Assembly: GCA_016933575.1 (NCBI GenBank)
Contig: JAFGAR010000040.1
Coordinates: 124,001-188,000 of the forward strand
DNA: 64,000 bases
Reading direction: 5' to 3'
Origin: Candidatus Thorarchaeota archaeon
GTDB taxonomy: Archaea > Asgardarchaeota > Thorarchaeia > Thorarchaeales > Thorarchaeaceae
The notes under the pieces were generated by a model that saw only the letters and a program-made list of their open reading frames with translations, ran no database searches and had not been told where the DNA came from. The position numbers were made by a program, and so were the translations under genes. This document shows, in pieces, positions 1 through 64,000 of the stretch; positions within the stretch are counted from its first letter, which is position 1; each line of letters begins with the position of its first letter.

Positions 1-1
1 T

Positions 2-223
2 GCAGCTGTGGTTCGAGTGAGAGTAATTGCTTCACTTGTAACTTCAGAAGGTGTATCTGAAGTAACTAATGAAAGCCATGATGTACCACCTCAATCTGAG
101 AAAACATTAGACCTGAAGCTTGTCGCAATGACTGACATAAAAGGCAAAGCAACTCTTCGTGTAGAGGTATTCTATGGCTCGCAGTCGATAGCTACTGAGA
201 TTTACCCAACACGATTGTACTGA
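2..223 (+). CDS. C-terminal fragment of a beta-rich protein (5' end outside the window)
   Basis: The reading frame is open from the first bases of the window to a TGA at 221-223, so this is the tail of a longer gene. About 74 residues are visible. They alternate hydrophobic and polar residues in short strands (VRVRVIASLVTSEG, TLDLKLVAMTDIKGKATLRVEVFYG), which suggests an Ig-like or other beta-sandwich domain. No signal peptide or catalytic motif can be judged. The stop lies 14 bases before the next gene, whose ribosome-binding site AAGGAGGACC falls in the gap, so the two are probably co-transcribed. A GTG at 8 is in frame, but I see no reason to take it as the true start. Function not recognised. 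Confidence 0.6.
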   Translation, partial: AAVVRVRVIASLVTSEGVSEVTNESHDVPPQSEKTLDLKLVAMTDIKGKATLRVEVFYGSQSIATEIYPTRLY

Positions 224-237
224 AGGAGGACCTTCCA

Positions 238-1395
238 GTGAAACTGAAGGCAAAACAAGGCCGCAATCAAAAGGGACTCAGTTTTATTCTCTCTAAAGAG
301 TCAGAATTCAAATCCGGAGTCTATTACCTATCTCATAAGATGGTGGATATTCTCGCTGATGTTCGTGTTTCTACGCAAGTACCAGAAGGGTATTTGATCA
401 TAGATCGTCGCATATTCGATTGGTTATCCTGCGATGAAGCATCTGATATCATAATGACTCCTATTGACTCTACTATTCCTTCATGTGAAATACTTAGACT
501 TAGTGTCAAATCAACAAAAGGTATAGAATCTCAGACTATAGCTGATATACTCTCAAAGAGAATTAATGATCTGCAAGATGATCTTGAGGGCCTAGTGCTC
601 CAGAAAGGTCAGACATTTCTAATACAAAGACTTGGAATCCAGTTCACTGTGCTATCTCTTTCTCCGAACGATCCTAAAACGTCCGCCGCACGGATATCTT
701 GGAGAGCACTAAAGAAAATACATCTGGAACCAATTCATCCAGCTAAGGCTTTCAATCTGTGTTGCGTCGTAGAGGTAGCTGCAGCCTCTCACATTGCTGA
801 TGTGACAAAAAACACGACTGGTGTTGACACTGAGAACATCCCCCGATATGAAGCATCTCTCGAAGCTCTGAAGCAAATTGCCTTGTCTTATAGTGGATAT
901 GGTTCTGCCGCTCAATTTTCAGGATTAATTTACTCTGATGATGTCATCGCCTACCAACAATACGATTCCAAGACAGGAAATCCTACTGAAATATCTCCAT
1001 TATATTCTGAATCACTGTTACTGTCCTTCATTGAGTGGATTCGGATGCTCATAAATGAACATAAGAACATCACCTCAAATCCTGGTGTGGCGCTTCAAGA
1101 GGCATTTAAAAAAGCCAGAGAACTAAGTGAGTCCAATGGAATTCCATCAGTGATTCTCTTCTTCTCAAGTGGAGCCCATTCTTCTGGTCCTAATCCCCTC
1201 AAGATTGCAAAGAAATTTCTTGAATCAGTTACGGTTCCCATCATCTGTTTCTCTTTCGGTCAAAATGCAAACCAAGACCTCATGAACGCGATTGCTGATA
1301 TTAGTAAGGGTGTATCGATAGGCATTAGAACTATGAGCGAGATGAACCAAGTTGTGGACGAATTTGAAACATGGAGTACATCTGGAGGCTATTAA
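238..1395 (+). CDS. Cdc48-N-like double-psi barrel fused to a degenerate vWA domain
   Basis: This 385-residue protein starts at GTG 238 behind AAGGAGGACC. Residues about 10-170 resemble the Cdc48/VAT N-terminal region. A stretch around EGYLIIDRRIFDWLSC corresponds to the barrel half that in Cdc48 reads like GIIRIDGYLRQNAGV, and it is followed by a CDC48_2-like stretch (GLVLQKGQTFLIQRLGIQFT). From about residue 178 it continues as a vWA-type Rossmann fold. The metal-binding DxSxS site is replaced (CCVVEVAAAS) and the TDG position reads FFSSGAH, so metal binding is probably lost. There is no AAA+ ATPase domain. It abuts the next gene directly (TAA then GTG). By domain order it is a paralogue of 7230-8501 and of the C-terminal half of 2828-5491. 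The domain calls are by eye; the role, possibly an adaptor or scaffold, is inference. Confidence 0.7.
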   Translation: MKLKAKQGRNQKGLSFILSKESEFKSGVYYLSHKMVDILADVRVSTQVPEGYLIIDRRIFDWLSCDEASDIIMTPIDSTIPSCEILRLSVKSTKGIESQTIADILSKRINDLQDDLEGLVLQKGQTFLIQRLGIQFTVLSLSPNDPKTSAARISWRALKKIHLEPIHPAKAFNLCCVVEVAAASHIADVTKNTTGVDTENIPRYEASLEALKQIALSYSGYGSAAQFSGLIYSDDVIAYQQYDSKTGNPTEISPLYSESLLLSFIEWIRMLINEHKNITSNPGVALQEAFKKARELSESNGIPSVILFFSSGAHSSGPNPLKIAKKFLESVTVPIICFSFGQNANQDLMNAIADISKGVSIGIRTMSEMNQVVDEFETWSTSGGY

Positions 1396-2547
1396 GTGAC
1401 AGATGATTTACTTACTCTGATACAGGGGATGTACCATAGTAATGAAATCTATGATTTCATATCAGCTAGATTGCCTGATGATAAACTCTCAACAGGATGG
1501 GTCGAGCAAGGTCTTGTCTACAAGGGTTTCACTGGAAAGATGCACGATAAAAGAATCCAAGAACAACTTGTGATTCCAACGGACCGATTTGCAAGACTAA
1601 TTCAGGATCGGGCTGTGGATTCATCTAGCTTGATTGGTTTACTTCTCTTCGGAGAACATGGTATTCGAGAACCAAAATTTGTAACTTTGATTTTTAATGA
1701 ATCTCCTGATTCTCGGAGTACATTGATGGCACTGACCTTTAGATCAAAAGAAATGAGTCAATCTGAGATCATCCGTATCATCTCAAAACATGTACTTGGA
1801 AATGATAAAGCACCTAGTAACATAGAATCCAAACTAGACTATGTTGAACAATTGAATACAGATGCAGTTCATGGAAATATAGAGGCATTTCTGTCACTAC
1901 GTTTGCCGTCCCCGAAAAAAAGCGTAAATGAATGGATTCGTTCATCAGTCAATGGCATCAATGACCCGTCAGAAGTCATTGCATATCATGGAGATTTGGA
2001 TGAGCTATCTTCAATTGCACTTCTCTTTTCAAGATGGTTGACCTCCTTAGATGCTTTCAAGAAGATTCGAAAAGGAATTGCAGCAATCTTTCTCAAATAT
2101 GGAAACAAAATTGAATCCTGCTTTTGGGATATACCACAGAATCTTGCAACTTTTGTCATAAGCAATGAAATGAATCTTGAGCGATATGTGAATGAATATG
2201 CGTTGGCTCTCTGGTCAAAATCCAGTGATATCGTGGATATCAAATCTATGAAACCTGAAGTCGTTGTGGAAGAACGAAAATCCTTAGATGGTAGACTCCA
2301 CACCATAATTGATGAACTCAATCGTAGACTGACAACCTTCTCTCCGACTGAACTAAGAAATCGCATTGAGACATTAGAATCTCGTTTAGATCTCTTGGAA
2401 CAAGATATTAAAAGCAAAGACTCGCCCGAAATTCGATCCATCTCTGTAGTAAAGACACGACTTGAGATGACCACAGATCGTCTTGAACAATTACTGAGCC
2501 GCCTAAGTGCTTTAGAAGAGCGTATCAAAAAAGTCAGTAAAGAATAG
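1396..2547 (+). CDS. Unknown protein with C-terminal coiled coil, vWA-locus component
   Basis: The GTG start at 1396 follows the TAA of the upstream gene without a gap, with GGAGG at 1384-1388 as ribosome-binding site, so translation is probably coupled. The 383-residue product has a mixed alpha/beta N-terminal half (to about residue 270) that I do not recognise. The last 100 residues or so are a heptad-rich coiled coil (RNRIETLESRLDLLEQDIKS, LEMTTDRLEQLLSRLSALEE). No membrane segment, signal peptide or enzyme motif is visible. The coiled coil and the downstream 96-residue coiled-coil gene may pair with each other. Membership in the Cdc48-N/vWA locus rests on operon position only. Confidence 0.65.
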   Translation: MTDDLLTLIQGMYHSNEIYDFISARLPDDKLSTGWVEQGLVYKGFTGKMHDKRIQEQLVIPTDRFARLIQDRAVDSSSLIGLLLFGEHGIREPKFVTLIFNESPDSRSTLMALTFRSKEMSQSEIIRIISKHVLGNDKAPSNIESKLDYVEQLNTDAVHGNIEAFLSLRLPSPKKSVNEWIRSSVNGINDPSEVIAYHGDLDELSSIALLFSRWLTSLDAFKKIRKGIAAIFLKYGNKIESCFWDIPQNLATFVISNEMNLERYVNEYALALWSKSSDIVDIKSMKPEVVVEERKSLDGRLHTIIDELNRRLTTFSPTELRNRIETLESRLDLLEQDIKSKDSPEIRSISVVKTRLEMTTDRLEQLLSRLSALEERIKKVSKE

Positions 2548-2559
2548 TGGTGATGTTGA

Positions 2560-2850
2560 ATGGAGCAACCATCTGATGACACTCTACAAGAATTGAAGAA
2601 GATTGAGAAGGATACACGGATATTGGAACAACTTACTGAAAGCATTCGTGTCATGGAGCAAAGACTGGAGCTATTGCAAACAGCTCAATCCTCTGATACA
2701 CTCTTTGATCAGACTCAACTTCAGGAGATTGTATCCAAACTATCTACCATCCGTGAAATTATGGATAAAATCGAGGTTGAAATTGAACAGCTGGATTCTC
2801 GAATCAATGATATACAATCATTGAAATTTAAGCGTCGGACTGGAATCTAG
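2560..2850 (+). CDS. Small coiled-coil protein
   Basis: A 96-residue protein that is almost entirely heptad-rich helix (TLQELKKIEKDTRILEQLTE and IVSKLSTIREIMDKIEVEIE). The ATG at 2560 is preceded by GGTGATG, 12 bases after the stop of the upstream coiled-coil gene, so it is probably the last gene of the 238-2850 operon. Its end overlaps the end of the convergent 887-residue gene by 23 bases, which leaves no room for a separate terminator between them. The small size and pure coiled coil suggest an oligomerisation partner of the preceding protein; that is inference. No family recognised. Confidence 0.6.
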   Translation: MEQPSDDTLQELKKIEKDTRILEQLTESIRVMEQRLELLQTAQSSDTLFDQTQLQEIVSKLSTIREIMDKIEVEIEQLDSRINDIQSLKFKRRTGI

Positions 2851-5491
2851 TACTTATTGGGATTAAGGTATCTATCACATCTAGAAGATGACCAAGAAAT
2901 AGCTGGGATGAGAATGTATCAATAGGGAGTATTCTTGCATTTATTCCCTTCAATAATCTAAGAGCACTACGATGATTTTCCTTATTTTCCATAACGAGTA
3001 ACTCTATCTGATAACGTTCATGTTTAGCGATTGCTTGCGTAAATGCGAGATGCTGTTCATCATATTTTCCTGCACTTCCTCCAATCACAACCACGAGTGT
3101 AGGCCTTTCTGGTCCAAAATCTTCAAGGAATTCTGCTATTCCACGGAAAGCACACGATACATCTTCACGTCCACCTGTTTCTTTTATTGTGTCAAGAATG
3201 GAATAGATTAATGATACCACTACTTCTTCTGATGGTAAATCATTGGCGAATTCAATATATTGCCTGACTTCTTCACCATGTTGCACAGAGAATTTCTCGA
3301 GATCTTCTGCAAATGTCACTAAACCTAGCTTTCCTTCTGTCTGATTGTGATTCATCATATTCATGATCAATAAGGCTACCAATGCAGCAATATCTGCTCT
3401 TGATACTCCGCTTCTTAATCCATAGAGGTATTCTTTGAGATCATCGACTTTTTGTGAGAGTGGGTCTAGATTTCTGATTATAGTACTCAGCGTCTTCAGA
3501 GGTATGTCTCTCTTTCTCATATCATTCCCTGTTGAAATACAGAGTACAATATTCAGTTCTTGAAATGCTTGAAGAGGTCTCAGGAATATTTCATTGTCAG
3601 GAATTCTACCTATCTGTCCTGACATAAGTTCAGGTTTTGTCTGTGCGATATTCAGAGTGATTGGTGTTTTCTCCGGTCCAATGAATAATTTAGAACCAAA
3701 CCCGACCAACATACCCCTAATACTATCTAGAATCTCATTTTCATGAAGATGGATATATGACAGTAGTTCAGTGTTTACAGGGAACTTGCTGCTACTATAC
3801 GACAACACAACTCGAGATAGCTTCCCAATTTCGTCCTCAAGTTTCACAATATTTACCACTGAGGAATTTCTGAAACCATAGAGTGATGCATCTTTTTCAG
3901 AAATCACAATTGACCGTTCGTTACATTTCACATGTTTCTTTATCTGCCCCGCACACCATTGCCCAGTTCTTGTTTCTAGAGCCAATACAAAATCGTCAGA
4001 TGATACATCTAAGGCATCCATATCTGATGGAGCCATTAGGAATGTTCCAGAGTCAATCTTTGCAATCTCGATACCGAAATGCAATGCAGACATGATATCT
4101 TTTGGATTCTCAACCTGAAGACAAGAGAGCAAGGTCTGATCAAACCTTACAAGGTGGGCAGGTGATCCAAATATTGGACCATCCAATTTAGCATTAGCTC
4201 TAATCAGAGTCTGAAGAAGCATTCCATCTCTCTTCGTCATGCTATCAGTGAAAGCCTTCTTCCAACCTGAAACCATCACAACGCCATTTTTCTCGACAAG
4301 AATGGAGAGACTTGTGGCTTTTTCACCACTAGGTTCACTCACAGTAAGAACTGCATTATCTAGATGAACTAGTCCTCCTTCGTCATCAATCATATGATCG
4401 ACAGAAACTATGTGGAGAATATTCCGTGCATTCAATAATTGCAGGATTCTAACTAACTCATTCATTGCTGATTTTCCAAGATTCTCCTCTGCCATTACTG
4501 AAACATTGTTCTCAGTGTATACCATGAATGGCGGTCGTGGAGGTAATAATGCAAGCATATTTCCTCCAAGAACTCTCTGCACATCCTCTGAGGTTGCAGA
4601 AAGATTTCTGCTAAGAAGGAAGCTTATGATTTCAGAAACACTATCACCTATCTGTGTTTCAGGATAGGATGAGGCAAACATCAATCGCTTTGACCAGAAT
4701 ACATCATTCTGTTCTCTCTTCAGATATCTAATAATTGTAGATAGAGATGATATTGTTGCTCCTGCAGTAAGCAGTCGACTATCAGGAATATCTAAGAGTC
4801 TTGTGATATCTTTCTTCCAATCTTTTTGACTTCGTGCCTTTAGAACCAGTTTCGGGGTTTTCAATCCCGCTTCTTTCAGTATAATTAACCAATCAACCAA
4901 AGGATCAAGACTGTTGGGGGAATCTAGCTCCACAAAGATAGGTCTACTTGATTTAACATAATCAAGTATGTCTGTTCGATTTAGTCCCTTAAGACTCTGA
5001 AGTAGATCTTCAGATCTGAGGATGCAACCCCAACCAGTAGGTGTTCTTCGGTCAAGACGCATATCTTGAAGATGGTAGAACCTTGGACTTGTTGGTGGAA
5101 GTGTCGCCCAACGATAGGTCGAGTCAGTATTCGCAGTCTGTTGTGCAGATGGTAACATTGCATTACCGAGGTCTATCAATGGTTGAACTACGAAGAGGTC
5201 TGCCAACCAACTTAATTGAGAGAGTTCTGAAGCACCTTGCGAGAACTCATCAAGAAGACGAGGTTTCTTGAGATAATCATAAGATCTTCTTGGGAGGTAT
5301 TTGAATGCTCCCGGATAACTGCTGGCAAAATCATAAAGCTGATTTTCAACCATATTGTAAAACGAATATATCCTATCCGGATCAAAAGTACGAATATATG
5401 TTCCAGCTCTTACAATTCCAAGTTGTATTGCGGCGTCGATGACCATGAAGCGGCGTATCTCGTTTGCTTCAATATCCTCGACAACTATCAT
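2828..5491 (-). CDS. Pseudo-amidohydrolase / Cdc48-N-like barrel / degenerate vWA fusion
   Basis: An 887-residue multidomain protein. Residues about 1-320 align by eye with the amidohydrolase-2 protein encoded divergently at 5637: MIVVEDIEANEI against MLIVRAVEDIPTHNI, and RVLGGNMLALLPPRP against RILGGNALSLIQRP. The metal site is lost, however: DAHHHMG has become DAAIQLG, and FGTDFSF has become FASSYPE. Residues 320-480 share a small domain with the C-terminus of the 5637 protein (DNAVLTVSEPSG against DSYVLTLRKKSNG). Residues about 487-643 look like the Cdc48 N-region, and 644-887 are a vWA fold with a degenerate MIDAS (CISTGNDM). The vWA is closest to that of 7230-8501 (shared VSRA-AA-AVLL core). 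It is probably a non-catalytic scaffold that joins the activities encoded around it. No membrane segments. Confidence 0.7.
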   Translation of the reverse strand: MIVVEDIEANEIRRFMVIDAAIQLGIVRAGTYIRTFDPDRIYSFYNMVENQLYDFASSYPGAFKYLPRRSYDYLKKPRLLDEFSQGASELSQLSWLADLFVVQPLIDLGNAMLPSAQQTANTDSTYRWATLPPTSPRFYHLQDMRLDRRTPTGWGCILRSEDLLQSLKGLNRTDILDYVKSSRPIFVELDSPNSLDPLVDWLIILKEAGLKTPKLVLKARSQKDWKKDITRLLDIPDSRLLTAGATISSLSTIIRYLKREQNDVFWSKRLMFASSYPETQIGDSVSEIISFLLSRNLSATSEDVQRVLGGNMLALLPPRPPFMVYTENNVSVMAEENLGKSAMNELVRILQLLNARNILHIVSVDHMIDDEGGLVHLDNAVLTVSEPSGEKATSLSILVEKNGVVMVSGWKKAFTDSMTKRDGMLLQTLIRANAKLDGPIFGSPAHLVRFDQTLLSCLQVENPKDIMSALHFGIEIAKIDSGTFLMAPSDMDALDVSSDDFVLALETRTGQWCAGQIKKHVKCNERSIVISEKDASLYGFRNSSVVNIVKLEDEIGKLSRVVLSYSSSKFPVNTELLSYIHLHENEILDSIRGMLVGFGSKLFIGPEKTPITLNIAQTKPELMSGQIGRIPDNEIFLRPLQAFQELNIVLCISTGNDMRKRDIPLKTLSTIIRNLDPLSQKVDDLKEYLYGLRSGVSRADIAALVALLIMNMMNHNQTEGKLGLVTFAEDLEKFSVQHGEEVRQYIEFANDLPSEEVVVSLIYSILDTIKETGGREDVSCAFRGIAEFLEDFGPERPTLVVVIGGSAGKYDEQHLAFTQAIAKHERYQIELLVMENKENHRSALRLLKGINARILPIDTFSSQLFLGHLLDVIDTLIPISTRFQSDA

Positions 5492-5636
5492 GTGTACAAC
5501 CCCGATGATTAACTGATTCTGTACAGTAGTTCATATATGCATAGTGCCGATAGTGGTTATACTTGGATTTAGCAGATACCAATGTAATGATTTATCACTT
5601 ATTTAACTAGAAGAATCGCGGAGGACAAACACACGT
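5492..5636. promoter_or_regulatory. Divergent promoter region of the amidohydrolase/vWA locus
   Basis: This 145-base gap separates two divergently transcribed paralogous genes. AT-rich TATA-like stretches are present: ACTTATTTAACTAG near 5598 would suit the plus-strand gene, and CATATATGCATA near 5532 would suit the minus-strand gene. GGAGG at 5620-5624 is the probable ribosome-binding site for the ATG at 5637, with rather wide spacing. No clear operator was found. The arrangement would allow balanced expression of the intact and degenerate amidohydrolase paralogues. Confidence 0.4.
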
Positions 5637-7142
5637 ATGCTCATTGTGAGAGCTGTTGAAGATATTCCAACACACAATATCCGAAAAGGTGATGAATTTA
5701 GACTATATATCGTAGATGCTCATCATCACATGGGCAAAGAAGGAAGCCATCGGAACACTCCAGCGGGTGCTTACGATTTCTATGCACAACTCTGGTTTGA
5801 GATACAAAAACAAACAAAACAAATGTTAGACGATGACGCTCTATTATTTGAACCTGTGAATGTTGTTGGTCCAGATTTGCCATCAAGATGTTTTCGCACT
5901 AGAGATAGTTGGAATCGTCTCGATCATGGTTGGCTTGTTGATAGAACAGTAGTTTTCCCCTATACTGATGATTACTCTGTATCTGAGAATCGAAATGAAG
6001 CATCATTTAAAGTATCTAACGATAAAATTGCGGGATGGACTACTCGTGCGCCTCACTCTACCAGGTTGATTGGTTTCGCTCGAGTTGATCCAATGGATGA
6101 ATCTGTGAAGGAAAATCTTGCCGTTGATGAGCTTGAGAGAAGTATTTTGGAACTTGGGCTTCGTGGACTCAAGCTTCACCCACTTGCCCAGTTATTTGTT
6201 GAGTCCATTGAAGGAGAACAAACAAGATCTGTAGTCACACGTGCAGGCGAATTAGGGATTCCTGTAATATTCGATACAAGAAATATTAGCACAGTGCTTC
6301 GGATTAGAAATCTCGTAGATTCAATTAGAAATGATCCAGAATGTGGAACGGCAATTCGAGGACTTCGTGTTATACTAGCTCACTGTGGAATGTCACCGGG
6401 TGATTCTCGATTGTACGATGTCCTTCGGGATCCTGCAATCTTCATTGAGACCTCAACACTTCATGATCTAGATGTACCAGTCCTGTTCGAGTCTGCGAAG
6501 GATAGACTTGGCAGAGTTGGTGCCTACTGGTCTGAAAAGATATTATTTGGGACTGATTTCTCATTCCTCTCAATACAAGCTGTTGATATTGTCATGTATC
6601 TACTCTCTCGCGAATTTTCTGGAACTTTGGGAGATATGCAACGAATTCTTGGTGGAAACGCTTTATCTTTAATTCAAAGACCCTATTCCACTGCAAATAA
6701 ACCACAGATTAATCCTCAAGACTATATCACAATCGACAGAACTGGTTCTGGGCAATTAAGATTGGAAGATTCATTGTTATCACTCATCAGTAAAAATGAA
6801 TGGGATCTCTGTTCCCTTGATTTCATGTTACCCCCGAATAAAACATGGCCAGAACCTCGACCAATTTCCAGTGGTGGATTCAATGGAATCTATCTTGATT
6901 CCTATGTGTTAACTCTCCGGAAGAAGAGCAATGGCAAAGAACTTCATGTTTGGATTAGACGAGGTCCTGACCAATCCCTTCATTGCTCCTTGTTGAGTAC
7001 CGTTGGTATGTCAAAATTAGACACTATGGAGAATGCCTCACAAAAAATCAATCCAATACTACAACAATTTCTGAAGGACCATCAAGTAATCCTACCATCC
7101 GTTGATGCAATGGCTGAAATGGTGATACATCAAATAAAATAG
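5637..7142 (+). CDS. Amidohydrolase-2 family metal-dependent hydrolase with extra C-terminal domain
   Basis: A 501-residue protein. Residues 20-350 form an amidohydrolase-2 TIM barrel with the expected metal and catalytic positions visible: HxH in VDAHHHMG, LRGLKLHPLAQ, the barrel histidine in VILAHCGMSPG, and the C-terminal aspartate in KILFGTDFSF. Substrates of this superfamily vary (decarboxylases, lactonases, deaminases), so none can be assigned. Residues about 365-500 form an additional alpha/beta domain that also occurs in the middle of the divergent 887-residue protein. The upstream ribosome-binding site is GGAGG at 5620. It lies directly upstream of a Cdc48-N/vWA gene on the same strand. 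It is the apparently active counterpart of the degenerate amidohydrolase encoded next door. Confidence 0.75.
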   Translation: MLIVRAVEDIPTHNIRKGDEFRLYIVDAHHHMGKEGSHRNTPAGAYDFYAQLWFEIQKQTKQMLDDDALLFEPVNVVGPDLPSRCFRTRDSWNRLDHGWLVDRTVVFPYTDDYSVSENRNEASFKVSNDKIAGWTTRAPHSTRLIGFARVDPMDESVKENLAVDELERSILELGLRGLKLHPLAQLFVESIEGEQTRSVVTRAGELGIPVIFDTRNISTVLRIRNLVDSIRNDPECGTAIRGLRVILAHCGMSPGDSRLYDVLRDPAIFIETSTLHDLDVPVLFESAKDRLGRVGAYWSEKILFGTDFSFLSIQAVDIVMYLLSREFSGTLGDMQRILGGNALSLIQRPYSTANKPQINPQDYITIDRTGSGQLRLEDSLLSLISKNEWDLCSLDFMLPPNKTWPEPRPISSGGFNGIYLDSYVLTLRKKSNGKELHVWIRRGPDQSLHCSLLSTVGMSKLDTMENASQKINPILQQFLKDHQVILPSVDAMAEMVIHQIK

Positions 7143-7229
7143 CGTGAATCTCATATTCTTTATAACAAGACAAGTAGATTTATTCATATTACACAAAAGG
7201 AGGAAATTGCCATCACCAAGAAACTTGAG

Positions 7230-8501
7230 TTGGAAATTGTAGATGGTGGAGACCTTCGAGGTTTTACAAACCTCCATCCAAAGACAGCTGAATCTATAGA
7301 TGCAGACATAGGGTCGATAGTGGTCTTTGAGGATCCTCAGAGTAGTTTCTGGGGTGCAGCTGAAGTTCGTATAAGTAAAGATGTTTCTGAAGAACAAATC
7401 ATCATTGACACATTGGTCCTTGAAGCGTCGTTGTTAATGGAAGGGGATCAGGTAGAAGTCACACTCTATGATGAAGATATGATAGCACTTGAATTCGTAG
7501 AATTTGGGCTAAAACCACTCTCTGAGGATGCTAATACCGAAGATTTGGTAACAAGAGCTGCTGATAAGGTCAAAGCTTTGGAAGACATTATCGGTGGGCG
7601 CCTTGTCTATCCTGGTATGTCTTTCAATTGGCCAGAACTAGATGTGAAGGTTGAAATTCTGAATACAAAACCTCTTTTATCAGGCAAGAACTTTGCAAAA
7701 CTTGCATTTGAAGCTTTGAGAGAAAAGACCGGATATCAGTTCAAAACGATTGGTGTTGCCACACCCTTCAATGCTGTTCTCTGTATTGATACAAGTGGTT
7801 CAATGAAAACCACAGACGTTCCTGTCCAAGATATTGCTCATGCACGCGAAGGACTCAAGGATTTGGCAGGAGATAGTCCAGAAGTGCAGGCTTTTCTTAA
7901 TCGATTTGAAGAGGGTAAGAATGTTAGTCGAGCTGAAGCTGCAGCTATGGCCGTCCTACTTTATCTAGCTGAGAAGGTTGGTCGTGGTTATGGTGAAAAA
8001 GTAGGCGTTATTACATTTGAGAAGGAAATCAGTGAAATGACTTTTCTCAATTCAGAAACCGGAGCAGTTCAACCATTTGTCGAATGTACTGGCCGTGAAA
8101 AGGCTCTTGGCCTTCAGATTGTGAGTACCCATGTCGTAGATAAGGTCGAAGAAGGTGGTACACTTACTGATATGGGTAGTGCATTGGCTAAAGCTAGCGA
8201 AATCATGGAGGAGTTCGGTGATCCTGATAAACCCGCGATGCTCATTATGCTTACCGACGGCATGACCACATCTGGGCCTCCCCCATTGAAAATATTGAAG
8301 GAGCGATTCTCTGATCGTTCGAAGCTAGTCATCTATTGCATTGGTCTTGGAGAAAGAAGTGAAATTGATGAAGAATTGATGTTGGCAATTGCTCAATATG
8401 GAAATGGTAGTTACCGTCATGTGGATAATATGAGGGATCTTTTAGAATGGTATGGCAAGTTGGCAGGTGAATTTGCTGTAGTAATTCGCGGATCAGAATA
8501 G
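7230..8501 (+). CDS. Cdc48-N-like barrel fused to vWA domain with intact MIDAS
   Basis: The N-terminal 90 residues resemble a Cdc48-N half-barrel (SSFWGAAEVRISKDVSEEQI followed by EASLLMEGDQVEVTLYD, compared with AKVWPAYPEDRGKGIIRIDG and GVGIGDKVKV). A vWA domain runs from about residue 180 to 415 with all MIDAS motifs: DTSGSM, the threonine in EGGTLTDMG, and MLTDGMT. It is thus the metal-binding paralogue of the two degenerate vWA proteins upstream. The listed start is TTG 7230, but the strong AAAGGAGG at 7196-7202 lies too far upstream of it. The frame is open back past that site, yet it has no ATG, GTG or TTG there, only ATT 7206 and ATC 7212. The true start may therefore be non-canonical and add 6 to 8 residues. 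Cytoplasmic, function unknown. Confidence 0.75.
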   Translation: MEIVDGGDLRGFTNLHPKTAESIDADIGSIVVFEDPQSSFWGAAEVRISKDVSEEQIIIDTLVLEASLLMEGDQVEVTLYDEDMIALEFVEFGLKPLSEDANTEDLVTRAADKVKALEDIIGGRLVYPGMSFNWPELDVKVEILNTKPLLSGKNFAKLAFEALREKTGYQFKTIGVATPFNAVLCIDTSGSMKTTDVPVQDIAHAREGLKDLAGDSPEVQAFLNRFEEGKNVSRAEAAAMAVLLYLAEKVGRGYGEKVGVITFEKEISEMTFLNSETGAVQPFVECTGREKALGLQIVSTHVVDKVEEGGTLTDMGSALAKASEIMEEFGDPDKPAMLIMLTDGMTTSGPPPLKILKERFSDRSKLVIYCIGLGERSEIDEELMLAIAQYGNGSYRHVDNMRDLLEWYGKLAGEFAVVIRGSE

Positions 8502-8508
8502 GATACTG

Positions 8509-9657
8509 TCAACGAGGTTCTAAAGCCTGAGTAAGTCCTTCAAGGGTCTCAAGATCCATTTCTTTGATTTGCTCTTCAGGTATCCCTTCTAACATGTTTT
8601 CAGGAATGGTGATTAATAGTTCTGCTTTCTCCTTTCCATATTTCTCGATGAACTCATTCATTCTAGGATCATCATATTCTTCTTTCACAGGCGCTTCTGT
8701 TTCTTCTGGTGTCTCTCCATCGGAAGTTGATGCAAGTAATGCTTCCAGTTCATCCATACTCAATGTGGCTAGAGTTTCATCACCAACTGATTCACGCACT
8801 TCTTTTGGCAGTCTCTTAATGAGTGCATCTCTATCAGGCTCTATTTTCTTCTTCTTTACCTTGGTGACTTTCCGGACTTTCACAGCTTTCTTCTTTTTCT
8901 TCTTCTCAGTTGTAGGTAGAGCGACTTTTAGTTTTGAAACGAGTTCTCGGGCGGACTTTGGAGTTAGCCTTTTGAGGTCCTCAGGTGGTAGGGTTGCAAT
9001 AATTTCATCTGGGAGTTCGCTGAGAATAGCTTCTACTTCATCCGATAATCCTGCTACTTCTGGTATTGCTGTTGCATCTTTTCTGTCATCAGTAAGAAGG
9101 ATTGGTGCGCCTTCTAACTCATCAACAAGACTAGTCACATCAATCTCAATATCAAAATTCTTTGAACGCCAATTAAGAAATTGATTTACTGCATCAGGCT
9201 TCATCTTAATTGATGTCAGTAGCTTGTTAATCTCTTCATCAGTCATATCTGGGAGGTCATTGATCATCTTGTCAATAGAATCATGGTTTATTCGAGCCCA
9301 AATGGGTCCATTCAATAGTTTTGAAAGCCCTACAGCACAATGAGATCTGACCCACGGGCTAACATCTTTGAGTCCTTTTAGGAGGATTGGAACCGTTTTT
9401 GGTTGATGATAGAACGCTAAGGCTTGAGCAGCGGCAATTCGTACGTTAGCAACATCATCATCCATAACTTTTGTTATATCTTCGATTATTGTAGGATCTG
9501 CAACTTCAATTGCTGCAATAAGCGCTCTTTCTCTGACAATATCTGAGGAGTCTGTAAAAGCTTTAATGAGTGCTTTTTTCTCATTTGCGTTCTTTTTTGC
9601 CAAGCGTCCAACTTCGTCTGTATCGAATTCCAGTAACAATCTCCTGGTATCAGGCAC
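8509..9657 (-). CDS. HEAT-repeat protein with lysine-rich linker and three C-terminal helical repeats
   Basis: I chose GTG 9657 because GGAGGA sits 7 bases upstream; an in-frame TTG at 9696 lacks such a site. Residues 20-130 contain HEAT-type helical repeats (VRERALIAAIEVADPTIIED, NVRIAAAQALAFYHQPKTVP, WVRSHCAVGLSKLL). Around residue 240 is a very basic linker (TEKKKKKKAVKVRKV). The C-terminal part carries three similar units, beginning ILSELPDEIIATLPPEDLKR, LIKRLPKEVRESVGDETLAT and LLITIPENMLEGIPEEQIKE. Each has the pattern of leucines, a proline, then an acidic two-helix end. This architecture suggests protein or nucleic-acid scaffolding. It converges on the vWA gene with only 7 bases between them. 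Not recognised as a named family. Confidence 0.65.
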   Translation of the reverse strand: MPDTRRLLLEFDTDEVGRLAKKNANEKKALIKAFTDSSDIVRERALIAAIEVADPTIIEDITKVMDDDVANVRIAAAQALAFYHQPKTVPILLKGLKDVSPWVRSHCAVGLSKLLNGPIWARINHDSIDKMINDLPDMTDEEINKLLTSIKMKPDAVNQFLNWRSKNFDIEIDVTSLVDELEGAPILLTDDRKDATAIPEVAGLSDEVEAILSELPDEIIATLPPEDLKRLTPKSARELVSKLKVALPTTEKKKKKKAVKVRKVTKVKKKKIEPDRDALIKRLPKEVRESVGDETLATLSMDELEALLASTSDGETPEETEAPVKEEYDDPRMNEFIEKYGKEKAELLITIPENMLEGIPEEQIKEMDLETLEGLTQALEPR

Positions 9658-9895
9658 TACTACTCCTCCATGGACTAAGTACAATCTTGATGACAATCTG
9701 TTAAATAGCCAACTATCTTGTACTCTTATCAGTTGAAATACAGATGCCTGCTTATATCAGTTCGCACTATATATCTACTATTCTCTGATGTCCTATCTTC
9801 AAAATCTAAATCGAGATACTAGTCATGATTTTTTCAGCACAAAACTAGCGAATGAGTTTTAGGTATGATAATTTGCCTAATAACCGGTGGTAATT

Positions 9896-10696
9896 GTGAA
9901 ACAAGATCGCGGTTTAGAATCCTTGAAAGTAATTCTCTTCATGACACTTATGCTTCTAATCGTAGAGATATCACCAGTTATGTCGAAAATATTCACGGGT
10001 GACTTATACGCTCTCGTTGGAACACTTGTCTTTTTTGGTACCTTTTTCTTCATGTATATAGTACTGGAAATCTTCGTTCATTGGGACCAAACTTCCATCA
10101 CAGAACTAGGTGTTGATTTTGATGATAAGACCATTTCACATATTACCATAGGAGCAATCGCTGGAATAATCGCTGCTGTTGTTGTGATAGCATTTGCCTA
10201 TTTCTTTGGGGGTCAATTGAGACCTGCTGATGAGATTACTACTGACTTACTTCTGAATGAAATTATCATTACTACTCCAACAGCATTTTTCGAGGAACTA
10301 GCCCACCGGGGGTATATACTTCCCAAGATTGAGAATATACTTGGTCAAACAAACGCAATTCTGATTAGTTCGATCTTTTTCTCATTACTTCATTTTAGCT
10401 GGTGGGCAACGCCAGGATTTCCGCTTTACCTTATTGTAATCTTTTCTTTCAATATATTTCTTGGTGGCGTGGTACTCTCACTCAGCTACTACTGGTCTGG
10501 GAAAAAACTCTGGGCGCCAATTTCATTTCACTTTGCATGGAATATGATTGCGTACATGATTTTTCCAAACTATCCACGAGTCCCAGTTCTTCAACCAGAA
10601 ATCTTTCAAATTGAATGGGGAATTACTACGATTGTGGGTTTCTTTATTGGACTCTCAATTCTCTATGCATTCTTAGCGAATAAAAGAAAAATGTAG
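9896..10696 (+). CDS. CPBP-family intramembrane metalloprotease (Abi/CAAX protease type)
   Basis: A polytopic membrane protein of 266 residues with the CPBP signatures: EELAHRGY (EExxxR motif 1) around residue 131, the histidine of FSLLHFSW (motif 2), and HFAWN near the C-terminus (motif 3). The family includes Rce1-like prenyl proteases and bacteriocin-immunity proteins. The archaeal substrate is unknown. I prefer GTG 9896 (KQDRGLESLK) because GGTG lies just before it; GTG 9887 is the alternative. It is a single gene, ended by a strong palindromic terminator shared with the convergent NfeD gene. Confidence 0.85.
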   Translation: MKQDRGLESLKVILFMTLMLLIVEISPVMSKIFTGDLYALVGTLVFFGTFFFMYIVLEIFVHWDQTSITELGVDFDDKTISHITIGAIAGIIAAVVVIAFAYFFGGQLRPADEITTDLLLNEIIITTPTAFFEELAHRGYILPKIENILGQTNAILISSIFFSLLHFSWWATPGFPLYLIVIFSFNIFLGGVVLSLSYYWSGKKLWAPISFHFAWNMIAYMIFPNYPRVPVLQPEIFQIEWGITTIVGFFIGLSILYAFLANKRKM

Positions 10697-10719
10697 GGAG
10701 CTAACAGCCTGTTAGCTCC
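10697..10719. terminator. Bidirectional hairpin terminator between convergent genes
   Basis: The arms GGAGCTAACAG (10697-10707) and CTGTTAGCTCC (10709-10719) are perfectly complementary around a single base. TCTTCTTTC follows on the plus strand. The site lies between the stop of the CPBP gene and the stop of the NfeD gene. Confidence 0.6.
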
Positions 10720-10726
10720 TCTTCTT

Positions 10727-11440
10727 TCAATAGTCTTGCCCAATCACGATATCATCTGGTCTTGCGACCAGCATAGTCATTCCAGTGATACCAACAATAA
10801 CAACTCTCTCTCCAGTTTTAATTGGAGGTCCTGTTGTTTTTGCCCACCAAATCTCTGCTCCAGTCTTTACTTTCCCCTTTGGATTAATATCGCTAATGGC
10901 ATGAATATCTGAGTATTTGAACTGCGAGTATGCAGGCCACTGATCATAATCCCTCAGGAATACAAAATAGAGTATCATCATGCATCCTACCGTTCCTGCC
11001 ATGATGTAAACAGTAAGTTGTCTTGTCGGGTCAATGAGAACTGAGAGAAAGATAGCAATTCCATAGATGGGGAAGAGCTTCAAAGACACCTTGGCATCTA
11101 TGAATCCTCCTTCAACAAAACTACTACCTCCCGTGAATACGGTGAACATGATATACAAGACGAAACCAATTACTAGTAACATCCAGTATTCGAATACAAT
11201 CGGTTCTGGACTGAATAGATTTGTATAGAATACTTCCATCACAAAGAGAATGACGACTAATGGCACTGTGACCTGCGCCATAGCCTTTCCAGTTGCTGGT
11301 TCGAGTGTTATCACTAATAGAGTTAGAATGACAGCTAGTAAAATCAAGCCTACGAGTGGGTCAATCAAGAAATAGGTCATGACCATACTCAACATTGAGA
11401 ACATGATCATGACAACAAAGATTTTGATCCACGCATCCAT
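10727..11440 (-). CDS. NfeD-like membrane protein partner of stomatin
   Basis: This 237-residue protein has several hydrophobic segments from residue 8 to about 165 (for example FLIDPLVGLILLAVILTLL), then a soluble C-terminal domain of about 60 residues. The end reads KTGERVVIVGITGMTMLVAR, which is the OB-fold signature of NfeD proteins (G-x-V-x-V-x-G-x-x-G-x-x-L-x-V). It lies 24 bases downstream of a stomatin/SPFH gene on the same strand, the standard pairing for these families, which work together at the membrane. It lacks the serine-protease domain of long NfeD proteins. Confidence 0.8.
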   Translation of the reverse strand: MDAWIKIFVVMIMFSMLSMVMTYFLIDPLVGLILLAVILTLLVITLEPATGKAMAQVTVPLVVILFVMEVFYTNLFSPEPIVFEYWMLLVIGFVLYIMFTVFTGGSSFVEGGFIDAKVSLKLFPIYGIAIFLSVLIDPTRQLTVYIMAGTVGCMMILYFVFLRDYDQWPAYSQFKYSDIHAISDINPKGKVKTGAEIWWAKTTGPPIKTGERVVIVGITGMTMLVARPDDIVIGQDY

Positions 11441-11464
11441 TCAATCACCTCCACAATTGCTGGT

Positions 11465-12307
11465 CTATCTCTCTCCGGGATCTACCATTCCTTTGTTTGG
11501 AGGTAGCTTCAACCCGCCTGTCCCAGCAGACATTGCTGCTGCCACACCTGTTGTAGTACCTACTTCAGGTATGTTAGTTGGCACCATAATTATCAGGTTT
11601 GCATTCTTTGAAATCTCTTGCATGATGTTCCATGTTCTGAGAACAAAACCAACTTGGGACTCCTCGTATCTCTTTGCAGCTTTCAACATATTTTCTGCAG
11701 CCTCGAGTTCAGCCTGAGCCAAGATGATTCTTGCTCTTCCTTCTCGATCTGCCTGAGCTTCTCGACTCATTGCATCCTGCAATGCTGATGGGATGACGAC
11801 ATCTCGAATTTCAACACTAGTTACTTTGACTCCCCAGTGTTCTGTCTTTTCATCAATGAGTTCCTGCAAATGTTGAGCAATTGTGTCACGTTCAGAGAGT
11901 AGCTGGTCTAGTGTAACCTTACCAGTAGTTTCTCTCAGTGTTGTCTGTGCTCCTAGTTCAACAGCCACAGTATATCTTTCAACACTTAGTATCGCTTTCT
12001 CAACATCAATAACTCGGAAATACATGACTGCATCGACTACCACAGGTACGTTATCCTTTGTCAGAGACCTCTCTGTCTTGAAGGCATAAGTCAACAGTCT
12101 CAAAGAGACCTTCATAGCAATTCTATCAAGAATTGGTGTAACCCAGATAATCCCTGGTCCTTTTACTGCCTTATACTTTCCAAGCCTGAGTATTGCAACA
12201 CGCTCCCATTCTTTCAGAACCTTGATCCCGCTAGCGACGAACATCAGGATAAAGAATCCTAAAACAACAATGAGCCCTAATATCAATGTGTAAGTATCAA
12301 ATTGCAA
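11465..12307 (-). CDS. Stomatin/slipin SPFH-domain membrane protein
   Basis: The first 28 residues are a single membrane segment (LGLIVVLGFFILMFVASG). An SPFH/band-7 domain follows (WERVAILRLGKYKAVKGPGI, the hallmark slipin start; DNVPVVVDAVMYFRV; ETTGKVTLDQLLSERD), then an alanine/glutamate-rich helix (AQADREGRARIILAQAELEA) and a glycine-rich tail. 280 residues is typical of archaeal slipins. The start is TTG 12307 with GGAG 9 bases upstream. It is first of a two-gene unit with NfeD. Family knowledge points to oligomeric rings on the membrane inner face that organise proteases or channels. Confidence 0.9.
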   Translation of the reverse strand: MQFDTYTLILGLIVVLGFFILMFVASGIKVLKEWERVAILRLGKYKAVKGPGIIWVTPILDRIAMKVSLRLLTYAFKTERSLTKDNVPVVVDAVMYFRVIDVEKAILSVERYTVAVELGAQTTLRETTGKVTLDQLLSERDTIAQHLQELIDEKTEHWGVKVTSVEIRDVVIPSALQDAMSREAQADREGRARIILAQAELEAAENMLKAAKRYEESQVGFVLRTWNIMQEISKNANLIIMVPTNIPEVGTTTGVAAAMSAGTGGLKLPPNKGMVDPGER

Positions 12308-12398
12308 TTTTGTTTACTCCTGTCCACAACATCTTGTGTAGATTCTCAACAGAATCCTCGCAAGAATTCTGCATCAAGTGAAACTTTCCCCTGAGAGC

Positions 12399-13241
12399 TT
12401 ATGAAGCTTCGTCTCCATGCGATATGTCCATAGAATCGTAAACTTGCGATTGGTCCAATAAACTCTCAAATGGCGTCTTTCTGAGAGCCTTATCCAATGC
12501 TAATAGCACGGCAGTTATTACAAAGGTTACTGCTATCCTCTCCAAGGGATAAACAAAAGCTGCACCATTGTATATTCCTGCTAGCGCATCAATAGGAAAA
12601 CTAAGGGCGAAGACAAAATAGTACGCTGCGGTTGTTCCCCCAACCAGACTATCTGCAAGTAATGAGATGAAGCAGAGGATCCAAAGAGAAAAGAATGTAT
12701 TCTCAGGTTTTGATTCACTTAGTTTCATGCTCTCTCTTAGCCATATTCCTGTTTGTGGTATTATATACAGACCAACCATTATCATTGCGATAACATGGAG
12801 CCAAATATAACTCAATGCTGCTAAACCAATGGGTCCTATGAGGAATGCAAAAAATGTGGTTCCATAAACGATTAGAACAACCTGAGGCCTTTTTGTTCTC
12901 AGGCAACCTGCGACTAGAGCTCCTGCTGCAGGTGCTATAACTGGAACGATTGGTCCTAGGATACCTCCAATATTAAAGAGAATGACTCCAAGTCCTGAAC
13001 CAATAGTGACTGAAACTGTTCCATAGAATGGTCCGAGGAGAAAACCAATCATAACCGCAGTAACGAGACCAATTGATATGAAACCTTCTCCACTTGTGAG
13101 CATAAAGAGAGGGAGCATAGTCATGACAAGGTGTAAAGCGGCGAAAATGCCTGTTAAGGCCCAGTAAAATGTAGGAGAACTCCTGTAATCTTGCAGTTGT
13201 AAACCTCCAGTTTTTCCACTACTACTTCGGAGAAAACTCAT
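12399..13241 (-). CDS. Polytopic membrane protein, ECF-transporter S-component-like
   Basis: A 280-residue protein with six to eight hydrophobic segments. The first half has the glycine/alanine-rich helices and small-residue pattern of ECF substrate-binding (S) components (LTGIFAALHLVMTMLP, IGFLLGPFYGTVSVTIGSG, APAAGALVAGCLRTKRP). No ECF ATPase or T component is encoded in the window, so it would have to share an energising module encoded elsewhere. No substrate can be named. The downstream neighbour is the stomatin/NfeD pair and the upstream one is a DUF92 protein. Family call is moderate. Confidence 0.5.
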   Translation of the reverse strand: MSFLRSSSGKTGGLQLQDYRSSPTFYWALTGIFAALHLVMTMLPLFMLTSGEGFISIGLVTAVMIGFLLGPFYGTVSVTIGSGLGVILFNIGGILGPIVPVIAPAAGALVAGCLRTKRPQVVLIVYGTTFFAFLIGPIGLAALSYIWLHVIAMIMVGLYIIPQTGIWLRESMKLSESKPENTFFSLWILCFISLLADSLVGGTTAAYYFVFALSFPIDALAGIYNGAAFVYPLERIAVTFVITAVLLALDKALRKTPFESLLDQSQVYDSMDISHGDEAS

Positions 13242-13304
13242 CCTAAAAATGATGCTTCCACTATTTGAAGGTGCCCAATATTCTTGTTAAATGCAAATCT
13301 GTGA

Positions 13305-14249
13305 CTAGCTACTTGATGAGGCTGCTATCCAGAAGAATAAACCACCGAGAATCCATACAAATAATCCTGCACCTAAAACGACACCTAGTGTTGCTCCTAG
13401 TCCTGATGAACCAAGGTTAACGTGCATGTTTGTAAATCGCTTGAAACCACCAATGTACTTGGTTTCATAGTCGCAGTGAAACTCCTTGTCAGTTATCGCA
13501 CCGCAGATTTCGCAGACGTATCTATTCTGAAAGACTGCTCCTAACAAGCTGTCTATATTGCATCCTATAAATGCTGTAAGCACAGAGAGGGGTATCAAGA
13601 ACAGTACATAGTCCATTGTGACAGTTCCCTCCATTGTCATGATTCCTGGGATCCAAGTTGGAGTTAGAACTGCAAACAGAATGGCTATTACTCCAATAAA
13701 AAGGCCTGCAAATAATGCAACGCCTTCTCCGAGAAGTGAAACTGCTCCTATTGTACCACTAGGTACCTTCCGTCTAAGATTTGTGATGAGTCTTGGTTTA
13801 CTCTTGCTAAATACTCCCACTTCACTTGCCAGGGTGTCTGCACTTGTTGTAGCAACTGAACCCACATAGCCACCAAATAGGAAGAATGGCCACCCAGCTG
13901 CAGCTAAATCTGGAGTAAGTGATGCAATGTACATCGCTACTGAGAACATCATGGGTATGATTCCACTACCAAATACATTCACCCATGATCTCTTTCCCTT
14001 ACCCTCTTGGGCTACATTCTTTACTACTTTAGCTTTGTATTTGTATTTTGTAGCAAGACCTGCGCTCATAAAGAAGAAGAGGATGATGACGAATGCTGGG
14101 ACTCCTCCAGTGTACCAAATTGTGAATCCAACGACAAAAGCACTAATGAGACCTGATATATCAACAAAATGGAGTTTGTAAGCTAACGCTCCAACAATAC
14201 ACATTACCAATAATCCGGAAATGGCCGGATGCATGAGCATCTCAAACAT
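13305..14249 (-). CDS. DUF92/TMEM19-family integral membrane protein
   Basis: A 314-residue polytopic protein. It shows the DUF92 pattern: an early LVMCIVGALAYKLHFVDISG helix, a cytosolic NVFGSGIIPMMFS stretch, and the conserved ATTSADTLASEVGVFSKSKP followed by PSGTIGAVSLLGEG. Relatives include mammalian TMEM19 and the plant phytyl-phosphate kinase VTE6, so a CTP-dependent kinase acting on isoprenoid phosphates is possible but unproven here. A Cys pair (YVCEICGAITDKEFHC) around residue 240 is a likely metal site and not a feature I would expect throughout the family. Confidence 0.75.
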   Translation of the reverse strand: MFEMLMHPAISGLLVMCIVGALAYKLHFVDISGLISAFVVGFTIWYTGGVPAFVIILFFFMSAGLATKYKYKAKVVKNVAQEGKGKRSWVNVFGSGIIPMMFSVAMYIASLTPDLAAAGWPFFLFGGYVGSVATTSADTLASEVGVFSKSKPRLITNLRRKVPSGTIGAVSLLGEGVALFAGLFIGVIAILFAVLTPTWIPGIMTMEGTVTMDYVLFLIPLSVLTAFIGCNIDSLLGAVFQNRYVCEICGAITDKEFHCDYETKYIGGFKRFTNMHVNLGSSGLGATLGVVLGAGLFVWILGGLFFWIAASSSS

Positions 14250-14595
14250 TCATTACACATCCATGTTTTTTTGCAATCAAACTTCGGTCATATCAGAGCA
14301 AATCGATACGAATGTTCTATGAGTATATATCAGGTCCTAGTAATGTCGCCTGATTACCAATCTGCGGCCCAATTACTGCATTTATACGTTTGCCTTAAGT
14401 ATGATTACAATTCGCTTTTTATTAGCCAATATAACCATTTTCCTCTGTACTTCGGCATTAGTCGAACAGTAAATCCGTGAACTTGAAATCGACAATGGCC
14501 GTAATCCTTCGTTCGAAACAAAAAAGAAATATGAATGCTTTATTTCAAGAAAAAAGGATTATGAGTGTTTTATAGTCATATAATTCTATGCTCAT
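14250..14595. other. Intergenic stretch with minus-strand T-tract terminators
   Basis: 346 bases between two minus-strand genes. The side nearest the 1144-residue gene carries two A-runs (14520-14525 and 14550-14555), which read as T-tracts on the minus strand and probably end that gene's transcript. Two similar words, ATGAATGCTTTAT and ATGAGTGTTTTAT, lie around 14531 and 14561. The other half should contain the promoter of the DUF92 gene. A short plus-strand frame at 14229-14480 is not convincing. Confidence 0.4.
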
Positions 14596-17500
14596 CTAAT
14601 ACACTGTGAATTGCTTCTTCACGATGTCTAACGCCCGTGTTGGTAGATCCCGATCATTCTGTGAAATCATGGCATCTATGTAATAACCTGTGACTACATC
14701 AATAGGAGGAGTTAGCCATTTGAGGCTTACATTATTCTCTCTTTCCCCAGTGAGTGGAATCTCAAATTCCTTGACGATATCTCGTCTTGACATAACTCGG
14801 AGATGTAGTTTGAGATCTTCTAGACCCTCCCGTATACTCTCAATTTTCATTGTTATGTTAATATGACTTAGTCTTGCGACTAATCCAGGGATCTCTTCTC
14901 CTGATTCGTTCTTAATTGAACATCGAATTTTGAAAATGGGTTTCTCAATTGCCTTGATTTTGAAACGTTGACTGCTTTCAGATGATTGTCCACCACATTC
15001 CACAAGGGCTTTGACATGTGCAGTACTCATCTCTGCACCCAGTGGTACACGAAATGGAACAGGTATGATTTTTGTTTTCATGGATTCTAATCTTATCACT
15101 CTTTGAAGTAATAGAATTGTACCAGCAATAGACTCTAACTGTACGGTTAGATTACAATCTTGTTCCTTCAATAGATTACTATCCAGTTGTATTGTGAGCT
15201 GTATCATCTGGTCTGGATTCGTGAAATTTGGAAGTCCTTGAAATGTTATTTTTGCAATATCAGTGGTTGGCCCTCCAACAAGATCGATTTCTACAGATCT
15301 CTTATCCATCTCCATCTCAGCATATACTAAAGTGGCAACCAATGTGACAGATTTTGGATTCGTGATTGACTTTGGCGCTGGAATGACTAATGGTCCAAAT
15401 GCAAATGATAGATTTCTACTCTGTTTTACTGACTGCCTTAACGCGATATGTTCTTCGCCATCAGGAAATACAAGAGTCAGAGAAAGGAATGCTGGGTCTC
15501 CCTGCTCTGTGTTTCTCCTTATTCTAAGCCAACCTGATATTTTTCCCCCAACATGAGAACGCTGAGGCACACGTATTGAGTCAATGTTGACTCTGGTAGT
15601 TACATGATCTATACTGAAACGATCTGATTCAGTCGAGGTTATTGTCTTTCCCCCTTCTACTAATCGCAATCTAATCCTGCCTAGTCTATCTGCTTGAGAA
15701 CTAGCTTCGATTTGAGGCACTCTCCAATGAAAAGACGAGTCCTTTTCATGAAAATCATCATATTGAATTGTTTCAATTTCACGAACGGTTTCTGAATCAG
15801 AAATGAACTCAATGATGATTTTTGCTGATGGACCAACTAATCTGTTGCTATCACTAAGTACGATTGTACCTGAAAGATACTCGCCTGGTAAATAATTATT
15901 ACTCATATCCGCTTCAAGAATAATCTGAGGTCCTTTTCTAACAAAACCAACATAGAATGGTTTTGAAGTTCCTTCGGCAATCTCTTGCCCCTCTTCATTC
16001 ATGAGTCTCATTTGAAGAACGCAACGTTCAACTCCCTCAGCTATATCTGGAGGAATAATAAGCGATGGGAATTGTGAGCTATCAAAAACCGAGACCTCTC
16101 TTCCTTCAATTTCAATTACTTCAGTAAAACCTGCAAGAATACTGCCTAGACTTGGTGAAAGGATATTCATCTGACAGCTGACGAATGATTTGGATGGGTA
16201 GTTAGTCTCTATCTCCGCGTTAAATAATACCGGCGTCTTCCCGTCTGCAAATTGAGTAGTTGTCCCTGGTTTAATCGAAGCTCTCATCCAATACATGTTA
16301 ATTGTACTATTGAGATTGATATGGCGTCCAGCAAATCCAACTTCTGCAATTATGTTGTATGCAGAAACCCCTTTCCGTGTTTCGAAAGTAATACGAGAAA
16401 CATGAATCTCTCCGCTTTCGACACTATTGATGGGCAATACATTTGATTCAAGTATGTTTCTCTCTGAATCTTCTATCGAATATGAAAGAGTCAGATTTTC
16501 GAGATTTCTACCAGTCGAATTTCTGATAAGAATAGTAAACTCAGCTTCTTGTCCAGCAAATGTGCGGTCTGTATCCGTAACGATCTCAGGCTCTAATCCC
16601 TTCCACCAACACAACCATGTAGGAAGATGAGGCGTTCCCTCAATTGGATCATACAACCAGTTAGTACTACACTCGCGCGTGATTTCTTCAAGGCGCTTCA
16701 AGAGAACAACCATATTGAAGTCTGATTTTGCATAAACATCAAGCTGGAAATCAGCTTCAGTTGTACGATGTTCAGTAAATTCACTTCCAAAAATCGAAAC
16801 TAATAATGCCTGCATGAATGGGTTTTCAATGACTTTAAGCTCATCTAATTCTTCTCTAATTAGGTAGAGCATGGAGCTAACAGCATCTCCAAGGTATCTA
16901 TTTCTTTTTTCCAAGTTGATGTTTCCATCATCAGCAATTTGATGATTGTAAATCATCTGAAATTCATCTTTTCCGTCACTTGGTCTAAATGGCCCCCAGA
17001 GACCTGCATTAACCGCAGAAGCTCGATTTACACTAAGCGATTTTGCTCCGATATCTGGTATTACTTGTCCTCTCTCTATCATTCTTTTTGCCTTGAGAGC
17101 GAGAGCTTGTAGAATCAATGCAAGTCCCATTCTTCTTGGGATACTCAATTGTGTATCAAAAACACGTAATTCAATTGTGCCATAATCTGTATAGGGATAA
17201 CAGTCAACCATTCTTGAATAGCTTCTATTAACATGTCTTGCAAAAGCTTCTTTGTCAGTTTCTCGAATATATGGGATGAGTTCAAACTCGTTTGTTGGTC
17301 CCATCTGTGTTGTGTTCTTAAATAACCGAATTGATCTTTTGCAACGAGGTGCTCGGACTTTTCCCTTTTCATCAATCGAAATCTCATCACTAGGTTTCTT
17401 ATTTTCAAAAGGTGAGTTTACCGACAGCGCAATCAAGTGTGGTATGAAATTTCTAATCATATTGTATACAGCAATCTTGGTAGGCTCAGCTATATCTGGA

Positions 17501-18030
17501 CTCAGGATATGATGGTGCTCTCCAAAAGATAGGTTCCTCAAATATTCCTGAGTTGGATTGAGTCCCGTTGATACCAGAATGGCTTGGGAGTCTCTTGGAA
17601 GGGATTCATATGAGATTGCTAACAGATTTTGCATCCACCATGCTAACTCTTCTAATGTTGTGCAAGGCGGTGTCGCAATCTCAAGTATCCATGTCAGACT
17701 AACAACGTTCGGATCATGTCCAAGAAGAGTATATTCTTTTGGTTCTCCAGATGGATCTTGGTACACTACTACGATTCTAGATCCTCTCTCTCCTTCTTCT
17801 GTCTGAGCTGATTGTGAGTATTTTCTTCTCACCGATTCAATTGAGGATGCACGTATTTTCTTATCTAGAAGCCCTTTTGCATTTGATACGATTTTATCAA
17901 AAATCTCTAGGATCTCCTCTCCTCTAATCCACGTTCCATCTTTTCTAATTACCTGAAGCTCAACCTCAATCCCATGGGGAAAAGGCAATTGCATCTCCAC
18001 AGATGGCAAAGTTGAGCTCAATCGTAGCAC
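14596..18030 (-). CDS. Glutamate-cysteine-ligase (GCS2)-fold protein with long beta-sandwich C-terminus
   Basis: A 1144-residue protein. Residues 15 to about 450 show the GCS2 pattern: HGIEVELQVIRKDGTW, LEIATPPCTTLEEL, STGLNPTQEYLRNLSFGEHH, MGPTNEFELIPYI and GTIELRVFDTQLSIPRRMG. These enzymes form gamma-glutamyl amide bonds with ATP. Residues about 460-1144 are almost wholly beta-strand in several Ig-like or fibronectin-like units, each with GTIVLSD, GKISGWLRI or IHVSRITFE type strands. No signal peptide or membrane anchor is visible, so the beta region is presumably cytosolic. Start GTG 18030 abuts the stop of 18031-18702; ATG 17997 is an alternative that fits the family N-terminus. The substrate is unknown. 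Normal glutathione-type synthesis is unlikely with this tail. Confidence 0.7.
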   Translation of the reverse strand: MLRLSSTLPSVEMQLPFPHGIEVELQVIRKDGTWIRGEEILEIFDKIVSNAKGLLDKKIRASSIESVRRKYSQSAQTEEGERGSRIVVVYQDPSGEPKEYTLLGHDPNVVSLTWILEIATPPCTTLEELAWWMQNLLAISYESLPRDSQAILVSTGLNPTQEYLRNLSFGEHHHILSPDIAEPTKIAVYNMIRNFIPHLIALSVNSPFENKKPSDEISIDEKGKVRAPRCKRSIRLFKNTTQMGPTNEFELIPYIRETDKEAFARHVNRSYSRMVDCYPYTDYGTIELRVFDTQLSIPRRMGLALILQALALKAKRMIERGQVIPDIGAKSLSVNRASAVNAGLWGPFRPSDGKDEFQMIYNHQIADDGNINLEKRNRYLGDAVSSMLYLIREELDELKVIENPFMQALLVSIFGSEFTEHRTTEADFQLDVYAKSDFNMVVLLKRLEEITRECSTNWLYDPIEGTPHLPTWLCWWKGLEPEIVTDTDRTFAGQEAEFTILIRNSTGRNLENLTLSYSIEDSERNILESNVLPINSVESGEIHVSRITFETRKGVSAYNIIAEVGFAGRHINLNSTINMYWMRASIKPGTTTQFADGKTPVLFNAEIETNYPSKSFVSCQMNILSPSLGSILAGFTEVIEIEGREVSVFDSSQFPSLIIPPDIAEGVERCVLQMRLMNEEGQEIAEGTSKPFYVGFVRKGPQIILEADMSNNYLPGEYLSGTIVLSDSNRLVGPSAKIIIEFISDSETVREIETIQYDDFHEKDSSFHWRVPQIEASSQADRLGRIRLRLVEGGKTITSTESDRFSIDHVTTRVNIDSIRVPQRSHVGGKISGWLRIRRNTEQGDPAFLSLTLVFPDGEEHIALRQSVKQSRNLSFAFGPLVIPAPKSITNPKSVTLVATLVYAEMEMDKRSVEIDLVGGPTTDIAKITFQGLPNFTNPDQMIQLTIQLDSNLLKEQDCNLTVQLESIAGTILLLQRVIRLESMKTKIIPVPFRVPLGAEMSTAHVKALVECGGQSSESSQRFKIKAIEKPIFKIRCSIKNESGEEIPGLVARLSHINITMKIESIREGLEDLKLHLRVMSRRDIVKEFEIPLTGERENNVSLKWLTPPIDVVTGYYIDAMISQNDRDLPTRALDIVKKQFTVY

Positions 18031-18702
18031 CTACAGAAATGATGTTGCCTCTAAAATCTCTATGACTTTTTCAGAATTTTCCGCTAGTGATTGTGAAAGG
18101 GTCAATTCAAGAACCATCACATTGTCCAAGTTTTGAGCATATCTCATTATCCTGAATGTCAATAATCCTCCTCCAAACTCACCTTCGTCTCGCAAAACTT
18201 GCAATCCTAGTTTCTCAAGTCGATTACTAAATTTCTCAATGTCCTCCAATCTACCAGTTCTATATCGCATACCCATTATAATCGTATTTTCTTTATCATT
18301 CATGATATGTAACTGCGACCATCTTAGATTGAATATGAAAGAAACTGGGGATCTTACTACTTGTGACTCTATTATCTTCATAATGGCATCGCATGTTTCT
18401 GGTGACTCACTACGGTCTGCATACTTGATCATCGATGGTAAATTCAGTCCCTTTCCAGTTGCTTGATTTAAAACGAAATTGATTGGATCTCCCTTTATGA
18501 GGCCTGTTGGGGCACATACTATTCCTCTCACAGCTCCAGGAGTCAGAGTACCATTAGAAGAAAAATCATCAACAAACAACTCGCTCTCTACAGGCTTCAA
18601 TACATTGTGAATGTCAAAGAGTTTCTGAAGCGTTCTCTCAAGAACATTCTCTGCCCTCTCAATCTCTTGAAAGAGGCTACTCTGTTTATTTGAGCTGCTC
18701 AT
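18031..18702 (-). CDS. Unknown 223-residue protein in GCS2 operon
   Basis: The ATG at 18702 begins MSSSNKQSSLFQEIERAENV. A helical, coiled-coil-like N-terminus (residues 8-40) precedes an alpha/beta domain (VRGIVCAPTGLIKGDPINFV; SPVSFIFNLRWSQLHIMNDK; GGGLLTFRIMRYAQNLDNVM). No catalytic motif, membrane segment or zinc site is evident. Its stop codon directly precedes the start of the GCS2-fold gene, so the two are very likely made together. I do not recognise the family. Confidence 0.6.
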   Translation of the reverse strand: MSSSNKQSSLFQEIERAENVLERTLQKLFDIHNVLKPVESELFVDDFSSNGTLTPGAVRGIVCAPTGLIKGDPINFVLNQATGKGLNLPSMIKYADRSESPETCDAIMKIIESQVVRSPVSFIFNLRWSQLHIMNDKENTIIMGMRYRTGRLEDIEKFSNRLEKLGLQVLRDEGEFGGGLLTFRIMRYAQNLDNVMVLELTLSQSLAENSEKVIEILEATSFL

Positions 18703-18790
18703 AGATTCAGACCACTCTCAGGTACAATTGACTAATCAAGAATCCTGACCAATCGTTATTATCTTTACTAGCTCTATATAGAAAAGACTC

Positions 18791-19228
18791 TCATTCATCT
18801 GCAACTAGATCAATGAGTTCTTTGATTTTCAGTTTGAGTTCTCTCAATCGATACCAAGTTGATTCTCTCCCACTCTGTTCAACAAGTTTCCTGATCAAGA
18901 TGCCATAGTCCATACCTGCTAGGTCTCCTAATAGAACTAATGCCCTCTCTGTTTTGAAGTGAGATTGATTCACTCTTCCATCCCTGAATCTGATTATTAA
19001 TGGTTCCAAGGAACGCTCTGCTGAATCAATTTCTATCAATGCCCCTCGATAATGACTCTTTGGATCTTTGATTGCATATCCCCCAATGAGAGGTGTCATT
19101 CCAACACCCAAGTCGCCTTTACCAATCTCATCCAGTGCATCCATAGCTTTCTGAAAGAAATCTTCTCCGTCGGTAAGACATTTGTTTATAGCTCGTAAGG
19201 TGCGCGGTCTATCAGTATCGTTACTCAT
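18791..19228 (-). CDS. Unknown 145-residue helical protein
   Basis: Starts at ATG 19228 behind a GAGGTGAT ribosome-binding site. Mostly helical: AINKCLTDGEDFFQKAMDAL at the N-terminus and STWYRLRELKLKIKELIDLV at the C-terminus, with a short strand-rich centre (GGYAIKDPKSHYRGALIEID). It lies 88 bases upstream of the 223-residue gene on the same strand and may belong to the same transcription unit. No motif recognised. Confidence 0.55.
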   Translation of the reverse strand: MSNDTDRPRTLRAINKCLTDGEDFFQKAMDALDEIGKGDLGVGMTPLIGGYAIKDPKSHYRGALIEIDSAERSLEPLIIRFRDGRVNQSHFKTERALVLLGDLAGMDYGILIRKLVEQSGRESTWYRLRELKLKIKELIDLVADE

Positions 19229-19304
19229 TCTATCACCTCATAGGAATAAAACGGGAAAAGGAGTGCTCACGGATGTAGCCCTTGATACATCCGTGATTCT
19301 CGAT

Positions 19305-20369
19305 TTAGAGCTGTACTTCAGGCAATTCGCCTGCAAAGTGACAAGCCACAAGGTGTCCATCACCCATGTCTCTATCTTCAGGTATTTCTCTAACGCATAT
19401 CTCTTGTGCATAGGGACATCTCGGATGGAACCTACAACCTGGTGGAACATTGATTGGACTTGGAGGTTCACCCTTCAAGGACTCGACACGTCTCTTGACT
19501 GTGGGGTCTCCTGATGGTACAGCTGATATCAGAGCTCGAGTGTATGGGTGCATTGGGTTGAAAGCGACCTCATGTGCAGGACCCATTTCCATTACCTTGC
19601 CGAGGTACATAATCCCGATTCTATCAGCAATGTATGTTGCAACAGCAAGATCGTGAGTGATGAAGAGGTAAGTAAGTCCCAGTTCTTCACGCAGGGTCAG
19701 CAGTAGATTGAGAATTTCTGCTCGAATTGATACATCGAGCATTGATACAGGCTCGTCTGCTACCATAAACTCTGGATGAAGAATAAGTGCTCTTGCAACA
19801 GATATTCTCTGTCGCTGACCTCCAGACAGTTCGTGAGGATATCTATCAATGTAATCCTCAGCTGGGGTTAGAGCAACACTTTCCAATGCCTCCAAGACTC
19901 TTTGTCGTCTCTGACTTGGTGAGAGTGGAATCTTGTGAACCATGAGTGGTTCTTGGACAATGCTGAATATACTCTGTTTTGGATTGAGTGACTCATATGG
20001 GTCTTGGAATGTGATCTGCATTCGTTTTCTCAATTCTTTAATCTCATTTCTATCCAGAGTTGCGAGGTTCTGACCTGCATAGATGACTTCTCCATCTGTT
20101 GGAATCTCGAGATGGAGGATGCATCTGCCTGTTGTTGTCTTTCCACAACCAGACTCTCCTGCAAGTACAAGTACCTCTCCCTTCTTTATATCGAATGAAA
20201 CACCATCGACTGCTTTAACGAAGAGTTCTTGTCTATACAACATTGAGGAGAGAAAACCAGTGTTGACTGCAAACCACTTTCTCATGTTCCTGACTGCAAT
20301 CAGAGTTTCGCCGTCTCTAATGTCAGTGGAACCTTGTAGAATTCTTGATTCGTCTATTGTCATTATCAA
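19305..20369 (-). CDS. dppF: Peptide/oligosaccharide ABC transporter ATPase, DppF/OppF type
   Basis: 354 residues with the full ABC ATPase set: Walker [14 protein letters not shown]-loop ITFQDPYESL, signature ELSGGQRQRISVARALI, Walker B FMVADEPVSMLD and the switch histidine in FITHDLAVA. The C-terminal oligopeptide extension with the cysteine motif [20 protein letters not shown], which in this subfamily can bind an iron-sulfur cluster, is present. It directly follows the DppD gene. With DppD it energises the permeases encoded on the opposite strand at 22-25 kb. It supplies the second nucleotide-binding subunit of an importer for peptides or oligosaccharides; the substrate is unknown. Confidence 0.92.
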   Translation of the reverse strand: MIMTIDESRILQGSTDIRDGETLIAVRNMRKWFAVNTGFLSSMLYRQELFVKAVDGVSFDIKKGEVLVLAGESGCGKTTTGRCILHLEIPTDGEVIYAGQNLATLDRNEIKELRKRMQITFQDPYESLNPKQSIFSIVQEPLMVHKIPLSPSQRRQRVLEALESVALTPAEDYIDRYPHELSGGQRQRISVARALILHPEFMVADEPVSMLDVSIRAEILNLLLTLREELGLTYLFITHDLAVATYIADRIGIMYLGKVMEMGPAHEVAFNPMHPYTRALISAVPSGDPTVKRRVESLKGEPPSPINVPPGCRFHPRCPYAQEICVREIPEDRDMGDGHLVACHFAGELPEVQL

Positions 20370-21392
20370 TCACTCCAAATTTATCTCAATCTCGCCTCTA
20401 AGCTGCTCTGCAAAGTGACATGATACGAACCTATCTGGCTCAATCTCCATAGGTTGAGGATCTTCCTTTGAACAGATATCCTGTGCATACGGACATCTCG
20501 GATGGAACCTACAACCTGATGGCGGAGAAATCAGATCTGGTGGCGAACCAGGGATTGATGTTAGTTTCTTTTGTTCAGCTTTTACCATGCTTGGAATCGC
20601 ACCTACAAGACCAGTAGCGTATGGGTGGACTGGATCCTTGAAGACTGATACTACATCAGCCAACTCTACGATTTTCCCAGCATACATGATTGCTGTCTTA
20701 TCGCAAGTTTCAGCAATGACACTCAGATCGTGTGTGATTAGAATGAGTGAGAGTCCAAGATCTTTCTGAAGCTTTTGCATCAACTTCAAAATTTGAGCCT
20801 GGATTGTAACATCTAGTGCTGTGGTTGGCTCATCTGCAATCACAAGATCTGGGTTACACGCAAGAGCCATGGCAATCATGGCCCTCTGACGCATTCCCCC
20901 AGAAAACTCGTGGGGATAGTTGTGAATACGACCGGGATCTAGACCGACCATCTCAAAGAGCTTAGCACAACGGTCTAGCGCTTCCTCCTCTGTCACATTT
21001 TCGTGCATAAGGATAGCTTCAGCAATCTGTTCTCCTATCTCGAAGACTGGGTTCAACGCATTCATAGCGCCTTGGAAGACGATAGCAACGTTCTTCCAAC
21101 GGATGTCCCTCATCTCCTTTGCGGTCTTGCGAATTAAGTCGTCACCCTTGAAGTAAACATTTCCTCCAACTATATTCGCTGCAGGTGGAAGAAGCTGCAT
21201 AATTGAATACGCCAAGCTTGACTTTCCACAACCAGACTCACCTGCTAGTCCCACAGACTCACCAGGTTCCAATGTTAGGGAAACGTTGTCGACTGCTTTC
21301 ACAAGACCCTTCTGTGTTTGATAATACATCCTTAGATTTCGAATGTCCAGCAAGGGCATGATTGTACACTCCTTCGAGCCAATAGTGGCCAC
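20370..21392 (-). CDS. dppD: Peptide/oligosaccharide ABC transporter ATPase, DppD/OppD type
   Basis: 340 residues with Walker [15 protein letters not shown]-loop [10 protein letters not shown], signature [17 protein letters not shown], Walker [13 protein letters not shown], and switch ITHDLSV. The oligopeptide-type C-terminus is present ([20 protein letters not shown], a 4-Cys motif). The stop is immediately followed by the DppF start, which indicates one operon. Its start faces the plus-strand genes of the same transporter, across an intergenic region that holds an 11-bp inverted repeat. Confidence 0.92.
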
Positions 21393-21541
21393 GGGTATGG
21401 CATCTGCCTCACCCTTATTGAAGTAGCAACCTTTAGGGTCGGCTTAAATATGTTGCTTTCAAAGACATTCGTCCCAGATTGTTACGTAGAGTCGGGTACA
21501 CATCTGATACACAATCAGTTGACTATAGTGAACTCTAATTT

Positions 21542-21568
21542 TCTAGAAAGTAACTCCTACTTTCTAGA
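21542..21568. repeat. 11-bp perfect inverted repeat upstream of the transporter genes
   Basis: TCTAGAAAGTA (21542-21552) and TACTTTCTAGA (21558-21568) are exact reverse complements, separated by ACTCC. The repeat sits between the divergent DppD gene and the small membrane protein gene at 21615. The 5-base spacer and lack of a T-tract fit an operator for a dimeric regulator better than a terminator. That role is inference. Confidence 0.5.
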
Positions 21569-21614
21569 CACCGCCTGATTAGAAAAGGTAAAAGGGAGTT
21601 CGGCAAAGACACTA

Positions 21615-21950
21615 TTGTTGATAAAGATGTCAAGAATGGCTGTCAGATCATTTCCTAGAACCCGTAATAAACCACAGAAACGAATCCTTTTGATTCCATT
21701 TATTCTAATGTTTGGTGGATGGGCGATGACATTCATCCAGATTCTCCAATTCATCGGATCAATCATCGCCTTGACTGGAGCTCTTACTACCTTCCTGGTT
21801 GGAGCTGTTTTTGCTGATTTATGGGCTGCTGAGCGACGAACACGTCAAATGATTGAAGCGCGTCGTGCAGAAGGTCAAGAAACACAAGTTGAGGATATTG
21901 AAACTCACGATATCAAGGATCCTTTTGAAGAAACTTATGATGAAGAATGA
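21615..21950 (+). CDS. Small membrane protein with acidic tail
   Basis: Up to 111 residues. A basic N-terminus (SRMAVRSFPRTRNKPQKR) is followed by two hydrophobic segments around residues 25-70 (ILLIPFILMFGGWAMTFIQI, IIALTGALTTFLVGAVFADL), an arginine-rich helix and an acidic C-terminus ending DPFEETYDEE. TTG 21615 is closest to GGGAG at 21594-21598; ATG 21627 is the alternative. It lies at the head of the plus-strand transporter genes, but the 185-base gap to DppC makes a functional link uncertain. Family not recognised. Confidence 0.5.
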   Translation: MLIKMSRMAVRSFPRTRNKPQKRILLIPFILMFGGWAMTFIQILQFIGSIIALTGALTTFLVGAVFADLWAAERRTRQMIEARRAEGQETQVEDIETHDIKDPFEETYDEE

Positions 21951-22111
21951 TTGTATCTCTATCTAAACGATTGGAGAACTTATTAAATATAATTAATCAT
22001 TCGTCTTGTGCTCCTTTTTCTTTTGCACACCCGAACCATTGCCTTTTTTAAGCGAAATTTTCGCTCTTTCACCATCCATATGAGATAAGAGAACTATTCT
22101 TCTCATTTGAG

Positions 22112-22124
22112 TGAGGGACCCTCA
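22112..22124. promoter_or_regulatory. 13-base palindrome upstream of DppC gene
   Basis: TGAGGGACCCTCA is a perfect palindrome around its central A, about 40 bases upstream of the preferred DppC start. It could be a regulator site or a small leader hairpin. It is short enough to occur by chance. Confidence 0.3.
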
Positions 22125-22165
22125 TTCATCTGAGAATGTATAGTCAAACTAGCGGAGGATTATAT

Positions 22166-23740
22166 TTGTCCGGATCCAAAAAAGGTTGGAGAGACAGTAA
22201 CTGGTATGTAAGTATTACTGGTTTCTGGAGAGAATATCGCAAACACAGAATTGGTCTTGTTGGACTGGCTCTGATAATAATTTTTGTAGGAATGGCGATT
22301 TTCGCACCAATATTGGTAACACATGATCCCACGCCGCAAGCAAAGGTTGCTCCCACATATCTTGCTCCATCGTGGCTATCCGTGTTTGACCCTAACGGTG
22401 TTGTAACAGGTGATTTACTGACAGATCCAAATCTAGAAGAAGCACCACTCATCGTGACGAACGGGACGAGCACAGAATTCAGTGGTGTTCATGTTCCAAC
22501 AAGCGAATCGAATAATCACAGCTATGTGAATTTAACTTGGTCACATACAGCTGGCAATATGCTTGATTATAATGTAGACCCTGAGAATATCCTGCCAGAT
22601 TACAATGATTTTGTGTATTTTGAGCAGAATTTTACTTGGCCCTACAATAATAATCCAAGTGACGTGAATATGTCTATCTCTTTCGGGACAACCCTCACAG
22701 GAGACTTTGCTCCTGGTGTACAACTTAGTAATAATCTGATGTTTCGAGTCTATGTCTGGCTTATAGATTCTAGCAATCAATGGACAAAGGTCTATGAATC
22801 GAGAGAGGCAACTTATGTCGAAGCCATCCAAGAGAAACGAATCAGTATGAACTATCTGAGCATAAAGGATGTCTTTGGTGGCATGGTTCTTGTTAATGGT
22901 ACTCAAGAAGACCCATCGAATGATGTTCGAGTTCTTGTTGGCCTATCTCCTTATCGCTATTTCAATGACACAGTGACTTATGGAGATCCATGGAGTTTCT
23001 ATAATGGTAATGTCACCTTTACCTTTACGAGTCTTAAGATGATTGCATACGGTAACTACTTTGGTCTGATGGGTTCAACTAACTGGGGTGCTGATGCATA
23101 TTCCCAACTCATCTATGGTAGCCGAATCTCTCTGATTATTGGTATTCTTGCAACCGGTCTTTCTACAGCTCTTGGTGTAATTGTAGGAATGGTTGCTGGT
23201 TATTTTGGAGGAAAAGTCGACGAAGTACTTATGAGAATTGTTGACTTCCTTCTTGTCATTCCAGGATTGCCGCTTATGATGGTGCTTGCAGCGTTTCTAG
23301 GTGCATCTATAGGAAATATCATCATAGTCATCGCGATATTGGGATGGACCGGAACGTCTCGGTTGATACGGTCTCAGGTCTTGGCAGAAAAGAATAAAGC
23401 CTATGTCGAATCAGCAAGAGCTATCGGAGCCTCAGACACCTATATTATGTTCCGACACATTCTACCCAATGTCACTCCTATTTTATTCGCAAATATCACT
23501 CTTGGAGTCGTTGGTGCAATCCTATCTGAGGCTGGTCTCTCATTCCTTGGACTGACCGATCCTGAAGATCCTAGCTGGGGAAGGATGCTTGCTGACGCAC
23601 GCACTGGAGGCGCCTTCAGTACTGGAGCGTGGTGGGTAGTACTCTTCCCGGGGTTGATGATCACTCTGCTCTCACTTGCATTTACATTTGTAGGGCATAC
23701 ATTGGATCAAGTTCTGAATCCAAGACTGAGAGAAAGATAA
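22166..23740 (+). CDS. dppC: ABC transporter permease DppC/OppC with large external insertion
   Basis: I prefer TTG 22166 because GGAGG lies 7 bases upstream; ATG 22136 would add 10 residues. The N-terminal membrane segment (IGLVGLALIIIFVGMAIFAP) is typical. It is followed by about 230 extra residues (about 50-290) rich in strands and in N-x-S/T sequons, which should lie outside the cell. The normal permease core follows: YGSRISLIIGILATGLSTAL, PGLPLMMVLAAFLGASIG, the EAA loop ESARAIGASDTYIMFRHILP, and the C-terminal GHTLDQVLNPRLRER. Usual DppC length is about 300; this is about 524. It acts with DppB, DppD and DppF. Confidence 0.9.
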   Translation: MSGSKKGWRDSNWYVSITGFWREYRKHRIGLVGLALIIIFVGMAIFAPILVTHDPTPQAKVAPTYLAPSWLSVFDPNGVVTGDLLTDPNLEEAPLIVTNGTSTEFSGVHVPTSESNNHSYVNLTWSHTAGNMLDYNVDPENILPDYNDFVYFEQNFTWPYNNNPSDVNMSISFGTTLTGDFAPGVQLSNNLMFRVYVWLIDSSNQWTKVYESREATYVEAIQEKRISMNYLSIKDVFGGMVLVNGTQEDPSNDVRVLVGLSPYRYFNDTVTYGDPWSFYNGNVTFTFTSLKMIAYGNYFGLMGSTNWGADAYSQLIYGSRISLIIGILATGLSTALGVIVGMVAGYFGGKVDEVLMRIVDFLLVIPGLPLMMVLAAFLGASIGNIIIVIAILGWTGTSRLIRSQVLAEKNKAYVESARAIGASDTYIMFRHILPNVTPILFANITLGVVGAILSEAGLSFLGLTDPEDPSWGRMLADARTGGAFSTGAWWVVLFPGLMITLLSLAFTFVGHTLDQVLNPRLRER

Positions 23741-23752
23741 GCACATATATTC

Positions 23753-23796
23753 GGGTAGGTGAGTAACAAACTCCCTACCCACATCCCTTCTTTTTC
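23753..23796 (+). terminator. Hairpin terminator after DppC gene
   Basis: GGGTAGG (23753-23759) pairs with CCTACCC (23774-23780). GAG/CTC extends the stem after a mismatch. A T-rich stretch CTTCTTTTTCTT follows. It would end or attenuate transcription before the DppB gene. Confidence 0.55.
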
Positions 23797-23908
23797 TTAC
23801 TTTTCCATCTCGCCGCCTTGAACACTATGCTTATTAGGCAGATAGGCGAGTTTCAAACCATAGTACTTAGTGTCGCTAGGTACTGTCAATAATGGAGTGA
23901 GTCTGGTA

Positions 23909-24970
23909 ATGGGACTTAGAGAATATATCATACGAAGAAGCATCTACATGTTTCTCCTAGTAGTAGCTGTAGTTTGTTTCAACTTTTTCCTGTTCCGACT
24001 CCCAACGTTCTTGTATGGGGCTAGTCCAGTTAGCCTGATGCTCAGCGACGAACTTCGTCGTAATCTGACGCAAGACTTGCTTGAATCCATGTACGCGAAC
24101 TTCGGTCTCGTACCCGATCCAGATATTTTCGATTGGATCTATATGTTCTGGCGATATCTTGTCAGCATGTTCACAGGCAACTTTGGAGTCTCATTCTTGA
24201 CACAGCGACCAGTGATGGACTCGATTGTAGAACGCCTACCCAACACACTCCTATTGATGGGTACTTCTTCAATGGTTTCTATCTTGCTTGGCATCTACAC
24301 TGGTGTCAAAGTGGCTGCTGATCCTGGTTCTCGAAAGGATGTCAGTGCAGTCACGGTAGCCCTCTTCATCTACGCTTTACCTGTATTCTGGTTAGGCATG
24401 ATGCTCTTGCTGATCTTTGGATTTATGCTTCCGGAGTGGACACAAGCTGTTTGGGGAGTCCGTATAGGATTCCCGCAGTTTGGTACTATCAGTTATGATG
24501 TCTGGGAGCTTGCAAGAAACAATCCACTGGGGGCTCTTATGGTCACTGCAGACGTGTTGCACCACCTATTCCTACCCATGATTACTCTCGGTGTAGGTGG
24601 GTATGGTGGATACTTCCTCTACATGCGTAATAATCTCATTGACGTCATGACTGAGGATTATATCCTGACAGCACGTGCAAAGGGTCTCGATGAGAATCAA
24701 GTGCTCTACAAGCACGGTCTCAAGAACGCCATGCTACCAATGGTTACAATTATCGCAATGAACTTTGGATTCCTCATTAACGGAGCAACGCTTACAGAAA
24801 CGGTGTTCACGTGGCGAGGTCTGGGGCGATTCATATTTGACAGTCTGTTGTTGATGGATTACCCAGTTATCCAGACCATCTTTATGATTATTGCAATCAC
24901 TGCAATCTTGGCGAACTTTGTAGCGGACTTGCTATACGGAGTACTAGATCCAAGAATCAAGTACGGGTAG
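23909..24970 (+). CDS. dppB: ABC transporter permease, DppB/OppB type
   Basis: ATG 23909 has GGAGTGA 8 bases upstream and gives the family-typical start GLREYIIRRSIYMFLLVVAV. An upstream in-frame GTG at 23870 is less likely. About 353 residues carry six membrane segments, the external loop after segment 1, and the EAA motif around ILTARAKGLDENQVLYKHGL, followed by NAMLPMVTIIAMNFGFLING. The C-terminus LLYGVLDPRIKYG matches the family. It forms the transmembrane pore with DppC. The gene is separated from both neighbours by terminator-like hairpins, so it may have its own promoter. Confidence 0.9.
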   Translation: MGLREYIIRRSIYMFLLVVAVVCFNFFLFRLPTFLYGASPVSLMLSDELRRNLTQDLLESMYANFGLVPDPDIFDWIYMFWRYLVSMFTGNFGVSFLTQRPVMDSIVERLPNTLLLMGTSSMVSILLGIYTGVKVAADPGSRKDVSAVTVALFIYALPVFWLGMMLLLIFGFMLPEWTQAVWGVRIGFPQFGTISYDVWELARNNPLGALMVTADVLHHLFLPMITLGVGGYGGYFLYMRNNLIDVMTEDYILTARAKGLDENQVLYKHGLKNAMLPMVTIIAMNFGFLINGATLTETVFTWRGLGRFIFDSLLLMDYPVIQTIFMIIAITAILANFVADLLYGVLDPRIKYG

Positions 24971-24985
24971 TCGTTGAACTGAGGT

Positions 24986-25016
24986 GGTCGTATTACGACC
25001 CCTCTCTTGTTTTTTT
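24986..25016 (+). terminator. Intrinsic-type terminator after DppB gene
   Basis: GGTCGTA (24986-24992) and TACGACC (24994-25000) form a 7-bp stem around one base. A 7-T run follows at 25010-25016. Confidence 0.6.
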
Positions 25017-25212
25017 CATATTCTCATACAAAGATTGAATTTGCAAGGCCAATAACTTCGTTGTTCTATTTTTTTATTCGATAAACATCTAATCAATTAT
25101 AACTAATGCTCACATATACACAACGCTTACAGGATACAAAATCCTTTTATTGACCACTAGTGAAAGTCCCGTATCCGAAATCGACTCGGAACGGAAAGGA
25201 GATAGAGAGAAT

Positions 25213-27066
25213 ATGCTTGATCGTAATAAGCGACTGGTAGCTATCACTCTCACCGTAGCATTTCTTTTTATGGCAATATCACCTGCAATATCAACTGCAG
25301 TAGATGTGCCTGCTGATTTGAACTACGGTCCATATGTAGATAAAATCGTCTACAAAGTGATATCAAACCAGGACCAAAGGATCCTCGCTCTCCAATCTGG
25401 CGAAATTGAAATGGACAATAGCTTCTTTGATCCAGTTCACCTTCCCACTTTGGATGCAGATCCTGATATAGACATTTTCAGCGCTATTAGAAACGGATAT
25501 GGTCACATCACTATTAACTGTCGTGACTATCCATTGAACATTAGCGGTCTGAGAAGAGCCTTTGCATTTGCGTTTGACAAGACACGAGTCACCGCAGAGA
25601 TCTTGGATGGCTTTTCGCAAGAGCACGACTCATTAGTGCCCTACCCGAATGGCTGGTGTGTTGAGGACCAATTCGGCTACCACTACTACACAGCTCAGGT
25701 AGCGATTGGCAACCAGATACTCGATGATCTTGGATTCGACATCGACCCGGTCTCCGGGTACAGAAACGCACCAAATGGTCAACCCTTCGACATTGAGATC
25801 GAATACGCATCATCATCAGCTGAGATTGCTGGTGGTACTGCTCAGATTGGTGTGGATGCTCTCACAGCACTTCACATCAATGCTCGAACCCGTGCTGCAG
25901 ACTTCAACGAGTACATCTCAAGGCTAGACAGCCATGGTAATTATGACATGGTCTTCTACGCTGTGAACTTCTACAGCAATGATGTTGACTGGCTTGCCTA
26001 TGAGTACTGGTCCGAGTACGCAAATACTCCCTACCAGAACCCAACCAATTTCAGGAACTCAACATATGACGGCTACAGACAGGATCTCCTCTACGGCACA
26101 ACCTATGAAGAAATCTATGCTGCAGCGAAAGGCATGCAAGAGGTCCTCCAGTACAATGTCCCGAGACTTGTTTGCTACGAGAACACTTACATGCAAGGTT
26201 ACAGGAACGATAAGTTCACTGGCCACGTTGAGGACCTTGGTCGGTACATCACTGGTCCATGGACCATGCGAAAGATCCACAAGATCGATGGTACTTGGGG
26301 TGGTACACTTCCAATCGCAATCAGCGAGGAACCAGACAGCTTCAACATCTACGTAACCAACTCTGCTTACTCTGCAGCTATCTTGGAGAACCTCTGGCCA
26401 TCACTATATGGCTTTGGTCCAGACCTTAATCCATATCCTGATCTTGCAGAGAACATGATAACTGAGACTCATGCAGAAAATGCGGCAGTTCCAGCAGGTC
26501 ACACTCGATTTATCATTGATATTGTCCAGAATGCAACCTGGAGTGATGGTACACCGCTCACAGCGAATGATGTAGCATTCTCATTCACCTACGCATTTGA
26601 AAGCGGAGCGCTAGGTAACCCAGCTGGTACAGACATCGGTGACCTAGTCGGTGCAACTGCACCAACTCCATACCGCTGTGTGATCGAGTTCAACACTGAG
26701 TCATACTGGCACTTCTCCAACTTCGCATACGATACTATTATTCCACAACATATCTTCAACGATGTCGATGGAATTGGTTATGCTGGTTGGAACACCTGGA
26801 ACCCAGTGTTCGATCCTGACGTGCCCAACGTGAACTGTGGTCCATTCAAATTCACCGACTTTGAAGCTGGTGAATTTTATGAAGTTACATGGAACCCATT
26901 GTTCCACTATGCTCCACCAAACCACGACAACCCAACAACTGGCGGTGAAACTACCACAACAACCACTGGTGGTGGCTTCAACACAATGTTGGCAATTGTT
27001 GCTGGTGCTGTTGGTGCAGCAGTAGTCATCCTCGTTGGTGGCTTTGTACTGCTCAGGCAGAAGTAG
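25213..27066 (+). CDS. Family-5 extracellular solute-binding protein, apparently circularly permuted, membrane-anchored
   Basis: ATG 25213 follows AAAGGAG by 9 bases; the frame upstream to TTG 25150 adds only charged residues. A signal peptide is clear (LVAITLTVAFLFMAISPAIS). The order of the SBP_bac_5 parts is unusual. The mature protein begins with the family's central and C-terminal elements (VDKIVYKVISNQDQRILALQ-SGEIEM, then RRAFAFAFDKTRVTAEIL, then DMVFYAVNFYSNDVDWLAYE). Only after about residue 380 comes the normal N-terminal part (GTLPIAISEEPDSFN, then WSDGTPLTANDVAFSFTYAF, then NCGPFKFTDFEAGEFYEVTW). It ends in a threonine-rich linker, a membrane helix (TMLAIVAGAVGAAVVILVGG) and LRQK. 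It binds the importer's substrate on the cell surface. Confidence 0.85.
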   Translation: MLDRNKRLVAITLTVAFLFMAISPAISTAVDVPADLNYGPYVDKIVYKVISNQDQRILALQSGEIEMDNSFFDPVHLPTLDADPDIDIFSAIRNGYGHITINCRDYPLNISGLRRAFAFAFDKTRVTAEILDGFSQEHDSLVPYPNGWCVEDQFGYHYYTAQVAIGNQILDDLGFDIDPVSGYRNAPNGQPFDIEIEYASSSAEIAGGTAQIGVDALTALHINARTRAADFNEYISRLDSHGNYDMVFYAVNFYSNDVDWLAYEYWSEYANTPYQNPTNFRNSTYDGYRQDLLYGTTYEEIYAAAKGMQEVLQYNVPRLVCYENTYMQGYRNDKFTGHVEDLGRYITGPWTMRKIHKIDGTWGGTLPIAISEEPDSFNIYVTNSAYSAAILENLWPSLYGFGPDLNPYPDLAENMITETHAENAAVPAGHTRFIIDIVQNATWSDGTPLTANDVAFSFTYAFESGALGNPAGTDIGDLVGATAPTPYRCVIEFNTESYWHFSNFAYDTIIPQHIFNDVDGIGYAGWNTWNPVFDPDVPNVNCGPFKFTDFEAGEFYEVTWNPLFHYAPPNHDNPTTGGETTTTTTGGGFNTMLAIVAGAVGAAVVILVGGFVLLRQK

Positions 27067-27080
27067 ACTATTGTAGTTTA

Positions 27081-27115
27081 AAGGGGACAATTGTCCCCTT
27101 CCCCTTTTCTTTTTC
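27081..27115 (+). terminator. Strong palindromic terminator after binding-protein gene
   Basis: AAGGGGACAA (27081-27090) is followed at once by its exact complement TTGTCCCCTT (27091-27100), then CCCCTTTTCTTTTTC. Confidence 0.65.
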
Positions 27116-27215
27116 AATTTTTATAGTATTCAATAGAGTTGATTGTCTTCTCAGATTGCGTTAAAGATAGTCTCTTTAATAGTAATTACAATCAAAATGT
27201 TGAGGATGCAAAGCA

Positions 27216-28088
27216 TTGAATATTGAACGATCACGGTTGAACATCATCGCAATATCATCTCTTCCTTTGATAATTGGTACTGCATTAGCTTTGATGATTC
27301 TTGATTCAGCAACGATTGGCGACATTCTCAATATGAATTTGCAACCTATTACAATCGTTGATCTACTAATCCAAGCAGGAGTATCTGCTGGTCTTGGTAC
27401 TTTGATTGTGCTTTCATTATTCTATGTAATAGAACGAAGAGGTCCAGGTGCCAAGAGAACGATTATTGCTCTAGTTGTATCTCCAATATTGACAGCTTCG
27501 TTCTTCCTTCTTGGACAGTCATTACTTCTCATTCTATTCAAAGGAACATCAAACTCCCTTGTACCTAGTATTCTCTCCTTTGCCACTCTAGGAGTTTTAC
27601 TGATGTCTTTTGTTTTTATCATGATGGATTCAGTACCCCCTATAATGAAAAATCTCTTCGTAGCCTTTTACGGAAGTGTCTTTGGTACATTTCTTGGGGT
27701 CATGTACATAACTGCAAGCATGTTCGTACTTGTCATTGTGGTTGTTCTTGAAGATTATTTCCTCACAAGACATTCACCTGCCGCTAATGCTGCATTACTA
27801 ATTGATACTCCGGGTGAGGATCCATTCGATTATACTCGAATTCAATCGAAGAGTGCAGCAGTAGGCGTGGGTGATTATATCACATTCTCATTGATATCTG
27901 CTCATTCATTGATTTTCTTTCCATTTCATGTATGGTTGATGTCTGTTTTCTTGGTTCTGGTAGGAATTACAATAAATGCGACAATCCTCGCGAAAGAGAA
28001 TCAAATCCTTCCAGGAATCCCACTACCCGCAATTATGGCACTATTCCCATGGGTAGTTCACATCATCAGTTATGGTTTCTTCCTATGA
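27216..28088 (+). CDS. Polytopic membrane protein of unknown function
   Basis: Start TTG 27216 behind GAGGATG. The 290-residue product has about seven or eight hydrophobic segments, beginning NIIAISSLPLIIGTALALMI and ending IPLPAIMALFPWVVHIISYG. One long cytosolic or external loop near residue 190 reads HSPAANAALLIDTPGEDPFD. No transporter or enzyme signature is visible. Its position just downstream of the binding-protein gene follows a strong terminator, so no functional link to the transporter is implied. Confidence 0.6.
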   Translation: MNIERSRLNIIAISSLPLIIGTALALMILDSATIGDILNMNLQPITIVDLLIQAGVSAGLGTLIVLSLFYVIERRGPGAKRTIIALVVSPILTASFFLLGQSLLLILFKGTSNSLVPSILSFATLGVLLMSFVFIMMDSVPPIMKNLFVAFYGSVFGTFLGVMYITASMFVLVIVVVLEDYFLTRHSPAANAALLIDTPGEDPFDYTRIQSKSAAVGVGDYITFSLISAHSLIFFPFHVWLMSVFLVLVGITINATILAKENQILPGIPLPAIMALFPWVVHIISYGFFL

Positions 28089-28146
28089 AAGCTGCGCGGA
28101 GCGTAAGTCAAATATGTGTCAACGAAATTTCGATGTGTGATGTAAT

Positions 28147-28689
28147 ATGATTGCTAGCGAACGAATCCAAAATATTATCCTTGTTGTTACAATAATCACA
28201 GCAATCATAAGCTCAGGGTTCCTTGTTGGAAATGCTGCTTACTATGGCGGGAGTTACGCACTTGCTGGTCGTCTAGAGGTCAATTTGACTGATATTCATG
28301 TAAGCAACGTTAATCCCACAAACGAAACACTCAATCCTGGTGTAGTTCTGACTTTCACCTTGGCAACATCTGCAGAAACAGAAGGCAATGTCCGCATAAC
28401 GTTCATGGGTGCTGCTTTAACACTCAATGACGATATACTATCTTACATGGCTTTTGCATATACGCCTGCTGTTGTCAATCAATATCTCTATCCCTCCTTT
28501 AATGTAAGTGTATCTATGAGTCAGACTGCGAATGAGGATGCTGATAGACATACAATTATTGATGCATATCTTGCTGACACCTGGCATTGGGAAATAGTGT
28601 TCAGGTATTCATTCATAATCTTCGATGAGCCTGGCTCAATTATGTGGCGATATATCTACTTCAATACAACTCAATTTACTCTGACATGA
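28147..28689 (+). CDS. Single-pass membrane protein with external beta domain
   Basis: 180 residues. The N-terminal hydrophobic segment (IILVVTIITAIISSGFLVGN) acts as an anchor or signal. It is followed by a strand-rich domain with Asn-rich sequons (RLEVNLTDIHVSNVNPTNET) and EGNVRITFMGAALTL. It ends RYIYFNTTQFTLT. It lies 58 bases after the polytopic protein gene on the same strand and is probably co-expressed. Function unknown. Confidence 0.6.
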   Translation: MIASERIQNIILVVTIITAIISSGFLVGNAAYYGGSYALAGRLEVNLTDIHVSNVNPTNETLNPGVVLTFTLATSAETEGNVRITFMGAALTLNDDILSYMAFAYTPAVVNQYLYPSFNVSVSMSQTANEDADRHTIIDAYLADTWHWEIVFRYSFIIFDEPGSIMWRYIYFNTTQFTLT

Positions 28690-28714
28690 TGTATCTGTCT
28701 GTTACGAGTGCAGA

Positions 28715-29722
28715 TTATAGTCGTTTCTTAAGTTCGCTGATCTTTTCAACCATCAAGGAATCTGTTCCATTGATGTCAGCAAGTTCAACTGAAACGCTGT
28801 CTAGATAATGTGTTAGACTCAACATTTCCTGAATAGCAGAATCGCCTTTTGCAAATATTTCAATTGTTCTAAGACCCATATTTTCGTAGACACTTTTTGT
28901 TACATCAAACCGTTTAGCAATTCTAGGATGATATTGAGTGCTTCTTAATAGGATCGGCAATACTGAGGTCCGATACTTGTTTGCAAAACCTTCAATTTCA
29001 TTATGATTTGCCTCTGGTAACTCCGAATAGAAGGCGACTGATTTTGAATTCTCATTGATTTGGCACTTTGCTCTGTATGCCACAGGAATCAAGTGTTCCG
29101 CACCCATGAACAAAGGAATACTGTTGGATATGGACTTGATTATTTCAATTGGCAATTCAATCCATTTTCCCCATTCATCTGATGATTTGACTAGGAATGA
29201 TGATATCGTTTGAAGGTCCGTAGTTACTAGATTCAATAGCTTTTCAGTGACCGGCAAGACAGCTGATAGAATAAGGGGTAGAGCTGCTCGTGGTTGCAAA
29301 CCACCAGGCAACTGTATAATCGTTTCATTCTTTCTCTCAGACATCTCTCCGCCAGATGTGATCAAAATTCTTCTAGCACCACTTGCTGTTGCATTATCCA
29401 AAGCTGAGAGTGTTTCTTCAGTATTTCCTGAATAACTTACAGCAATAACAATCCAATTCCGTCCAACACATTTTGGCAAGACATAATCTTTGACAACCAT
29501 CATGGGTATTTCTGAACTAGACTGAAGTATCGCCTTTGTGTAGCTACCAGCAATTGAACTCCCGCCCATGCCAATGAAACATATCCCAACAATTCCCTCT
29601 TCTTCATATTCCTTACAAATCTTGGTAAGATTTGAGTCCAACTCAATAGAGCTTAGTAATTGGGGAAAATGAGTCACCATATTTCTCATATTATCCAATT
29701 TAATTGTGCTAGGGAGTGTCAT
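28715..29722 (-). CDS. Bifunctional phosphoglucose/phosphomannose isomerase
   Basis: A 335-residue SIS-fold protein of the archaeal PGI/PMI family. The sugar-phosphate binding motifs are GICFIGMGGSSIAGSYTKAI and VIAVSYSGNTEETLSALDNA. The middle contains GGLQPRAALPLILSAVLPVT, and the C-terminus NENSKSVAFYSELPEANHNE-IEG carries the catalytic Glu/His region of the family's C-terminal domain. It interconverts fructose 6-phosphate with glucose 6-phosphate and mannose 6-phosphate. Its 3' end faces the convergent membrane-protein gene, 25 bases away. Confidence 0.88.
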   Translation of the reverse strand: MTLPSTIKLDNMRNMVTHFPQLLSSIELDSNLTKICKEYEEEGIVGICFIGMGGSSIAGSYTKAILQSSSEIPMMVVKDYVLPKCVGRNWIVIAVSYSGNTEETLSALDNATASGARRILITSGGEMSERKNETIIQLPGGLQPRAALPLILSAVLPVTEKLLNLVTTDLQTISSFLVKSSDEWGKWIELPIEIIKSISNSIPLFMGAEHLIPVAYRAKCQINENSKSVAFYSELPEANHNEIEGFANKYRTSVLPILLRSTQYHPRIAKRFDVTKSVYENMGLRTIEIFAKGDSAIQEMLSLTHYLDSVSVELADINGTDSLMVEKISELKKRL

Positions 29723-29859
29723 TTTTCAATCGCTCATATACAACTCAGTTCCATAAATGTAGTTATTGTTCATCCTGTAGAAAAATTTTCAATAAAGACA
29801 AGACTAAAGTAATCCTGATATTTCGACCTACTAGCCAATAATCTATTGGAGGTATACCT

Positions 29860-30351
29860 ATGGGTGTGATGAAGACTGCAGCTGTGAAAGGCATAATTCC
29901 ATCTGGGAATAAAGTGAGTGAACTTCGATCTAATCTTCTACGATTAATAACAGAAACATCCATTGTTCTTGATGAGCGATTTGGTTCTGATGGTCTTCAA
30001 GCGATTGAAGAGATTTTTAGAAGATTGGGTGAAGAAGATGCAAAGGCAATGAAGGAGCGTCTTGGTTTTGGAAACTCATTAAAGGATGCTCTTGATGCAT
30101 GGATGGTTATCGGTCATATAATGGGATCAAAAATGGAACCAACTTGGGTGTCCGAGAAAAGAGTTGAAGTAAGTCATAGTTATTGCCCACAACACGAGGA
30201 ATTCATGAAACGTGGCAAGCTTTACTGCAATCAAGCATGCTTACCATATGTTGGTGCGATTGGTGAGAAAATAGGCCTCGGAGTTAAAATGGATGTTGTT
30301 CGTCCTGCGGATGAGAAAGATACCTGCATCAAAGCCCTATATGTACCATAA
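29860..30351 (+). CDS. Small protein with cysteine/histidine metal-binding pattern (ATC-hydrolase-like)
   Basis: ATG 29860 follows TTGGAGG. The 163-residue product has a helical N-terminal two-thirds (SNLLRLITETSIVLDERFGS) and a C-terminal part with conserved-looking SHSYCPQHEEFM, KLYCNQACLPYVGAIGE and DEKDTCIKALYV. The C/H spacing resembles the L-2-amino-thiazoline-4-carboxylate hydrolase-like family and related small sensor domains. The chemistry is uncertain. The alpha/beta hydrolase gene starts 11 bases downstream, so they form an operon. Confidence 0.55.
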   Translation: MGVMKTAAVKGIIPSGNKVSELRSNLLRLITETSIVLDERFGSDGLQAIEEIFRRLGEEDAKAMKERLGFGNSLKDALDAWMVIGHIMGSKMEPTWVSEKRVEVSHSYCPQHEEFMKRGKLYCNQACLPYVGAIGEKIGLGVKMDVVRPADEKDTCIKALYVP

Positions 30352-30362
30352 ATCAAGAATGC

Positions 30363-31004
30363 GTGAAACTCTTGGAATCAACTAGATTTGAGTTCGAAGT
30401 TGAAGAATTGACATTAGTAGGTATATTAAAGAAACCAGATATAAATTCCAATACTGCTGTCATTCTTCTTCACCCTCATCCACTTTATGGTGGAGATATG
30501 AATAATCATGTTGTAAGAGAGATGGAATCTCTCTTTCTCAACCTGGGATATACTACTCTCCGTTTTGATTTTAGAGGAACACAATCTCATCCTAAGGCAT
30601 TTTCTGGAATATCTGGAGCTACGAAAGATGTTGATGAAGCTGCTATCGCTCTAGAAGATAGAGGTATTTCAATCAACGGTGTTATTGGTTACTCATTTGG
30701 AGGATCGACCACTCTCCGTTTTGCTTCGAAAAAGTCTCTGAACTTCATTATTACACTGAGTGCTTCATATACTCTACTTTGTGAAAATGAGTATCATTCA
30801 AATGAGTTATCATCCATCAAATGTCCCGTTCTTATGTTTCATGGGATATCTGATGATATGGTTCCATTCATGGATATGAATTCAATTTCACAATTATTGA
30901 CCTGTCCTGTAAAATTGGTTGGTTTGGATCAAGAAAATCATTTTTACCAACAATCACTTGATCTTGTTAAAGACGAGATACGCACTTTTATCAATAGTAT
31001 GTAA
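30363..31004 (+). CDS. Alpha/beta hydrolase
   Basis: 213 residues from GTG 30363. It shows the serine-hydrolase fold: strand-loop AVILLHPHPLYGGDMNNHVV, FDFRGTQSHPKAFSG, nucleophile elbow GVIGYSFGGSTTLRF (G-Y-S-F-G), the acid position in MFHGISDDMVPFMD, and the catalytic histidine in DQENHFYQQS. This is the dienelactone-hydrolase-like/COG2945 type, whose physiological esters are usually unknown. It is in an operon with the preceding cysteine-rich protein, and a HAD phosphatase follows. Confidence 0.85.
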   Translation: MKLLESTRFEFEVEELTLVGILKKPDINSNTAVILLHPHPLYGGDMNNHVVREMESLFLNLGYTTLRFDFRGTQSHPKAFSGISGATKDVDEAAIALEDRGISINGVIGYSFGGSTTLRFASKKSLNFIITLSASYTLLCENEYHSNELSSIKCPVLMFHGISDDMVPFMDMNSISQLLTCPVKLVGLDQENHFYQQSLDLVKDEIRTFINSM

Positions 31005-31068
31005 GGATTTGTTACCTCAGGGTTAGCCTTAAGTAGCCACTTTTTTGAATTTACGCAGGGAGTATACC

Positions 31069-31752
31069 TTGTTGAAGGCCTTTGTATTTGATATGGATGG
31101 AACAATAACCGAACTCTCACTCCCATTAGAAGCAATGCGGCAAGATACTAAAGATTACTACATCAATAAGGGTCTACCTAGTGAATTGCTCGAGGCTGCT
31201 GATGGTATCTCTAGTTCTACAGCGAAGGCAAGAGACTATTTTCTTTCAAAAGGCATCAACCTGAATGAATGGAATCAAATGGAAACAGAAGTTGATATGA
31301 TTCTCAGCCAGCATGAAGGATTTGCTGCACAGTCTGCTAGACTATTGGATGGTACTCTGGATGTGGTAAAGAAACTCAGGAAACTTGGTTTCAGTACTGC
31401 TATTCTTACAAATAATGGTAGGTCTTCTGTCGATAAGATTATGGAACAAATTCCATTAGTAGATTATTTCGATATTATCCAGACCCGTCACGAATCACCT
31501 CGCCCCAAGCCTTATCCAGATGGCCTTCTGAAAATAGTTTCTGATTTGGGTCTTAACAAGAATGAAATCGTCTATGTTGGGGATGCATTGATAGATGCAA
31601 CAGCTGCAAAACGGGCTGGTATAGAATTCTGGGGTGTAGCAACCGGAGAAACACCTGCGCAGGCTTTGGTCAAAGCTGGAGCCTCCAAGGTATTTCCATC
31701 TCTCAATGGTATCTTAGAAGAGTCAACTTCTAGAATGCAAAAGTATGATTGA
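31069..31752 (+). CDS. HAD-superfamily phosphatase (phosphoglycolate-phosphatase-like)
   Basis: TTG 31069 is placed 7 bases after CAGGGAG; an upstream TTG at 31045 lacks a site. HAD motifs are all visible: I KAFVFDMDGTITEL, II ILTNNGRSS, III with the lysine in RPKPYPDGLLK, IV VYVGDALIDATAAKRAG. The cap is helical and inserted between motifs I and II, as in subfamily IA enzymes. The small phosphorylated substrate cannot be predicted. It follows the hydrolase by 64 bases and ends in a clear terminator. Confidence 0.85.
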   Translation: MLKAFVFDMDGTITELSLPLEAMRQDTKDYYINKGLPSELLEAADGISSSTAKARDYFLSKGINLNEWNQMETEVDMILSQHEGFAAQSARLLDGTLDVVKKLRKLGFSTAILTNNGRSSVDKIMEQIPLVDYFDIIQTRHESPRPKPYPDGLLKIVSDLGLNKNEIVYVGDALIDATAAKRAGIEFWGVATGETPAQALVKAGASKVFPSLNGILEESTSRMQKYD

Positions 31753-31770
31753 ATCCCTTGTCCATTTGTT

Positions 31771-31808
31771 AAGTCAGCAAAAACGTTGCTGACTTATTGT
31801 TCTTTCGC
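31771..31808 (+). terminator. 10-bp hairpin terminator
   Basis: AAGTCAGCAA (31771-31780) pairs perfectly with TTGCTGACTT (31786-31795) around AAACG. ATTGTTCTTTC follows. Confidence 0.55.
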
Positions 31809-31966
31809 TATCTAGTAAGAATCAACACGGATTTGTTGCATCTGTCATCTTCATTGACTGATATCCGTAACCGGCTTGTGGCCTTGTTAGAATGCAACTC
31901 TGGAGAGCTATCTTGATGAATACTATCTGACTGAAGGTTATATACGGTTTCGCGTCTATTTCTATT

Positions 31967-32416
31967 GTGACAGGCAGTATTTCAATATTCGAAGAAGTAA
32001 GCACGCAACTTGAGGTCAACGACCAAATGACAATTGATGAGGGAACATACTTAGTATTGCGTTCAGCATCTGGAGCATTCACTTGTAGATATCCTCCTGT
32101 GCCTCGTATTTGGAACTCAGTTGACCGACCACATGTTGCTCTTCTTCTGCCTGATACTAAAGGTATCTTCACAGTATTTCTCTCGCAGCCTGAACATAGT
32201 GAATTTCCACGAAGCAAGAAACTTGATACTGTAGATCTCAATACACTACCATCAAAATCTATCATTGAAATCCGGCATAATAATGCACACTATGCCTATT
32301 ATCGTCGGGATAACGGTTCTTGGACAAAAGTCGCTGAGGCTAATGATCCATTCGTTGTTGAAGTATTTTCTCATGGTTATGCTCCAATTGTAATGAATCT
32401 TATTCCCACGATTTGA
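31967..32416 (+). CDS. Unknown 149-residue beta-rich protein
   Basis: Starts at GTG 31967, and the frame is well occupied to 32416. The product is strand-rich (GTYLVLRSASGAFTCRYPPV, HVALLLPDTKGIFTVFLSQP, SIIEIRHNNAHYAYYRRDNG) with no signal peptide or catalytic motif. A TATA-like GTTATATACGG at 31938 lies about 29 bases upstream of the GTG, so the transcript would be nearly leaderless. An antisense frame on the minus strand (31822-32265) is less plausible. No family recognised. Confidence 0.5.
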   Translation: MTGSISIFEEVSTQLEVNDQMTIDEGTYLVLRSASGAFTCRYPPVPRIWNSVDRPHVALLLPDTKGIFTVFLSQPEHSEFPRSKKLDTVDLNTLPSKSIIEIRHNNAHYAYYRRDNGSWTKVAEANDPFVVEVFSHGYAPIVMNLIPTI

Positions 32417-32490
32417 ATCAGCTACTAGTTTATCAATTCTAGAAGAAGCAAATCAATATTGGGTGTGGTAGCGGGATAATTTTGAAGGTG

Positions 32491-32580
32491 TGAGGAGCGC
32501 AAGGAAAAAAAGATTGCATGGTTGTTTGCTTGAGGAGAGGATGTGTGTTAGGATTTCAGGAGGGAGAAATGCGCTCCTCA
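32491..32580 (-). ncRNA. Candidate structured small RNA 3 (minus strand preferred)
   Basis: TGAGGAGCGCA (32491-32501) and TGCGCTCCTCA (32570-32580) are exact complements closing a 90-base element. Read on the minus strand it is pyrimidine-rich and begins, after the stem, with TTTCTCCCTC. This resembles the TTTCTCTCTC that follows the stem of the candidate at 32788. A good TATA box, TTTTTATATG, lies on the minus strand at 32611-32620, about 35 bases before the stem. No strong T-tract follows. Strand is inferred from the promoter. Confidence 0.4.
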
Positions 32581-32610
32581 ACATCTATCAATATTATTTT
32601 ACTTAATTTA

Positions 32611-32620
32611 CATATAAAAA
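32611..32620 (-). promoter_or_regulatory. TATA box for candidate RNA 3
   Basis: The minus-strand sequence TTTTTATATG matches the archaeal TATA consensus. Its distance to the closing stem is close to that seen for the two plus-strand RNA candidates. Confidence 0.4.
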
Positions 32621-32751
32621 TTATATGATTTATGAAATCACCAATTGATTTTACACCTTGCAAGATTTTCATCTTCATCAACTAATTTGGCGTGGAAACC
32701 ACTGATCACACCATAATTTCTCTAGTAATAATATTCGCAATCCGACATTTG

Positions 32752-32758
32752 CTTAAAT
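32752..32758 (+). promoter_or_regulatory. TATA box for candidate RNA 1
   Basis: CTTAAAT begins 36 bases before the GGGGG of the closing stem, the spacing expected for an archaeal promoter whose start lies just before the stem. Confidence 0.4.
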
Positions 32759-32787
32759 GTATTCATAACTATACTCTATTAGAATTA

Positions 32788-32850
32788 GGGGGCCTTTCTC
32801 TCTCAGAAGCGTTTCTCTCCTTCCATGTTCTCTTTGGGCCCCCTCTCTCT
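32788..32850 (+). ncRNA. Candidate structured small RNA 1
   Basis: GGGGGCC (32788-32794) pairs with GGCCCCC (32837-32843). The intervening 42 bases are pyrimidine-rich with several CTCTC words, and the right arm continues as TCTCTCT. ATTTTTTC follows at about 32858 and could terminate it. The right side (TGTTCTC, then the stem, then TCTCTCTC) matches the candidate at 32992, where the stem has changed from C-G to T-A at the equivalent pair. That is a compensatory change. Confidence 0.5.
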
Positions 32851-32956
32851 CAACACTATTTTTTCAGAGATCATCATGTTGATATCGAAATATCATTCTT
32901 CTCACGATACTCATGTTCTCGTGCCAATAATTGAATAATAGTATAGGACAGTTACA

Positions 32957-32963
32957 CTTATAT
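32957..32963 (+). promoter_or_regulatory. TATA box for candidate RNA 2
   Basis: CTTATAT begins 35 bases before the GGGGG of the closing stem, almost the same spacing as for candidate RNA 1. Confidence 0.45.
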
Positions 32964-32991
32964 CCTAATATGAACTATTATAATATGGACT

Positions 32992-33098
32992 GGGGGTCCG
33001 AAACGACCTTCACAAATCTGTTCAATCTCCTCTCCTCTCTCTCCCTAACGTCCGACCGAACCGCGAATTCTCGTTTGTTCTCAGGACCCCCTCTCTCC
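32992..33098 (+). ncRNA. Candidate structured small RNA 2
   Basis: GGGGGTCC (32992-32999) pairs with GGACCCCC (33084-33091). The stem is followed by TCTCTCC, as in candidate RNA 1, and preceded by TTTGTTCTC. The interior holds a long pyrimidine tract around 33030-33050. tRNA features (T-arm, U8, anticodon arm) are absent, and box C/D motifs were not found. No T-tract terminator is obvious, so the 3' end is approximate. Confidence 0.5.
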
Positions 33099-33165
33099 TC
33101 CTTCTAATGTGTGACATACAATTATTCAACAGCCAGCAAGTTTTAAAGGAGTTACTTCTGGTGCC

Positions 33166-33678
33166 ATGCCAAGGCGAGAAACCGTGTCTGTGGCAAAGAA
33201 AGCAATTGATAGCTCACTTCGACGAATTCTTAATTACACAGCAGAAATTATCATGTCCATCATTTTACTAGTAATACTCTGCATACCCCTAATGTTCACT
33301 ATTCCCATGTGGTTTCAATATGTCGTGCTTGGCGCACCACGGTTTAATTTGTCACTTGATCCTGTGATATGGTTTGGTATGGATGGAGCACTCTGGGTAA
33401 CACTATTTCTTGGTCTCGTGAGTTTCGGAATATCATACGTTTACATTCTCAAGATGCACCCTGGTATCTCTTCAGCTAGTGATAAGGTATCTGATGCCGA
33501 GTTATCTCTAGAAGCGGATGAGGATAGCCTTGAAGAAATCGAAGATGAAGATATCCCATCAGAAGAACTGATAGAAGATGAAGATATTCCACTTGAAGAC
33601 CAAGAGGATGAAGATACGCCTGTTTCAGACATAGATGAAGAAATCCTTGAAGAAGATGAAACCGAGGACGAAGAATAA
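33166..33678 (+). CDS. Two-helix membrane protein with long acidic tail
   Basis: 170 residues. A basic N-terminus (RRETVSVAKKAIDSSLRR) precedes two membrane segments (IIMSIILLVILCIPLMFTIP and LWVTLFLGLVSFGISYVYIL), then a roughly 70-residue tail made almost wholly of Asp/Glu repeats (variants of EDEDIP: EDEDIPSEELIEDEDIPLED). GGTG at 33160 is the nearest ribosome-binding site to ATG 33166. The repeat-like acidic tail should face the cytosol and could bind basic partners. Family not recognised. Confidence 0.6.
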   Translation: MPRRETVSVAKKAIDSSLRRILNYTAEIIMSIILLVILCIPLMFTIPMWFQYVVLGAPRFNLSLDPVIWFGMDGALWVTLFLGLVSFGISYVYILKMHPGISSASDKVSDAELSLEADEDSLEEIEDEDIPSEELIEDEDIPLEDQEDEDTPVSDIDEEILEEDETEDEE

Positions 33679-33707
33679 TTCTTCGTCTCTGCTTCTATTT
33701 CTTTTCC
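33667..33707. terminator. Terminator hairpin with the stop codon in its loop
   Basis: GACGAAGAA (33667-33675) pairs with TTCTTCGTC (33679-33687), and the loop is exactly the TAA stop codon of the upstream gene. A T-rich stretch (TTCTATTTCTTTT) follows. It lies between convergent genes. Confidence 0.5.
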
Positions 33708-34510
33708 AATTTTATTTTAGTTGATAAATTATCAACAAGAGCTGAAAATGATTTTGAAACTATAGACTCTGGTTCTTCCATGACAAATGGAGTGCCTTCA
33801 TCACTAAGCGTAATCACTCTTGGGTCAAGTGGCAATGTGCCAAGATGTTCTATTCCATATTCTTCAGAAGCTTTCTTAGCTGCACCTTCGCCGAAGATTT
33901 TGTAAGATTCGCCACATTTTGGGCAGACAAATTCAGCCATGTTTTCTATGATACCTAAGACTGGAACTCCCATCTTTTCAACAAGTTGAATGGCTCTTCT
34001 TGCATCTAAAACAGCTACTTCTTGAGGGGTTGATACGATGATAACGCCATCAATATCTGGGATTGATTGTAGAATACTTAGAATTTCGTCTCCAGTTCCA
34101 GGCGGAAGGTCGACAACAAGCATATCTAGTTCTCCCCACTTGACATTGGCCAAGAATTGACTAATAGCTTTTGCTACCAATGGGCCTCTCCAGGCTACTG
34201 CGTCATCATCCTTTCGTAATAGAAATGCCATACTCATGACTTTCACATCAAGAGGTCCGAGGATTGGATCAATAAAGTCCCCCTCTGCAGTTGGATGTTG
34301 TCCTTCTAATCCGAGTAATTTGGGTACGTTAGGACCGTAGATATCGACGTCCAGTATTCCCGATGAATATCCTCGCATCGCAAATGATATAGCAAGATTG
34401 GTTGCAACAGTTGTTTTGCCAACGCCACCTTTACCTGATAAAACAACTATCTTATGTTTGATAGATTTCATATTCTCTGCGACTTCTGGAGGAACTAATG
34501 ATTTTGCCAT
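33695..34510 (-). CDS. mrp: Mrp/NBP35-family P-loop ATPase, iron-sulfur cluster carrier
   Basis: 271 residues with the deviant Walker A of this family (VLSGKGGVGKTTVATNLA), switch I GILDVDIYGPNVPKLLG, and DMLVVDLPPGTGDEILSILQ. A C-terminal CxxC in AEFVCPKCGESYKIFGEGAA bridges the cluster between subunits. Family knowledge: it holds and transfers 4Fe-4S clusters to apoproteins in an ATP-dependent way. The length is standard. It faces the acidic-tail membrane protein gene and lies downstream of the inositol-phosphatase-family gene on the same strand. Confidence 0.93.
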   Translation of the reverse strand: MAKSLVPPEVAENMKSIKHKIVVLSGKGGVGKTTVATNLAISFAMRGYSSGILDVDIYGPNVPKLLGLEGQHPTAEGDFIDPILGPLDVKVMSMAFLLRKDDDAVAWRGPLVAKAISQFLANVKWGELDMLVVDLPPGTGDEILSILQSIPDIDGVIIVSTPQEVAVLDARRAIQLVEKMGVPVLGIIENMAEFVCPKCGESYKIFGEGAAKKASEEYGIEHLGTLPLDPRVITLSDEGTPFVMEEPESIVSKSFSALVDNLSTKIKLEKK

Positions 34511-34574
34511 GGTTATCGAAGCTGAGTCGCTTGTTGATTTCTAATAAAATATCGCATACGTCCAAAAATCAATT

Positions 34575-35396
34575 TCATTCTGTGCCATTGAATCTATTCA
34601 ATATCTTTCTTGCGAGATGTTCATTTGAAGCTGCAACAAAGCTCATCATCACATCCGGATTCAATTTGGTATGAAACCGGTTTCCCTCGGAATCAAGGAC
34701 GAATCCACCAGCTTCGTTGACCATGTGTGTTCCTGAGAGATGGATTATTGGAAGCATACCTCGGAGATCTACCATACCATCAAGAAATCCAGAGGCAGTC
34801 CAACATAGATCAAGAAGATTGCTGGCTGTCCTTCTTGTGTCTTGGAGTGAGCTAATTGTTTTAGTTGAGTTTTGAATGAATGTGGCGTCCCGTGTCTTCT
34901 TTGTATCATAGGATACAATTGCCTCTTCCATTGGTACTGGATTCGCGACATGAACCGATTTCCTGTTCCTTGTGACGCCTTTTCCTGATATTGCAATATA
35001 GCACTCATCAGTAAAGACCGATTCAATTATACTCAATTCTGCATCATCTGAGGTCATGATATCTTTGTAGGGAACAATTGAGATGCCAATCGTTACTAAC
35101 GGAATCCCTCTCGCAAGATTAGCAGAACCGTCGATTGGATCAACTAGTGCCAAGTATTCTGGTTTCTTCTCACTCTGGATGTATCCTCTTTCCTCGGTTA
35201 AAATAGCAAAATTAACATCAGAACTTTGTAAAATAGAAATAATCTCATCTTCCGCTTTGAGATCAAGAACTAGTGTTTTATCTCCATATGGATTGACGGA
35301 GCCTGATTTTGCTTTAGCCTGTTCCAGATTTTCAAGAATGCATCTCTTTGCAGTGATCACTGCCTCCTGAATTGTATCTAGTATTGTCATATCCAT
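34575..35396 (-). CDS. Inositol-monophosphatase-family phosphatase (IMPase/archaeal FBPase type)
   Basis: ATG 35396 is preferred over TTG 35399. The family's metal-binding motifs are present: KTLVLDLKAEDEIISIL, FAILTEERGY (Glu ligand), LALVDPIDGSANLARGIPLV (DPxDGS) and, at the C-terminus, LSGTHMVNEAGGFVLDSEG, where the usual WD-x-A-AG appears as the variant GTH-x-VNEAGG. Archaeal members act on inositol phosphate or fructose 1,6-bisphosphate. The altered last motif leaves the substrate open. About 273 residues, normal length. Confidence 0.85.
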   Translation of the reverse strand: MDMTILDTIQEAVITAKRCILENLEQAKAKSGSVNPYGDKTLVLDLKAEDEIISILQSSDVNFAILTEERGYIQSEKKPEYLALVDPIDGSANLARGIPLVTIGISIVPYKDIMTSDDAELSIIESVFTDECYIAISGKGVTRNRKSVHVANPVPMEEAIVSYDTKKTRDATFIQNSTKTISSLQDTRRTASNLLDLCWTASGFLDGMVDLRGMLPIIHLSGTHMVNEAGGFVLDSEGNRFHTKLNPDVMMSFVAASNEHLARKILNRFNGTE

Positions 35397-35601
35397 CAAG
35401 CTCAGCTTTTCTTTTGCCTTGTAGCTTGTAAATAGTTATCCTAATGGTTTTGTTATTGTATCTTCATTGTTCTTTACTAATGGTTTCTGAACGAGTACCG
35501 ATATTATTTTGCTGTATTTGTTAGATACTTAGCCAGTTAGACAATACCTTAAATGGTTCAAAGCATGAAATTAAATCGTAAAGAATACCATGGTGAGTTC
35601 A

Positions 35602-36267
35602 ATGGGTTTCCTAAGTGGTAAGAAGAAAGTTGATGCCGAACGTGGAATTCTCGAGATGAAGGGCACAATGAATGCATTGACCCTTAGAGTCAGGCGACTT
35701 GAGACTAGAATGGTTGAGGAGCAGAAATCCGCAAAGGAAGCTATGTCAAAGGGAAACCGCTCTATGGCTCGTTCTCACCTCAGTATTGTAGTAGATCTTG
35801 AAAATAGAAAGGCTAGATACCAGCAGCAGTTCCTGACTTTGGAGACCGCACTTCTTAATTTAGAGGAAGCAAAAACACAATCAGAAGTACTTCGAGCCTT
35901 CAGTATTGCCAATGACGCTCTTACGGAGGCAAGGTCTCTACTAAAGCCTGAAGAAATCCAGACTCAACTTGATAGACTCTCTGAATCCTTTGAGCACATC
36001 TCGATAGCTGGTGAGTTGTTATCAGAAGACCTCACTGGTGCAGATTCAACAATTGAGATGGAAGAGCGCGTTGACCGTGAGCTTGATGCAATGGAAGCAG
36101 AGATTCTATTAGAGAAAGAAGGTGTGCTTCCGCCACTTGAAGCTGAGGGTGGGAAGAAACTTGGCGAAGGCACTGCAGAGACTGCGGGTGAAAAGCGGAT
36201 TGATGACCTTCTTGCTGAACTTGAGAGGGAAGCCCGTGAAGAACGCGAGAGGGAAGCTGAGGGTTAA
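35602..36267 (+). CDS. ESCRT-III (Snf7/Vps2-type) family protein
   Basis: I use ATG 35602 (MGFLSGKKK), with GGTGAG just upstream; ATG 35590 adds four residues. The 221-residue protein has a basic N-terminal half and an acidic C-terminus, as in Snf7 proteins. The core matches by eye: long helix LEMKGTMNALTLRVRRLETR, then ARSHLSIVVDLENRKARYQQ (the family's basic helix 2 region), LNLEEAKTQSEVLRAFSIAN and LDRLSESFEHISIAGELLSE. The end, RIDDLLAELEREAREERE, resembles a MIT-interacting helix for Vps4. Such proteins form membrane-remodelling filaments. No Vps4 or ESCRT-II gene lies nearby. TATA-like CCTTAAATGG at about 35546. Confidence 0.75.
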   Translation: MGFLSGKKKVDAERGILEMKGTMNALTLRVRRLETRMVEEQKSAKEAMSKGNRSMARSHLSIVVDLENRKARYQQQFLTLETALLNLEEAKTQSEVLRAFSIANDALTEARSLLKPEEIQTQLDRLSESFEHISIAGELLSEDLTGADSTIEMEERVDRELDAMEAEILLEKEGVLPPLEAEGGKKLGEGTAETAGEKRIDDLLAELEREAREEREREAEG

Positions 36268-36305
36268 GCTTCACTTGTATCTTTTTTCCACAGGTGCTAT
36301 GTATT

Positions 36306-36950
36306 ATGGATATTCAATTAGTTGTCTTCGACGTTGATGGCACTCTTACTCAACACAGTAGCATATGGTGGCGATTGCATGAGCTATTTGGTACCACCAA
36401 AGAAGGTAGAGTATACTTCGACCAATATTTTGCAGGCAAGATAAATTACCAACAATGGGCTGATTACGATGCTGCTCTTTGGACTGGAAAACCAGTGGAT
36501 ATCGTTCTAGAAGCTGTGAGGAATACAAAGCTTGTCCCAGGGGCTCAAGAAGCTGTTTCAATATTAACTAAGCACAATATTCATTCAGCTATTCTTTCTG
36601 GTGGATTAGACATTATGGCTGATGACATAGCCGAACGAATCGGTATCGATTATGTGTTGACCAATAAACTTGGACGAAAGAATGGATTCTTGACCGGGAC
36701 TGTAGAAAATGTCATTGGTTGGGCAGAGAAAGCTGAGCATATTGGTAAAATTACGGATCATTTTGGTGTGACACTCAAGCAGACCGCGTTTATTGGTGAT
36801 GGGCGTAACGACATAAGTGTCTTTTCTGTTGTTGGACTCTCAATCGCATTTAATCCCGAACATCAAGAGGTAGCTGAAGCAGCCAATGTTGTCGTGAGAG
36901 AGAAAGATCTTCGCGCTATCCTTCCTCATATTATATCGGAGTACCAGTGA
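36306..36950 (+). CDS. HAD phosphatase, phosphoserine-phosphatase-like
   Basis: ATG 36306 gives MDIQLVVFDVDGTLT; a GTG at 36294 is also in frame. HAD motifs: I FDVDGTLT, II AILSGGLDIMADDIAERIGI, III a lysine near GWAEKAEHIGK, IV AFIGDGRNDISVFSVVGLSI. Motif II with SGG and IV with GDGxND place it in the SerB-like subfamily I-B, so phosphoserine or a similar small phosphate ester is a fair guess. 215 residues, complete. The 3' end overlaps the end of the convergent exchanger gene by 20 bases. Confidence 0.82.
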   Translation: MDIQLVVFDVDGTLTQHSSIWWRLHELFGTTKEGRVYFDQYFAGKINYQQWADYDAALWTGKPVDIVLEAVRNTKLVPGAQEAVSILTKHNIHSAILSGGLDIMADDIAERIGIDYVLTNKLGRKNGFLTGTVENVIGWAEKAEHIGKITDHFGVTLKQTAFIGDGRNDISVFSVVGLSIAFNPEHQEVAEAANVVVREKDLRAILPHIISEYQ

Positions 36951-37947
36951 TTAGCAGAACAAAGACATACACCTGTAGAAGTATGATCATTGCTCCTTCA
37001 AAGAAATCTAGTTTGTGATCGTCTGTAATTGCTCGTTTCAAGAACCACAGACTCCCTGCAATTACTATTATCTGGAATAGAACATAGCGGTCCAATGGTA
37101 CTGGTACAAATATTCCAATACCACCCATAACAAGTAAGACAATCTGGAGTACACCTCCAATTAGATTACCTACTGCAAGTCCAACTTTTCCTTTTGATGC
37201 TGCTATCAATGCAATTCCATGTTCTGGTAATGCTCCTGCCGAACCAAGAATGAGGGCTGCCACGGTTATATGGTTGACACCTAGTAATCCAATTGTTGTG
37301 GCATGTTCCTCTAGAAGAATCTCAACGGAGTTTGTCAGTATTTCGCCAGCGAAGAAAATACCGACGAATCCCATAATAGTTAGAATAAGGGCACTTTTCT
37401 TGAAGTGACTCGATTTTGCAGGAACACTATTTTCAGTGACATCTCCAGTTGCTAGTGACCAGGAATAGATTATGTATGAAAGGAACAGAACAAAGGCTGC
37501 AATTGGAGGGAATTTTGGATCAATCGGTGCATTTGGTCCTATAATATCTACAATTCCCAGAGCGAACATACTGACCAGTGCTACTATGGTCCATCTGATT
37601 AATACAGAGTCTTTCCTGATAGCTTCTGCTGGAACCTCCATATCTGGAGCGCCTTTTGTTGAAATGACGATTGTAAGTCCCAGCAAGAGCATATTGAAAC
37701 CAGCTGCAATAAGAACCGAGAGAACTGCAATATCTAGCAAATCTGGATTGCCACTTGACCATCCGGTGTAAGCTGCTATTCCACTAATTACAGCCTCTGG
37801 CATGTTACTAGCTAGGCTGGATAACATTCCTGCCATATATGCAGTGTACCCAAGATGTCCTGCCATGCTTTCCATTCCTTCGACTGCCCATTCTGATGGT
37901 CTGAATGCAAGCCATATGCCCACCATAATACCAAGAATCAGTACCAA
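36931..37947 (-). CDS. CaCA-family cation (Na+/Ca2+-type) exchanger
   Basis: A polytopic protein with the two inverted alpha repeats of the family: SSLASNMPEAVISGIAAYTG (variant of GTSLPE) and LILGSAGALPEHGIALIAAS, each in a membrane hairpin. The listed start is TTG 37947, which opens directly into a hydrophobic segment and has no ribosome-binding site. The frame continues open upstream to a stop at 38113 and encodes a plausible additional N-terminus (THFHGVRESLVAGKKEFAVI, then GFLIIVYFYLRLTGIEP), but with no ATG, GTG or TTG. A GGGGG before an ATC near 38085 is suggestive. Ions carried are not predictable. Confidence 0.78.
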   Translation of the reverse strand: MVLILGIMVGIWLAFRPSEWAVEGMESMAGHLGYTAYMAGMLSSLASNMPEAVISGIAAYTGWSSGNPDLLDIAVLSVLIAAGFNMLLLGLTIVISTKGAPDMEVPAEAIRKDSVLIRWTIVALVSMFALGIVDIIGPNAPIDPKFPPIAAFVLFLSYIIYSWSLATGDVTENSVPAKSSHFKKSALILTIMGFVGIFFAGEILTNSVEILLEEHATTIGLLGVNHITVAALILGSAGALPEHGIALIAASKGKVGLAVGNLIGGVLQIVLLVMGGIGIFVPVPLDRYVLFQIIVIAGSLWFLKRAITDDHKLDFFEGAMIILLQVYVFVLLITGTPI

Positions 37948-38165
37948 TGTAGGTTCAATACCCGTGAGTCGAAGATAGAAATAGACAATTATTAGGAAAC
38001 CAATGACAGCGAATTCCTTCTTTCCTGCTACTAGGGACTCTCTTACTCCATGAAAATGTGTGGTATCATTGGTCAGATCTTCGATTTTTGATTCCCCCAG
38101 GTCAGTTATTTGCTAGAACCGTTTTTCAAAATGATTGCTAATAATAATGATGGTTCCTAGTATTA

Positions 38166-39350
38166 TCACAGCTTAATGTTCGTATATCTTGCTCCGTTTC
38201 CTGTATTAAGAAGAATTACTTCTTCATCAAAATCGATTGCACCCGATTCAATTAGATTTCTAAGGCCTGCAATCCCCACAGCGCTCTCAGGACAGATATC
38301 AAGTCCTTCTAATTTGCCTACCATCCTTCTAATTGGAGCAATATCCTGATCTGCCACAGCAACTGCTCCTCCTCCTGATTTTCTAATAGCATTAAGTATC
38401 TCTCTCCCAGCAAAAGGACTTGGAACTCGAAGGCCAAGTGCCGTTGTGTCTCCATTCACCCAAGGTTCAAGATTATCAGTACCCTTTTCAATTGCTCTGA
38501 CGACAGGTGCACATCCACCACTTTGTGCAGCATAGAGTCTTGGTCTTTCACTTCCAATCAAACCCAATGCCTCTAATTCTTCAAATGCTTTCCAAATTCC
38601 GATGATTGCCGTTCCTCCACCTGTGGGACATATTATGACATCCGGAACAGACCACCCCATCTGTTCAGAGATTTCAAATCCGAGAGTCTTCTTTCCCTCA
38701 ACTCTGTATGGTTCTTTCGTAGTGGAGAGATCAGTCCAATCTCCATTTCGTTTTCGCATTTCTTGCCCTGCTTCAGATATCGTTCCTTTTACACGAACTA
38801 TTTCTGCACCAAATAAGGTACATTGCTCGAAGAATGGTTCTGGAGTATCATCAGGCATGAAGATGTGAGCTGATACACCCGCAGCTGCACTATACGCACT
38901 TGTTGATACAGCGGCATTTCCAGCTGATGGAAGACCAAAACTCTTGGCACCTAATTCGAGGCTTTTTGATATTGCAACACAGAGACCCCTATCTTTGAAA
39001 CTCCCTGTCGGATTCTGAGCCTCATCTTTGATTCTTAACATCCTCAAACCAAGATGCTTTCCCAATTGTCTCGAGAGAAGAAGAGGTGTCCACCCTTCAC
39101 CAAGGCTAACAACGTATGATGGGGATTTCACAGGTAGCAGTTGAGAGTATCTCCACATTGAGTTCATCTCAGATGGAAATACCTCAGTATCAATTTCCTC
39201 TCTGACACCACTCATATCATATACTACAAACAAGGGAGACCCACATACACAATATGTTGCTAAATTGTCTGCTGAGTGTTTCCTTCTGCATTGCGGACAC
39301 TCAAGATGGGAAATATGAGAAATCAATAGAAATACTCCACCTCTAGACAT
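38166..39350 (-). CDS. thrC: Threonine synthase (PLP-dependent)
   Basis: 394 residues. A zinc-ribbon-like N-terminus (LECPQCRRKHSADNLATYCV followed by CG) is common in archaeal threonine synthases. It is followed by the fold-type II PLP core: lysine in NPTGSFKDRGL, SAGNAAVSTSAYSAAAG, the phosphate-binding glycine loop ICPTGGGTAIIGIW, and ICPESAVGIAGL near the C-terminus. It converts O-phosphohomoserine to threonine. No other threonine pathway gene lies adjacent, and the gene is divergent from the BchI-like gene. Confidence 0.88.
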   Translation of the reverse strand: MSRGGVFLLISHISHLECPQCRRKHSADNLATYCVCGSPLFVVYDMSGVREEIDTEVFPSEMNSMWRYSQLLPVKSPSYVVSLGEGWTPLLLSRQLGKHLGLRMLRIKDEAQNPTGSFKDRGLCVAISKSLELGAKSFGLPSAGNAAVSTSAYSAAAGVSAHIFMPDDTPEPFFEQCTLFGAEIVRVKGTISEAGQEMRKRNGDWTDLSTTKEPYRVEGKKTLGFEISEQMGWSVPDVIICPTGGGTAIIGIWKAFEELEALGLIGSERPRLYAAQSGGCAPVVRAIEKGTDNLEPWVNGDTTALGLRVPSPFAGREILNAIRKSGGGAVAVADQDIAPIRRMVGKLEGLDICPESAVGIAGLRNLIESGAIDFDEEVILLNTGNGARYTNIKL

Positions 39351-39458
39351 TATTTATTCGGTCTACTTATAGATAAGCATGTAGGATTGTTTGAATGGAC
39401 ACCCTTATTTATTGTTAAAGACCCATGTCCTGTATTATAATTCAAAGGTGCGACATAC

Positions 39459-40658
39459 TTGGGCCAGCTGAAACGTACTACACTGCCTTTTACAGCAATT
39501 GTTGGTTTAGATAAGTTAAAGCTAGCCCTGATTCTAAACGGAGTGAACCCTCAAATTGGTGGTGTCCTGATATCTGGTCCAAAAGGTACAGGTAAGACCA
39601 CTGTTGTCCGTGCTTTGGCTGATTTACTTCCAGAGGTTGACATGATAGATGAATGTCGTTTTGGTTGTAATCCTGAAAATCCTGAACTCTATTGTGAAGA
39701 TTGTCGATCACGATTAAACAATGGTCAAAAGTTGAGTTCTATAAAGAGAAAGATGCGTGTCGTCAATCTACCGTTATCAACAACGGAAGATAGACTGATT
39801 GGTTCTCTCGATATCGAGCAAGTCCTTCAACAAGGAATACAGGCTCTAAGACCTGGAATTCTTGCTGAAGCTCATCAAAACGTATTGTATGTTGATGAAG
39901 TGAATCTACTCCCTGACCATCTTGTTGATGACCTTCTGGATGCAGCCGCAACCAAGATCAACACAATAGAACGCGAAGGCATCTCAATCTCTCATCCTTC
40001 TGATTTTGTACTTATAGGCACAATGAATCCCGAGGAAGGTGAGTTGAGACCTCAGCTATTGGACCGTTTTTCTCTTCATGTTGCAGTTGGTACAAATCAT
40101 ACAATCGAGGATCGAATGGAACTTGTACGGAGAAATCTTGCTTTCGAAAGAGACCCTTCCCAGTTTCATGACGATTGGTCCGCTGAACAAGAGAATCTAA
40201 GAATGAAGATCGAACGGGCAAAGGAGCTACTAGACCAAGTCACTCTCTCTGAATCTAATCTCCGAGCAATCGCTCTTGCTTGCGATGCTCTCGAAGTAGA
40301 TGGTGTCAGACCGGATATTGTGATCAGTAAAACAGCTATCACTCATGCCGCTCTAGAAGGTCGTACTGAAGTGACATTAGAAGATATGAGACTAGCATCT
40401 CAACTTGCATTGAGTCACAGAACTCGTAGAGGTGGTCTCCTTGAGCCTCCTTCTTCAGACGATATTGATCGTGCAATAACAAAAGCCTCTGAAGTTGCAA
40501 AGAAGAACGACCGTCGAAAATCACCAACTGAAGTTCCCAAAGAAGAAGATGAAGAAGGGGAAAAAGGAGAACGTAGAAGTGGAGGGCGCTTTGGGCGACA
40601 GTCTGGATTTGCTCAGTACGGGAGACAAGAGGGCAAAAAAAAACGCCCGGTAAAATAA
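39459..40658 (+). CDS. BchI/ChlI-like AAA+ ATPase (magnesium-chelatase subunit I family)
   Basis: Start TTG 39459 with AAAGGTG 8 bases before it. 399 residues: Walker A GPKGTGKTT near residue 45, a cysteine-rich insert (DECRFGCNPENPELYCEDCR) near 66-86, PLSTTEDRLIGSLDIEQVLQ, Walker B NVLYVDEVNLLPDHLVDDLL, sensor 1 VLIGTMNPEEGELRPQLLDR. The helical lid follows, then a charged C-terminal tail (KEEDEEGEKGERRSGG). The BchD-like vWA gene starts 42 bases downstream. There is no chlorophyll pathway here. Such archaeal pairs may insert metal or remodel an unknown client. Confidence 0.87.
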   Translation: MGQLKRTTLPFTAIVGLDKLKLALILNGVNPQIGGVLISGPKGTGKTTVVRALADLLPEVDMIDECRFGCNPENPELYCEDCRSRLNNGQKLSSIKRKMRVVNLPLSTTEDRLIGSLDIEQVLQQGIQALRPGILAEAHQNVLYVDEVNLLPDHLVDDLLDAAATKINTIEREGISISHPSDFVLIGTMNPEEGELRPQLLDRFSLHVAVGTNHTIEDRMELVRRNLAFERDPSQFHDDWSAEQENLRMKIERAKELLDQVTLSESNLRAIALACDALEVDGVRPDIVISKTAITHAALEGRTEVTLEDMRLASQLALSHRTRRGGLLEPPSSDDIDRAITKASEVAKKNDRRKSPTEVPKEEDEEGEKGERRSGGRFGRQSGFAQYGRQEGKKKRPVK

Positions 40659-40699
40659 GAAACCCTCAAGGAGATCCCATCAAAGGCACTATCTGTGCT

Positions 40700-42133
40700 G
40701 TGATGATGGTCATGATTTTTTCATATTTTCTTTGGATTATTGTCAGTCCAATCAACTGGTTGTTTGGCTATTGGATTCTCCAATTTCCACCAATTCATGT
40801 TGTTATTATCGATACGATTGTTTTTGCGCCTCTCATGTGGCGACTTGTTCGTAAATGGTTGGAAGTAATGACCCGCAGGAAAAGTGGTCCTACGGCAGGG
40901 ATTGACACACTAGAACCTGGCAAAGCGCAACCTGAATCTGGAGATGAATGGGGATTAGCTACTCGTCCATATACTCCAGAAAAACCTAGTCTGATCACTG
41001 GACCCAAATCTGATATCCGTGATTCTCCATTTGGTTTGGACAATGGTTTCTTTGTGAAGTCTCCTGACATTGACACTGGAGAAGAATTGTTTGACACAGA
41101 GAAATTAAGGCGTCGAGCCATTATTCGTTCTCGCGTGACTTCAGGAGGTTGGATTCACAAAAGAGTCAGTTCAAGGACAATGGGTTCTCTGAAAGGTTCT
41201 GACACAATGAAACATGGTAGACCTATTCGTTCAAGGATACCTAGTAGAGAGATTAGCAATATCCATCTACCATCTACAATCATGGCCGCAATTTCGAGAA
41301 GTGGTCGGTCAGATGAATTTCCAATTATAATCAGCAGGGAGGATGTCCGTGAAAGTGTCTTTACCGGGAAGACACCTCTTACAATCATTCTAGTGATTGA
41401 TGTCAGTCTATCCATGAAAGGAAGCATGGATGTGGTCCGACAATTCTTAGAACGAATTGAGAGTGAAACGAGAGGTTCCAAGGATCGGACTGGAATAATT
41501 GCGTTCAAAGATAGTGGAGCTGTCGAAGTTCAGGCACCTACGACAAATTGGAATAAGATCTATAGAGCATTGGGTCGTCTAAAGGTATCTGGCTTAACAC
41601 CACTTGCTGAAGCTCTCAGAAAGGCGATGGAAACAATCCGGCGAGAACGAATGCGAAGCGACAATATTGAACCGCTGATAATTGTCGTTTCTGATTTCTC
41701 TCCAAATATCCCCCTTGCCCAATCTGTAGGACCCGGACACAGTCAGTATACACCAGTTCAGGACCTGATTCGGACCTCTCGAATAATCCGAAAGGCGAAG
41801 GTTCGACTTGCTGCTGTCAATGTTAATCCTGAGCAAGCAAAATGGCCTAAGTTTCTGAAACGCCCTTATCATGAAGCATTAGAACTAGCAACAATGCTCA
41901 GGACCAGAAAAGAAGGTCTTGATGATCCAATTGAAACTATTCTTAGTGTTGATGAATTTCGAAAGACATTTGGAGCGTATCTGGTCGCTAGAACTGCTGG
42001 TGGTCGTGCCTATCTCTCTCGTGAACTACTCAGAGAAAAATCAATACTCGGTACAATTCTAAATACAGCTCAATCGAAGTCTCGTTTAGACATAGCCCAA
42101 CTACGAGAGGTTGATTCATACCTTCCGAAATAA
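40700..42133 (+). CDS. BchD-like vWA protein with N-terminal membrane segments
   Basis: 477 residues from GTG 40700 (ATGs at 40703, 40706 and 40712 are alternatives). The N-terminus is hydrophobic (SYFLWIIVSPINWLFGYWIL, then VVIIDTIVFAPLMWRLVRKW), two probable membrane helices. A charged linker with an arginine-rich stretch follows (SRTMGSLKGSDTMKHGRPIR). The vWA domain from about residue 225 has an intact MIDAS: ILVIDVSLSMKGS, LKVSGLTPLAEALRKAME, IVVSDFSPNIP. This resembles the integrin-like C-terminal domain of magnesium chelatase subunit D but lacks its AAA+ part. It pairs with the upstream ATPase; the membrane anchor would place that complex at the membrane. Confidence 0.82.
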   Translation: MMMVMIFSYFLWIIVSPINWLFGYWILQFPPIHVVIIDTIVFAPLMWRLVRKWLEVMTRRKSGPTAGIDTLEPGKAQPESGDEWGLATRPYTPEKPSLITGPKSDIRDSPFGLDNGFFVKSPDIDTGEELFDTEKLRRRAIIRSRVTSGGWIHKRVSSRTMGSLKGSDTMKHGRPIRSRIPSREISNIHLPSTIMAAISRSGRSDEFPIIISREDVRESVFTGKTPLTIILVIDVSLSMKGSMDVVRQFLERIESETRGSKDRTGIIAFKDSGAVEVQAPTTNWNKIYRALGRLKVSGLTPLAEALRKAMETIRRERMRSDNIEPLIIVVSDFSPNIPLAQSVGPGHSQYTPVQDLIRTSRIIRKAKVRLAAVNVNPEQAKWPKFLKRPYHEALELATMLRTRKEGLDDPIETILSVDEFRKTFGAYLVARTAGGRAYLSRELLREKSILGTILNTAQSKSRLDIAQLREVDSYLPK

Positions 42134-42187
42134 TGCTGTAAGAATTGCATTCTCGATTAGATTATTAACGATGACTCAGTTTCCCAC

Positions 42188-42294
42188 GTGCGCGTATGAC
42201 TGATAAATGTCTGATGTCATAGTGAGCGAGGAGAGCCCCGTAAGGGTTTCTATGAATTTGCTTTTCATGCATCAGACACAAGTCATACGCGCAC
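42188..42294. ncRNA. Candidate 107-nt structured RNA with three stacked stems and a GTAA tetraloop
   Basis: GTGCGCGTATGACT (42188-42201) pairs with 42281-42294 (14 bp). TGTCTGATG (42208-42216) pairs with 42270-42278, and TCATAG (42217-42222) pairs with CTATGA (42250-42255). A short apical stem CCC-GTAA-GGG follows, with a GNRA loop. Internal loops are asymmetric (GATAAA against CA). The element lies between the vWA gene and the HypE-like gene, ending 21 bases before the latter's start, so it may be a leader structure or a separate RNA. No T-tract follows. The fold is strand-symmetric, so orientation is not certain; plus is assumed. Confidence 0.5.
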
Positions 42295-42315
42295 CTTCAT
42301 AGGAGATTAAACCAG

Positions 42316-43326
42316 ATGCTACCGGGCAAAGTACCAGCAGAAATTCTACAGAGTATTGTGTTTTCACATCTTGGAAAAAGTGATCCCTCAGTAATCTTAG
42401 GCCCGGGACTAGGAGAAGACGCCTCCCTCATCCAAGTTGGTGATCAAATCATTGTTGCTGCAACAGATCCAATTACAGGATCCGTGGAGGATTTGGGGTG
42501 GCTTGCAGTGCATGTTAATGCGAACGATATTGCAACTTTCGGAGTCAAACCTAGATGGTTTCTTGCAACGATTATGCTTCCCAAGGGCTTCAAGACGAGT
42601 GAACTGCAAAAGATAATGCTACAAATTGATAGCGCCGCCAAAGCGCTTGATATTGCTGTGGTCGGAGGTCATTCCGAAATTACAGAGAAACTTGAACAAC
42701 CTATTATTGTAGGTTTTATGATGGGTCTCACTAAGGAAGGTCAGTATGTAACATCAAGCAGTGCACAGCTCAGTGATGCCATTATTCTCACCAAGACTAT
42801 AGGTATTGAGGGTACTGCAATACTAGCAGCAGAAGGGAAGAAGTATCTCTCTAAACATCTTTCTAAAGAGACTATCCAAGCAGCCCGTGATTTGCGAGAG
42901 CAAATAAGTGTAGTCAAGGACGGAGTTGTTGCTTTCGAAACCGGTTATGTTCATGCGATGCATGATCCAACAGAAGGTGGTCTCTCTGGTGCGATTCATG
43001 AAATGTGTGATGCTAGTGGTCTGGGATTTGAGATTAATTTTGAAAAGATTCCGATAAGTGAACCTACAAGAGAAATCTGTGAATTACTTGAAGTGAATCC
43101 TCTCGAATTGATTAGTAGTGGTTCTATGATTATTAGTTGTGACTTGGAAAATACCAATTCTGTAATTCAATCTTTAGAATCTAATGGAATCCAGGCAACA
43201 ATGATTGGCACACTGATTGAGGATCCTCACCATCGGAAAATTCTCAAAGCTGGTCAAGTTAGCGATTTAGCGAAACCTGATAGCGATGCTCTTTGGGAGG
43301 CTATTAAAAAAATCAATCCGCCATGA
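42316..43326 (+). CDS. AIR-synthase-fold ATP-dependent enzyme (HypE/ThiL-related)
   Basis: ATG 42316 follows AGGAGAT. The 336-residue product has the PurM/HypE two-domain pattern: LGPGLGEDASLIQVGDQIIV, AATDPITGSVEDLGWLAVHV-NANDIATFG, GGHSEITEKLEQPIIVGFMM and HDPTEGGLSGAIHEMCDASG. The terminal PRVC cysteine motif of true HypE is missing; the end reads AIKKINPP. It is thus a HypE-like protein of unknown substrate rather than a hydrogenase maturation factor. No other hyp gene is near. The end overlaps the convergent SurE gene by 14 bases. Confidence 0.8.
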   Translation: MLPGKVPAEILQSIVFSHLGKSDPSVILGPGLGEDASLIQVGDQIIVAATDPITGSVEDLGWLAVHVNANDIATFGVKPRWFLATIMLPKGFKTSELQKIMLQIDSAAKALDIAVVGGHSEITEKLEQPIIVGFMMGLTKEGQYVTSSSAQLSDAIILTKTIGIEGTAILAAEGKKYLSKHLSKETIQAARDLREQISVVKDGVVAFETGYVHAMHDPTEGGLSGAIHEMCDASGLGFEINFEKIPISEPTREICELLEVNPLELISSGSMIISCDLENTNSVIQSLESNGIQATMIGTLIEDPHHRKILKAGQVSDLAKPDSDALWEAIKKINPP

Positions 43327-44092
43327 ATTTTCTTAACGTTTCAATGTCTCTTTCATGAATAAACTCAATTATGACTGGAGATAGTGAAATGTTATTTTTT
43401 ACCAGAACTTCATACGCGTCAGTTCCCTCTGGCGGATCGGTTTCAATCCCAAGATACCAAAAATAAGGTCGACCATTTGGATCAACTCTTCTTTCAACTT
43501 TATTATGCATTCTAATTTTTGTTGGTTTTGTTACCACCAATTCACTAGTATCCGATAAATCACATGGGAAATTCAAATTGAGTAGGTCTATTCCTTTTGG
43601 CATTCCCTTGTCAAGTACTCTCATGACAATATCCTTTGTCATTCGACACACAATTTCACATTCTCGTGTCGAACCTGTAGAATCAAACCACTCTTGGGGT
43701 GATGCTTCACGCGATACAGCAATCGCTGGAATTCCTCTAATAGCCGCTTCAAATGCAGCACCTACAGTCCCACTTGTAAGCATGCTTTGATAGCCTAGAT
43801 TCGCTCCAGTATTGGGACCCGAAACAAAAATATCAATATTCTCAAAGAATGATTCTGCAAGAATAACGGAATCTGCGGGGAGTCCATCATGACTGACAAA
43901 AGTGTAACCATTCTGCTTGTGTTGTTCTGTGATTCTTATTGGGCTCTTTAGCGTAAGTGCTTTCCCTGATGCACTCCTCTGTCCATCTGGGACTACTACG
44001 AAGAGCTCTACATCTTTACTCAAGACTTCCGCAAGTTTCAAGAGACCATCACTTCGCGGACCATCATCGTTCGTTAAGCAGACTCGATACAT
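43313..44092 (-). CDS. surE: 5'/3'-nucleotidase SurE
   Basis: 259 residues with the SurE signatures: CLTNDDGPRSDGLLKLAEVL at the N-terminus (Asp pair metal site), VVPDGQRSASGKALTL, DIFVSGPNTGANLGYQSMLT-SGTVGAA, and AIAVSREASPQEW. The family removes phosphate from nucleoside monophosphates and needs a divalent metal. Length is normal. It has its own promoter region next to the terminator of the DUF1931 gene. Confidence 0.92.
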   Translation of the reverse strand: MYRVCLTNDDGPRSDGLLKLAEVLSKDVELFVVVPDGQRSASGKALTLKSPIRITEQHKQNGYTFVSHDGLPADSVILAESFFENIDIFVSGPNTGANLGYQSMLTSGTVGAAFEAAIRGIPAIAVSREASPQEWFDSTGSTRECEIVCRMTKDIVMRVLDKGMPKGIDLLNLNFPCDLSDTSELVVTKPTKIRMHNKVERRVDPNGRPYFWYLGIETDPPEGTDAYEVLVKNNISLSPVIIEFIHERDIETLRKFMAD

Positions 44093-44153
44093 CAGAAACC
44101 ACTCTTAATAATCAATGAGCATGTCGTTGTAGAATACTGATAAGAGTGGTGAT

Positions 44154-44192
44154 ATGAAAAAGAAAAGGTTGTGGAAGCATTAGAGCTTCCAC
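44154..44192 (-). terminator. Terminator of the histone-fold gene
   Basis: GTGGAAGC (44171-44178) and GCTTCCAC (44185-44192) form a perfect 8-bp stem around ATTAGA. On the minus strand the stem is followed by CCTTTTCTTTTTC (44154-44170). It lies 28 bases past the stop codon. Confidence 0.6.
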
Positions 44193-44219
44193 TCCCGGCA
44201 TCGTGAGATTGTCTTCTAT

Positions 44220-44390
44220 TTAAAGGTCGTAAGGCTTGAGAGTCTTACGCTTATTCTCGTTAGTCCTTTTAGCTGCATGGTCAAGGAATTCGCCAACCTT
44301 CTTGTCCAAAGCAGCATAGAAGTCTCCACTAACTTGGAGGTTCTTTTTCTTAGCATAGTCTTGAATTGCTTTCTTAACGACAAAACTCAT
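44220..44390 (-). CDS. DUF1931-type small histone-fold protein
   Basis: 56 residues: MSFVVKKAIQDYAKKKNLQ, then VSGDFYAALDKKVGEFLDHA, ending in KRKTLKPYDL. The pattern of a helix, VSGDFY, a long central helix and a final R-K-T-L-x-x-x-D-L is that of DUF1931, a single histone fold related to archaeal histones. The protein is strongly basic at both ends, so DNA binding is plausible but unproven. It has a strong ribosome-binding site (AGGAGGAGTGATG), its own TATA box, a palindrome in the promoter and a clear terminator, so it is a well-expressed single gene. Confidence 0.8.
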   Translation of the reverse strand: MSFVVKKAIQDYAKKKNLQVSGDFYAALDKKVGEFLDHAAKRTNENKRKTLKPYDL

Positions 44391-44418
44391 TGTCTACATC
44401 ACTCCTCCTAAGAGTGCT

Positions 44419-44434
44419 CTAGAATGCGTTCTAG
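44419..44434 (-). promoter_or_regulatory. Palindrome between TATA box and start site of the histone-fold gene
   Basis: CTAGAATGCGTTCTAG has two perfect 6-bp arms around TGCG. It lies just downstream of the TATA box and overlaps the predicted transcription start zone. This is the position expected for a repressor operator, possibly autoregulatory. Function is inference. Confidence 0.4.
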
Positions 44435-44435
44435 T

Positions 44436-44445
44436 CCCTTATAAG
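44436..44445 (-). promoter_or_regulatory. TATA box of the histone-fold gene
   Basis: CCTTATAAGG on the minus strand, about 50 bases before the ATG. With archaeal spacing, transcription should start near 44414 and give a leader of about 25 bases carrying AGGAGG. Confidence 0.5.
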
Positions 44446-44684
44446 GCTTTACAGAGATGTCAATTTATCGGCGCGAAATGGCTATTTTAGTGAATTTGCG
44501 CATTTTGAAGCAAAAATTGGCTTTTCCCACTTGAATTGTCATTCTTTCCATAACTGAAGAAGCTAGGTCCATTCAATATAGCATCAGTGCACCCATTCTC
44601 TTTCGCTGATAATAACCTCAAAACATCTAAAAGACTGCATCACTTTGTGAAATCAGATATGTGGTTCTGAGGTGAGAATATAGA

Positions 44685-45467
44685 TTGAGATATGCTCTTG
44701 GAGTCCTTATCGGTGCTTTGATTCCCGGTATCATTTTTATGGGAGCCGCTGCAATCAAGATCGCTGGAATTGGCGCAGATGCAGTAGTTCGTGCTGCTCT
44801 ATGGAGTGTCTATACTCTATGGTTCTTACTCAGTATCGTAGTATCAGCTACTATTCCTATCATCGTGTATTTCGCAAAGAAGGACCTGTTTCGTGAATTC
44901 TTAATTTATGAAGCTGGAGGTTTTGGATTCTTCTCCCCTCTCTGGCTTTTCTTTGCAACCGAAATCTCTGGAAACTCTTGGACAAGTCTTTTCATCTATG
45001 GAATCACTCAAGGTCTAATTGGCCCTGGTCCTGAAGGCAATTTAGTTGGAATCGATATCAGTAATTCATTCTTGATACCTATCCTCATACTATCTATGAT
45101 CCTTGGGATCATTTTTCTAAATCCGTCTTTTGTAGCAAAGCATAGTCAGCCTTCCGAATTACCAGAGTTGACTGCACTCAAGAAAACAAGTGCACCTACT
45201 GAAGAAGAGGAAATGGAAGCTGAGATGCCTGATGTAGCTCCTCCTGTCACAACAGTTGACAGTGTTTCAAATCTCAGGGATATTTTAATTGAATTGGGTA
45301 CAACTGATCCGATTATCAATTTGATTCTCAATGCAGGAATCGGAACCACAACAGAGTTTGTTGCAACAAGTCCTGATCAGTTAGCTAATCTAACTGGAAT
45401 TGACAAACGGGCTGCTGAGACTCTGTTAATCTCAGTTCAGAAGAAACTCTGGTTCAGCGATATTTGA
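44685..45467 (+). CDS. Membrane protein with cytosolic helix-hairpin-helix-like domain
   Basis: Start TTG 44685 behind AGGTGAG. The 260-residue product begins with four or five membrane segments (LGVLIGALIPGIIFMGAAAI, SVYTLWFLLSIVVSATIPII, SFLIPILILSMILGIIFLNP). An acidic linker follows (APTEEEEMEAEMPDVAP). The last 60 residues contain ATSPDQLANLTGIDKRAAET-LLISVQKK, a Rad51-N/helix-hairpin-helix pattern usually seen in DNA-binding or protein-docking domains. Membrane anchoring of such a domain is unusual. Role unknown. Confidence 0.6.
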   Translation: MRYALGVLIGALIPGIIFMGAAAIKIAGIGADAVVRAALWSVYTLWFLLSIVVSATIPIIVYFAKKDLFREFLIYEAGGFGFFSPLWLFFATEISGNSWTSLFIYGITQGLIGPGPEGNLVGIDISNSFLIPILILSMILGIIFLNPSFVAKHSQPSELPELTALKKTSAPTEEEEMEAEMPDVAPPVTTVDSVSNLRDILIELGTTDPIINLILNAGIGTTTEFVATSPDQLANLTGIDKRAAETLLISVQKKLWFSDI

Positions 45468-45474
45468 TAGGGTC

Positions 45475-46221
45475 CTACTCATGATACAAGTCATATAGTG
45501 CATCAAGAGCAATTGTGACTAAGTCGTCTATAGGTGGCTTTCCAACAATCTTACTTTCTTTCTCAATATTTTCACCGATGGCCACACATATCGCACCGAC
45601 TCTTACATTCCGAAGTTGCCCTATTACAAATAGAGATGAAGCTTCCATTTCTGTTGCAAGAACTCCAGCTTGTTTCATTAAATTCCACTTTTTGCGCATC
45701 GATTCAGGATCTGCAACATATGATGAATGCTCACTATAAAATGCATCCTTGCTATGACCTATACCTACATGAAAACGACTACCCCGTTTTTGAGCAGTTC
45801 TCGCTAATGTCATCACAACTCCTGGATCTGCAACAGCTGGAAATTCAATAGGAACATACTGCCTTGATGTTCCTTCATCTCGAACAGATCCTGTAAATAT
45901 TACAACATCCCCTGAGTGAACCTTATGACTAATTGCTCCTGTTGTACCTACTCTGATGAAGATCTTGCACCCAATCTTGATTAACTCTTCAAGAGCAATT
46001 GCAGCTGACGGGCATCCAATGCCTGTTGAACAAACACCAACTGGTACTCCCTTCCACGTACCTCTGAAGCTCCAATATTCGCGACATTTTGCAACCTCAA
46101 TGGGATTTTCAAAAAATGTGTTTGCTATTTTCTTTGAACGATCTGGGTCGCCAGGCAGCAGAACTAACGCAGGCATTTCACCTTTGTTAATTCCGATATG
46201 ATATTCCTTCTCTGATTCCAT
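45475..46221 (-). CDS. Nucleoside phosphorylase (uridine phosphorylase-like, PNP/UDP family)
   Basis: 248 residues with the PNP/UDP family 1 pattern: LVLLPGDPDRSKKIANTFFE, VGVCSTGIGCPSAAIALEEL, KIFIRVGTTGAISHKVHSGD (phosphate site), VLATEMEASSLFVIGQL (ribose-binding ME) and VGAICVAIGENI. It splits nucleosides with phosphate to give ribose 1-phosphate and base. A uridine-type substrate is the likeliest by overall similarity, but purine nucleosides are possible. Convergent with the preceding membrane protein gene, 7 bases apart. Confidence 0.87.
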   Translation of the reverse strand: MESEKEYHIGINKGEMPALVLLPGDPDRSKKIANTFFENPIEVAKCREYWSFRGTWKGVPVGVCSTGIGCPSAAIALEELIKIGCKIFIRVGTTGAISHKVHSGDVVIFTGSVRDEGTSRQYVPIEFPAVADPGVVMTLARTAQKRGSRFHVGIGHSKDAFYSEHSSYVADPESMRKKWNLMKQAGVLATEMEASSLFVIGQLRNVRVGAICVAIGENIEKESKIVGKPPIDDLVTIALDALYDLYHE

Positions 46222-46345
46222 TCTTCAACACAGACGCGCTGGTAGACCCACCTGAGAAAAGGATTTCGTATTAGCCCCCCTTTTCTGTTTCATTCATTGC
46301 ATATAATGTTTAAATCTCCTTCAATCCAATCAATCAATTGAGCGG

Positions 46346-46576
46346 GTGAAATTGAATGAAGAACTGACAGAAATACAACTACATATTCTCTTGATAATAG
46401 AAAATGACACAAAACGTGCTTCTGCAATCACTTCAATTTTATCCAGTCATCATTTGACATGCAATCAAAATCAAGTGATTCAAGCTCTTAATGACCTGAA
46501 GAAGAGGAGATTTGCAGTAAGAAGTACATCGAAGGGATGGTCTGCGCGGAGAAGAGCTAATGAACCTCCCAGATAG
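46346..46576 (+). CDS. Small winged-helix-like DNA-binding protein
   Basis: 76 residues from GTG 46346. The sequence ELTEIQLHILLIIENDTKRA-SAITSIL, then NQNQVIQALNDLKKRRFAVR, has the helix-turn-helix and wing layout of short archaeal transcription factors. The basic end (STSKGWSARRRANEPPR) fits DNA contact. TATA-like GTTTAAATC lies near 46308, about 35 bases upstream. It converges on the PRPP-synthase-like gene, 8 bases apart. Confidence 0.55.
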   Translation: MKLNEELTEIQLHILLIIENDTKRASAITSILSSHHLTCNQNQVIQALNDLKKRRFAVRSTSKGWSARRRANEPPR

Positions 46577-46584
46577 TAGTTCTC

Positions 46585-47577
46585 TTAAGAATCAAGGAAA
46601 TCAACAATAGTATCTGCTACATTGTAACAAAGATTCTGATTTTCCTTACAGAAGATTTCATTATTCACAGTATTTGATGTAACAATCTTTCCATTGCATT
46701 TCTCAATGAGGCGTTCCAATAATTCCTCGCCTCGTTCTATCAATGGGACCACGTGAGCAACGGCTAACACAACTTCTTTGGCGCCTTGATCCAATAGCCT
46801 GTCTCGAGCCTTTAATAGCGTACTCCCACTCTTTGTGAGATCGTCAATTACAATCACATTTAGATCTTTAACATCAAGGTTTCCATGGAGTTCAACTCTA
46901 TATGAGTTGGTCCTACTCTTTCCAAAACCATCTATTTTGTATCGCTCTTGAGCTCCTTCATCTGGAGCAACAATAACACAATCATCAAACGCAAACTCTC
47001 TTTTGGCGTGTTCTACTAGGTCCGGAATCACATCAACTATCTTGTACAATCCTCTATCTTTGAGATTTTTAACCCAGTCAAGACTATCTGGAGCATGCGG
47101 ACTTACTACATACATCTTATTGCAAGCTTTTGATATCGTTTCAACTGCCCACCGACCAGATGCAGCCTCTCCAGTTTCAAATGATTTATCCTGCAAAGCA
47201 AATGGTTGAAATGTCAAAACGACCTCCACACTTTTTGGGGGCGGCACAGGTGTACATTTGTACTGCTTATGCCCCGTTTTCTCTACTTCAAGTGGTCTGG
47301 AAAGCATGTCCAAAATTAGTAACAGTTCAACAACTCTATCTGATGTAGTATACTCCTCTGCCTCTGCAGGTCCTGACCCTGTACAACTTTGCACAACAAC
47401 AACACGTCTTCCAGAGAGCTGAGCAACCTTACCAATTTTGACATAGATGTCAGCATTTGGAAACATACGCTTGTGGTCATAATTTAGGTCCGAGGTATAC
47501 ACCCGAAAACCAAGTTCCTCAAACCTACTCTCAAGGTGTTCTGCTCCGCTTGCTAAAATGACATCATAGTCTTTCAT
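46585..47577 (-). CDS. Ribose-phosphate pyrophosphokinase-family protein
   Basis: ATG 47577 (MKDYDVILASGAEHLE) is preceded by GGTG; TTG 47592 is the longer alternative. 330 residues with the tandem phosphoribosyltransferase folds of PRPP synthase: VVVVQSCTGSGPAEAEEYTT, a divergent ribose-binding loop, and VIVIDDLTKSGSTLLKARDR in place of the usual DDIIDTGGT PRPP-binding motif. The family makes PRPP from ribose 5-phosphate and ATP. The altered motifs (CTGSGPAE, TKSGST) suggest it may be a divergent paralogue rather than the housekeeping enzyme. Confidence 0.72.
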   Translation of the reverse strand: MKDYDVILASGAEHLESRFEELGFRVYTSDLNYDHKRMFPNADIYVKIGKVAQLSGRRVVVVQSCTGSGPAEAEEYTTSDRVVELLLILDMLSRPLEVEKTGHKQYKCTPVPPPKSVEVVLTFQPFALQDKSFETGEAASGRWAVETISKACNKMYVVSPHAPDSLDWVKNLKDRGLYKIVDVIPDLVEHAKREFAFDDCVIVAPDEGAQERYKIDGFGKSRTNSYRVELHGNLDVKDLNVIVIDDLTKSGSTLLKARDRLLDQGAKEVVLAVAHVVPLIERGEELLERLIEKCNGKIVTSNTVNNEIFCKENQNLCYNVADTIVDFLDS

Positions 47578-47746
47578 TACTAGCACCGTCAAATGTGGCC
47601 AAAATCTCCGCCTTAAAGATGTTTGTCCCTCTCAAAATATGTTGTTCTTCAGTTCTAGAGCCAAATTATTGAAATAGACTCTCTGAGGAATAACCTAAAA
47701 TAAATGTCGTACAAAGAAACCTTGCTACTATAGGGCTGTGCTTTGA

Positions 47747-48448
47747 TTGAGTCTGACTGCAAGAGAGCTTTTACAGAAGCTTGCAACTGATACGGGTCTA
47801 TCCTATCACTCAATAGCTAGACGTGTTAATCGATTGATGGAAAAAGGCACGGGCTTGCTGGAGTCTGTTCAAATAATTGCGAAAGAACAAAAACTCAATT
47901 CTAAGAAGTATAAGATTAATCCTGTAAAGATTGTTGAAGAGGCTGAGAAGATACTTAGAGAGGATTATACTCAGACCTTGATGATATCTGCAGTACTAGG
48001 TCAGATGGTTGAATCCAAAGGGAATGATAGATTTCCGCCACCTGCTTTTTTTGCATTTATCGAGATGTTATCTATAATCTCCGATGCTCGAAAAGATCGA
48101 AAGTCTGAAACCTCGATTGAGATAGAAGAACGAACAACCCGAATTATTGAGTTAATGACAACACTTGTATCTGTTTTATGTGAGTGGTCTGAGCAGGGTA
48201 TTGTAGGTGTTTCTGCCGATTGTCCGGATTCACTTAGAGAGATGGCTCGTGCAGTCTTTAGGAAGACCAAGCTGCTTCAAGGTGGTCTATGGACTTGCAT
48301 TTCTTGCGGTAACATTGTTGAACTACGGGAAACAAGAGCCTTGATGTGCCAAGAATGTGATAAGAATGTATCAAGTAAGATATCCCTTGAGGAACGCTTT
48401 GAATCAATGGGCGGCAGAAATCGTACTGGATATGGCCGAACAGGTTAG
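47747..48448 (+). CDS. Unknown protein with HTH-like N-terminus and zinc ribbon
   Basis: 233 residues from TTG 47747. Residues 1-55 resemble a helix-turn-helix (ARELLQKLATDTGLSYHSIA-RRVNRLMEKG). The middle is helical (IIELMTTLVSVLCEWSEQGI). The C-terminus carries a four-cysteine zinc ribbon (TCISCGNIVE and LMCQECDKN) and a polar tail. A nucleic-acid-associated role, such as transcription or RNA processing, fits the architecture but is inference. The start is uncertain, as no clear ribosome-binding site is seen. Confidence 0.6.
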   Translation: MSLTARELLQKLATDTGLSYHSIARRVNRLMEKGTGLLESVQIIAKEQKLNSKKYKINPVKIVEEAEKILREDYTQTLMISAVLGQMVESKGNDRFPPPAFFAFIEMLSIISDARKDRKSETSIEIEERTTRIIELMTTLVSVLCEWSEQGIVGVSADCPDSLREMARAVFRKTKLLQGGLWTCISCGNIVELRETRALMCQECDKNVSSKISLEERFESMGGRNRTGYGRTG

Positions 48449-48457
48449 ATTATAGTT

Positions 48458-49099
48458 TCAATATGGCAAGCTCAAATCAAGTCCTTTCTCTAATAATTCA
48501 ATAGCATTATCCACTTCTGACTTTGTCACAGAAATATCATCTACCTGAAGAAGAAGATCTTGTTCTTGAGATTCTTCCAAAAATATTACAACCGGATCCA
48601 GACCCGAAACAGGTCCTGCGCTCATCAATGGTGCTGTTACACCGTCATAGAAATCTCCTCTACCCAGAGGAATTTCCATCCTTTTCAGCAACCTATCTCC
48701 TTTCTTAGAAATCACCTGTCCGCAGGTTGGTCCATCATGGGTAACGAATGAGAATACGAATCTCGTGGGAATATTTCCTCGTAGGTAGAAGAGCATGTCT
48801 GTCATCCAATCATATTCTTTAACCATCACGTCGCCAAAAATTAGCATCAATTCATTTGATACCATCGCATGCACTGGTACTACAGGTGCTTTCATATCCA
48901 CGGGATAACGATTCCATGCTGAGAAAGCAGGGGAGTTGAAAATGAATAGGGTTTCGAATTCACTTCTTTCATAGAGGTGTCTACAAAGAGCCTGTCCCAT
49001 CGGATTAAGTCCCATAATGACTGAGTAGGTCTCTGTTACTTTTTCCTTCTTATAGACTTCAAGGATTGGCGAAATCCATTCCTGCTCAAATGTTGGCAT
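48458..49099 (-). CDS. PAC2-like (proteasome assembly chaperone 2 fold) protein
   Basis: 213 residues. The layout resembles archaeal PAC2/COG1938 proteins: an early glycine-containing VIMGLNPMGQALCRHLYERS, strands around SNELMLIFGDVMV, then a helix and FVFSFVTHDGPTCGQV. A C-terminal helical pair follows (SEVDNAIELLEKGLDLSLPY). Sequence support is weak. If correct, it would be an assembly chaperone-like protein. Convergent with the zinc-ribbon gene, 9 bases apart. Confidence 0.45.
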   Translation of the reverse strand: MPTFEQEWISPILEVYKKEKVTETYSVIMGLNPMGQALCRHLYERSEFETLFIFNSPAFSAWNRYPVDMKAPVVPVHAMVSNELMLIFGDVMVKEYDWMTDMLFYLRGNIPTRFVFSFVTHDGPTCGQVISKKGDRLLKRMEIPLGRGDFYDGVTAPLMSAGPVSGLDPVVIFLEESQEQDLLLQVDDISVTKSEVDNAIELLEKGLDLSLPY

Positions 49100-49268
49100 G
49101 TTAATTAGCCCAATTTACGAACAACACCGTTTCTAATGACTCTTCGTGTTACTTCATCTAATCCTGTTGAGATTCAATCAGACCTTTTCCAGGTAAATGA
49201 CCCATCCGATTCATTTATACGGAAGCCCGGTCGACCCGACTCGTCTAACACTACTGGTGTGTGTGAGT

Positions 49269-50615
49269 ATGGACAAATACATAGAGAGTGTTTACAATAG
49301 GGTTGTCGCTAAGGACCCCGATCAGAAGGTCTTCCATCAAGCAGCGTTGGAAGTACTCGAATCTCTTGAACCTGCTATCAAGAAATATCCAAAGTACGAA
49401 GAGTTCTCTATTTTAGAGAGAATCACTGAACCTGAGCGTATAATTCAGTTCCGTGTTCCTTGGAAGGATAAAGATGGAAAGATACAGGTCAACAGAGGAT
49501 ATAGAATACAATTCAACTCCGCTATTGGACCTTACAAGGGAGGTCTCCGACTTCACCCAACAGTGAATCAAGGTGTGCTGAAATTCCTAGGATTTGAGCA
49601 GATCTTCAAGAACAGTCTGACAACACTGCCAATGGGAGGTGCTAAGGGTGGCTCAGATTTTGATCCTAAAGGCAAGACTGATGCAGAAGTAGAGGGTTTC
49701 TGCGAGAGCTTCATGCTTGAACTCTATCGTCATATTGGTCAATTCATCGACATACCTGCTGGAGATATAGGCGTTGGTGGTCGTGAAATTGGCTATCTTT
49801 ATGGAGCTTACAGAAAGATCACAAACCACCATGGTACAGGTGTTTTAACTGGTAAAGGTGGTGGCTGGGGCGGATCATTAATTCGACCAGAAGCTACTGG
49901 TTACGGTTGTGTGTACTTTGTACAAGAGATGCTCAAGACTAAGAAAGAAGATTTGAAGGGTAAGACAGTCTGTATTTCTGGTTCAGGCAATGTCGCTCAA
50001 TATGCCACTGAGAAGTGCATTCAACTTGGAGCAAAGGTCATCTCCTCGAGTGATTCTACTGGTTGGATTCATGATCCTACTGGTATAACTCAAGAAAAGC
50101 TTGAGTGGGTAATGGACTTGAAGAACAATCGAAGAGGCAGAATCAAGGAATACGCTGACCACTTCAATGTTGATTATTCATCCACAGGAAGTCCCTGGAG
50201 TCTTAAATGTGATATTGCTCTACCATGTGCCACTCAGAACGAAGTGGATGCTAAGGAAGCAAAAGCACTAGTTGACAATGGTGTCATGGCAGTCGGTGAG
50301 GGGGCTAATATGCCCACTGTTCCCGAGGGTGTCGAAATCTTCTTAGAGAACAAGATTCTCTACGGTCCTGGTAAGGCTGCTAATGCTGGTGGTGTATCCG
50401 TTTCTGGGCTTGAGATGGCTCAGAACAGCCAACGTTTCTTCTGGACTCGTGAAGAAGTCGATGCAAAGCTACACCAAATCATGCAGAACATTCATGCCAA
50501 TGCTTACAAGACATCTGAGATTTTCGGTGTCAAAGGTAATCTAGTTGTTGGCGCAAACATTGCAGGCTTTATGAAAGTAGCCAATGCAATGATTGACCAA
50601 GGTCATGGCGCATAG
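49269..50615 (+). CDS. gdhA: Glutamate dehydrogenase (hexameric NAD(P)-dependent)
   Basis: ATG 49269 gives the family start MDKYIESVYNRVVAKDPDQK; the frame upstream to 49197 is not typical. 448 residues: GPYKGGLRLHPTVNQGVLKF, the catalytic lysine in LPMGGAKGGSDFDPKG, IPAGDIGVGGREIGYLYGAY, cofactor fold KTVCISGSGNVAQYATEKC, and GPGKAANAGGVSVSGLEMAQ. It interconverts glutamate with 2-oxoglutarate and ammonia. It is closest in type to the E. coli/Clostridium subgroup rather than the shorter thermophile enzymes. A hairpin terminator follows. Confidence 0.93.
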   Translation: MDKYIESVYNRVVAKDPDQKVFHQAALEVLESLEPAIKKYPKYEEFSILERITEPERIIQFRVPWKDKDGKIQVNRGYRIQFNSAIGPYKGGLRLHPTVNQGVLKFLGFEQIFKNSLTTLPMGGAKGGSDFDPKGKTDAEVEGFCESFMLELYRHIGQFIDIPAGDIGVGGREIGYLYGAYRKITNHHGTGVLTGKGGGWGGSLIRPEATGYGCVYFVQEMLKTKKEDLKGKTVCISGSGNVAQYATEKCIQLGAKVISSSDSTGWIHDPTGITQEKLEWVMDLKNNRRGRIKEYADHFNVDYSSTGSPWSLKCDIALPCATQNEVDAKEAKALVDNGVMAVGEGANMPTVPEGVEIFLENKILYGPGKAANAGGVSVSGLEMAQNSQRFFWTREEVDAKLHQIMQNIHANAYKTSEIFGVKGNLVVGANIAGFMKVANAMIDQGHGA

Positions 50616-50627
50616 ACAATATAATTT

Positions 50628-50666
50628 TGCAGGGTCTAGCAAAGATCCTGCATCACTTTCTTTTTC
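50628..50666 (+). terminator. Hairpin terminator after gdhA
   Basis: TGCAGGGTC (50628-50636) pairs with GATCCTGCA (50644-50652), with one G-U pair. CACTTTCTTTTTC follows. Confidence 0.55.
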
Positions 50667-50682
50667 AAATATCTAATGAAAA

Positions 50683-51288
50683 TCAGCTTCTAATAATCTG
50701 AAGCAATTCGGCTAATCTTCGTTTGACATCAGATTCAACGGTACGAAGCTCTGCAAGTTGACGAATCTGCTCAATTCTCTTCTGCCGATATTCAGCCTCA
50801 GATATTTTGTTATTTCTCCTAGCAATCTCAATCCTATCAGATTCAAGATTAATCTCAGCTCGTCGAGCTTCTGTGAGGTCAAATCCCTGCTTAAGGCTCA
50901 TCCATTCAATCATCGCATTGCTCTTTTCCTGCTCTATTCTAGACCGTCTCTCTCTCTCAATCTCCAACTGTTTGAGTTGTTTATTGGCTGATCTAATCTC
51001 TTTTTGAATTTCATAGAGTCTTGCCTCAACTTCTCGCTTTACTTGAATCATCTGAGTTGATGTAGCCCACTTCTCACGATAGAGGAAAATATGTTCCTTT
51101 TCTGTAATCGACCCCGAGGTTAGTTTCTTATCAAGATCATTCAATTCTTGCTGAATTTCACTAAGCTGATGTTTCAATTCGTCATAGGATTTCTTTAGAG
51201 AAACCCACTCTACGCTATATTGACTAAGAACCTCTTTGGGATCTATGGAGAATAGATCATCCGGGGAAGCGCCTTCTCGATGACTCAT
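50683..51288 (-). CDS. Coiled-coil protein
   Basis: 201 residues, nearly all helical coiled coil (EVEARLYEIQKEIRSANKQL, LEIERERRSRIEQEKSNAMI). Two short SHOCT-like hairpins recur: LTSGSITEKEHIFLYREKW near residue 60 and NNKISEAEYRQKRIEQIR near residue 165. These may be oligomerisation or docking elements. The protein is highly charged with no membrane segment. Its position between gdhA and ilvE says nothing about function. No family recognised. Confidence 0.6.
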   Translation of the reverse strand: MSHREGASPDDLFSIDPKEVLSQYSVEWVSLKKSYDELKHQLSEIQQELNDLDKKLTSGSITEKEHIFLYREKWATSTQMIQVKREVEARLYEIQKEIRSANKQLKQLEIERERRSRIEQEKSNAMIEWMSLKQGFDLTEARRAEINLESDRIEIARRNNKISEAEYRQKRIEQIRQLAELRTVESDVKRRLAELLQIIRS

Positions 51289-51448
51289 ATGCGGTAATTC
51301 TCCTATCTGACGATAAAGTTTGATATGTTCGCATCGATTTAAGACATTCCCTTTCGTCTTGATGCCTACATATGAATTGTATCCTTATCTTAATACAGAC
51401 CTATCCTCTTAAGAGGTACAAGTTTTCTTGTATACCTGTGTGAAAACC

Positions 51449-52516
51449 ATGAAGATTGAGATGAATCTTCTACCTCATGAAAAATTGAAACAAAAACCAC
51501 AAGATGTTCTCAAGATACCATTTGGTACGGTTTTTACGGACCATATGTTTTCAATGCATTATTCTGGGAATTCATGGCATGAAGCTAGGATCCATCCTTA
51601 TGCTCCTCTGGAGTTAAGTCCTGCTGCTCTCTGTCTGCACTATGGCCAGGGGATTTTTGAGGGAATGAAGGCATATCGTCGTGATGGACGAGTCCTTCTC
51701 TTTAGACCTGAGAAAAATATTGAACGATTCAATATCTCTGCTGCTAGAATGGTGATGCCTGCAGTTGAAATCGATTTTGTTCTTGATGCCCTTAAAGAAC
51801 TATTACGAGTCGAACGAAATTGGGTTCCAGATGCTCCTGGGAGTTCACTCTATATTCGACCGACAATGATTGGAATTCAGGCAAAACTGGGTGTTAAACC
51901 TTCAGAAGAATATCTGTTCTTTATTATTCTCAGTCCTGTAGGTCCATATTTCAAAGAAGGATTTAGCCCAGTGAACATATACGTAAGCACTGAACATGTT
52001 CGAGCAGTCAGAGGTGGAGTTGGGGCTGCCAAAACGATTGGTAATTATGCAGCAAGCCTCTTTGCTGGAACTGAAGCAAGTAAGGTTGGATATTCGCAGG
52101 TTCTTTGGTTGGATGCTCTTGAACTCAAATATATTGAAGAAGTTGGAACAATGAATCTCTTTGTTAGGTTCGATGATGAACTTGCCACACCACCACTTAC
52201 AGGCTCAATACTTGCTGGAATAACAAGAGATTCAGTTCTAACAATAACCAAAGATATGGGTATGAATGTTAAAGAGCGATCTATATCTATTGATGAAGTA
52301 ATTGAAGGATTAGACTCTGGTAAAGTAATAGAGATGTTTGGATGCGGAACAGCCGCGATAATCGCACCAGTTGGCTCCTTATGGTATAAAGGAAAACCCT
52401 ATGCAGTTTCTAATGGAAAGACTGGTGAACTCACTCAACATCTCTTCGATGAACTAACAGGTATCCAATCCGGTGAACGTGAGGACCGATATGGGTGGAT
52501 TGTTGATATCGATTGA
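51449..52516 (+). CDS. ilvE: Branched-chain amino acid aminotransferase (class IV, PLP)
   Basis: ATG 51449 (MKIEMNLLPHEKL) is the family-like start; TTG 51428 lies 21 bases upstream. 355 residues of the long BCAT type also found in eukaryotes: FGTVFTDHMFSMHYSGNSWH, LHYGQGIFEGMKAYRRDGRV, RPTMIGIQAKLGV, the PLP lysine in RGGVGAAKTIGNYAASLFAG, and EVGTMNLFVRF. It transfers amino groups between leucine, isoleucine or valine and 2-oxoglutarate. Next to glutamate dehydrogenase, which can recycle the glutamate. Confidence 0.92.
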   Translation: MKIEMNLLPHEKLKQKPQDVLKIPFGTVFTDHMFSMHYSGNSWHEARIHPYAPLELSPAALCLHYGQGIFEGMKAYRRDGRVLLFRPEKNIERFNISAARMVMPAVEIDFVLDALKELLRVERNWVPDAPGSSLYIRPTMIGIQAKLGVKPSEEYLFFIILSPVGPYFKEGFSPVNIYVSTEHVRAVRGGVGAAKTIGNYAASLFAGTEASKVGYSQVLWLDALELKYIEEVGTMNLFVRFDDELATPPLTGSILAGITRDSVLTITKDMGMNVKERSISIDEVIEGLDSGKVIEMFGCGTAAIIAPVGSLWYKGKPYAVSNGKTGELTQHLFDELTGIQSGEREDRYGWIVDID

Positions 52517-52522
52517 AGCTTT

Positions 52523-52906
52523 CTATAGATCAAGCTCTCTTCGTTCTGCATCAGAGACTTCTGGTTCTTCACTGTCAAGTGAGTCCCATGCTGGTGGTGG
52601 GTCTAATGTTGGTTCATCACTACTAACTTCGTCAAGTGCTTCATCATCTGCTATTTCATATTGTTCCATTATCTCTGGTGGAAGTTCTTCCTCTTCTTCT
52701 TCTTCCTCCTCCTCCTCTTCAGGTTCAATTAATCTGAACTCTCTGACTAGTTTTCCTTCTTCTATTCTTTCGAGGAGTAGTCGGAACATCCGTTCAACCA
52801 CAACACTCCGACCTTTTGCTTCAAATTCAATGTTACCGATTTCGAACTCTATCTCAGCATAGTCCGATTTCTTACCTTTTTTGTCTTTAATTTCATCCTC
52901 CGACAT
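52523..52906 (-). CDS. Small acidic protein with poly-glutamate tract
   Basis: ATG 52906 (MSEDEIKDKKGKK) is preferred over the upstream start at 52960. 127 residues: a basic start, then a short alpha/beta segment (DYAEIEFEIGNIEFEAKGRS, VVVERMFRLLLERIEEGKLV), then a run of about a dozen glutamates, and an acidic tail ending DAERRELDL. The central segment might be a small interaction domain. The poly-Glu coding tract produces a serine-rich antisense frame that is not a gene. Function unknown. Confidence 0.6.
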   Translation of the reverse strand: MSEDEIKDKKGKKSDYAEIEFEIGNIEFEAKGRSVVVERMFRLLLERIEEGKLVREFRLIEPEEEEEEEEEEEELPPEIMEQYEIADDEALDEVSSDEPTLDPPPAWDSLDSEEPEVSDAERRELDL

Positions 52907-53032
52907 TGTACACAACCTAAAATTCGTAAATGCTCCAGCCTTAATAAACAATGTAGGCATTGCATAAATATCATCGTTGCCAAAGCATTTTAGTGTGAAT
53001 TCATCAGAACTACACTCCTCGAGGTGACACCT

Positions 53033-53539
53033 TTGCCTTCACAATTGATGGTTGACATGAATCGTTGTACTGGTTGTCGCATCTGCGAATTAGCTTGCTC
53101 TGCAAAACATGAGGGCAAATTTCAGCCAAGTCTCGCACGGCTGAAGATTGTACGATATGATGATCTGGGTCTTGATATCCCTAATGTATGTGGGCCCTGC
53201 GAGACTGCACCGTGCGTTGATATCTGTCCCGTTTATGCGATGCGTCGAGATCCTATCTCAAAGATGACCTTTATTGATGAAGACAAATGCATCCTCTGCA
53301 AATCATGCGTTGGTGCTTGTGTAAATGGAGTCATCCTTCTCGATACAGTGAGAATGCGGATCATCAAATGTGATCATTGTGGTGGAGACCCTGAATGTGC
53401 AAAGGCTTGCCCAACTGGTGCAATAAGTTACCAACCTGTTACATCCCTTTCCTCAGTAGATCGTCATGGAAAGATATTGACCTATCTAAAGGAAATTGAC
53501 CGTACAGAGAAAACACAGGAAATGAGTGGAGCTGAGTGA
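53033..53539 (+). CDS. Ferredoxin-like 4Fe-4S protein, AOR partner
   Basis: Start TTG 53033 follows GAGGTGA; GTG 53024 is also in frame. About 168 residues carry four cysteine clusters of the HycB/DmsB-like type: CTGCRICELACSAKHEG, CGPCETAPCVDICP, CILCKSCVGACVNG, and CDHCGGDPECAKACPTG. It should bind up to four 4Fe-4S clusters and pass electrons from the aldehyde oxidoreductase encoded immediately downstream, whose GTG start overlaps its TGA stop. Cytoplasmic (no signal peptide). Confidence 0.88.
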   Translation: MPSQLMVDMNRCTGCRICELACSAKHEGKFQPSLARLKIVRYDDLGLDIPNVCGPCETAPCVDICPVYAMRRDPISKMTFIDEDKCILCKSCVGACVNGVILLDTVRMRIIKCDHCGGDPECAKACPTGAISYQPVTSLSSVDRHGKILTYLKEIDRTEKTQEMSGAE

Positions 53540-55431
53540 GCTTGACTGGTGGTTATACAGGAAAAATCTTGCGTGTCAACCTTACAGACGAAAACTTCCA
53601 AGTGGATTCCCTCCCAAAAGAATGGATTCGTGATTTTATTGGAGGCGATGGTTTTGGAGCAAAACTCCTTTTCGATGAAGTCCCTGCAAAGACAGACCCT
53701 TTGAGTCCAAGTAACAAGCTCATAATTGGTACAGGACCTATCACTGGGACAATGTGGCCCATGAGTGGAAGGACCGTCTTTATTTCAAAAGCACCTCTAA
53801 CAGGTATCTGGGGCGAAAGCCACGTGGGTGGACACCTTGGACCTGAATTGAAATATGCTGGATATGATATGCTTGTTGTTGAGGGAAAGTCTGAGAAACC
53901 TGTCTATATCAGTATTGAAGATTCTAATCTACAGATTCTGGATGCAAAGCATCTATGGGGCTTGACAACGGACAAGACGACTAGTGAAATAAAGACTGAA
54001 CATCATAATCCCGATATTCAAGTAGCAGCAATTGGTCCGGCTGGTGAACGACTTGTACGTTATGCATCTGTTATTGTGAATTATGCACGAGCCGCTGGTA
54101 GAACTGGAATGGGCGCAGTACTTGGGAGTAAGAATGTGAAGGCAATTGCCATTAGAGGTACCGGTGCTGTCGAAGTTCATGACCACGAAGGTTTTGTCAA
54201 CCTAGCCAAGGAGGCACACTCTAAGGTTCGGATAAATCCCCAAGCTCGAGAAATGGGAAAGTACGGTACTTGGGTATTAACCGCTGTAAAACAGGAGATT
54301 GGTGAACTACCCACCTATAACCATCAAACTGGTGTCTTTGATGGTTGGGAGAAACTTAGTGGTGATTACATTCGTCCTCGATATACTGTAGCTGATAGAG
54401 CTTGCTTTGGTTGCAGTCTCGGATGCAAGAAGGTGAATTATATTGCAGAAGGACCATTCAAAGGCACATTAGAAGAAGGTCCTGAATACGAAGGCTTGAT
54501 GGCTTTTGGCAGTTCACTTGGTATTGACGACTATGCGACAACACTGAAAGCAAATCAGATATGCAACAAATATGGAATGGATATCATATCTGCAGGAGCA
54601 ACAATCGGGTTTGCAATAGAGTCATTTGAAAAAGGTGCTATAACTGAGGAAGATACGGGTGGATTAAGGCTCCAGTGGGGCGATAGAGAGCAAATCATTC
54701 ACCTCTTAGAAATGATTGCTAAACGAGAGGGTTTTGGAGAGCTTCTTGCAGAAGGAAGTAAGAAAGCCGCTGAAACTTTGGGACGAGGTACCGACAAATT
54801 TGCGATTCACGTTAAAGGTATGGAAGTCTCAGGACAAGATGGTCGGACTCATAGAAGTATTGCTCTTGGCCACGCAACGGGAGCTCGGGGTGCAGACCAT
54901 CTACGAAGCCTAGTGGTTGTTGATCAATTGGGCTACGAGGATGTTGCTGCAAAGAGATGGGGAGCTGATAAACTTCCAGAAATCATCGATCCATATACTG
55001 AGAAGTACAAAGCGAATGCTGTATTTGAGTCAGAGAATGCCTATTGCATTCGGGATACACTCATTGTGTGTTGGTATTCTGTTTCGTGGCCCCCAATTTT
55101 TTGGATGGAAGATTTCGCTAAAATGCTACCTCTTGCAACAGGTGATTCATTTTTTGGTAAGGTGGAAAATCTAACGAAGATTGCTGAACGTCAAGTCACT
55201 CTAAAACGGCTCTTCAATGCTAGAGAGGGGATTACAAAGAAGGATGACCAGCTTCCTGATCGATTTACTAAAGATCCAATGCCTGAAGGTCCTGGTAAAG
55301 GGCAAATAGTAAATCTTGAACCTATGCTGCGTGACTACTACTCATTAAGAGGTTGGGATTTAGAAACCGGACTACCAACTACAAAGACTCTGAAACGATT
55401 ATCATTAGAGTGGGCTGCCGCCCACCCATAA
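53536..55431 (+). CDS. aor: Tungsten aldehyde:ferredoxin oxidoreductase (AOR family)
   Basis: 631 residues from GTG 53536, overlapping the ferredoxin gene by four bases. AOR family marks: N-terminal GGYTGKILRVNLTDENFQVD, FIGGDGFGAKLLFDEVP, ARAAGRTGMGAVLGSKNVKA, the 4Fe-4S cysteines in DRACFGCSLGCKKV with the last ligand in RDTLIVCWYS, and HVKGMEVSGQDGRTHRS. It oxidises aldehydes to acids, delivering electrons to ferredoxin. Normal length and complete. The substrate specificity (AOR, FOR or WOR) is not clear. Confidence 0.92.
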   Translation: MSLTGGYTGKILRVNLTDENFQVDSLPKEWIRDFIGGDGFGAKLLFDEVPAKTDPLSPSNKLIIGTGPITGTMWPMSGRTVFISKAPLTGIWGESHVGGHLGPELKYAGYDMLVVEGKSEKPVYISIEDSNLQILDAKHLWGLTTDKTTSEIKTEHHNPDIQVAAIGPAGERLVRYASVIVNYARAAGRTGMGAVLGSKNVKAIAIRGTGAVEVHDHEGFVNLAKEAHSKVRINPQAREMGKYGTWVLTAVKQEIGELPTYNHQTGVFDGWEKLSGDYIRPRYTVADRACFGCSLGCKKVNYIAEGPFKGTLEEGPEYEGLMAFGSSLGIDDYATTLKANQICNKYGMDIISAGATIGFAIESFEKGAITEEDTGGLRLQWGDREQIIHLLEMIAKREGFGELLAEGSKKAAETLGRGTDKFAIHVKGMEVSGQDGRTHRSIALGHATGARGADHLRSLVVVDQLGYEDVAAKRWGADKLPEIIDPYTEKYKANAVFESENAYCIRDTLIVCWYSVSWPPIFWMEDFAKMLPLATGDSFFGKVENLTKIAERQVTLKRLFNAREGITKKDDQLPDRFTKDPMPEGPGKGQIVNLEPMLRDYYSLRGWDLETGLPTTKTLKRLSLEWAAAHP

Positions 55432-55445
55432 ATGGTAAATTGTAA

Positions 55446-56402
55446 CTACATGCGAATATAGTCCACTCGATGTGGATTACCACATGATGGGCATGCATAT
55501 TGATCGGGACCAATCCAATCTATCTGCTCCCATGTCATGGGTGCCCCGCAATGTACGCATCTATCTTTGATGACTGGTTTCACAAAGACAGTACCTACAC
55601 CGGCACTTCCACTCGTTTCCATACTCTGTGTTGTTTCGGTTGCAACATGACTTGGCGTTAGTTTGGCAAGGTCACTCCCTTCGTACTGACTAAGAGGATG
55701 ATGTGGTACGATATAGCTATGGGGGCGAATTAACCAATCCAATCGTTCGCTGACCATATCACCCCAGGCCCTTGTTTGCCAGACAGTAACCATGTGATCT
55801 TGTCGTGGAACGCGACCTCTGATCTCAAATTTTCCATTAGTTGCTTTGATCTTCAGTTTATCGCCTCTTGATTCGAATGTTTCAACCATGTATAGTGGGA
55901 AGATGAATAATTTACGACTCTTCATATCCATCTGGTACAGTCTGTAATTTGTGAGAATGAAGTTGTCAGGATAATATGTGAATACTTCTTCGCCTTTAAT
56001 CCAAGCAAATGTCTGATAAAAGTGTCTTGAGAAGGGCCTATGAAAACCAATAGAGATCCACCGATTATATGGGTGGTCTGGGTGGACAAAAGGCACTCCA
56101 CTGACTTCACATATCTTTCTTTGAGTACCAACTGTTAAACCGTCGAACTCCCTGAAACCAAGAGCTGCTCTCATCTCTTCTCTCTTTGGCATAGCGCCTA
56201 CAATATTGACAATACCATTAACTACTTTGAACATGGCTGAATTTGGAGTCAGCTTATATTCCTTAATGATATGTAATGGGAGACTTATGCTAGTTCTTGA
56301 TCCTCTATCAAATTGGATCAATCTGTAGTTTGTAACAATGTACTCCTGATGTTGAGCTAGTACTCGTTCATTTTCAATTGGAATATAGGTTAAGGATGAC
56401 AA
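55446..56402 (-). CDS. Protein with two PH/GRAM-like repeats and a C-terminal zinc ribbon
   Basis: 318 residues. Two related segments, VLAQHQEYIVTNYRLIQFDR (residues 14-33) and VFTYYPDNFILTNYRLYQMD (about 142-161), each continue with a strand-rich stretch (SLPLHIIKEYKL and IFPLYMVETFES) and a conserved G-x-V-P or A-M-P end. This is typical of small PH-like (bPH/GRAM) folds. The C-terminus is a zinc ribbon (RCVHCGAPMTWEQIDWIG and YACPSCGNPHRVDYIRM). PH-like folds with zinc fingers occur in ESCRT-II GLUE proteins, but that link is a guess. Convergent with the AOR gene. Confidence 0.6.
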   Translation of the reverse strand: MSSLTYIPIENERVLAQHQEYIVTNYRLIQFDRGSRTSISLPLHIIKEYKLTPNSAMFKVVNGIVNIVGAMPKREEMRAALGFREFDGLTVGTQRKICEVSGVPFVHPDHPYNRWISIGFHRPFSRHFYQTFAWIKGEEVFTYYPDNFILTNYRLYQMDMKSRKLFIFPLYMVETFESRGDKLKIKATNGKFEIRGRVPRQDHMVTVWQTRAWGDMVSERLDWLIRPHSYIVPHHPLSQYEGSDLAKLTPSHVATETTQSMETSGSAGVGTVFVKPVIKDRCVHCGAPMTWEQIDWIGPDQYACPSCGNPHRVDYIRM

Positions 56403-56501
56403 TGTAAATCACACCAACTGCATCGTTATGGTAACATCTCTAAAGGAACTTTATTGGAATTAAAATCTTGGCTGTACGAGGCCGCACAGCCCGATGGTTC
56501 T

Positions 56502-56804
56502 CTAGACCTGCATCTGCCGAGGAATCGATACATAAAGAACATCTTCGAATCCAAGTATTCCATGCCCACTTGGATTCACTAGTTTTACATAATCATCGAA
56601 AACATCCTCAACTCGAACGTTGGGTATCTTCGCTAGAGTATCCTTCTGCATGTATCTCAAGTATACAGTGAAGGTTTGTCCTGTTGTCTTTAAATCTTGG
56701 AAAATGCTCTTCCAATCTGGCAAGCTGTCTTTCCTCCTTATCTCAGTTTCATCTGTATAACCATTTAATACTTGCTGCTTAGGTACCTTGAAGCCTTCCA
56801 TCAT
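56502..56804 (-). CDS. Unknown 100-residue protein overlapping the DUF123 gene
   Basis: The ATG at 56804 overlaps the last 26 bases of the upstream DUF123-type gene, which points to translational coupling. The sequence is helical then strand-rich (SLPDWKSIFQDLKTTGQTFT, VYLRYMQKDTLAKIPNVRVE, GHGILGFEDVLYVSIPRQMQ). It ends 100 bases before the preceding PH-like gene begins. No recognised family; the compact overlap with a real gene makes it a likely true gene. Confidence 0.45.
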   Translation of the reverse strand: MMEGFKVPKQQVLNGYTDETEIRRKDSLPDWKSIFQDLKTTGQTFTVYLRYMQKDTLAKIPNVRVEDVFDDYVKLVNPSGHGILGFEDVLYVSIPRQMQV

Positions 56805-57246
56805 ATGTAGTCAAAGGAGTTAACCCTAGATGAAGAAATACCTCTTTTACTCTCTTCATCAATGCTGTTGTTCTGTTTGTACAAAACAGATGAGTTGAGC
56901 ACGAACTCCGACAATCAGTTGACCCAAATCCCCTTGGTCCTGGTAACATATCTTCAATCTGCTTTATACCATGGGCTAATTCACACTCGACAGATTCCAA
57001 GCTTTCTGACCAGATGACCGATTTCAATGTGGCTCTCTCCTTGAGAAGGTAGTCTATATGCCAAAATAGCTTCTTGTCTTGACGAAAATGCCTTTGTATC
57101 CTTTTCTCAAGACTTGTCGATCCTTCTCCCATTGCGGATCCAACATAGAGGTAGGTTCCTGAATCAATCGTGGGTCTTCCAATAGATTTTATGTCTAGAA
57201 TCAACTCATTTGGTATTTCGATAATGAGCACATATGCTCCCTTCAT
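56779..57246 (-). CDS. DUF123/GIY-YIG-like (Uri-type) nuclease-fold protein
   Basis: 155 residues: KGAYVLIIEIPNELIL, then SGTYLYVGSAMGEGSTSLEK (GIY-YIG-like Y-x-YVGSA), RIQRHFRQDKKLFWHIDYLL, WSESLESVECELA (conserved E), and a histidine/cysteine-rich end (GFGSTDCRSSCSTHLF). This matches DUF123/COG1833, related to the UvrC N-terminal nuclease. It likely cuts or binds DNA. Operon with the following 100-residue gene. Confidence 0.78.
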   Translation of the reverse strand: MKGAYVLIIEIPNELILDIKSIGRPTIDSGTYLYVGSAMGEGSTSLEKRIQRHFRQDKKLFWHIDYLLKERATLKSVIWSESLESVECELAHGIKQIEDMLPGPRGFGSTDCRSSCSTHLFCTNRTTALMKRVKEVFLHLGLTPLTTYDGRLQGT

Positions 57247-57353
57247 TCTATACCACTACACATGGCGCAATGAACATTTTCTGACCAATAGCCTTGATAA
57301 GCTCTCCCTCTGCGATATTATCATAAGGACTGATATCGTGAATATGCTTAGAC

Positions 57354-58301
57354 ATGGCATCAATTGAAATCATACCGGGCATTAATGTTGTTCGCGGGAA
57401 ATTTGCAGGAGAATTTGGATTCATCGCCTGTTACCTGGTCATCGATGAAGGAGAAGCACTTGTTATTGATCCGGGAACTGCAGGAGACCCCGGTGATAGA
57501 ATTGAAAAAACAATGAAAAAATTTGGCCTGAATCCGAAGAGTGATCTTATTGGTATTCTTTGTACACATGGCCATCCTGACCATGCAGGAGGCGCAGGCC
57601 GGCTAAAGAAATCCACTTCTGCACCTATCATGATTCACTCCAATGATGCAGAACTATTGCGAAACCCACAGTCATTCTTTGCAAAACGGTTGATAATGGA
57701 TCGTGCAACTAGATTATCAATGAAACTGGATAAAGGACCACTTCGAATTAATTATCGAGGTCTCGAACCTGATGTACTTCTTTCAGATGGTCAAAAGATA
57801 CGGGTAGGTACAAAAACCCTCGATGTCATCTTGACCGGAGGCCATTCTGGCGGGCATTGTGTTCTCTACGAAGGGTCACAAAAAATCCTTTTTTCCGGAG
57901 ATGAAATAAACAACTTTCCGAATGATCCCAGGAAGTTCTATGTTGATCTAAGTGGTAGTATGGTCTCTAAATTAGCTGCTATAAACCGGTTGTCGAAGTT
58001 TGATATTGAACATCTTCTTCCATCTCATGATGTGCCCTATCTCTTTGGTGAAGCGCACCTTCAATTCGAATCAGTTCGAGATGGAATAGTACATCTTCAA
58101 GATACAATTCTATCTCATCTTGGAGCCAGAGGAGATGCCGACATCGAGCAGTTAGTCTTCGATATCAAACAATCACGAAGTGTACCAATCCCTGAGAGTT
58201 ATGATGCTTTATTAGCAACAACTATTCAAGTTGTACTTGAGGGTCTCGAAGAAGCTGGATTAGTTAGGCATCTTGGAAAAGGAATCTGGGATAAATTGTA
58301 A
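57354..58301 (+). CDS. Metallo-beta-lactamase-fold hydrolase
   Basis: ATG 57354. 315 residues with the MBL metal motif GILCTHGHPDHAGGAGRL, the second histidine in VILTGGHSGGHCVLYEG, the bridging aspartate in ILFSGDEINNFPNDP, and the last histidine in IEHLLPSHDVPYLFG. The C-terminal 80 residues form a winged-helix-like region (DALLATTIQVVLEGLEEAGL), as in lactamase-like hydrolases (glyoxalase II or LACTB2 type). Probably a thioester hydrolase or RNase-like enzyme; substrate not predictable. Confidence 0.85.
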   Translation: MASIEIIPGINVVRGKFAGEFGFIACYLVIDEGEALVIDPGTAGDPGDRIEKTMKKFGLNPKSDLIGILCTHGHPDHAGGAGRLKKSTSAPIMIHSNDAELLRNPQSFFAKRLIMDRATRLSMKLDKGPLRINYRGLEPDVLLSDGQKIRVGTKTLDVILTGGHSGGHCVLYEGSQKILFSGDEINNFPNDPRKFYVDLSGSMVSKLAAINRLSKFDIEHLLPSHDVPYLFGEAHLQFESVRDGIVHLQDTILSHLGARGDADIEQLVFDIKQSRSVPIPESYDALLATTIQVVLEGLEEAGLVRHLGKGIWDKL

Positions 58302-58405
58302 TAGATAGGCTACGCGCAAGCTAGATTCAAATGAAAGCGGTTGATTACTTACAAATCCATAGAATGGAATGTCTCCGCAATCGATATTGAAATGGAGGAC
58401 ACATC

Positions 58406-61048
58406 TTGAGTAGTAGGATTCGAAGAGATGTACAGACACAGAGTACAGTAGAGGCTATACGGATGGCATCAGCATCCGTTCTGGGATCTACAACCGGATT
58501 GGGATATCCAGTGGGTAGTGCAATGGGCGTTGGCAGTATGCTTGAGCAGCATTCTGACACAGTATCAATGAATATTGCTCCCCTCATATTCTCTATTCGT
58601 GATACACTCATGTCTTCAGAAGGCTTGGAGCTACTGTCTATAGAATGGAACTTGGAACGCAAGCCCGGTCCCGGTGTATTACCAGAGCAATTAGTCGTCA
58701 CTGGTGGTTCTGAAGGAGGAGTGGGCTCTCATGCATGTATTCTTACATGGGAGAAAGGAGTTGTTGATCCTTTCAAAATTGACCAGTATGTTAGTACTCT
58801 CTCTAAGAAAATTGGCGATATCGAGTCTGCGGTAATAAATAATGAGATGAATTATGAACTTGAAGGACTAGCGATAATTCAACGATTTGTTGATAGACTT
58901 AATCGTGTCCTTTTCGTTGATATGATTGACCGAAGATTCCAAGGATCTTGGGATTCATTTCAAATAAAATCCGAACATGTTGATATTGAAGCAATTGCCA
59001 AAATGTCTGTATATGATGATTTTACATTATTGCCTCCTGGATTGAAAATATCCGCTCGAAAGAGCTTGGATTTTAGGCTCCCTTCATTTACCAGAGGAGA
59101 TTTGGTGGACCACTTCCAGCATAGAGTATTGACTCCAAGTGCTATCGACACCTTGACTAGAATTGTTCCTGAAACAGGTCAAGCTATTCTTGAAGAAATG
59201 AATACCTACGCCTATGCTATAGAAGAAACTGATGTTGTGGAAGGCGTGATACTAGTATTGAAGGAGTATCTTCAGACTGATTCAGTGACTCTAACAGATT
59301 TTGAAATAACTAAACCAAAAATTGCGGAGTTTTCAAATCACTTGAAAGATACCATTGATGCGCTGGATAGTATCGTGGAACAACACATTAGTTCCGGTAA
59401 GAATCTCGGTGTCGAGGAGCATGAAAATGAGCTTCTACATGAAATACAAGATAAAAGTGACCGATTTGATGGTGTCAAAAGTACACTTGCAATAGCTCTT
59501 ATCAAGGAATTAATGAAATCTGTTAGGCGTGAAGCAATCGATGCAGAAGAAGTACGTGCTTGGCAGCTTAAGAGCACATTGAGTTATGCGGTGGCACATG
59601 CTAAGAATGTAAGTAATTACTTTTCAGAGGAACTCGATCAATATCTTGTTTCATCGGCTGCTAAGAGTGCTTTCTTCACTGCGTTACGCGATTTTCGCCA
59701 AGAAATTATCCAGAAGGGATTGGACTCCACTGAAACAATGCTCTTTGAGAAATTCTATGCTGAAGTGCGTTCACAACTAAATGCTGCTTTTTCAAGAAAG
59801 ACGTATGGAGGGCTCCAGTACAGTGGTTTCAAACAGATGATGGATGCAATCACACGAGAGATGATTGATTCCTTCAAGCATATTGATGTCTGGAATCTGA
59901 TTGACTTTTCTGATGTTGCTGACATTGCTCGTTCTGAGATTCAAAAGAAACATTCAGTGCCATCACCTGATGGAGCTCTAACAGCTGATGGCAAAGCTCT
60001 CATGGATTTATTGACTGAATTTCAAACCGCAGTTTCTGATATTATTCCTGATGTTGCTGATACAATATTATCAAAACCATTGATTCGCCGGATGATTGAA
60101 AAAATGAAATCCGACGGAACAAAGTTGGTAGATGAACTGGCTTCAGCCCTTGAAGGAGCTGGAGAAAAATCAGATGAATGGAGAAAGGAAGCTATGAGCT
60201 GGGTTGAAGGTTTCAGAGAGAGTGTCGATGAAACCAAATCTCAATCTGAAAGCTTCTTAACACTCCTCCAATTTGTTCACGAGCTACTTGGTGAGGTCGT
60301 ATCTGCAAGTGCTATGGCTGATCGTGTCAAGATTGAAGCAGATAAGAGGGAGGCTGTCTTTCAGACAAAGTTCAATGAATGGCAATCAATCTGTACTGAA
60401 ATTGAATCGGAGAATGAAAAGATTCGGGAACGGAGGAGAAGACGGGAAGAATTGATTTCAGAACTAACAAATCAGTATGACGCAGATATGAAGTCTTATG
60501 AACAGGCAGTCCGGGAGTATCAGGGAAAACTCGAACAAAGAAAAAGTGCCGAGGAAGCCGCCCAGGATGAGGTCATTGGCACAGTTGAGTTACCACCTTT
60601 ACCTGTTGAACCACTCAAACCGAAGGATATACAGCCAAGAATCGATGAAATCAAGAATGAGTATCCTGCAGAATCTGAGAAGTCCTTTCCACCTGAACCT
60701 CAACCTGAACCAAGCTTACGCTATCATGTTGAACTTCGTGACTTGTTATATGATAAATTAACCGAGCTCAAAGAACGCGAAACTGATATGGAAGAAACAT
60801 TTGCAAAGCGGATCTTACGGCTTCAATCTGAAGGATTGGGAGTCGCTTCACAAATAAGTCTGAATATTGGTGATGATTTCTTAGAGTATCTTAAGGGGTC
60901 AAGAATCCGAAGTCTAGGAAGGTTATTTCCTAGAATTTCCCGAGTATTCCTGAGGGATCCGAAAGAGCCAGATTTACTATTTCTAGTTACATACGAGCAT
61001 TATGATGGAAATCTAACAGCATCAATAGGGAGTACTTTTCTGAGGTGA
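58406..61048 (+). CDS. Very long helical protein of unknown function (first of a pair)
   Basis: 880 residues from TTG 58406 (GGAGG 10 bases upstream). The N-terminal 70 residues are glycine- and small-residue-rich (ASASVLGSTTGLGYPVGSAM). Residues about 100-600 are largely helical without recognised enzyme motif. About 660-760 is a strong coiled coil with a basic patch (EKIRERRRRREELISELTNQ). A proline-rich linker follows (TVELPPLPVEPLKPKDIQPR), and a short C-terminal domain ends GRLFPRISRVFLRDPKEPDL. No signal peptide. The next gene starts five bases after its stop, so the two proteins are surely co-translated. Confidence 0.7.
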   Translation: MSSRIRRDVQTQSTVEAIRMASASVLGSTTGLGYPVGSAMGVGSMLEQHSDTVSMNIAPLIFSIRDTLMSSEGLELLSIEWNLERKPGPGVLPEQLVVTGGSEGGVGSHACILTWEKGVVDPFKIDQYVSTLSKKIGDIESAVINNEMNYELEGLAIIQRFVDRLNRVLFVDMIDRRFQGSWDSFQIKSEHVDIEAIAKMSVYDDFTLLPPGLKISARKSLDFRLPSFTRGDLVDHFQHRVLTPSAIDTLTRIVPETGQAILEEMNTYAYAIEETDVVEGVILVLKEYLQTDSVTLTDFEITKPKIAEFSNHLKDTIDALDSIVEQHISSGKNLGVEEHENELLHEIQDKSDRFDGVKSTLAIALIKELMKSVRREAIDAEEVRAWQLKSTLSYAVAHAKNVSNYFSEELDQYLVSSAAKSAFFTALRDFRQEIIQKGLDSTETMLFEKFYAEVRSQLNAAFSRKTYGGLQYSGFKQMMDAITREMIDSFKHIDVWNLIDFSDVADIARSEIQKKHSVPSPDGALTADGKALMDLLTEFQTAVSDIIPDVADTILSKPLIRRMIEKMKSDGTKLVDELASALEGAGEKSDEWRKEAMSWVEGFRESVDETKSQSESFLTLLQFVHELLGEVVSASAMADRVKIEADKREAVFQTKFNEWQSICTEIESENEKIRERRRRREELISELTNQYDADMKSYEQAVREYQGKLEQRKSAEEAAQDEVIGTVELPPLPVEPLKPKDIQPRIDEIKNEYPAESEKSFPPEPQPEPSLRYHVELRDLLYDKLTELKERETDMEETFAKRILRLQSEGLGVASQISLNIGDDFLEYLKGSRIRSLGRLFPRISRVFLRDPKEPDLLFLVTYEHYDGNLTASIGSTFLR

Positions 61049-61053
61049 AATGA

Positions 61054-63492
61054 ATGGCAAGTTCTTGGGTCTTAAAAACACGACAGGGCAGTGAGGCAGG
61101 AAAAGAGATTCTTCTTAGAGAGGCTCTTGTAACTCATATGCGAAGCACTCGAGATCGTCAGCTCTTTGCTGAAATTCTGAGTGAAACTCAACCTCTGGAG
61201 GATGTATTTTCATTCTTTGCATCATTCTACCTCCATAGCTACCAAGGAATTCGATTGCTTAGTGCCTCTGATTCTCCAGAACTCACAGGCGAAGGCAAGG
61301 ATGAATTAGGTCATGAAGAACGGCGTCAATTGGAACTGGAAGTGCGCCAATTATTTGGAGACAAACAAAGAGAAGAAGTTGACATCGCTCGAATTACCAG
61401 TGAATTGACATTAGAACTATGTGATAGGTTGGTCGATACTACACCTTCTCCAGAAATCTTTCAGACAATAATTGAGATTGTCAAGAAGTATCTTGGGAAG
61501 ATTCCATCCGAGTATTCTCCTAATCATGACATTGATCTTATCATTGAGATAACAGGTTGGGGGAAAGAATGGAGAAATGACCTTTACATGAAAGCCTCAG
61601 GACTGAAAGAGAGTGCTTTATCACTAAGAGAAGAATTGCTTAGAGAACATCCCTCTGAAGTTCCTGAGACCACTGTTCTAAAGATGGGATTAGAGCGAAT
61701 CTATGGTCGAGTAGAGTACGCTAAGAGTCGATTAGTCACTACCCAAATTCCACCTCGAGGCTGGGATGAAATCACTAAAGCAATTTCAGAACGATTCTGC
61801 AAGAACGGGGAAGAATTGAATGGTGTTAAGCAGGCACATAGAATCAGACTAGAATTTCTTGAAGCAATTGATGAGGAGTATGACATTCCCACAACAATTG
61901 AAGACTATGAACGACGACTTGGTAATGTAGTGATTGGACCTGTTGCGGACATGCTATCCAATAAATCAGATTTCATCTTGGATACTCTATCTCATCTACT
62001 CAGTATAGAGTCTGATGATTTGAAGGCACAGCTTCGCAGGAAAGGCATTGATGATATGTCCATCATTGGGCAAGGTTTGAAATCACTTACAGAAGAAGAA
62101 GAAGAAGTTCAAACCGGACCCCAAATCAGTAAAGATGAAATGGAAATGCTTGAGCGTTCATTGAAGGCTTTGGAAAAGCTTGAGAACACTCTTGAACGAC
62201 CCGTCAAAGGATTATTACGTTCAAGAGGAATGAGAGCTTCTGAACTTGACAAGATATCCATCAATCTTTTCTTAAAAGACCATTCGAGTTTGGTCGGGAT
62301 TGAGATTGAAGTTCTTGAGGAAATGAAGAAGAAGATGCGAGTTCCTCCTCCAGAAGAAATGAAACGGCTAATCGAGATCCGAGAACAAGTAAAGAGTGGA
62401 GCTTTGAGTTCTCTGGGTATTTCCACTGCACAAGATTTCAGTAAACAGAGAATCGAAGAGGAAACTATTGCCTCGATTCGTCTGGATATAATCTGGCATT
62501 TCACCACGAGTATTATCACAAATCTAACACGTGTTGTCGAATCCTACATTCGCTCTAAACAGGATCTACTTAGGATAAAGGCTCTTTTGAAGAGTATATA
62601 CGAGGACACAGATGTCACCCTTCAATTTCTAAGAGAGGAGATACTGATAGATCTAGCTTCAATGCGTATCTATGAGATGAAAATAGTACATCCCGAACTC
62701 GATGCAACCGGAATTTGCACTTGGATGCATGCTCGTCTATCAAGTAAGGATATGATGGCTGCAAGGAAGGACCTTGAGAATACTCCAAGTCCTGCTTTCG
62801 AAGGCATTGTGGACAAACCTCTTGAAATGGATAGCCTCGAATATGATAACTATGCAATAGCCTTTGACATAATGCAACGTTTTCTGAAGAAGGAACGGCT
62901 CGAGAAAATTGCCAAGGAAGAGTACGCATTTGAAGTAAAGCAGAAGGAGCAGGTGGCAATTAGCTCAAAGAAGGAATCAATCGATGTTTTGATGTATCTA
63001 CATAACAAAGCTCGCACGGTGTTTCGTGCAATAAGTAGAGTTGGCACAAAAGGTCTTGAATGGTCTCCAACTGATACAACTAAGTGTGCTAATCTCTTGG
63101 CATACTACATCAAAACAAATCGAGGGAGAAAAATCTGTAGTGCTTGCGGTACTGTACCTAAGGACAATAAATGTCCGCAACATGGTACCTCTTTCATCAA
63201 AGATGCTAATGATATGGAAAACCTATCGATATTCATGATGAGGTCCCTCTATGAAATAAAGGATGGGCTTGCCGCTGGTGCTGAGCAGATGCCCTGGGAT
63301 AAGGCTAAAATAAGCATAGACCGCGAGATTGGAATCCTAAAGCGGAAGGGTAAATTGACATCAAAGACTAATTTGAAAGAGTTACTTCCTGGTGAGATCA
63401 ACTATATTGTCGGTCCCGCTATTTGTGAGATTGTTGGCAAATACTTCAATGAATCATTGGTCTATGCTGCACGTCGCGCAGACATTGCATGA
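61054..63492 (+). CDS. Very long helical protein with zinc finger (second of a pair)
   Basis: 812 residues; ATG 61054 uses the GAGGTGA at the end of the upstream gene. It is mostly helical with acidic/basic coiled-coil regions (ERSLKALEKLENTLERPVKG, KQDLLRIKALLKSIYEDTDV, MDSLEYDNYAIAFDIMQRFL). A probable zinc site near residue 694 reads KICSACGTVPKDNKCPQHGT (C-x2-C-x8-C-x2-H). It is followed by about 100 residues containing IMRSLYEIKDGLAA-like helices. No ATPase, nuclease or membrane motif. With its partner it may form a large scaffold or cytoskeletal assembly; that is inference. Confidence 0.7.
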   Translation: MASSWVLKTRQGSEAGKEILLREALVTHMRSTRDRQLFAEILSETQPLEDVFSFFASFYLHSYQGIRLLSASDSPELTGEGKDELGHEERRQLELEVRQLFGDKQREEVDIARITSELTLELCDRLVDTTPSPEIFQTIIEIVKKYLGKIPSEYSPNHDIDLIIEITGWGKEWRNDLYMKASGLKESALSLREELLREHPSEVPETTVLKMGLERIYGRVEYAKSRLVTTQIPPRGWDEITKAISERFCKNGEELNGVKQAHRIRLEFLEAIDEEYDIPTTIEDYERRLGNVVIGPVADMLSNKSDFILDTLSHLLSIESDDLKAQLRRKGIDDMSIIGQGLKSLTEEEEEVQTGPQISKDEMEMLERSLKALEKLENTLERPVKGLLRSRGMRASELDKISINLFLKDHSSLVGIEIEVLEEMKKKMRVPPPEEMKRLIEIREQVKSGALSSLGISTAQDFSKQRIEEETIASIRLDIIWHFTTSIITNLTRVVESYIRSKQDLLRIKALLKSIYEDTDVTLQFLREEILIDLASMRIYEMKIVHPELDATGICTWMHARLSSKDMMAARKDLENTPSPAFEGIVDKPLEMDSLEYDNYAIAFDIMQRFLKKERLEKIAKEEYAFEVKQKEQVAISSKKESIDVLMYLHNKARTVFRAISRVGTKGLEWSPTDTTKCANLLAYYIKTNRGRKICSACGTVPKDNKCPQHGTSFIKDANDMENLSIFMMRSLYEIKDGLAAGAEQMPWDKAKISIDREIGILKRKGKLTSKTNLKELLPGEINYIVGPAICEIVGKYFNESLVYAARRADIA

Positions 63493-63547
63493 TTTCAATA
63501 TTTGATTTGACTTGTGATTTTTTCAACAAGTGTGCAAACGAAGCCCA

Positions 63548-63554
63548 TTTATAC
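63548..63554 (+). promoter_or_regulatory. TATA box of the DapA-family gene
   Basis: TTTATAC lies 38 bases before the GTG start. Transcription from it should begin a few bases upstream of the GGTG ribosome-binding site at 63577-63580. Confidence 0.45.
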
Positions 63555-63585
63555 GAGCCAGCTCGTGCAAGGTCTTGGTGATTTC

Positions 63586-64000
63586 GTGAATAAGTTTGTG
63601 CCAAAAGGGGTTATGCCTGCGCTTGTGACGCCATTCACTAGAGACGGCGATATTAGTGAGGATGGTTTCAAACAAGTTATTGATTATACTATCAGTAAAG
63701 GTGCAACTGGAGTCGTTCCAGCTGGAACAACAGGAGAATTCTCCTACATGCGAACCGAGGAACGAAAGAAGCTCTTGAAACTCACAATTGAATATGTTGA
63801 TGGTCGTGTTCCAATTATCGCTGGTACTGGTCAGCACAGCACAAAGGCATCAGTCGATTTAACCAAATATGCAAAGGATATCGGTTGCGATGCTGCTTTA
63901 GTAATCTCACCATATTTCCTAAGACCTACTGATAAAGGGTATTATGAGCATTATGAAACAATTGCTAGGAAGGCTGATTTACCAGTAATTATGTACAATA
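63586..64000 (+). CDS. Dihydrodipicolinate synthase/N-acetylneuraminate lyase family (3' end outside the window)
   Basis: GTG 63586 follows GGTG; the frame is open to the end of the window, so only the first 138 residues are seen. The DapA family start is clear: VPKGVMPALVTPFTRDGDIS, then VVPAGTTGEFSYMRTEERKK (GTTGE), VDGRVPIIAGTGQHSTKASV, and ALVISPYFLRPTDKGYYEHY, where the tyrosine of SPYFLRP is the family's catalytic position. The Schiff-base lysine lies beyond the window. Candidate reactions are dihydrodipicolinate synthesis or 2-keto-3-deoxy sugar acid cleavage. It has its own promoter downstream of the long helical pair. Confidence 0.85.
   Translation, partial: MNKFVPKGVMPALVTPFTRDGDISEDGFKQVIDYTISKGATGVVPAGTTGEFSYMRTEERKKLLKLTIEYVDGRVPIIAGTGQHSTKASVDLTKYAKDIGCDAALVISPYFLRPTDKGYYEHYETIARKADLPVIMYN

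Follow-up and report, generated by a model that had tools for sequence, protein, structure and literature searches.

A ligase, an amidohydrolase and a Cdc48-N-like/vWA protein form a three-protein module that is well supported across Asgard genomes. The module is complete in approximately half of the 227 genomes of the phylum that were searched and is tied together by joint absences, and neither the combination nor its function was found described in the open-access literature. The original prediction, made from a 64-kb stretch of Thorarchaeota DNA (64,000 nucleotides, hereafter the window), had proposed a new system in which active and inactive copies are paired; the pairing was supported, and the genes do make up a conserved set that appears not to have been described. 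The genes that it listed are real, but the set is incomplete without a GCS2-family ligase and a 370-aa vWA protein.

The window opens with the 3' end of the latter gene (positions 1–223, forward strand), which starts 889 bases before the window (full gene at L004:11111–12223). Its product has a DTTGSM MIDAS and a C-terminal Ig-like domain, with Pfam matches to VWA_4 (2e-13), VWA (9e-12) and, below cut-off, Transglut_C (5e-4); a full-length orthologue was present in 34 of 47 family genomes and in none of the five genomes without the active pair (G019, G024, G025, G027 and G035). Next on the forward strand are three accessory genes, encoding a 385-aa Cdc48-N-like/vWA protein with a degenerate MIDAS (238–1395; CDC48_2 at 0.0012, below cut-off), a 383-aa protein with a likely coiled coil (1396–2547), which had no match in certain loci that carry the module (L065, L069), and a 96-aa likely coiled-coil protein (2560–2850). 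These are followed by an 887-aa pseudoenzyme on the reverse strand (2828–5491), consisting of a degenerate amidohydrolase, a middle domain, a Cdc48-N-like domain and a degenerate vWA domain, and by the forward-strand genes for the 501-aa amidohydrolase-2 protein (5637–7142) and the 423-aa Cdc48-N-like/vWA protein with an intact MIDAS (7230–8501). The 1144-aa GCS2-family carboxylate-amine ligase is encoded ~ 6 kb from this cluster on the reverse strand (14596–18030), and directly upstream of it lies an accessory gene for a 223-aa protein without Pfam match (18031–18702, reverse strand; 36 of 47 family genomes).

Genes for HEAT-repeat (8509–9696), cyclophilin-like (L004 10611–10997) and E2F-like (L004 9981–10604) proteins are probably not part of the module, because they are retained in three genomes where the active pair is missing. 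Predicted oligopeptide-type ABC transporter genes beside the ligase gene (19305–27066) were also placed, by reading of the loci, probably outside the module, with kin near loss sites in L073, L165 and L167. An Rfam scan of the window gave no match.

The presence of three Cdc48-N-like/vWA proteins (385, 887 and 423 aa), one with an intact MIDAS, and of two amidohydrolase-2 domains, one intact, was confirmed as predicted. Structure prediction, Foldseek and profile comparison all supported the Cdc48-N fold: the 423-aa model matched the N-domain of p97 (5epp; E = 3.5e-9, TM-score by target 0.69), and an hhalign profile comparison gave 71%, with three controls below 0.5%. Separate lists of 50 PDB matches each for the 423- and 887-aa models were composed almost entirely of single vWA domains, and the absence of DEPDC5 and p97 among these 50 excludes nothing. 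The DxSxS...T...D metal site was conserved in all 40 sequences aligned for the 423-aa family, among them the window copy, and the 423-aa protein ends right after its vWA domain. Two homologues elsewhere carried a ubiquitin domain (L080, E = 8e-8; P0120, E = 9.5e-7). Pfam detected no AAA+ domains in the 385-, 423- and 887-aa proteins, and no AAA+ unfoldase was found among the window proteins scanned, in line with the original remark that the locus has no AAA+ partner.

The 501-aa protein matched PF04909 with 43.3 bits (cut-off 26.4), and the metal-ligand residues of its family were kept in 12 of 12 sequences, including the window copy; the 887-aa protein failed on both counts. The latter matched both of its neighbours, the 501- and 423-aa proteins, with the motifs lost, and together with the fold matches of its predicted model this supports its identity as a fused degenerate counterpart of this adjacent active pair. 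From the fused counterpart we infer that the two active products meet, and the pseudoenzyme may be their regulatory or scaffolding partner. The earlier suggestion that degenerate copies act as scaffolds of one complex is at best half correct: the 887-aa protein persists in three genomes without the active pair, though on long branches, and the 385-aa protein was found in 25 of 47 family genomes.

The ligase matched PF04107 with 21.3 bits (cut-off 21) and has a GhExE-type motif, GIEVE, with E22 and E24 invariant. YbdK (1r8g, E = 1.8e-15) was the closest solved structure to the family profile. Approximately 660 residues without a catalytic match follow the GCS2 domain; they were read as putative beta-sandwich domains from the sequence and from matches of fused ligases to FixG_C, Arrestin_C and ASH that stayed below threshold, and Pfam matched nothing in the extended non-catalytic chain next to the Loki ligase (L168 1496–3358). 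Among 95 matches of the ligase, the best (E down to 1e-206) were, where named, mostly from Asgard genomes with some from Bathyarchaeia and Thermoplasmatota, and short bacterial-type ligases appeared only at E ~ 1e-12. Judged by these matches, the Asgard-type ligases appear to be a clade of their own with respect to YbdK-type ligases.

Presence was counted with E-value cut-offs picked after viewing the match lists, which dropped 9 ligase genomes weaker than 1e-20, 17 Cdc48N/vWA genomes weaker than 1e-40 and 43 amidohydrolase genomes weaker than 1e-50 (the last, by judgement, mostly other PF04909 or 887-aa proteins), and left the ligase in 131, the Cdc48N/vWA protein in 125 and the amidohydrolase in 129 of 227 genomes in the phylum. 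All three were found together in 113 genomes, none in 87 and a mixed set in 27; the Fisher test of this shared presence ignores kinship among genomes. Many of the mixed genomes are fragmented, but others are not: in G182 and G191 (99% complete) a ligase and an amidohydrolase were found but no strong match to Cdc48N/vWA, and G179 (100% complete) had the Cdc48N/vWA protein alone.

Close neighbourhood of the module genes was seen in several Asgard families. Judged by match positions and among the matches listed, 122 genomes had both ligase and amidohydrolase; the two shared a contig in 93 of them, in all 93 at a distance of at most 15 kb and in 64 of at most 5 kb. Of 114 genomes listed with ligase and Cdc48N/vWA, 60 had both on one contig, at most 15 kb apart in 51 and at most 5 kb apart in 20. 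The ligase and amidohydrolase were the tightest pair in both shared presence and distance. Amidohydrolase and Cdc48N/vWA genes, which the original prediction expected to find together, lay within 5 kb of each other in 37 of 38 Thorarchaeal-family genomes among the matches listed. In Lokiarchaeota (f2) Cdc48N/vWA and ligase genes were usually far apart (within 15 kb in 1/40, among the matches listed), and neighbours of the module there included actin-family, gelsolin-like and Roadblock genes. One locus (L171) had the amidohydrolase, ligase and Cdc48N/vWA genes directly in succession.

Joint absences were traced in three Thorarchaeota genomes, each standing beside a relative in which the genes are kept. 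In G024 and G027 two separate sites are affected: one lacks the 370-, 501- and 423-aa genes and the other the ligase, and the flanking genes remain. In G019 the same three genes were missing and a 708-aa ligase remnant was retained, which has lost E117, H172, H174, E287 and R289, keeps both glutamates of GhExE and gave no PF04107 match. The tree built for the 887-aa protein reflects that one protein and not the species, and its sister placements have low SH-aLRT (34–57). It requires three changes for the loss genomes (3–3 over the 5–95% range of 200 bootstrap trees), of which starred branches force two, and these genomes sit on long branches (1.95, 1.77 and 1.28).

In our judgement it is evenly balanced whether ligase, amidohydrolase and Cdc48N/vWA protein make up one machine for making and hydrolysing an amide bond on proteins or peptides. 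In the chemistry, substrate and complex that we infer for the module, the GCS2-family ligase would form an amide bond, the amidohydrolase-2 protein would hydrolyse one, and the Cdc48-N-like/vWA protein would hold the protein or peptide substrate. The two enzymes may act on the same bond, as writer and eraser. A protein or peptide is the probable substrate because the domain types are protein-binding ones: the Cdc48-N-like barrel, the vWA MIDAS, the beta-sandwich chain and the two ubiquitin-like fusions. The Cdc48-N-like domain would serve as an interaction module and not as an AAA+ part. No Pup-like tag, Dop or proteasome gene was found among the window proteins scanned, and a scan of 24 proteins encoded in the window or in its upstream flank gave no E1 or E2 enzyme.

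YbdK and familiar amidohydrolase-2 enzymes act on small molecules, and it is possible, if somewhat doubtful, that the two enzymes handle a gamma-glutamyl-type metabolite, made by the ligase and trimmed by the amidohydrolase, with the Cdc48N/vWA protein as a structural or regulatory subunit. The kinship of the ligase to YbdK, the tight ligase-amidohydrolase pairing and the solved amidohydrolases matched (3nur, weakly at E = 0.0064, and, for the 887-aa model, 3cjp) are consistent with such a pathway, as is the oligopeptide-type transporter beside the ligase, yet the transporter also stands beside the G027 loss site. A long non-catalytic chain fused or adjacent to the ligase, protein-binding domain types on the partner protein and a degenerate fused counterpart retained as protein all argue against it. 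Maturation of the amidohydrolase by the vWA protein, acting as a metal-enzyme assembly factor, would agree with the adjacency of their genes in Thorarchaeota, and vWA partners do mature enzymes in some AAA+ systems; we consider it highly improbable, since it leaves the link to the ligase and the degenerate fusion unexplained and no MoxR-type AAA+ protein was found among the window proteins scanned. It is scarcely more credible that Cdc48-N-like domains feed modified clients to Cdc48 by mimicking or capping the N-domain of the unfoldase. The fold match to p97 N fits this adaptor role, and in a Jordarchaeial locus a true Cdc48 gene follows 5.5 kb after the Cdc48N/vWA gene (L127, 14822–17023; CDC48_N 6e-30), but this was the case in one locus only, L132, L135 and L136 having no ORF of that size after the ligase in the stretch examined, and the window proteins scanned include no AAA+ unfoldase.

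A further reading, which we regard as unlikely, makes the Cdc48N/vWA protein an archaeal counterpart of the DEPDC5 NTD-SABA region that regulates Rag-type GTPases, with ligase and amidohydrolase as sensors or effectors. In Foldseek, DEPDC5 chains took ranks 1–7 with the 423-aa model as query (E = 3e-13 to 2e-11) and ranks 1–4 for the 887-aa model; the TM-score of 0.39 and rmsd of ~ 10, however, indicate either a different domain packing or two common folds in a row. In clusters built by BLAST single linkage, of which one or two members each were scanned by Pfam, a Roadblock-type gene cluster occurred in 22 of the 44 non-Thorarchaeal loci examined (Robl_LC7 in the scanned member L143, E = 3.5e-5, and also in L169, E = 5.5e-9) and a Gtr1/RagA-type GTPase gene cluster in 4 of 44 (L123, L124, L151 and L155, the first two scanned), but such genes are common in Asgard genomes. 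Membership of the DEPDC5 family was rejected on the IML1 profile PF12257, which gave five weak matches in 59 genomes (E up to 10), all elsewhere and none at these genes. The 423-aa protein also lacks the SHEN, DEP and C-terminal domains.

Should the module modify proteins, the closest archaeal relatives of eukaryotes would possess a further kind of ligase-based tagging in addition to those by ubiquitin and Pup. The Lokiarchaeota neighbours would link the module to the cytoskeleton and to the control of GTPases, and its DEPDC5-like architecture would be relevant to how nutrient signalling arose. Taken furthest, and with little probability in our view, this becomes reversible Asgard protein tagging, aimed at actin, gelsolin-like and Roadblock/Rag-GTPase machinery, in which a giant GCS2-type ligase writes, the amidohydrolase erases and a DEPDC5-like Cdc48N/vWA protein reads, this reader being the source of the eukaryotic GATOR1 scaffold. 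We found no paper in the open-access literature joining DEPDC5 with Asgard or lokiactin with von Willebrand.

Among known systems, YbdK-type GCS2 carboxylate-amine ligases (1r8g, 1tt4) share the PF04107 domain and key motifs with the Asgard-type ligases, which are ~ 1.5 to nearly 4 times longer. The N-domains of Cdc48/p97 and NSF have the same fold as the Cdc48-N-like domain, with a weak but collinear profile match, whereas the window proteins carry a vWA domain in place of AAA+ domains. The vWA regulators ArnB and ArnE of Sulfolobales (8s05, 5a8j) are likewise archaeal vWA proteins with a MIDAS and a Sec23/24-like core; ArnB, however, carries beta-sandwich and helical domains and has the FHA-containing ArnA as partner, and an excerpt of its description names no Cdc48-N-like domain (PMC12852372). 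In DEPDC5/Iml1 of GATOR1/SEA a Cdc48/NSF-like domain at the N-terminus precedes a vWA-like one, an order that the 423-aa model appears to share, and a passage of a review likens the DEPDC5 NTD to Sec18/NSF and SABA to Sec23 (PMC8534245). In the predicted models the architecture resembles NTD-SABA without detectable sequence kinship: the archaeal protein has an intact MIDAS, no SHEN, DEP or CTD, and no sequence-profile match. Pupylation (PafA/Dop with Pup) has in common with the module a GCS2/glutamine-synthetase-type ligase with GhExE and a presumed writer/eraser-like pair, the Pup ligase PafA being GCS2-derived in the excerpted account (PMC2588565). The module is set apart from pupylation by its presumed eraser, an amidohydrolase-2 protein instead of a Dop-type homologue, and by the giant non-catalytic chain fused to its ligase.

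A gene module comprising a GCS2-family ligase (14596–18030, minus strand), a 501-aa amidohydrolase-2 protein (5637–7142, plus strand) and a 423-aa Cdc48N/vWA protein (7230–8501, plus strand) is real and widespread in Asgard archaea; a text search of the open-access literature found no description of it, and as far as that literature was searched it is undescribed. In 227 genomes of the window's phylum (E-value cut-offs of 1e-20 for ligase, 1e-40 for Cdc48N/vWA and 1e-50 for amidohydrolase) the ligase was found in 131, Cdc48N/vWA in 125 and amidohydrolase in 129, with all three in 113 genomes, none in 87 and a mixed set in 27. Ligase and vWA co-occurred in 117 genomes (ligase only 14, vWA only 8, neither 88), ligase and amidohydrolase in 124 (7, 5 and 91, respectively), and vWA and amidohydrolase in 117 (vWA only 8, amidohydrolase only 12, neither 90). 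Fisher values for pairwise co-presence, which ignore kinship of the genomes, were below 1e-36. Near-complete exceptions included G182 and G191, without a strong Cdc48N/vWA match, and G179, with Cdc48N/vWA only.

All open reading frames named in the original prediction are present in the window, and its expectation that the genes occur together across genomes was borne out: in the Thorarchaeal family, amidohydrolase and Cdc48N/vWA were no more than 5 kb apart in 37 of the 38 genomes listed with both. There, ligase and Cdc48N/vWA were no more than 15 kb apart in 19 of 35 listed, comprising all one-contig cases. In a Lokiarchaeota family (f2), 38 of 47 listed genomes have ligase and amidohydrolase no more than 5 kb apart, whereas the Cdc48N/vWA gene usually lies away from them, 1 of 40 listed genomes placing it no more than 15 kb from the ligase. 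Its relatives mark the window as part of a Thorarchaeal genome: the 36 closest loci (L085–L120, at least 77% identity) are named Candidatus Thorarchaeota (34), Lokiarchaeota (1) and 'archaeon' (1); Thorarchaeota are placed in the kingdom Promethearchaeati, i.e. Asgard.

The window ligase, absent from the original prediction, retains the conserved ExE, HxH and further motifs; among solved structures, YbdK lies closest to the family profile. Several other Asgard lineages carry a GCS2-domain protein of ~980–1400 aa adjoining the Cdc48N/vWA gene, and the window ligase is its orthologue; f2 frames measure ~550–600 aa, and in locus L168 the ligase gene has the amidohydrolase gene on one side and a 620-aa chain, encoded separately, on the other. 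The clade may extend past Asgard (members P0294 and P0305 are named Thermoplasmatota and Natronoplasma). Next to the window ligase lie genes for ABC transporter components of the oligopeptide/dipeptide type (a binding protein, two permeases and two ATPases; 19305–27066).

A 370-aa vWA gene, starting 889 bases before the window, tracks the module: 34 of the 47 family genomes carry it at full length and G009 carries part of it, the remaining 12 being G019, G024, G027, G025, G035 and seven fragmented or small assemblies. The 385-aa gene (238–1395; 25/47), the 223-aa gene adjoining the ligase (18031–18702; 36/47) and the coiled-coil genes are optional. Adjacent NfeD and SPFH/Band-7 genes occupy 10727–12307 on the minus strand.

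Pfam supported vWA in the 423-aa protein and amidohydrolase-2 in the 501-aa protein, detected CDC48_2 and vWA under the cut-off in the 385-aa protein, and returned zero matches for the 887-aa protein (2828–5491, minus strand). Despite this silence the latter is, by sequence search, kin of both neighbours: residues 15–341 of the 423-aa query align to it (E 1.6e-13), and its residues 263–324 align to the 501-aa gene (E 4.7e-6). The predicted split into active and degenerate copies held up, since MIDAS residues of the 423-aa family were identical in 40/40 sequences and ligand residues of the 501-aa family in 12/12 (window included in both), whereas both patterns were gone, save scattered letters, from 43 aligned Thorarchaeal 887-aa sequences. 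In each of G005, G016 and G019 the homologue has a single TGA, either within the aligned 887-aa frame or at its edge. The single 887-aa chain repeats the domain order of both active genes in series. When two neighbouring genes have a counterpart fused into one chain, this is classically taken as a hint that the separate products meet, as the 501-aa and 423-aa products may do here. The fusion is old, because full-length relatives occur beyond Thorarchaeota (G127, 23% identity, E 2e-37); non-Thorarchaeal relatives are less decayed, with HxH still present in L077 and the first Asp of the MIDAS in L074.

Three Thorarchaeal genomes (G019, G024, G027; 95–98% complete) retain the 887-aa, HEAT-repeat (8509–9696), cyclophilin-like (L004 10611–10997) and E2F-like genes and lack the 501-aa and 423-aa genes; what matches there were are weak and fall on the 887-aa gene or on other proteins. 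No full-length 370-aa gene was found in them, and neither 385-aa nor 383-aa (1396–2547) genes were seen in their loci; some module-bearing loci also lack these two. The ligase is also gone from its own site in G024 and G027, where the flanking genes W12_145 and W16_314 remain, and in G019 it is a 708-aa remnant matching no Pfam family (E117 deleted; H172, H174, E287 and R289 substituted; both GhExE Glu retained). In G025 and G035 the 887-aa, 423-aa and ligase genes are all missing, as is a full-length 370-aa gene. The E2F/DP-type winged-helix protein (L004 9981–10604, E 1.9e-8) lies near the locus and is present in 9/9 Thorarchaeal loci L065–L073.

On the 887-aa tree each of the three genomes stands next to a pair-retaining relative, sister placements with low SH-aLRT (34–57), one of them where long branches meet. 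Pair absence required three changes, two forced by starred branches (200 bootstrap trees: 5–95% range 3–3, none with one). Branches of the pair-less genomes (1.95, 1.77, 1.28 versus 0.56, 1.22, 0.61 in sisters) are long, as expected if the partners' disappearance relaxed constraint.

Amidohydrolase-2 enzymes break or rearrange small-molecule bonds in a metal-dependent manner. According to passages in PMC2588565, GCS2-family ligases join a carboxylate and an amine into an amide using ATP, and Pup ligase derives from GCS2. Because ligase and amidohydrolase are retained and absent jointly, we suggest that they act on one and the same bond, which the former would make and the latter break. The substrate would be a protein or peptide, since the Cdc48-N-like barrel, the vWA MIDAS, the long non-catalytic ligase chain and a rare ubiquitin fusion are protein-binding parts. 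We regard this putative chemistry as roughly evenly balanced between right and wrong. Degenerate copies had been predicted to act as scaffolds; a regulator or scaffold role is still proposed for the 887-aa protein, but one able to outlast the active pair, without which it persists in G019, G024 and G027.

The ubiquitin domain (PF00240) is C-terminal on two Cdc48N/vWA homologues (L080 8120–9850, E 8e-8; P0120, E 9.5e-7). BLAST clusters in the stretch around the Cdc48N/vWA gene of 44 non-Thorarchaeal loci (L121–L164) included gelsolin-like (25), Roadblock-type (22) and actin-family (21) genes; scanned members matched Actin (2e-44), Robl_LC7 (3.5e-5) and, under the cut-off, Gelsolin (0.0005 and 0.005). 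In L169, amidohydrolase, ligase, gelsolin-like, Roadblock (E 5.5e-9) and Cdc48N/vWA genes all fall inside ~9 kb. A Rag-type GTPase gene lies nearby in four loci (L123, L124, L151, L155); the members scanned (L123, L124) combine a helix-hairpin-helix match with a GTPase domain of the Gtr1/RagA type. L143 (Lokiarchaeota, 5358–14491) and similar loci carry an operon-like run of gelsolin-like, Roadblock, Cdc48N/vWA, ACT-domain-like, coiled-coil-like and actin-family genes and an 832-aa protein without assigned family. One Jordarchaeial locus has a true Cdc48 AAA+ gene (L127 14822–17023) 5.5 kb past the Cdc48N/vWA gene.

Homologues of the 423-aa protein (window 7230; L006, L007, L011, L012, L013, L067) match in open frame from residue 1, with the first ATG/GTG/TTG only at residue 59–70, possibly reflecting an unusual start codon. 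AlphaFold2 gave confident models for the 423-aa and 887-aa proteins; in the latter, residues 16–317 matched amidohydrolase and residues 643–881 vWA domains (e.g. Rpn10, TFIIH). Profile-profile alignment of the first 175 residues to an archaeal Cdc48 N-domain gave a probability of 71%, collinear over 111 columns (three controls, each <0.5%); together with the Foldseek ranking it therefore supports the earlier 'Cdc48-N-like' label. In that ranking against the PDB, the top likeness of both models is DEPDC5 of GATOR1, followed by p97/Cdc48 chains.
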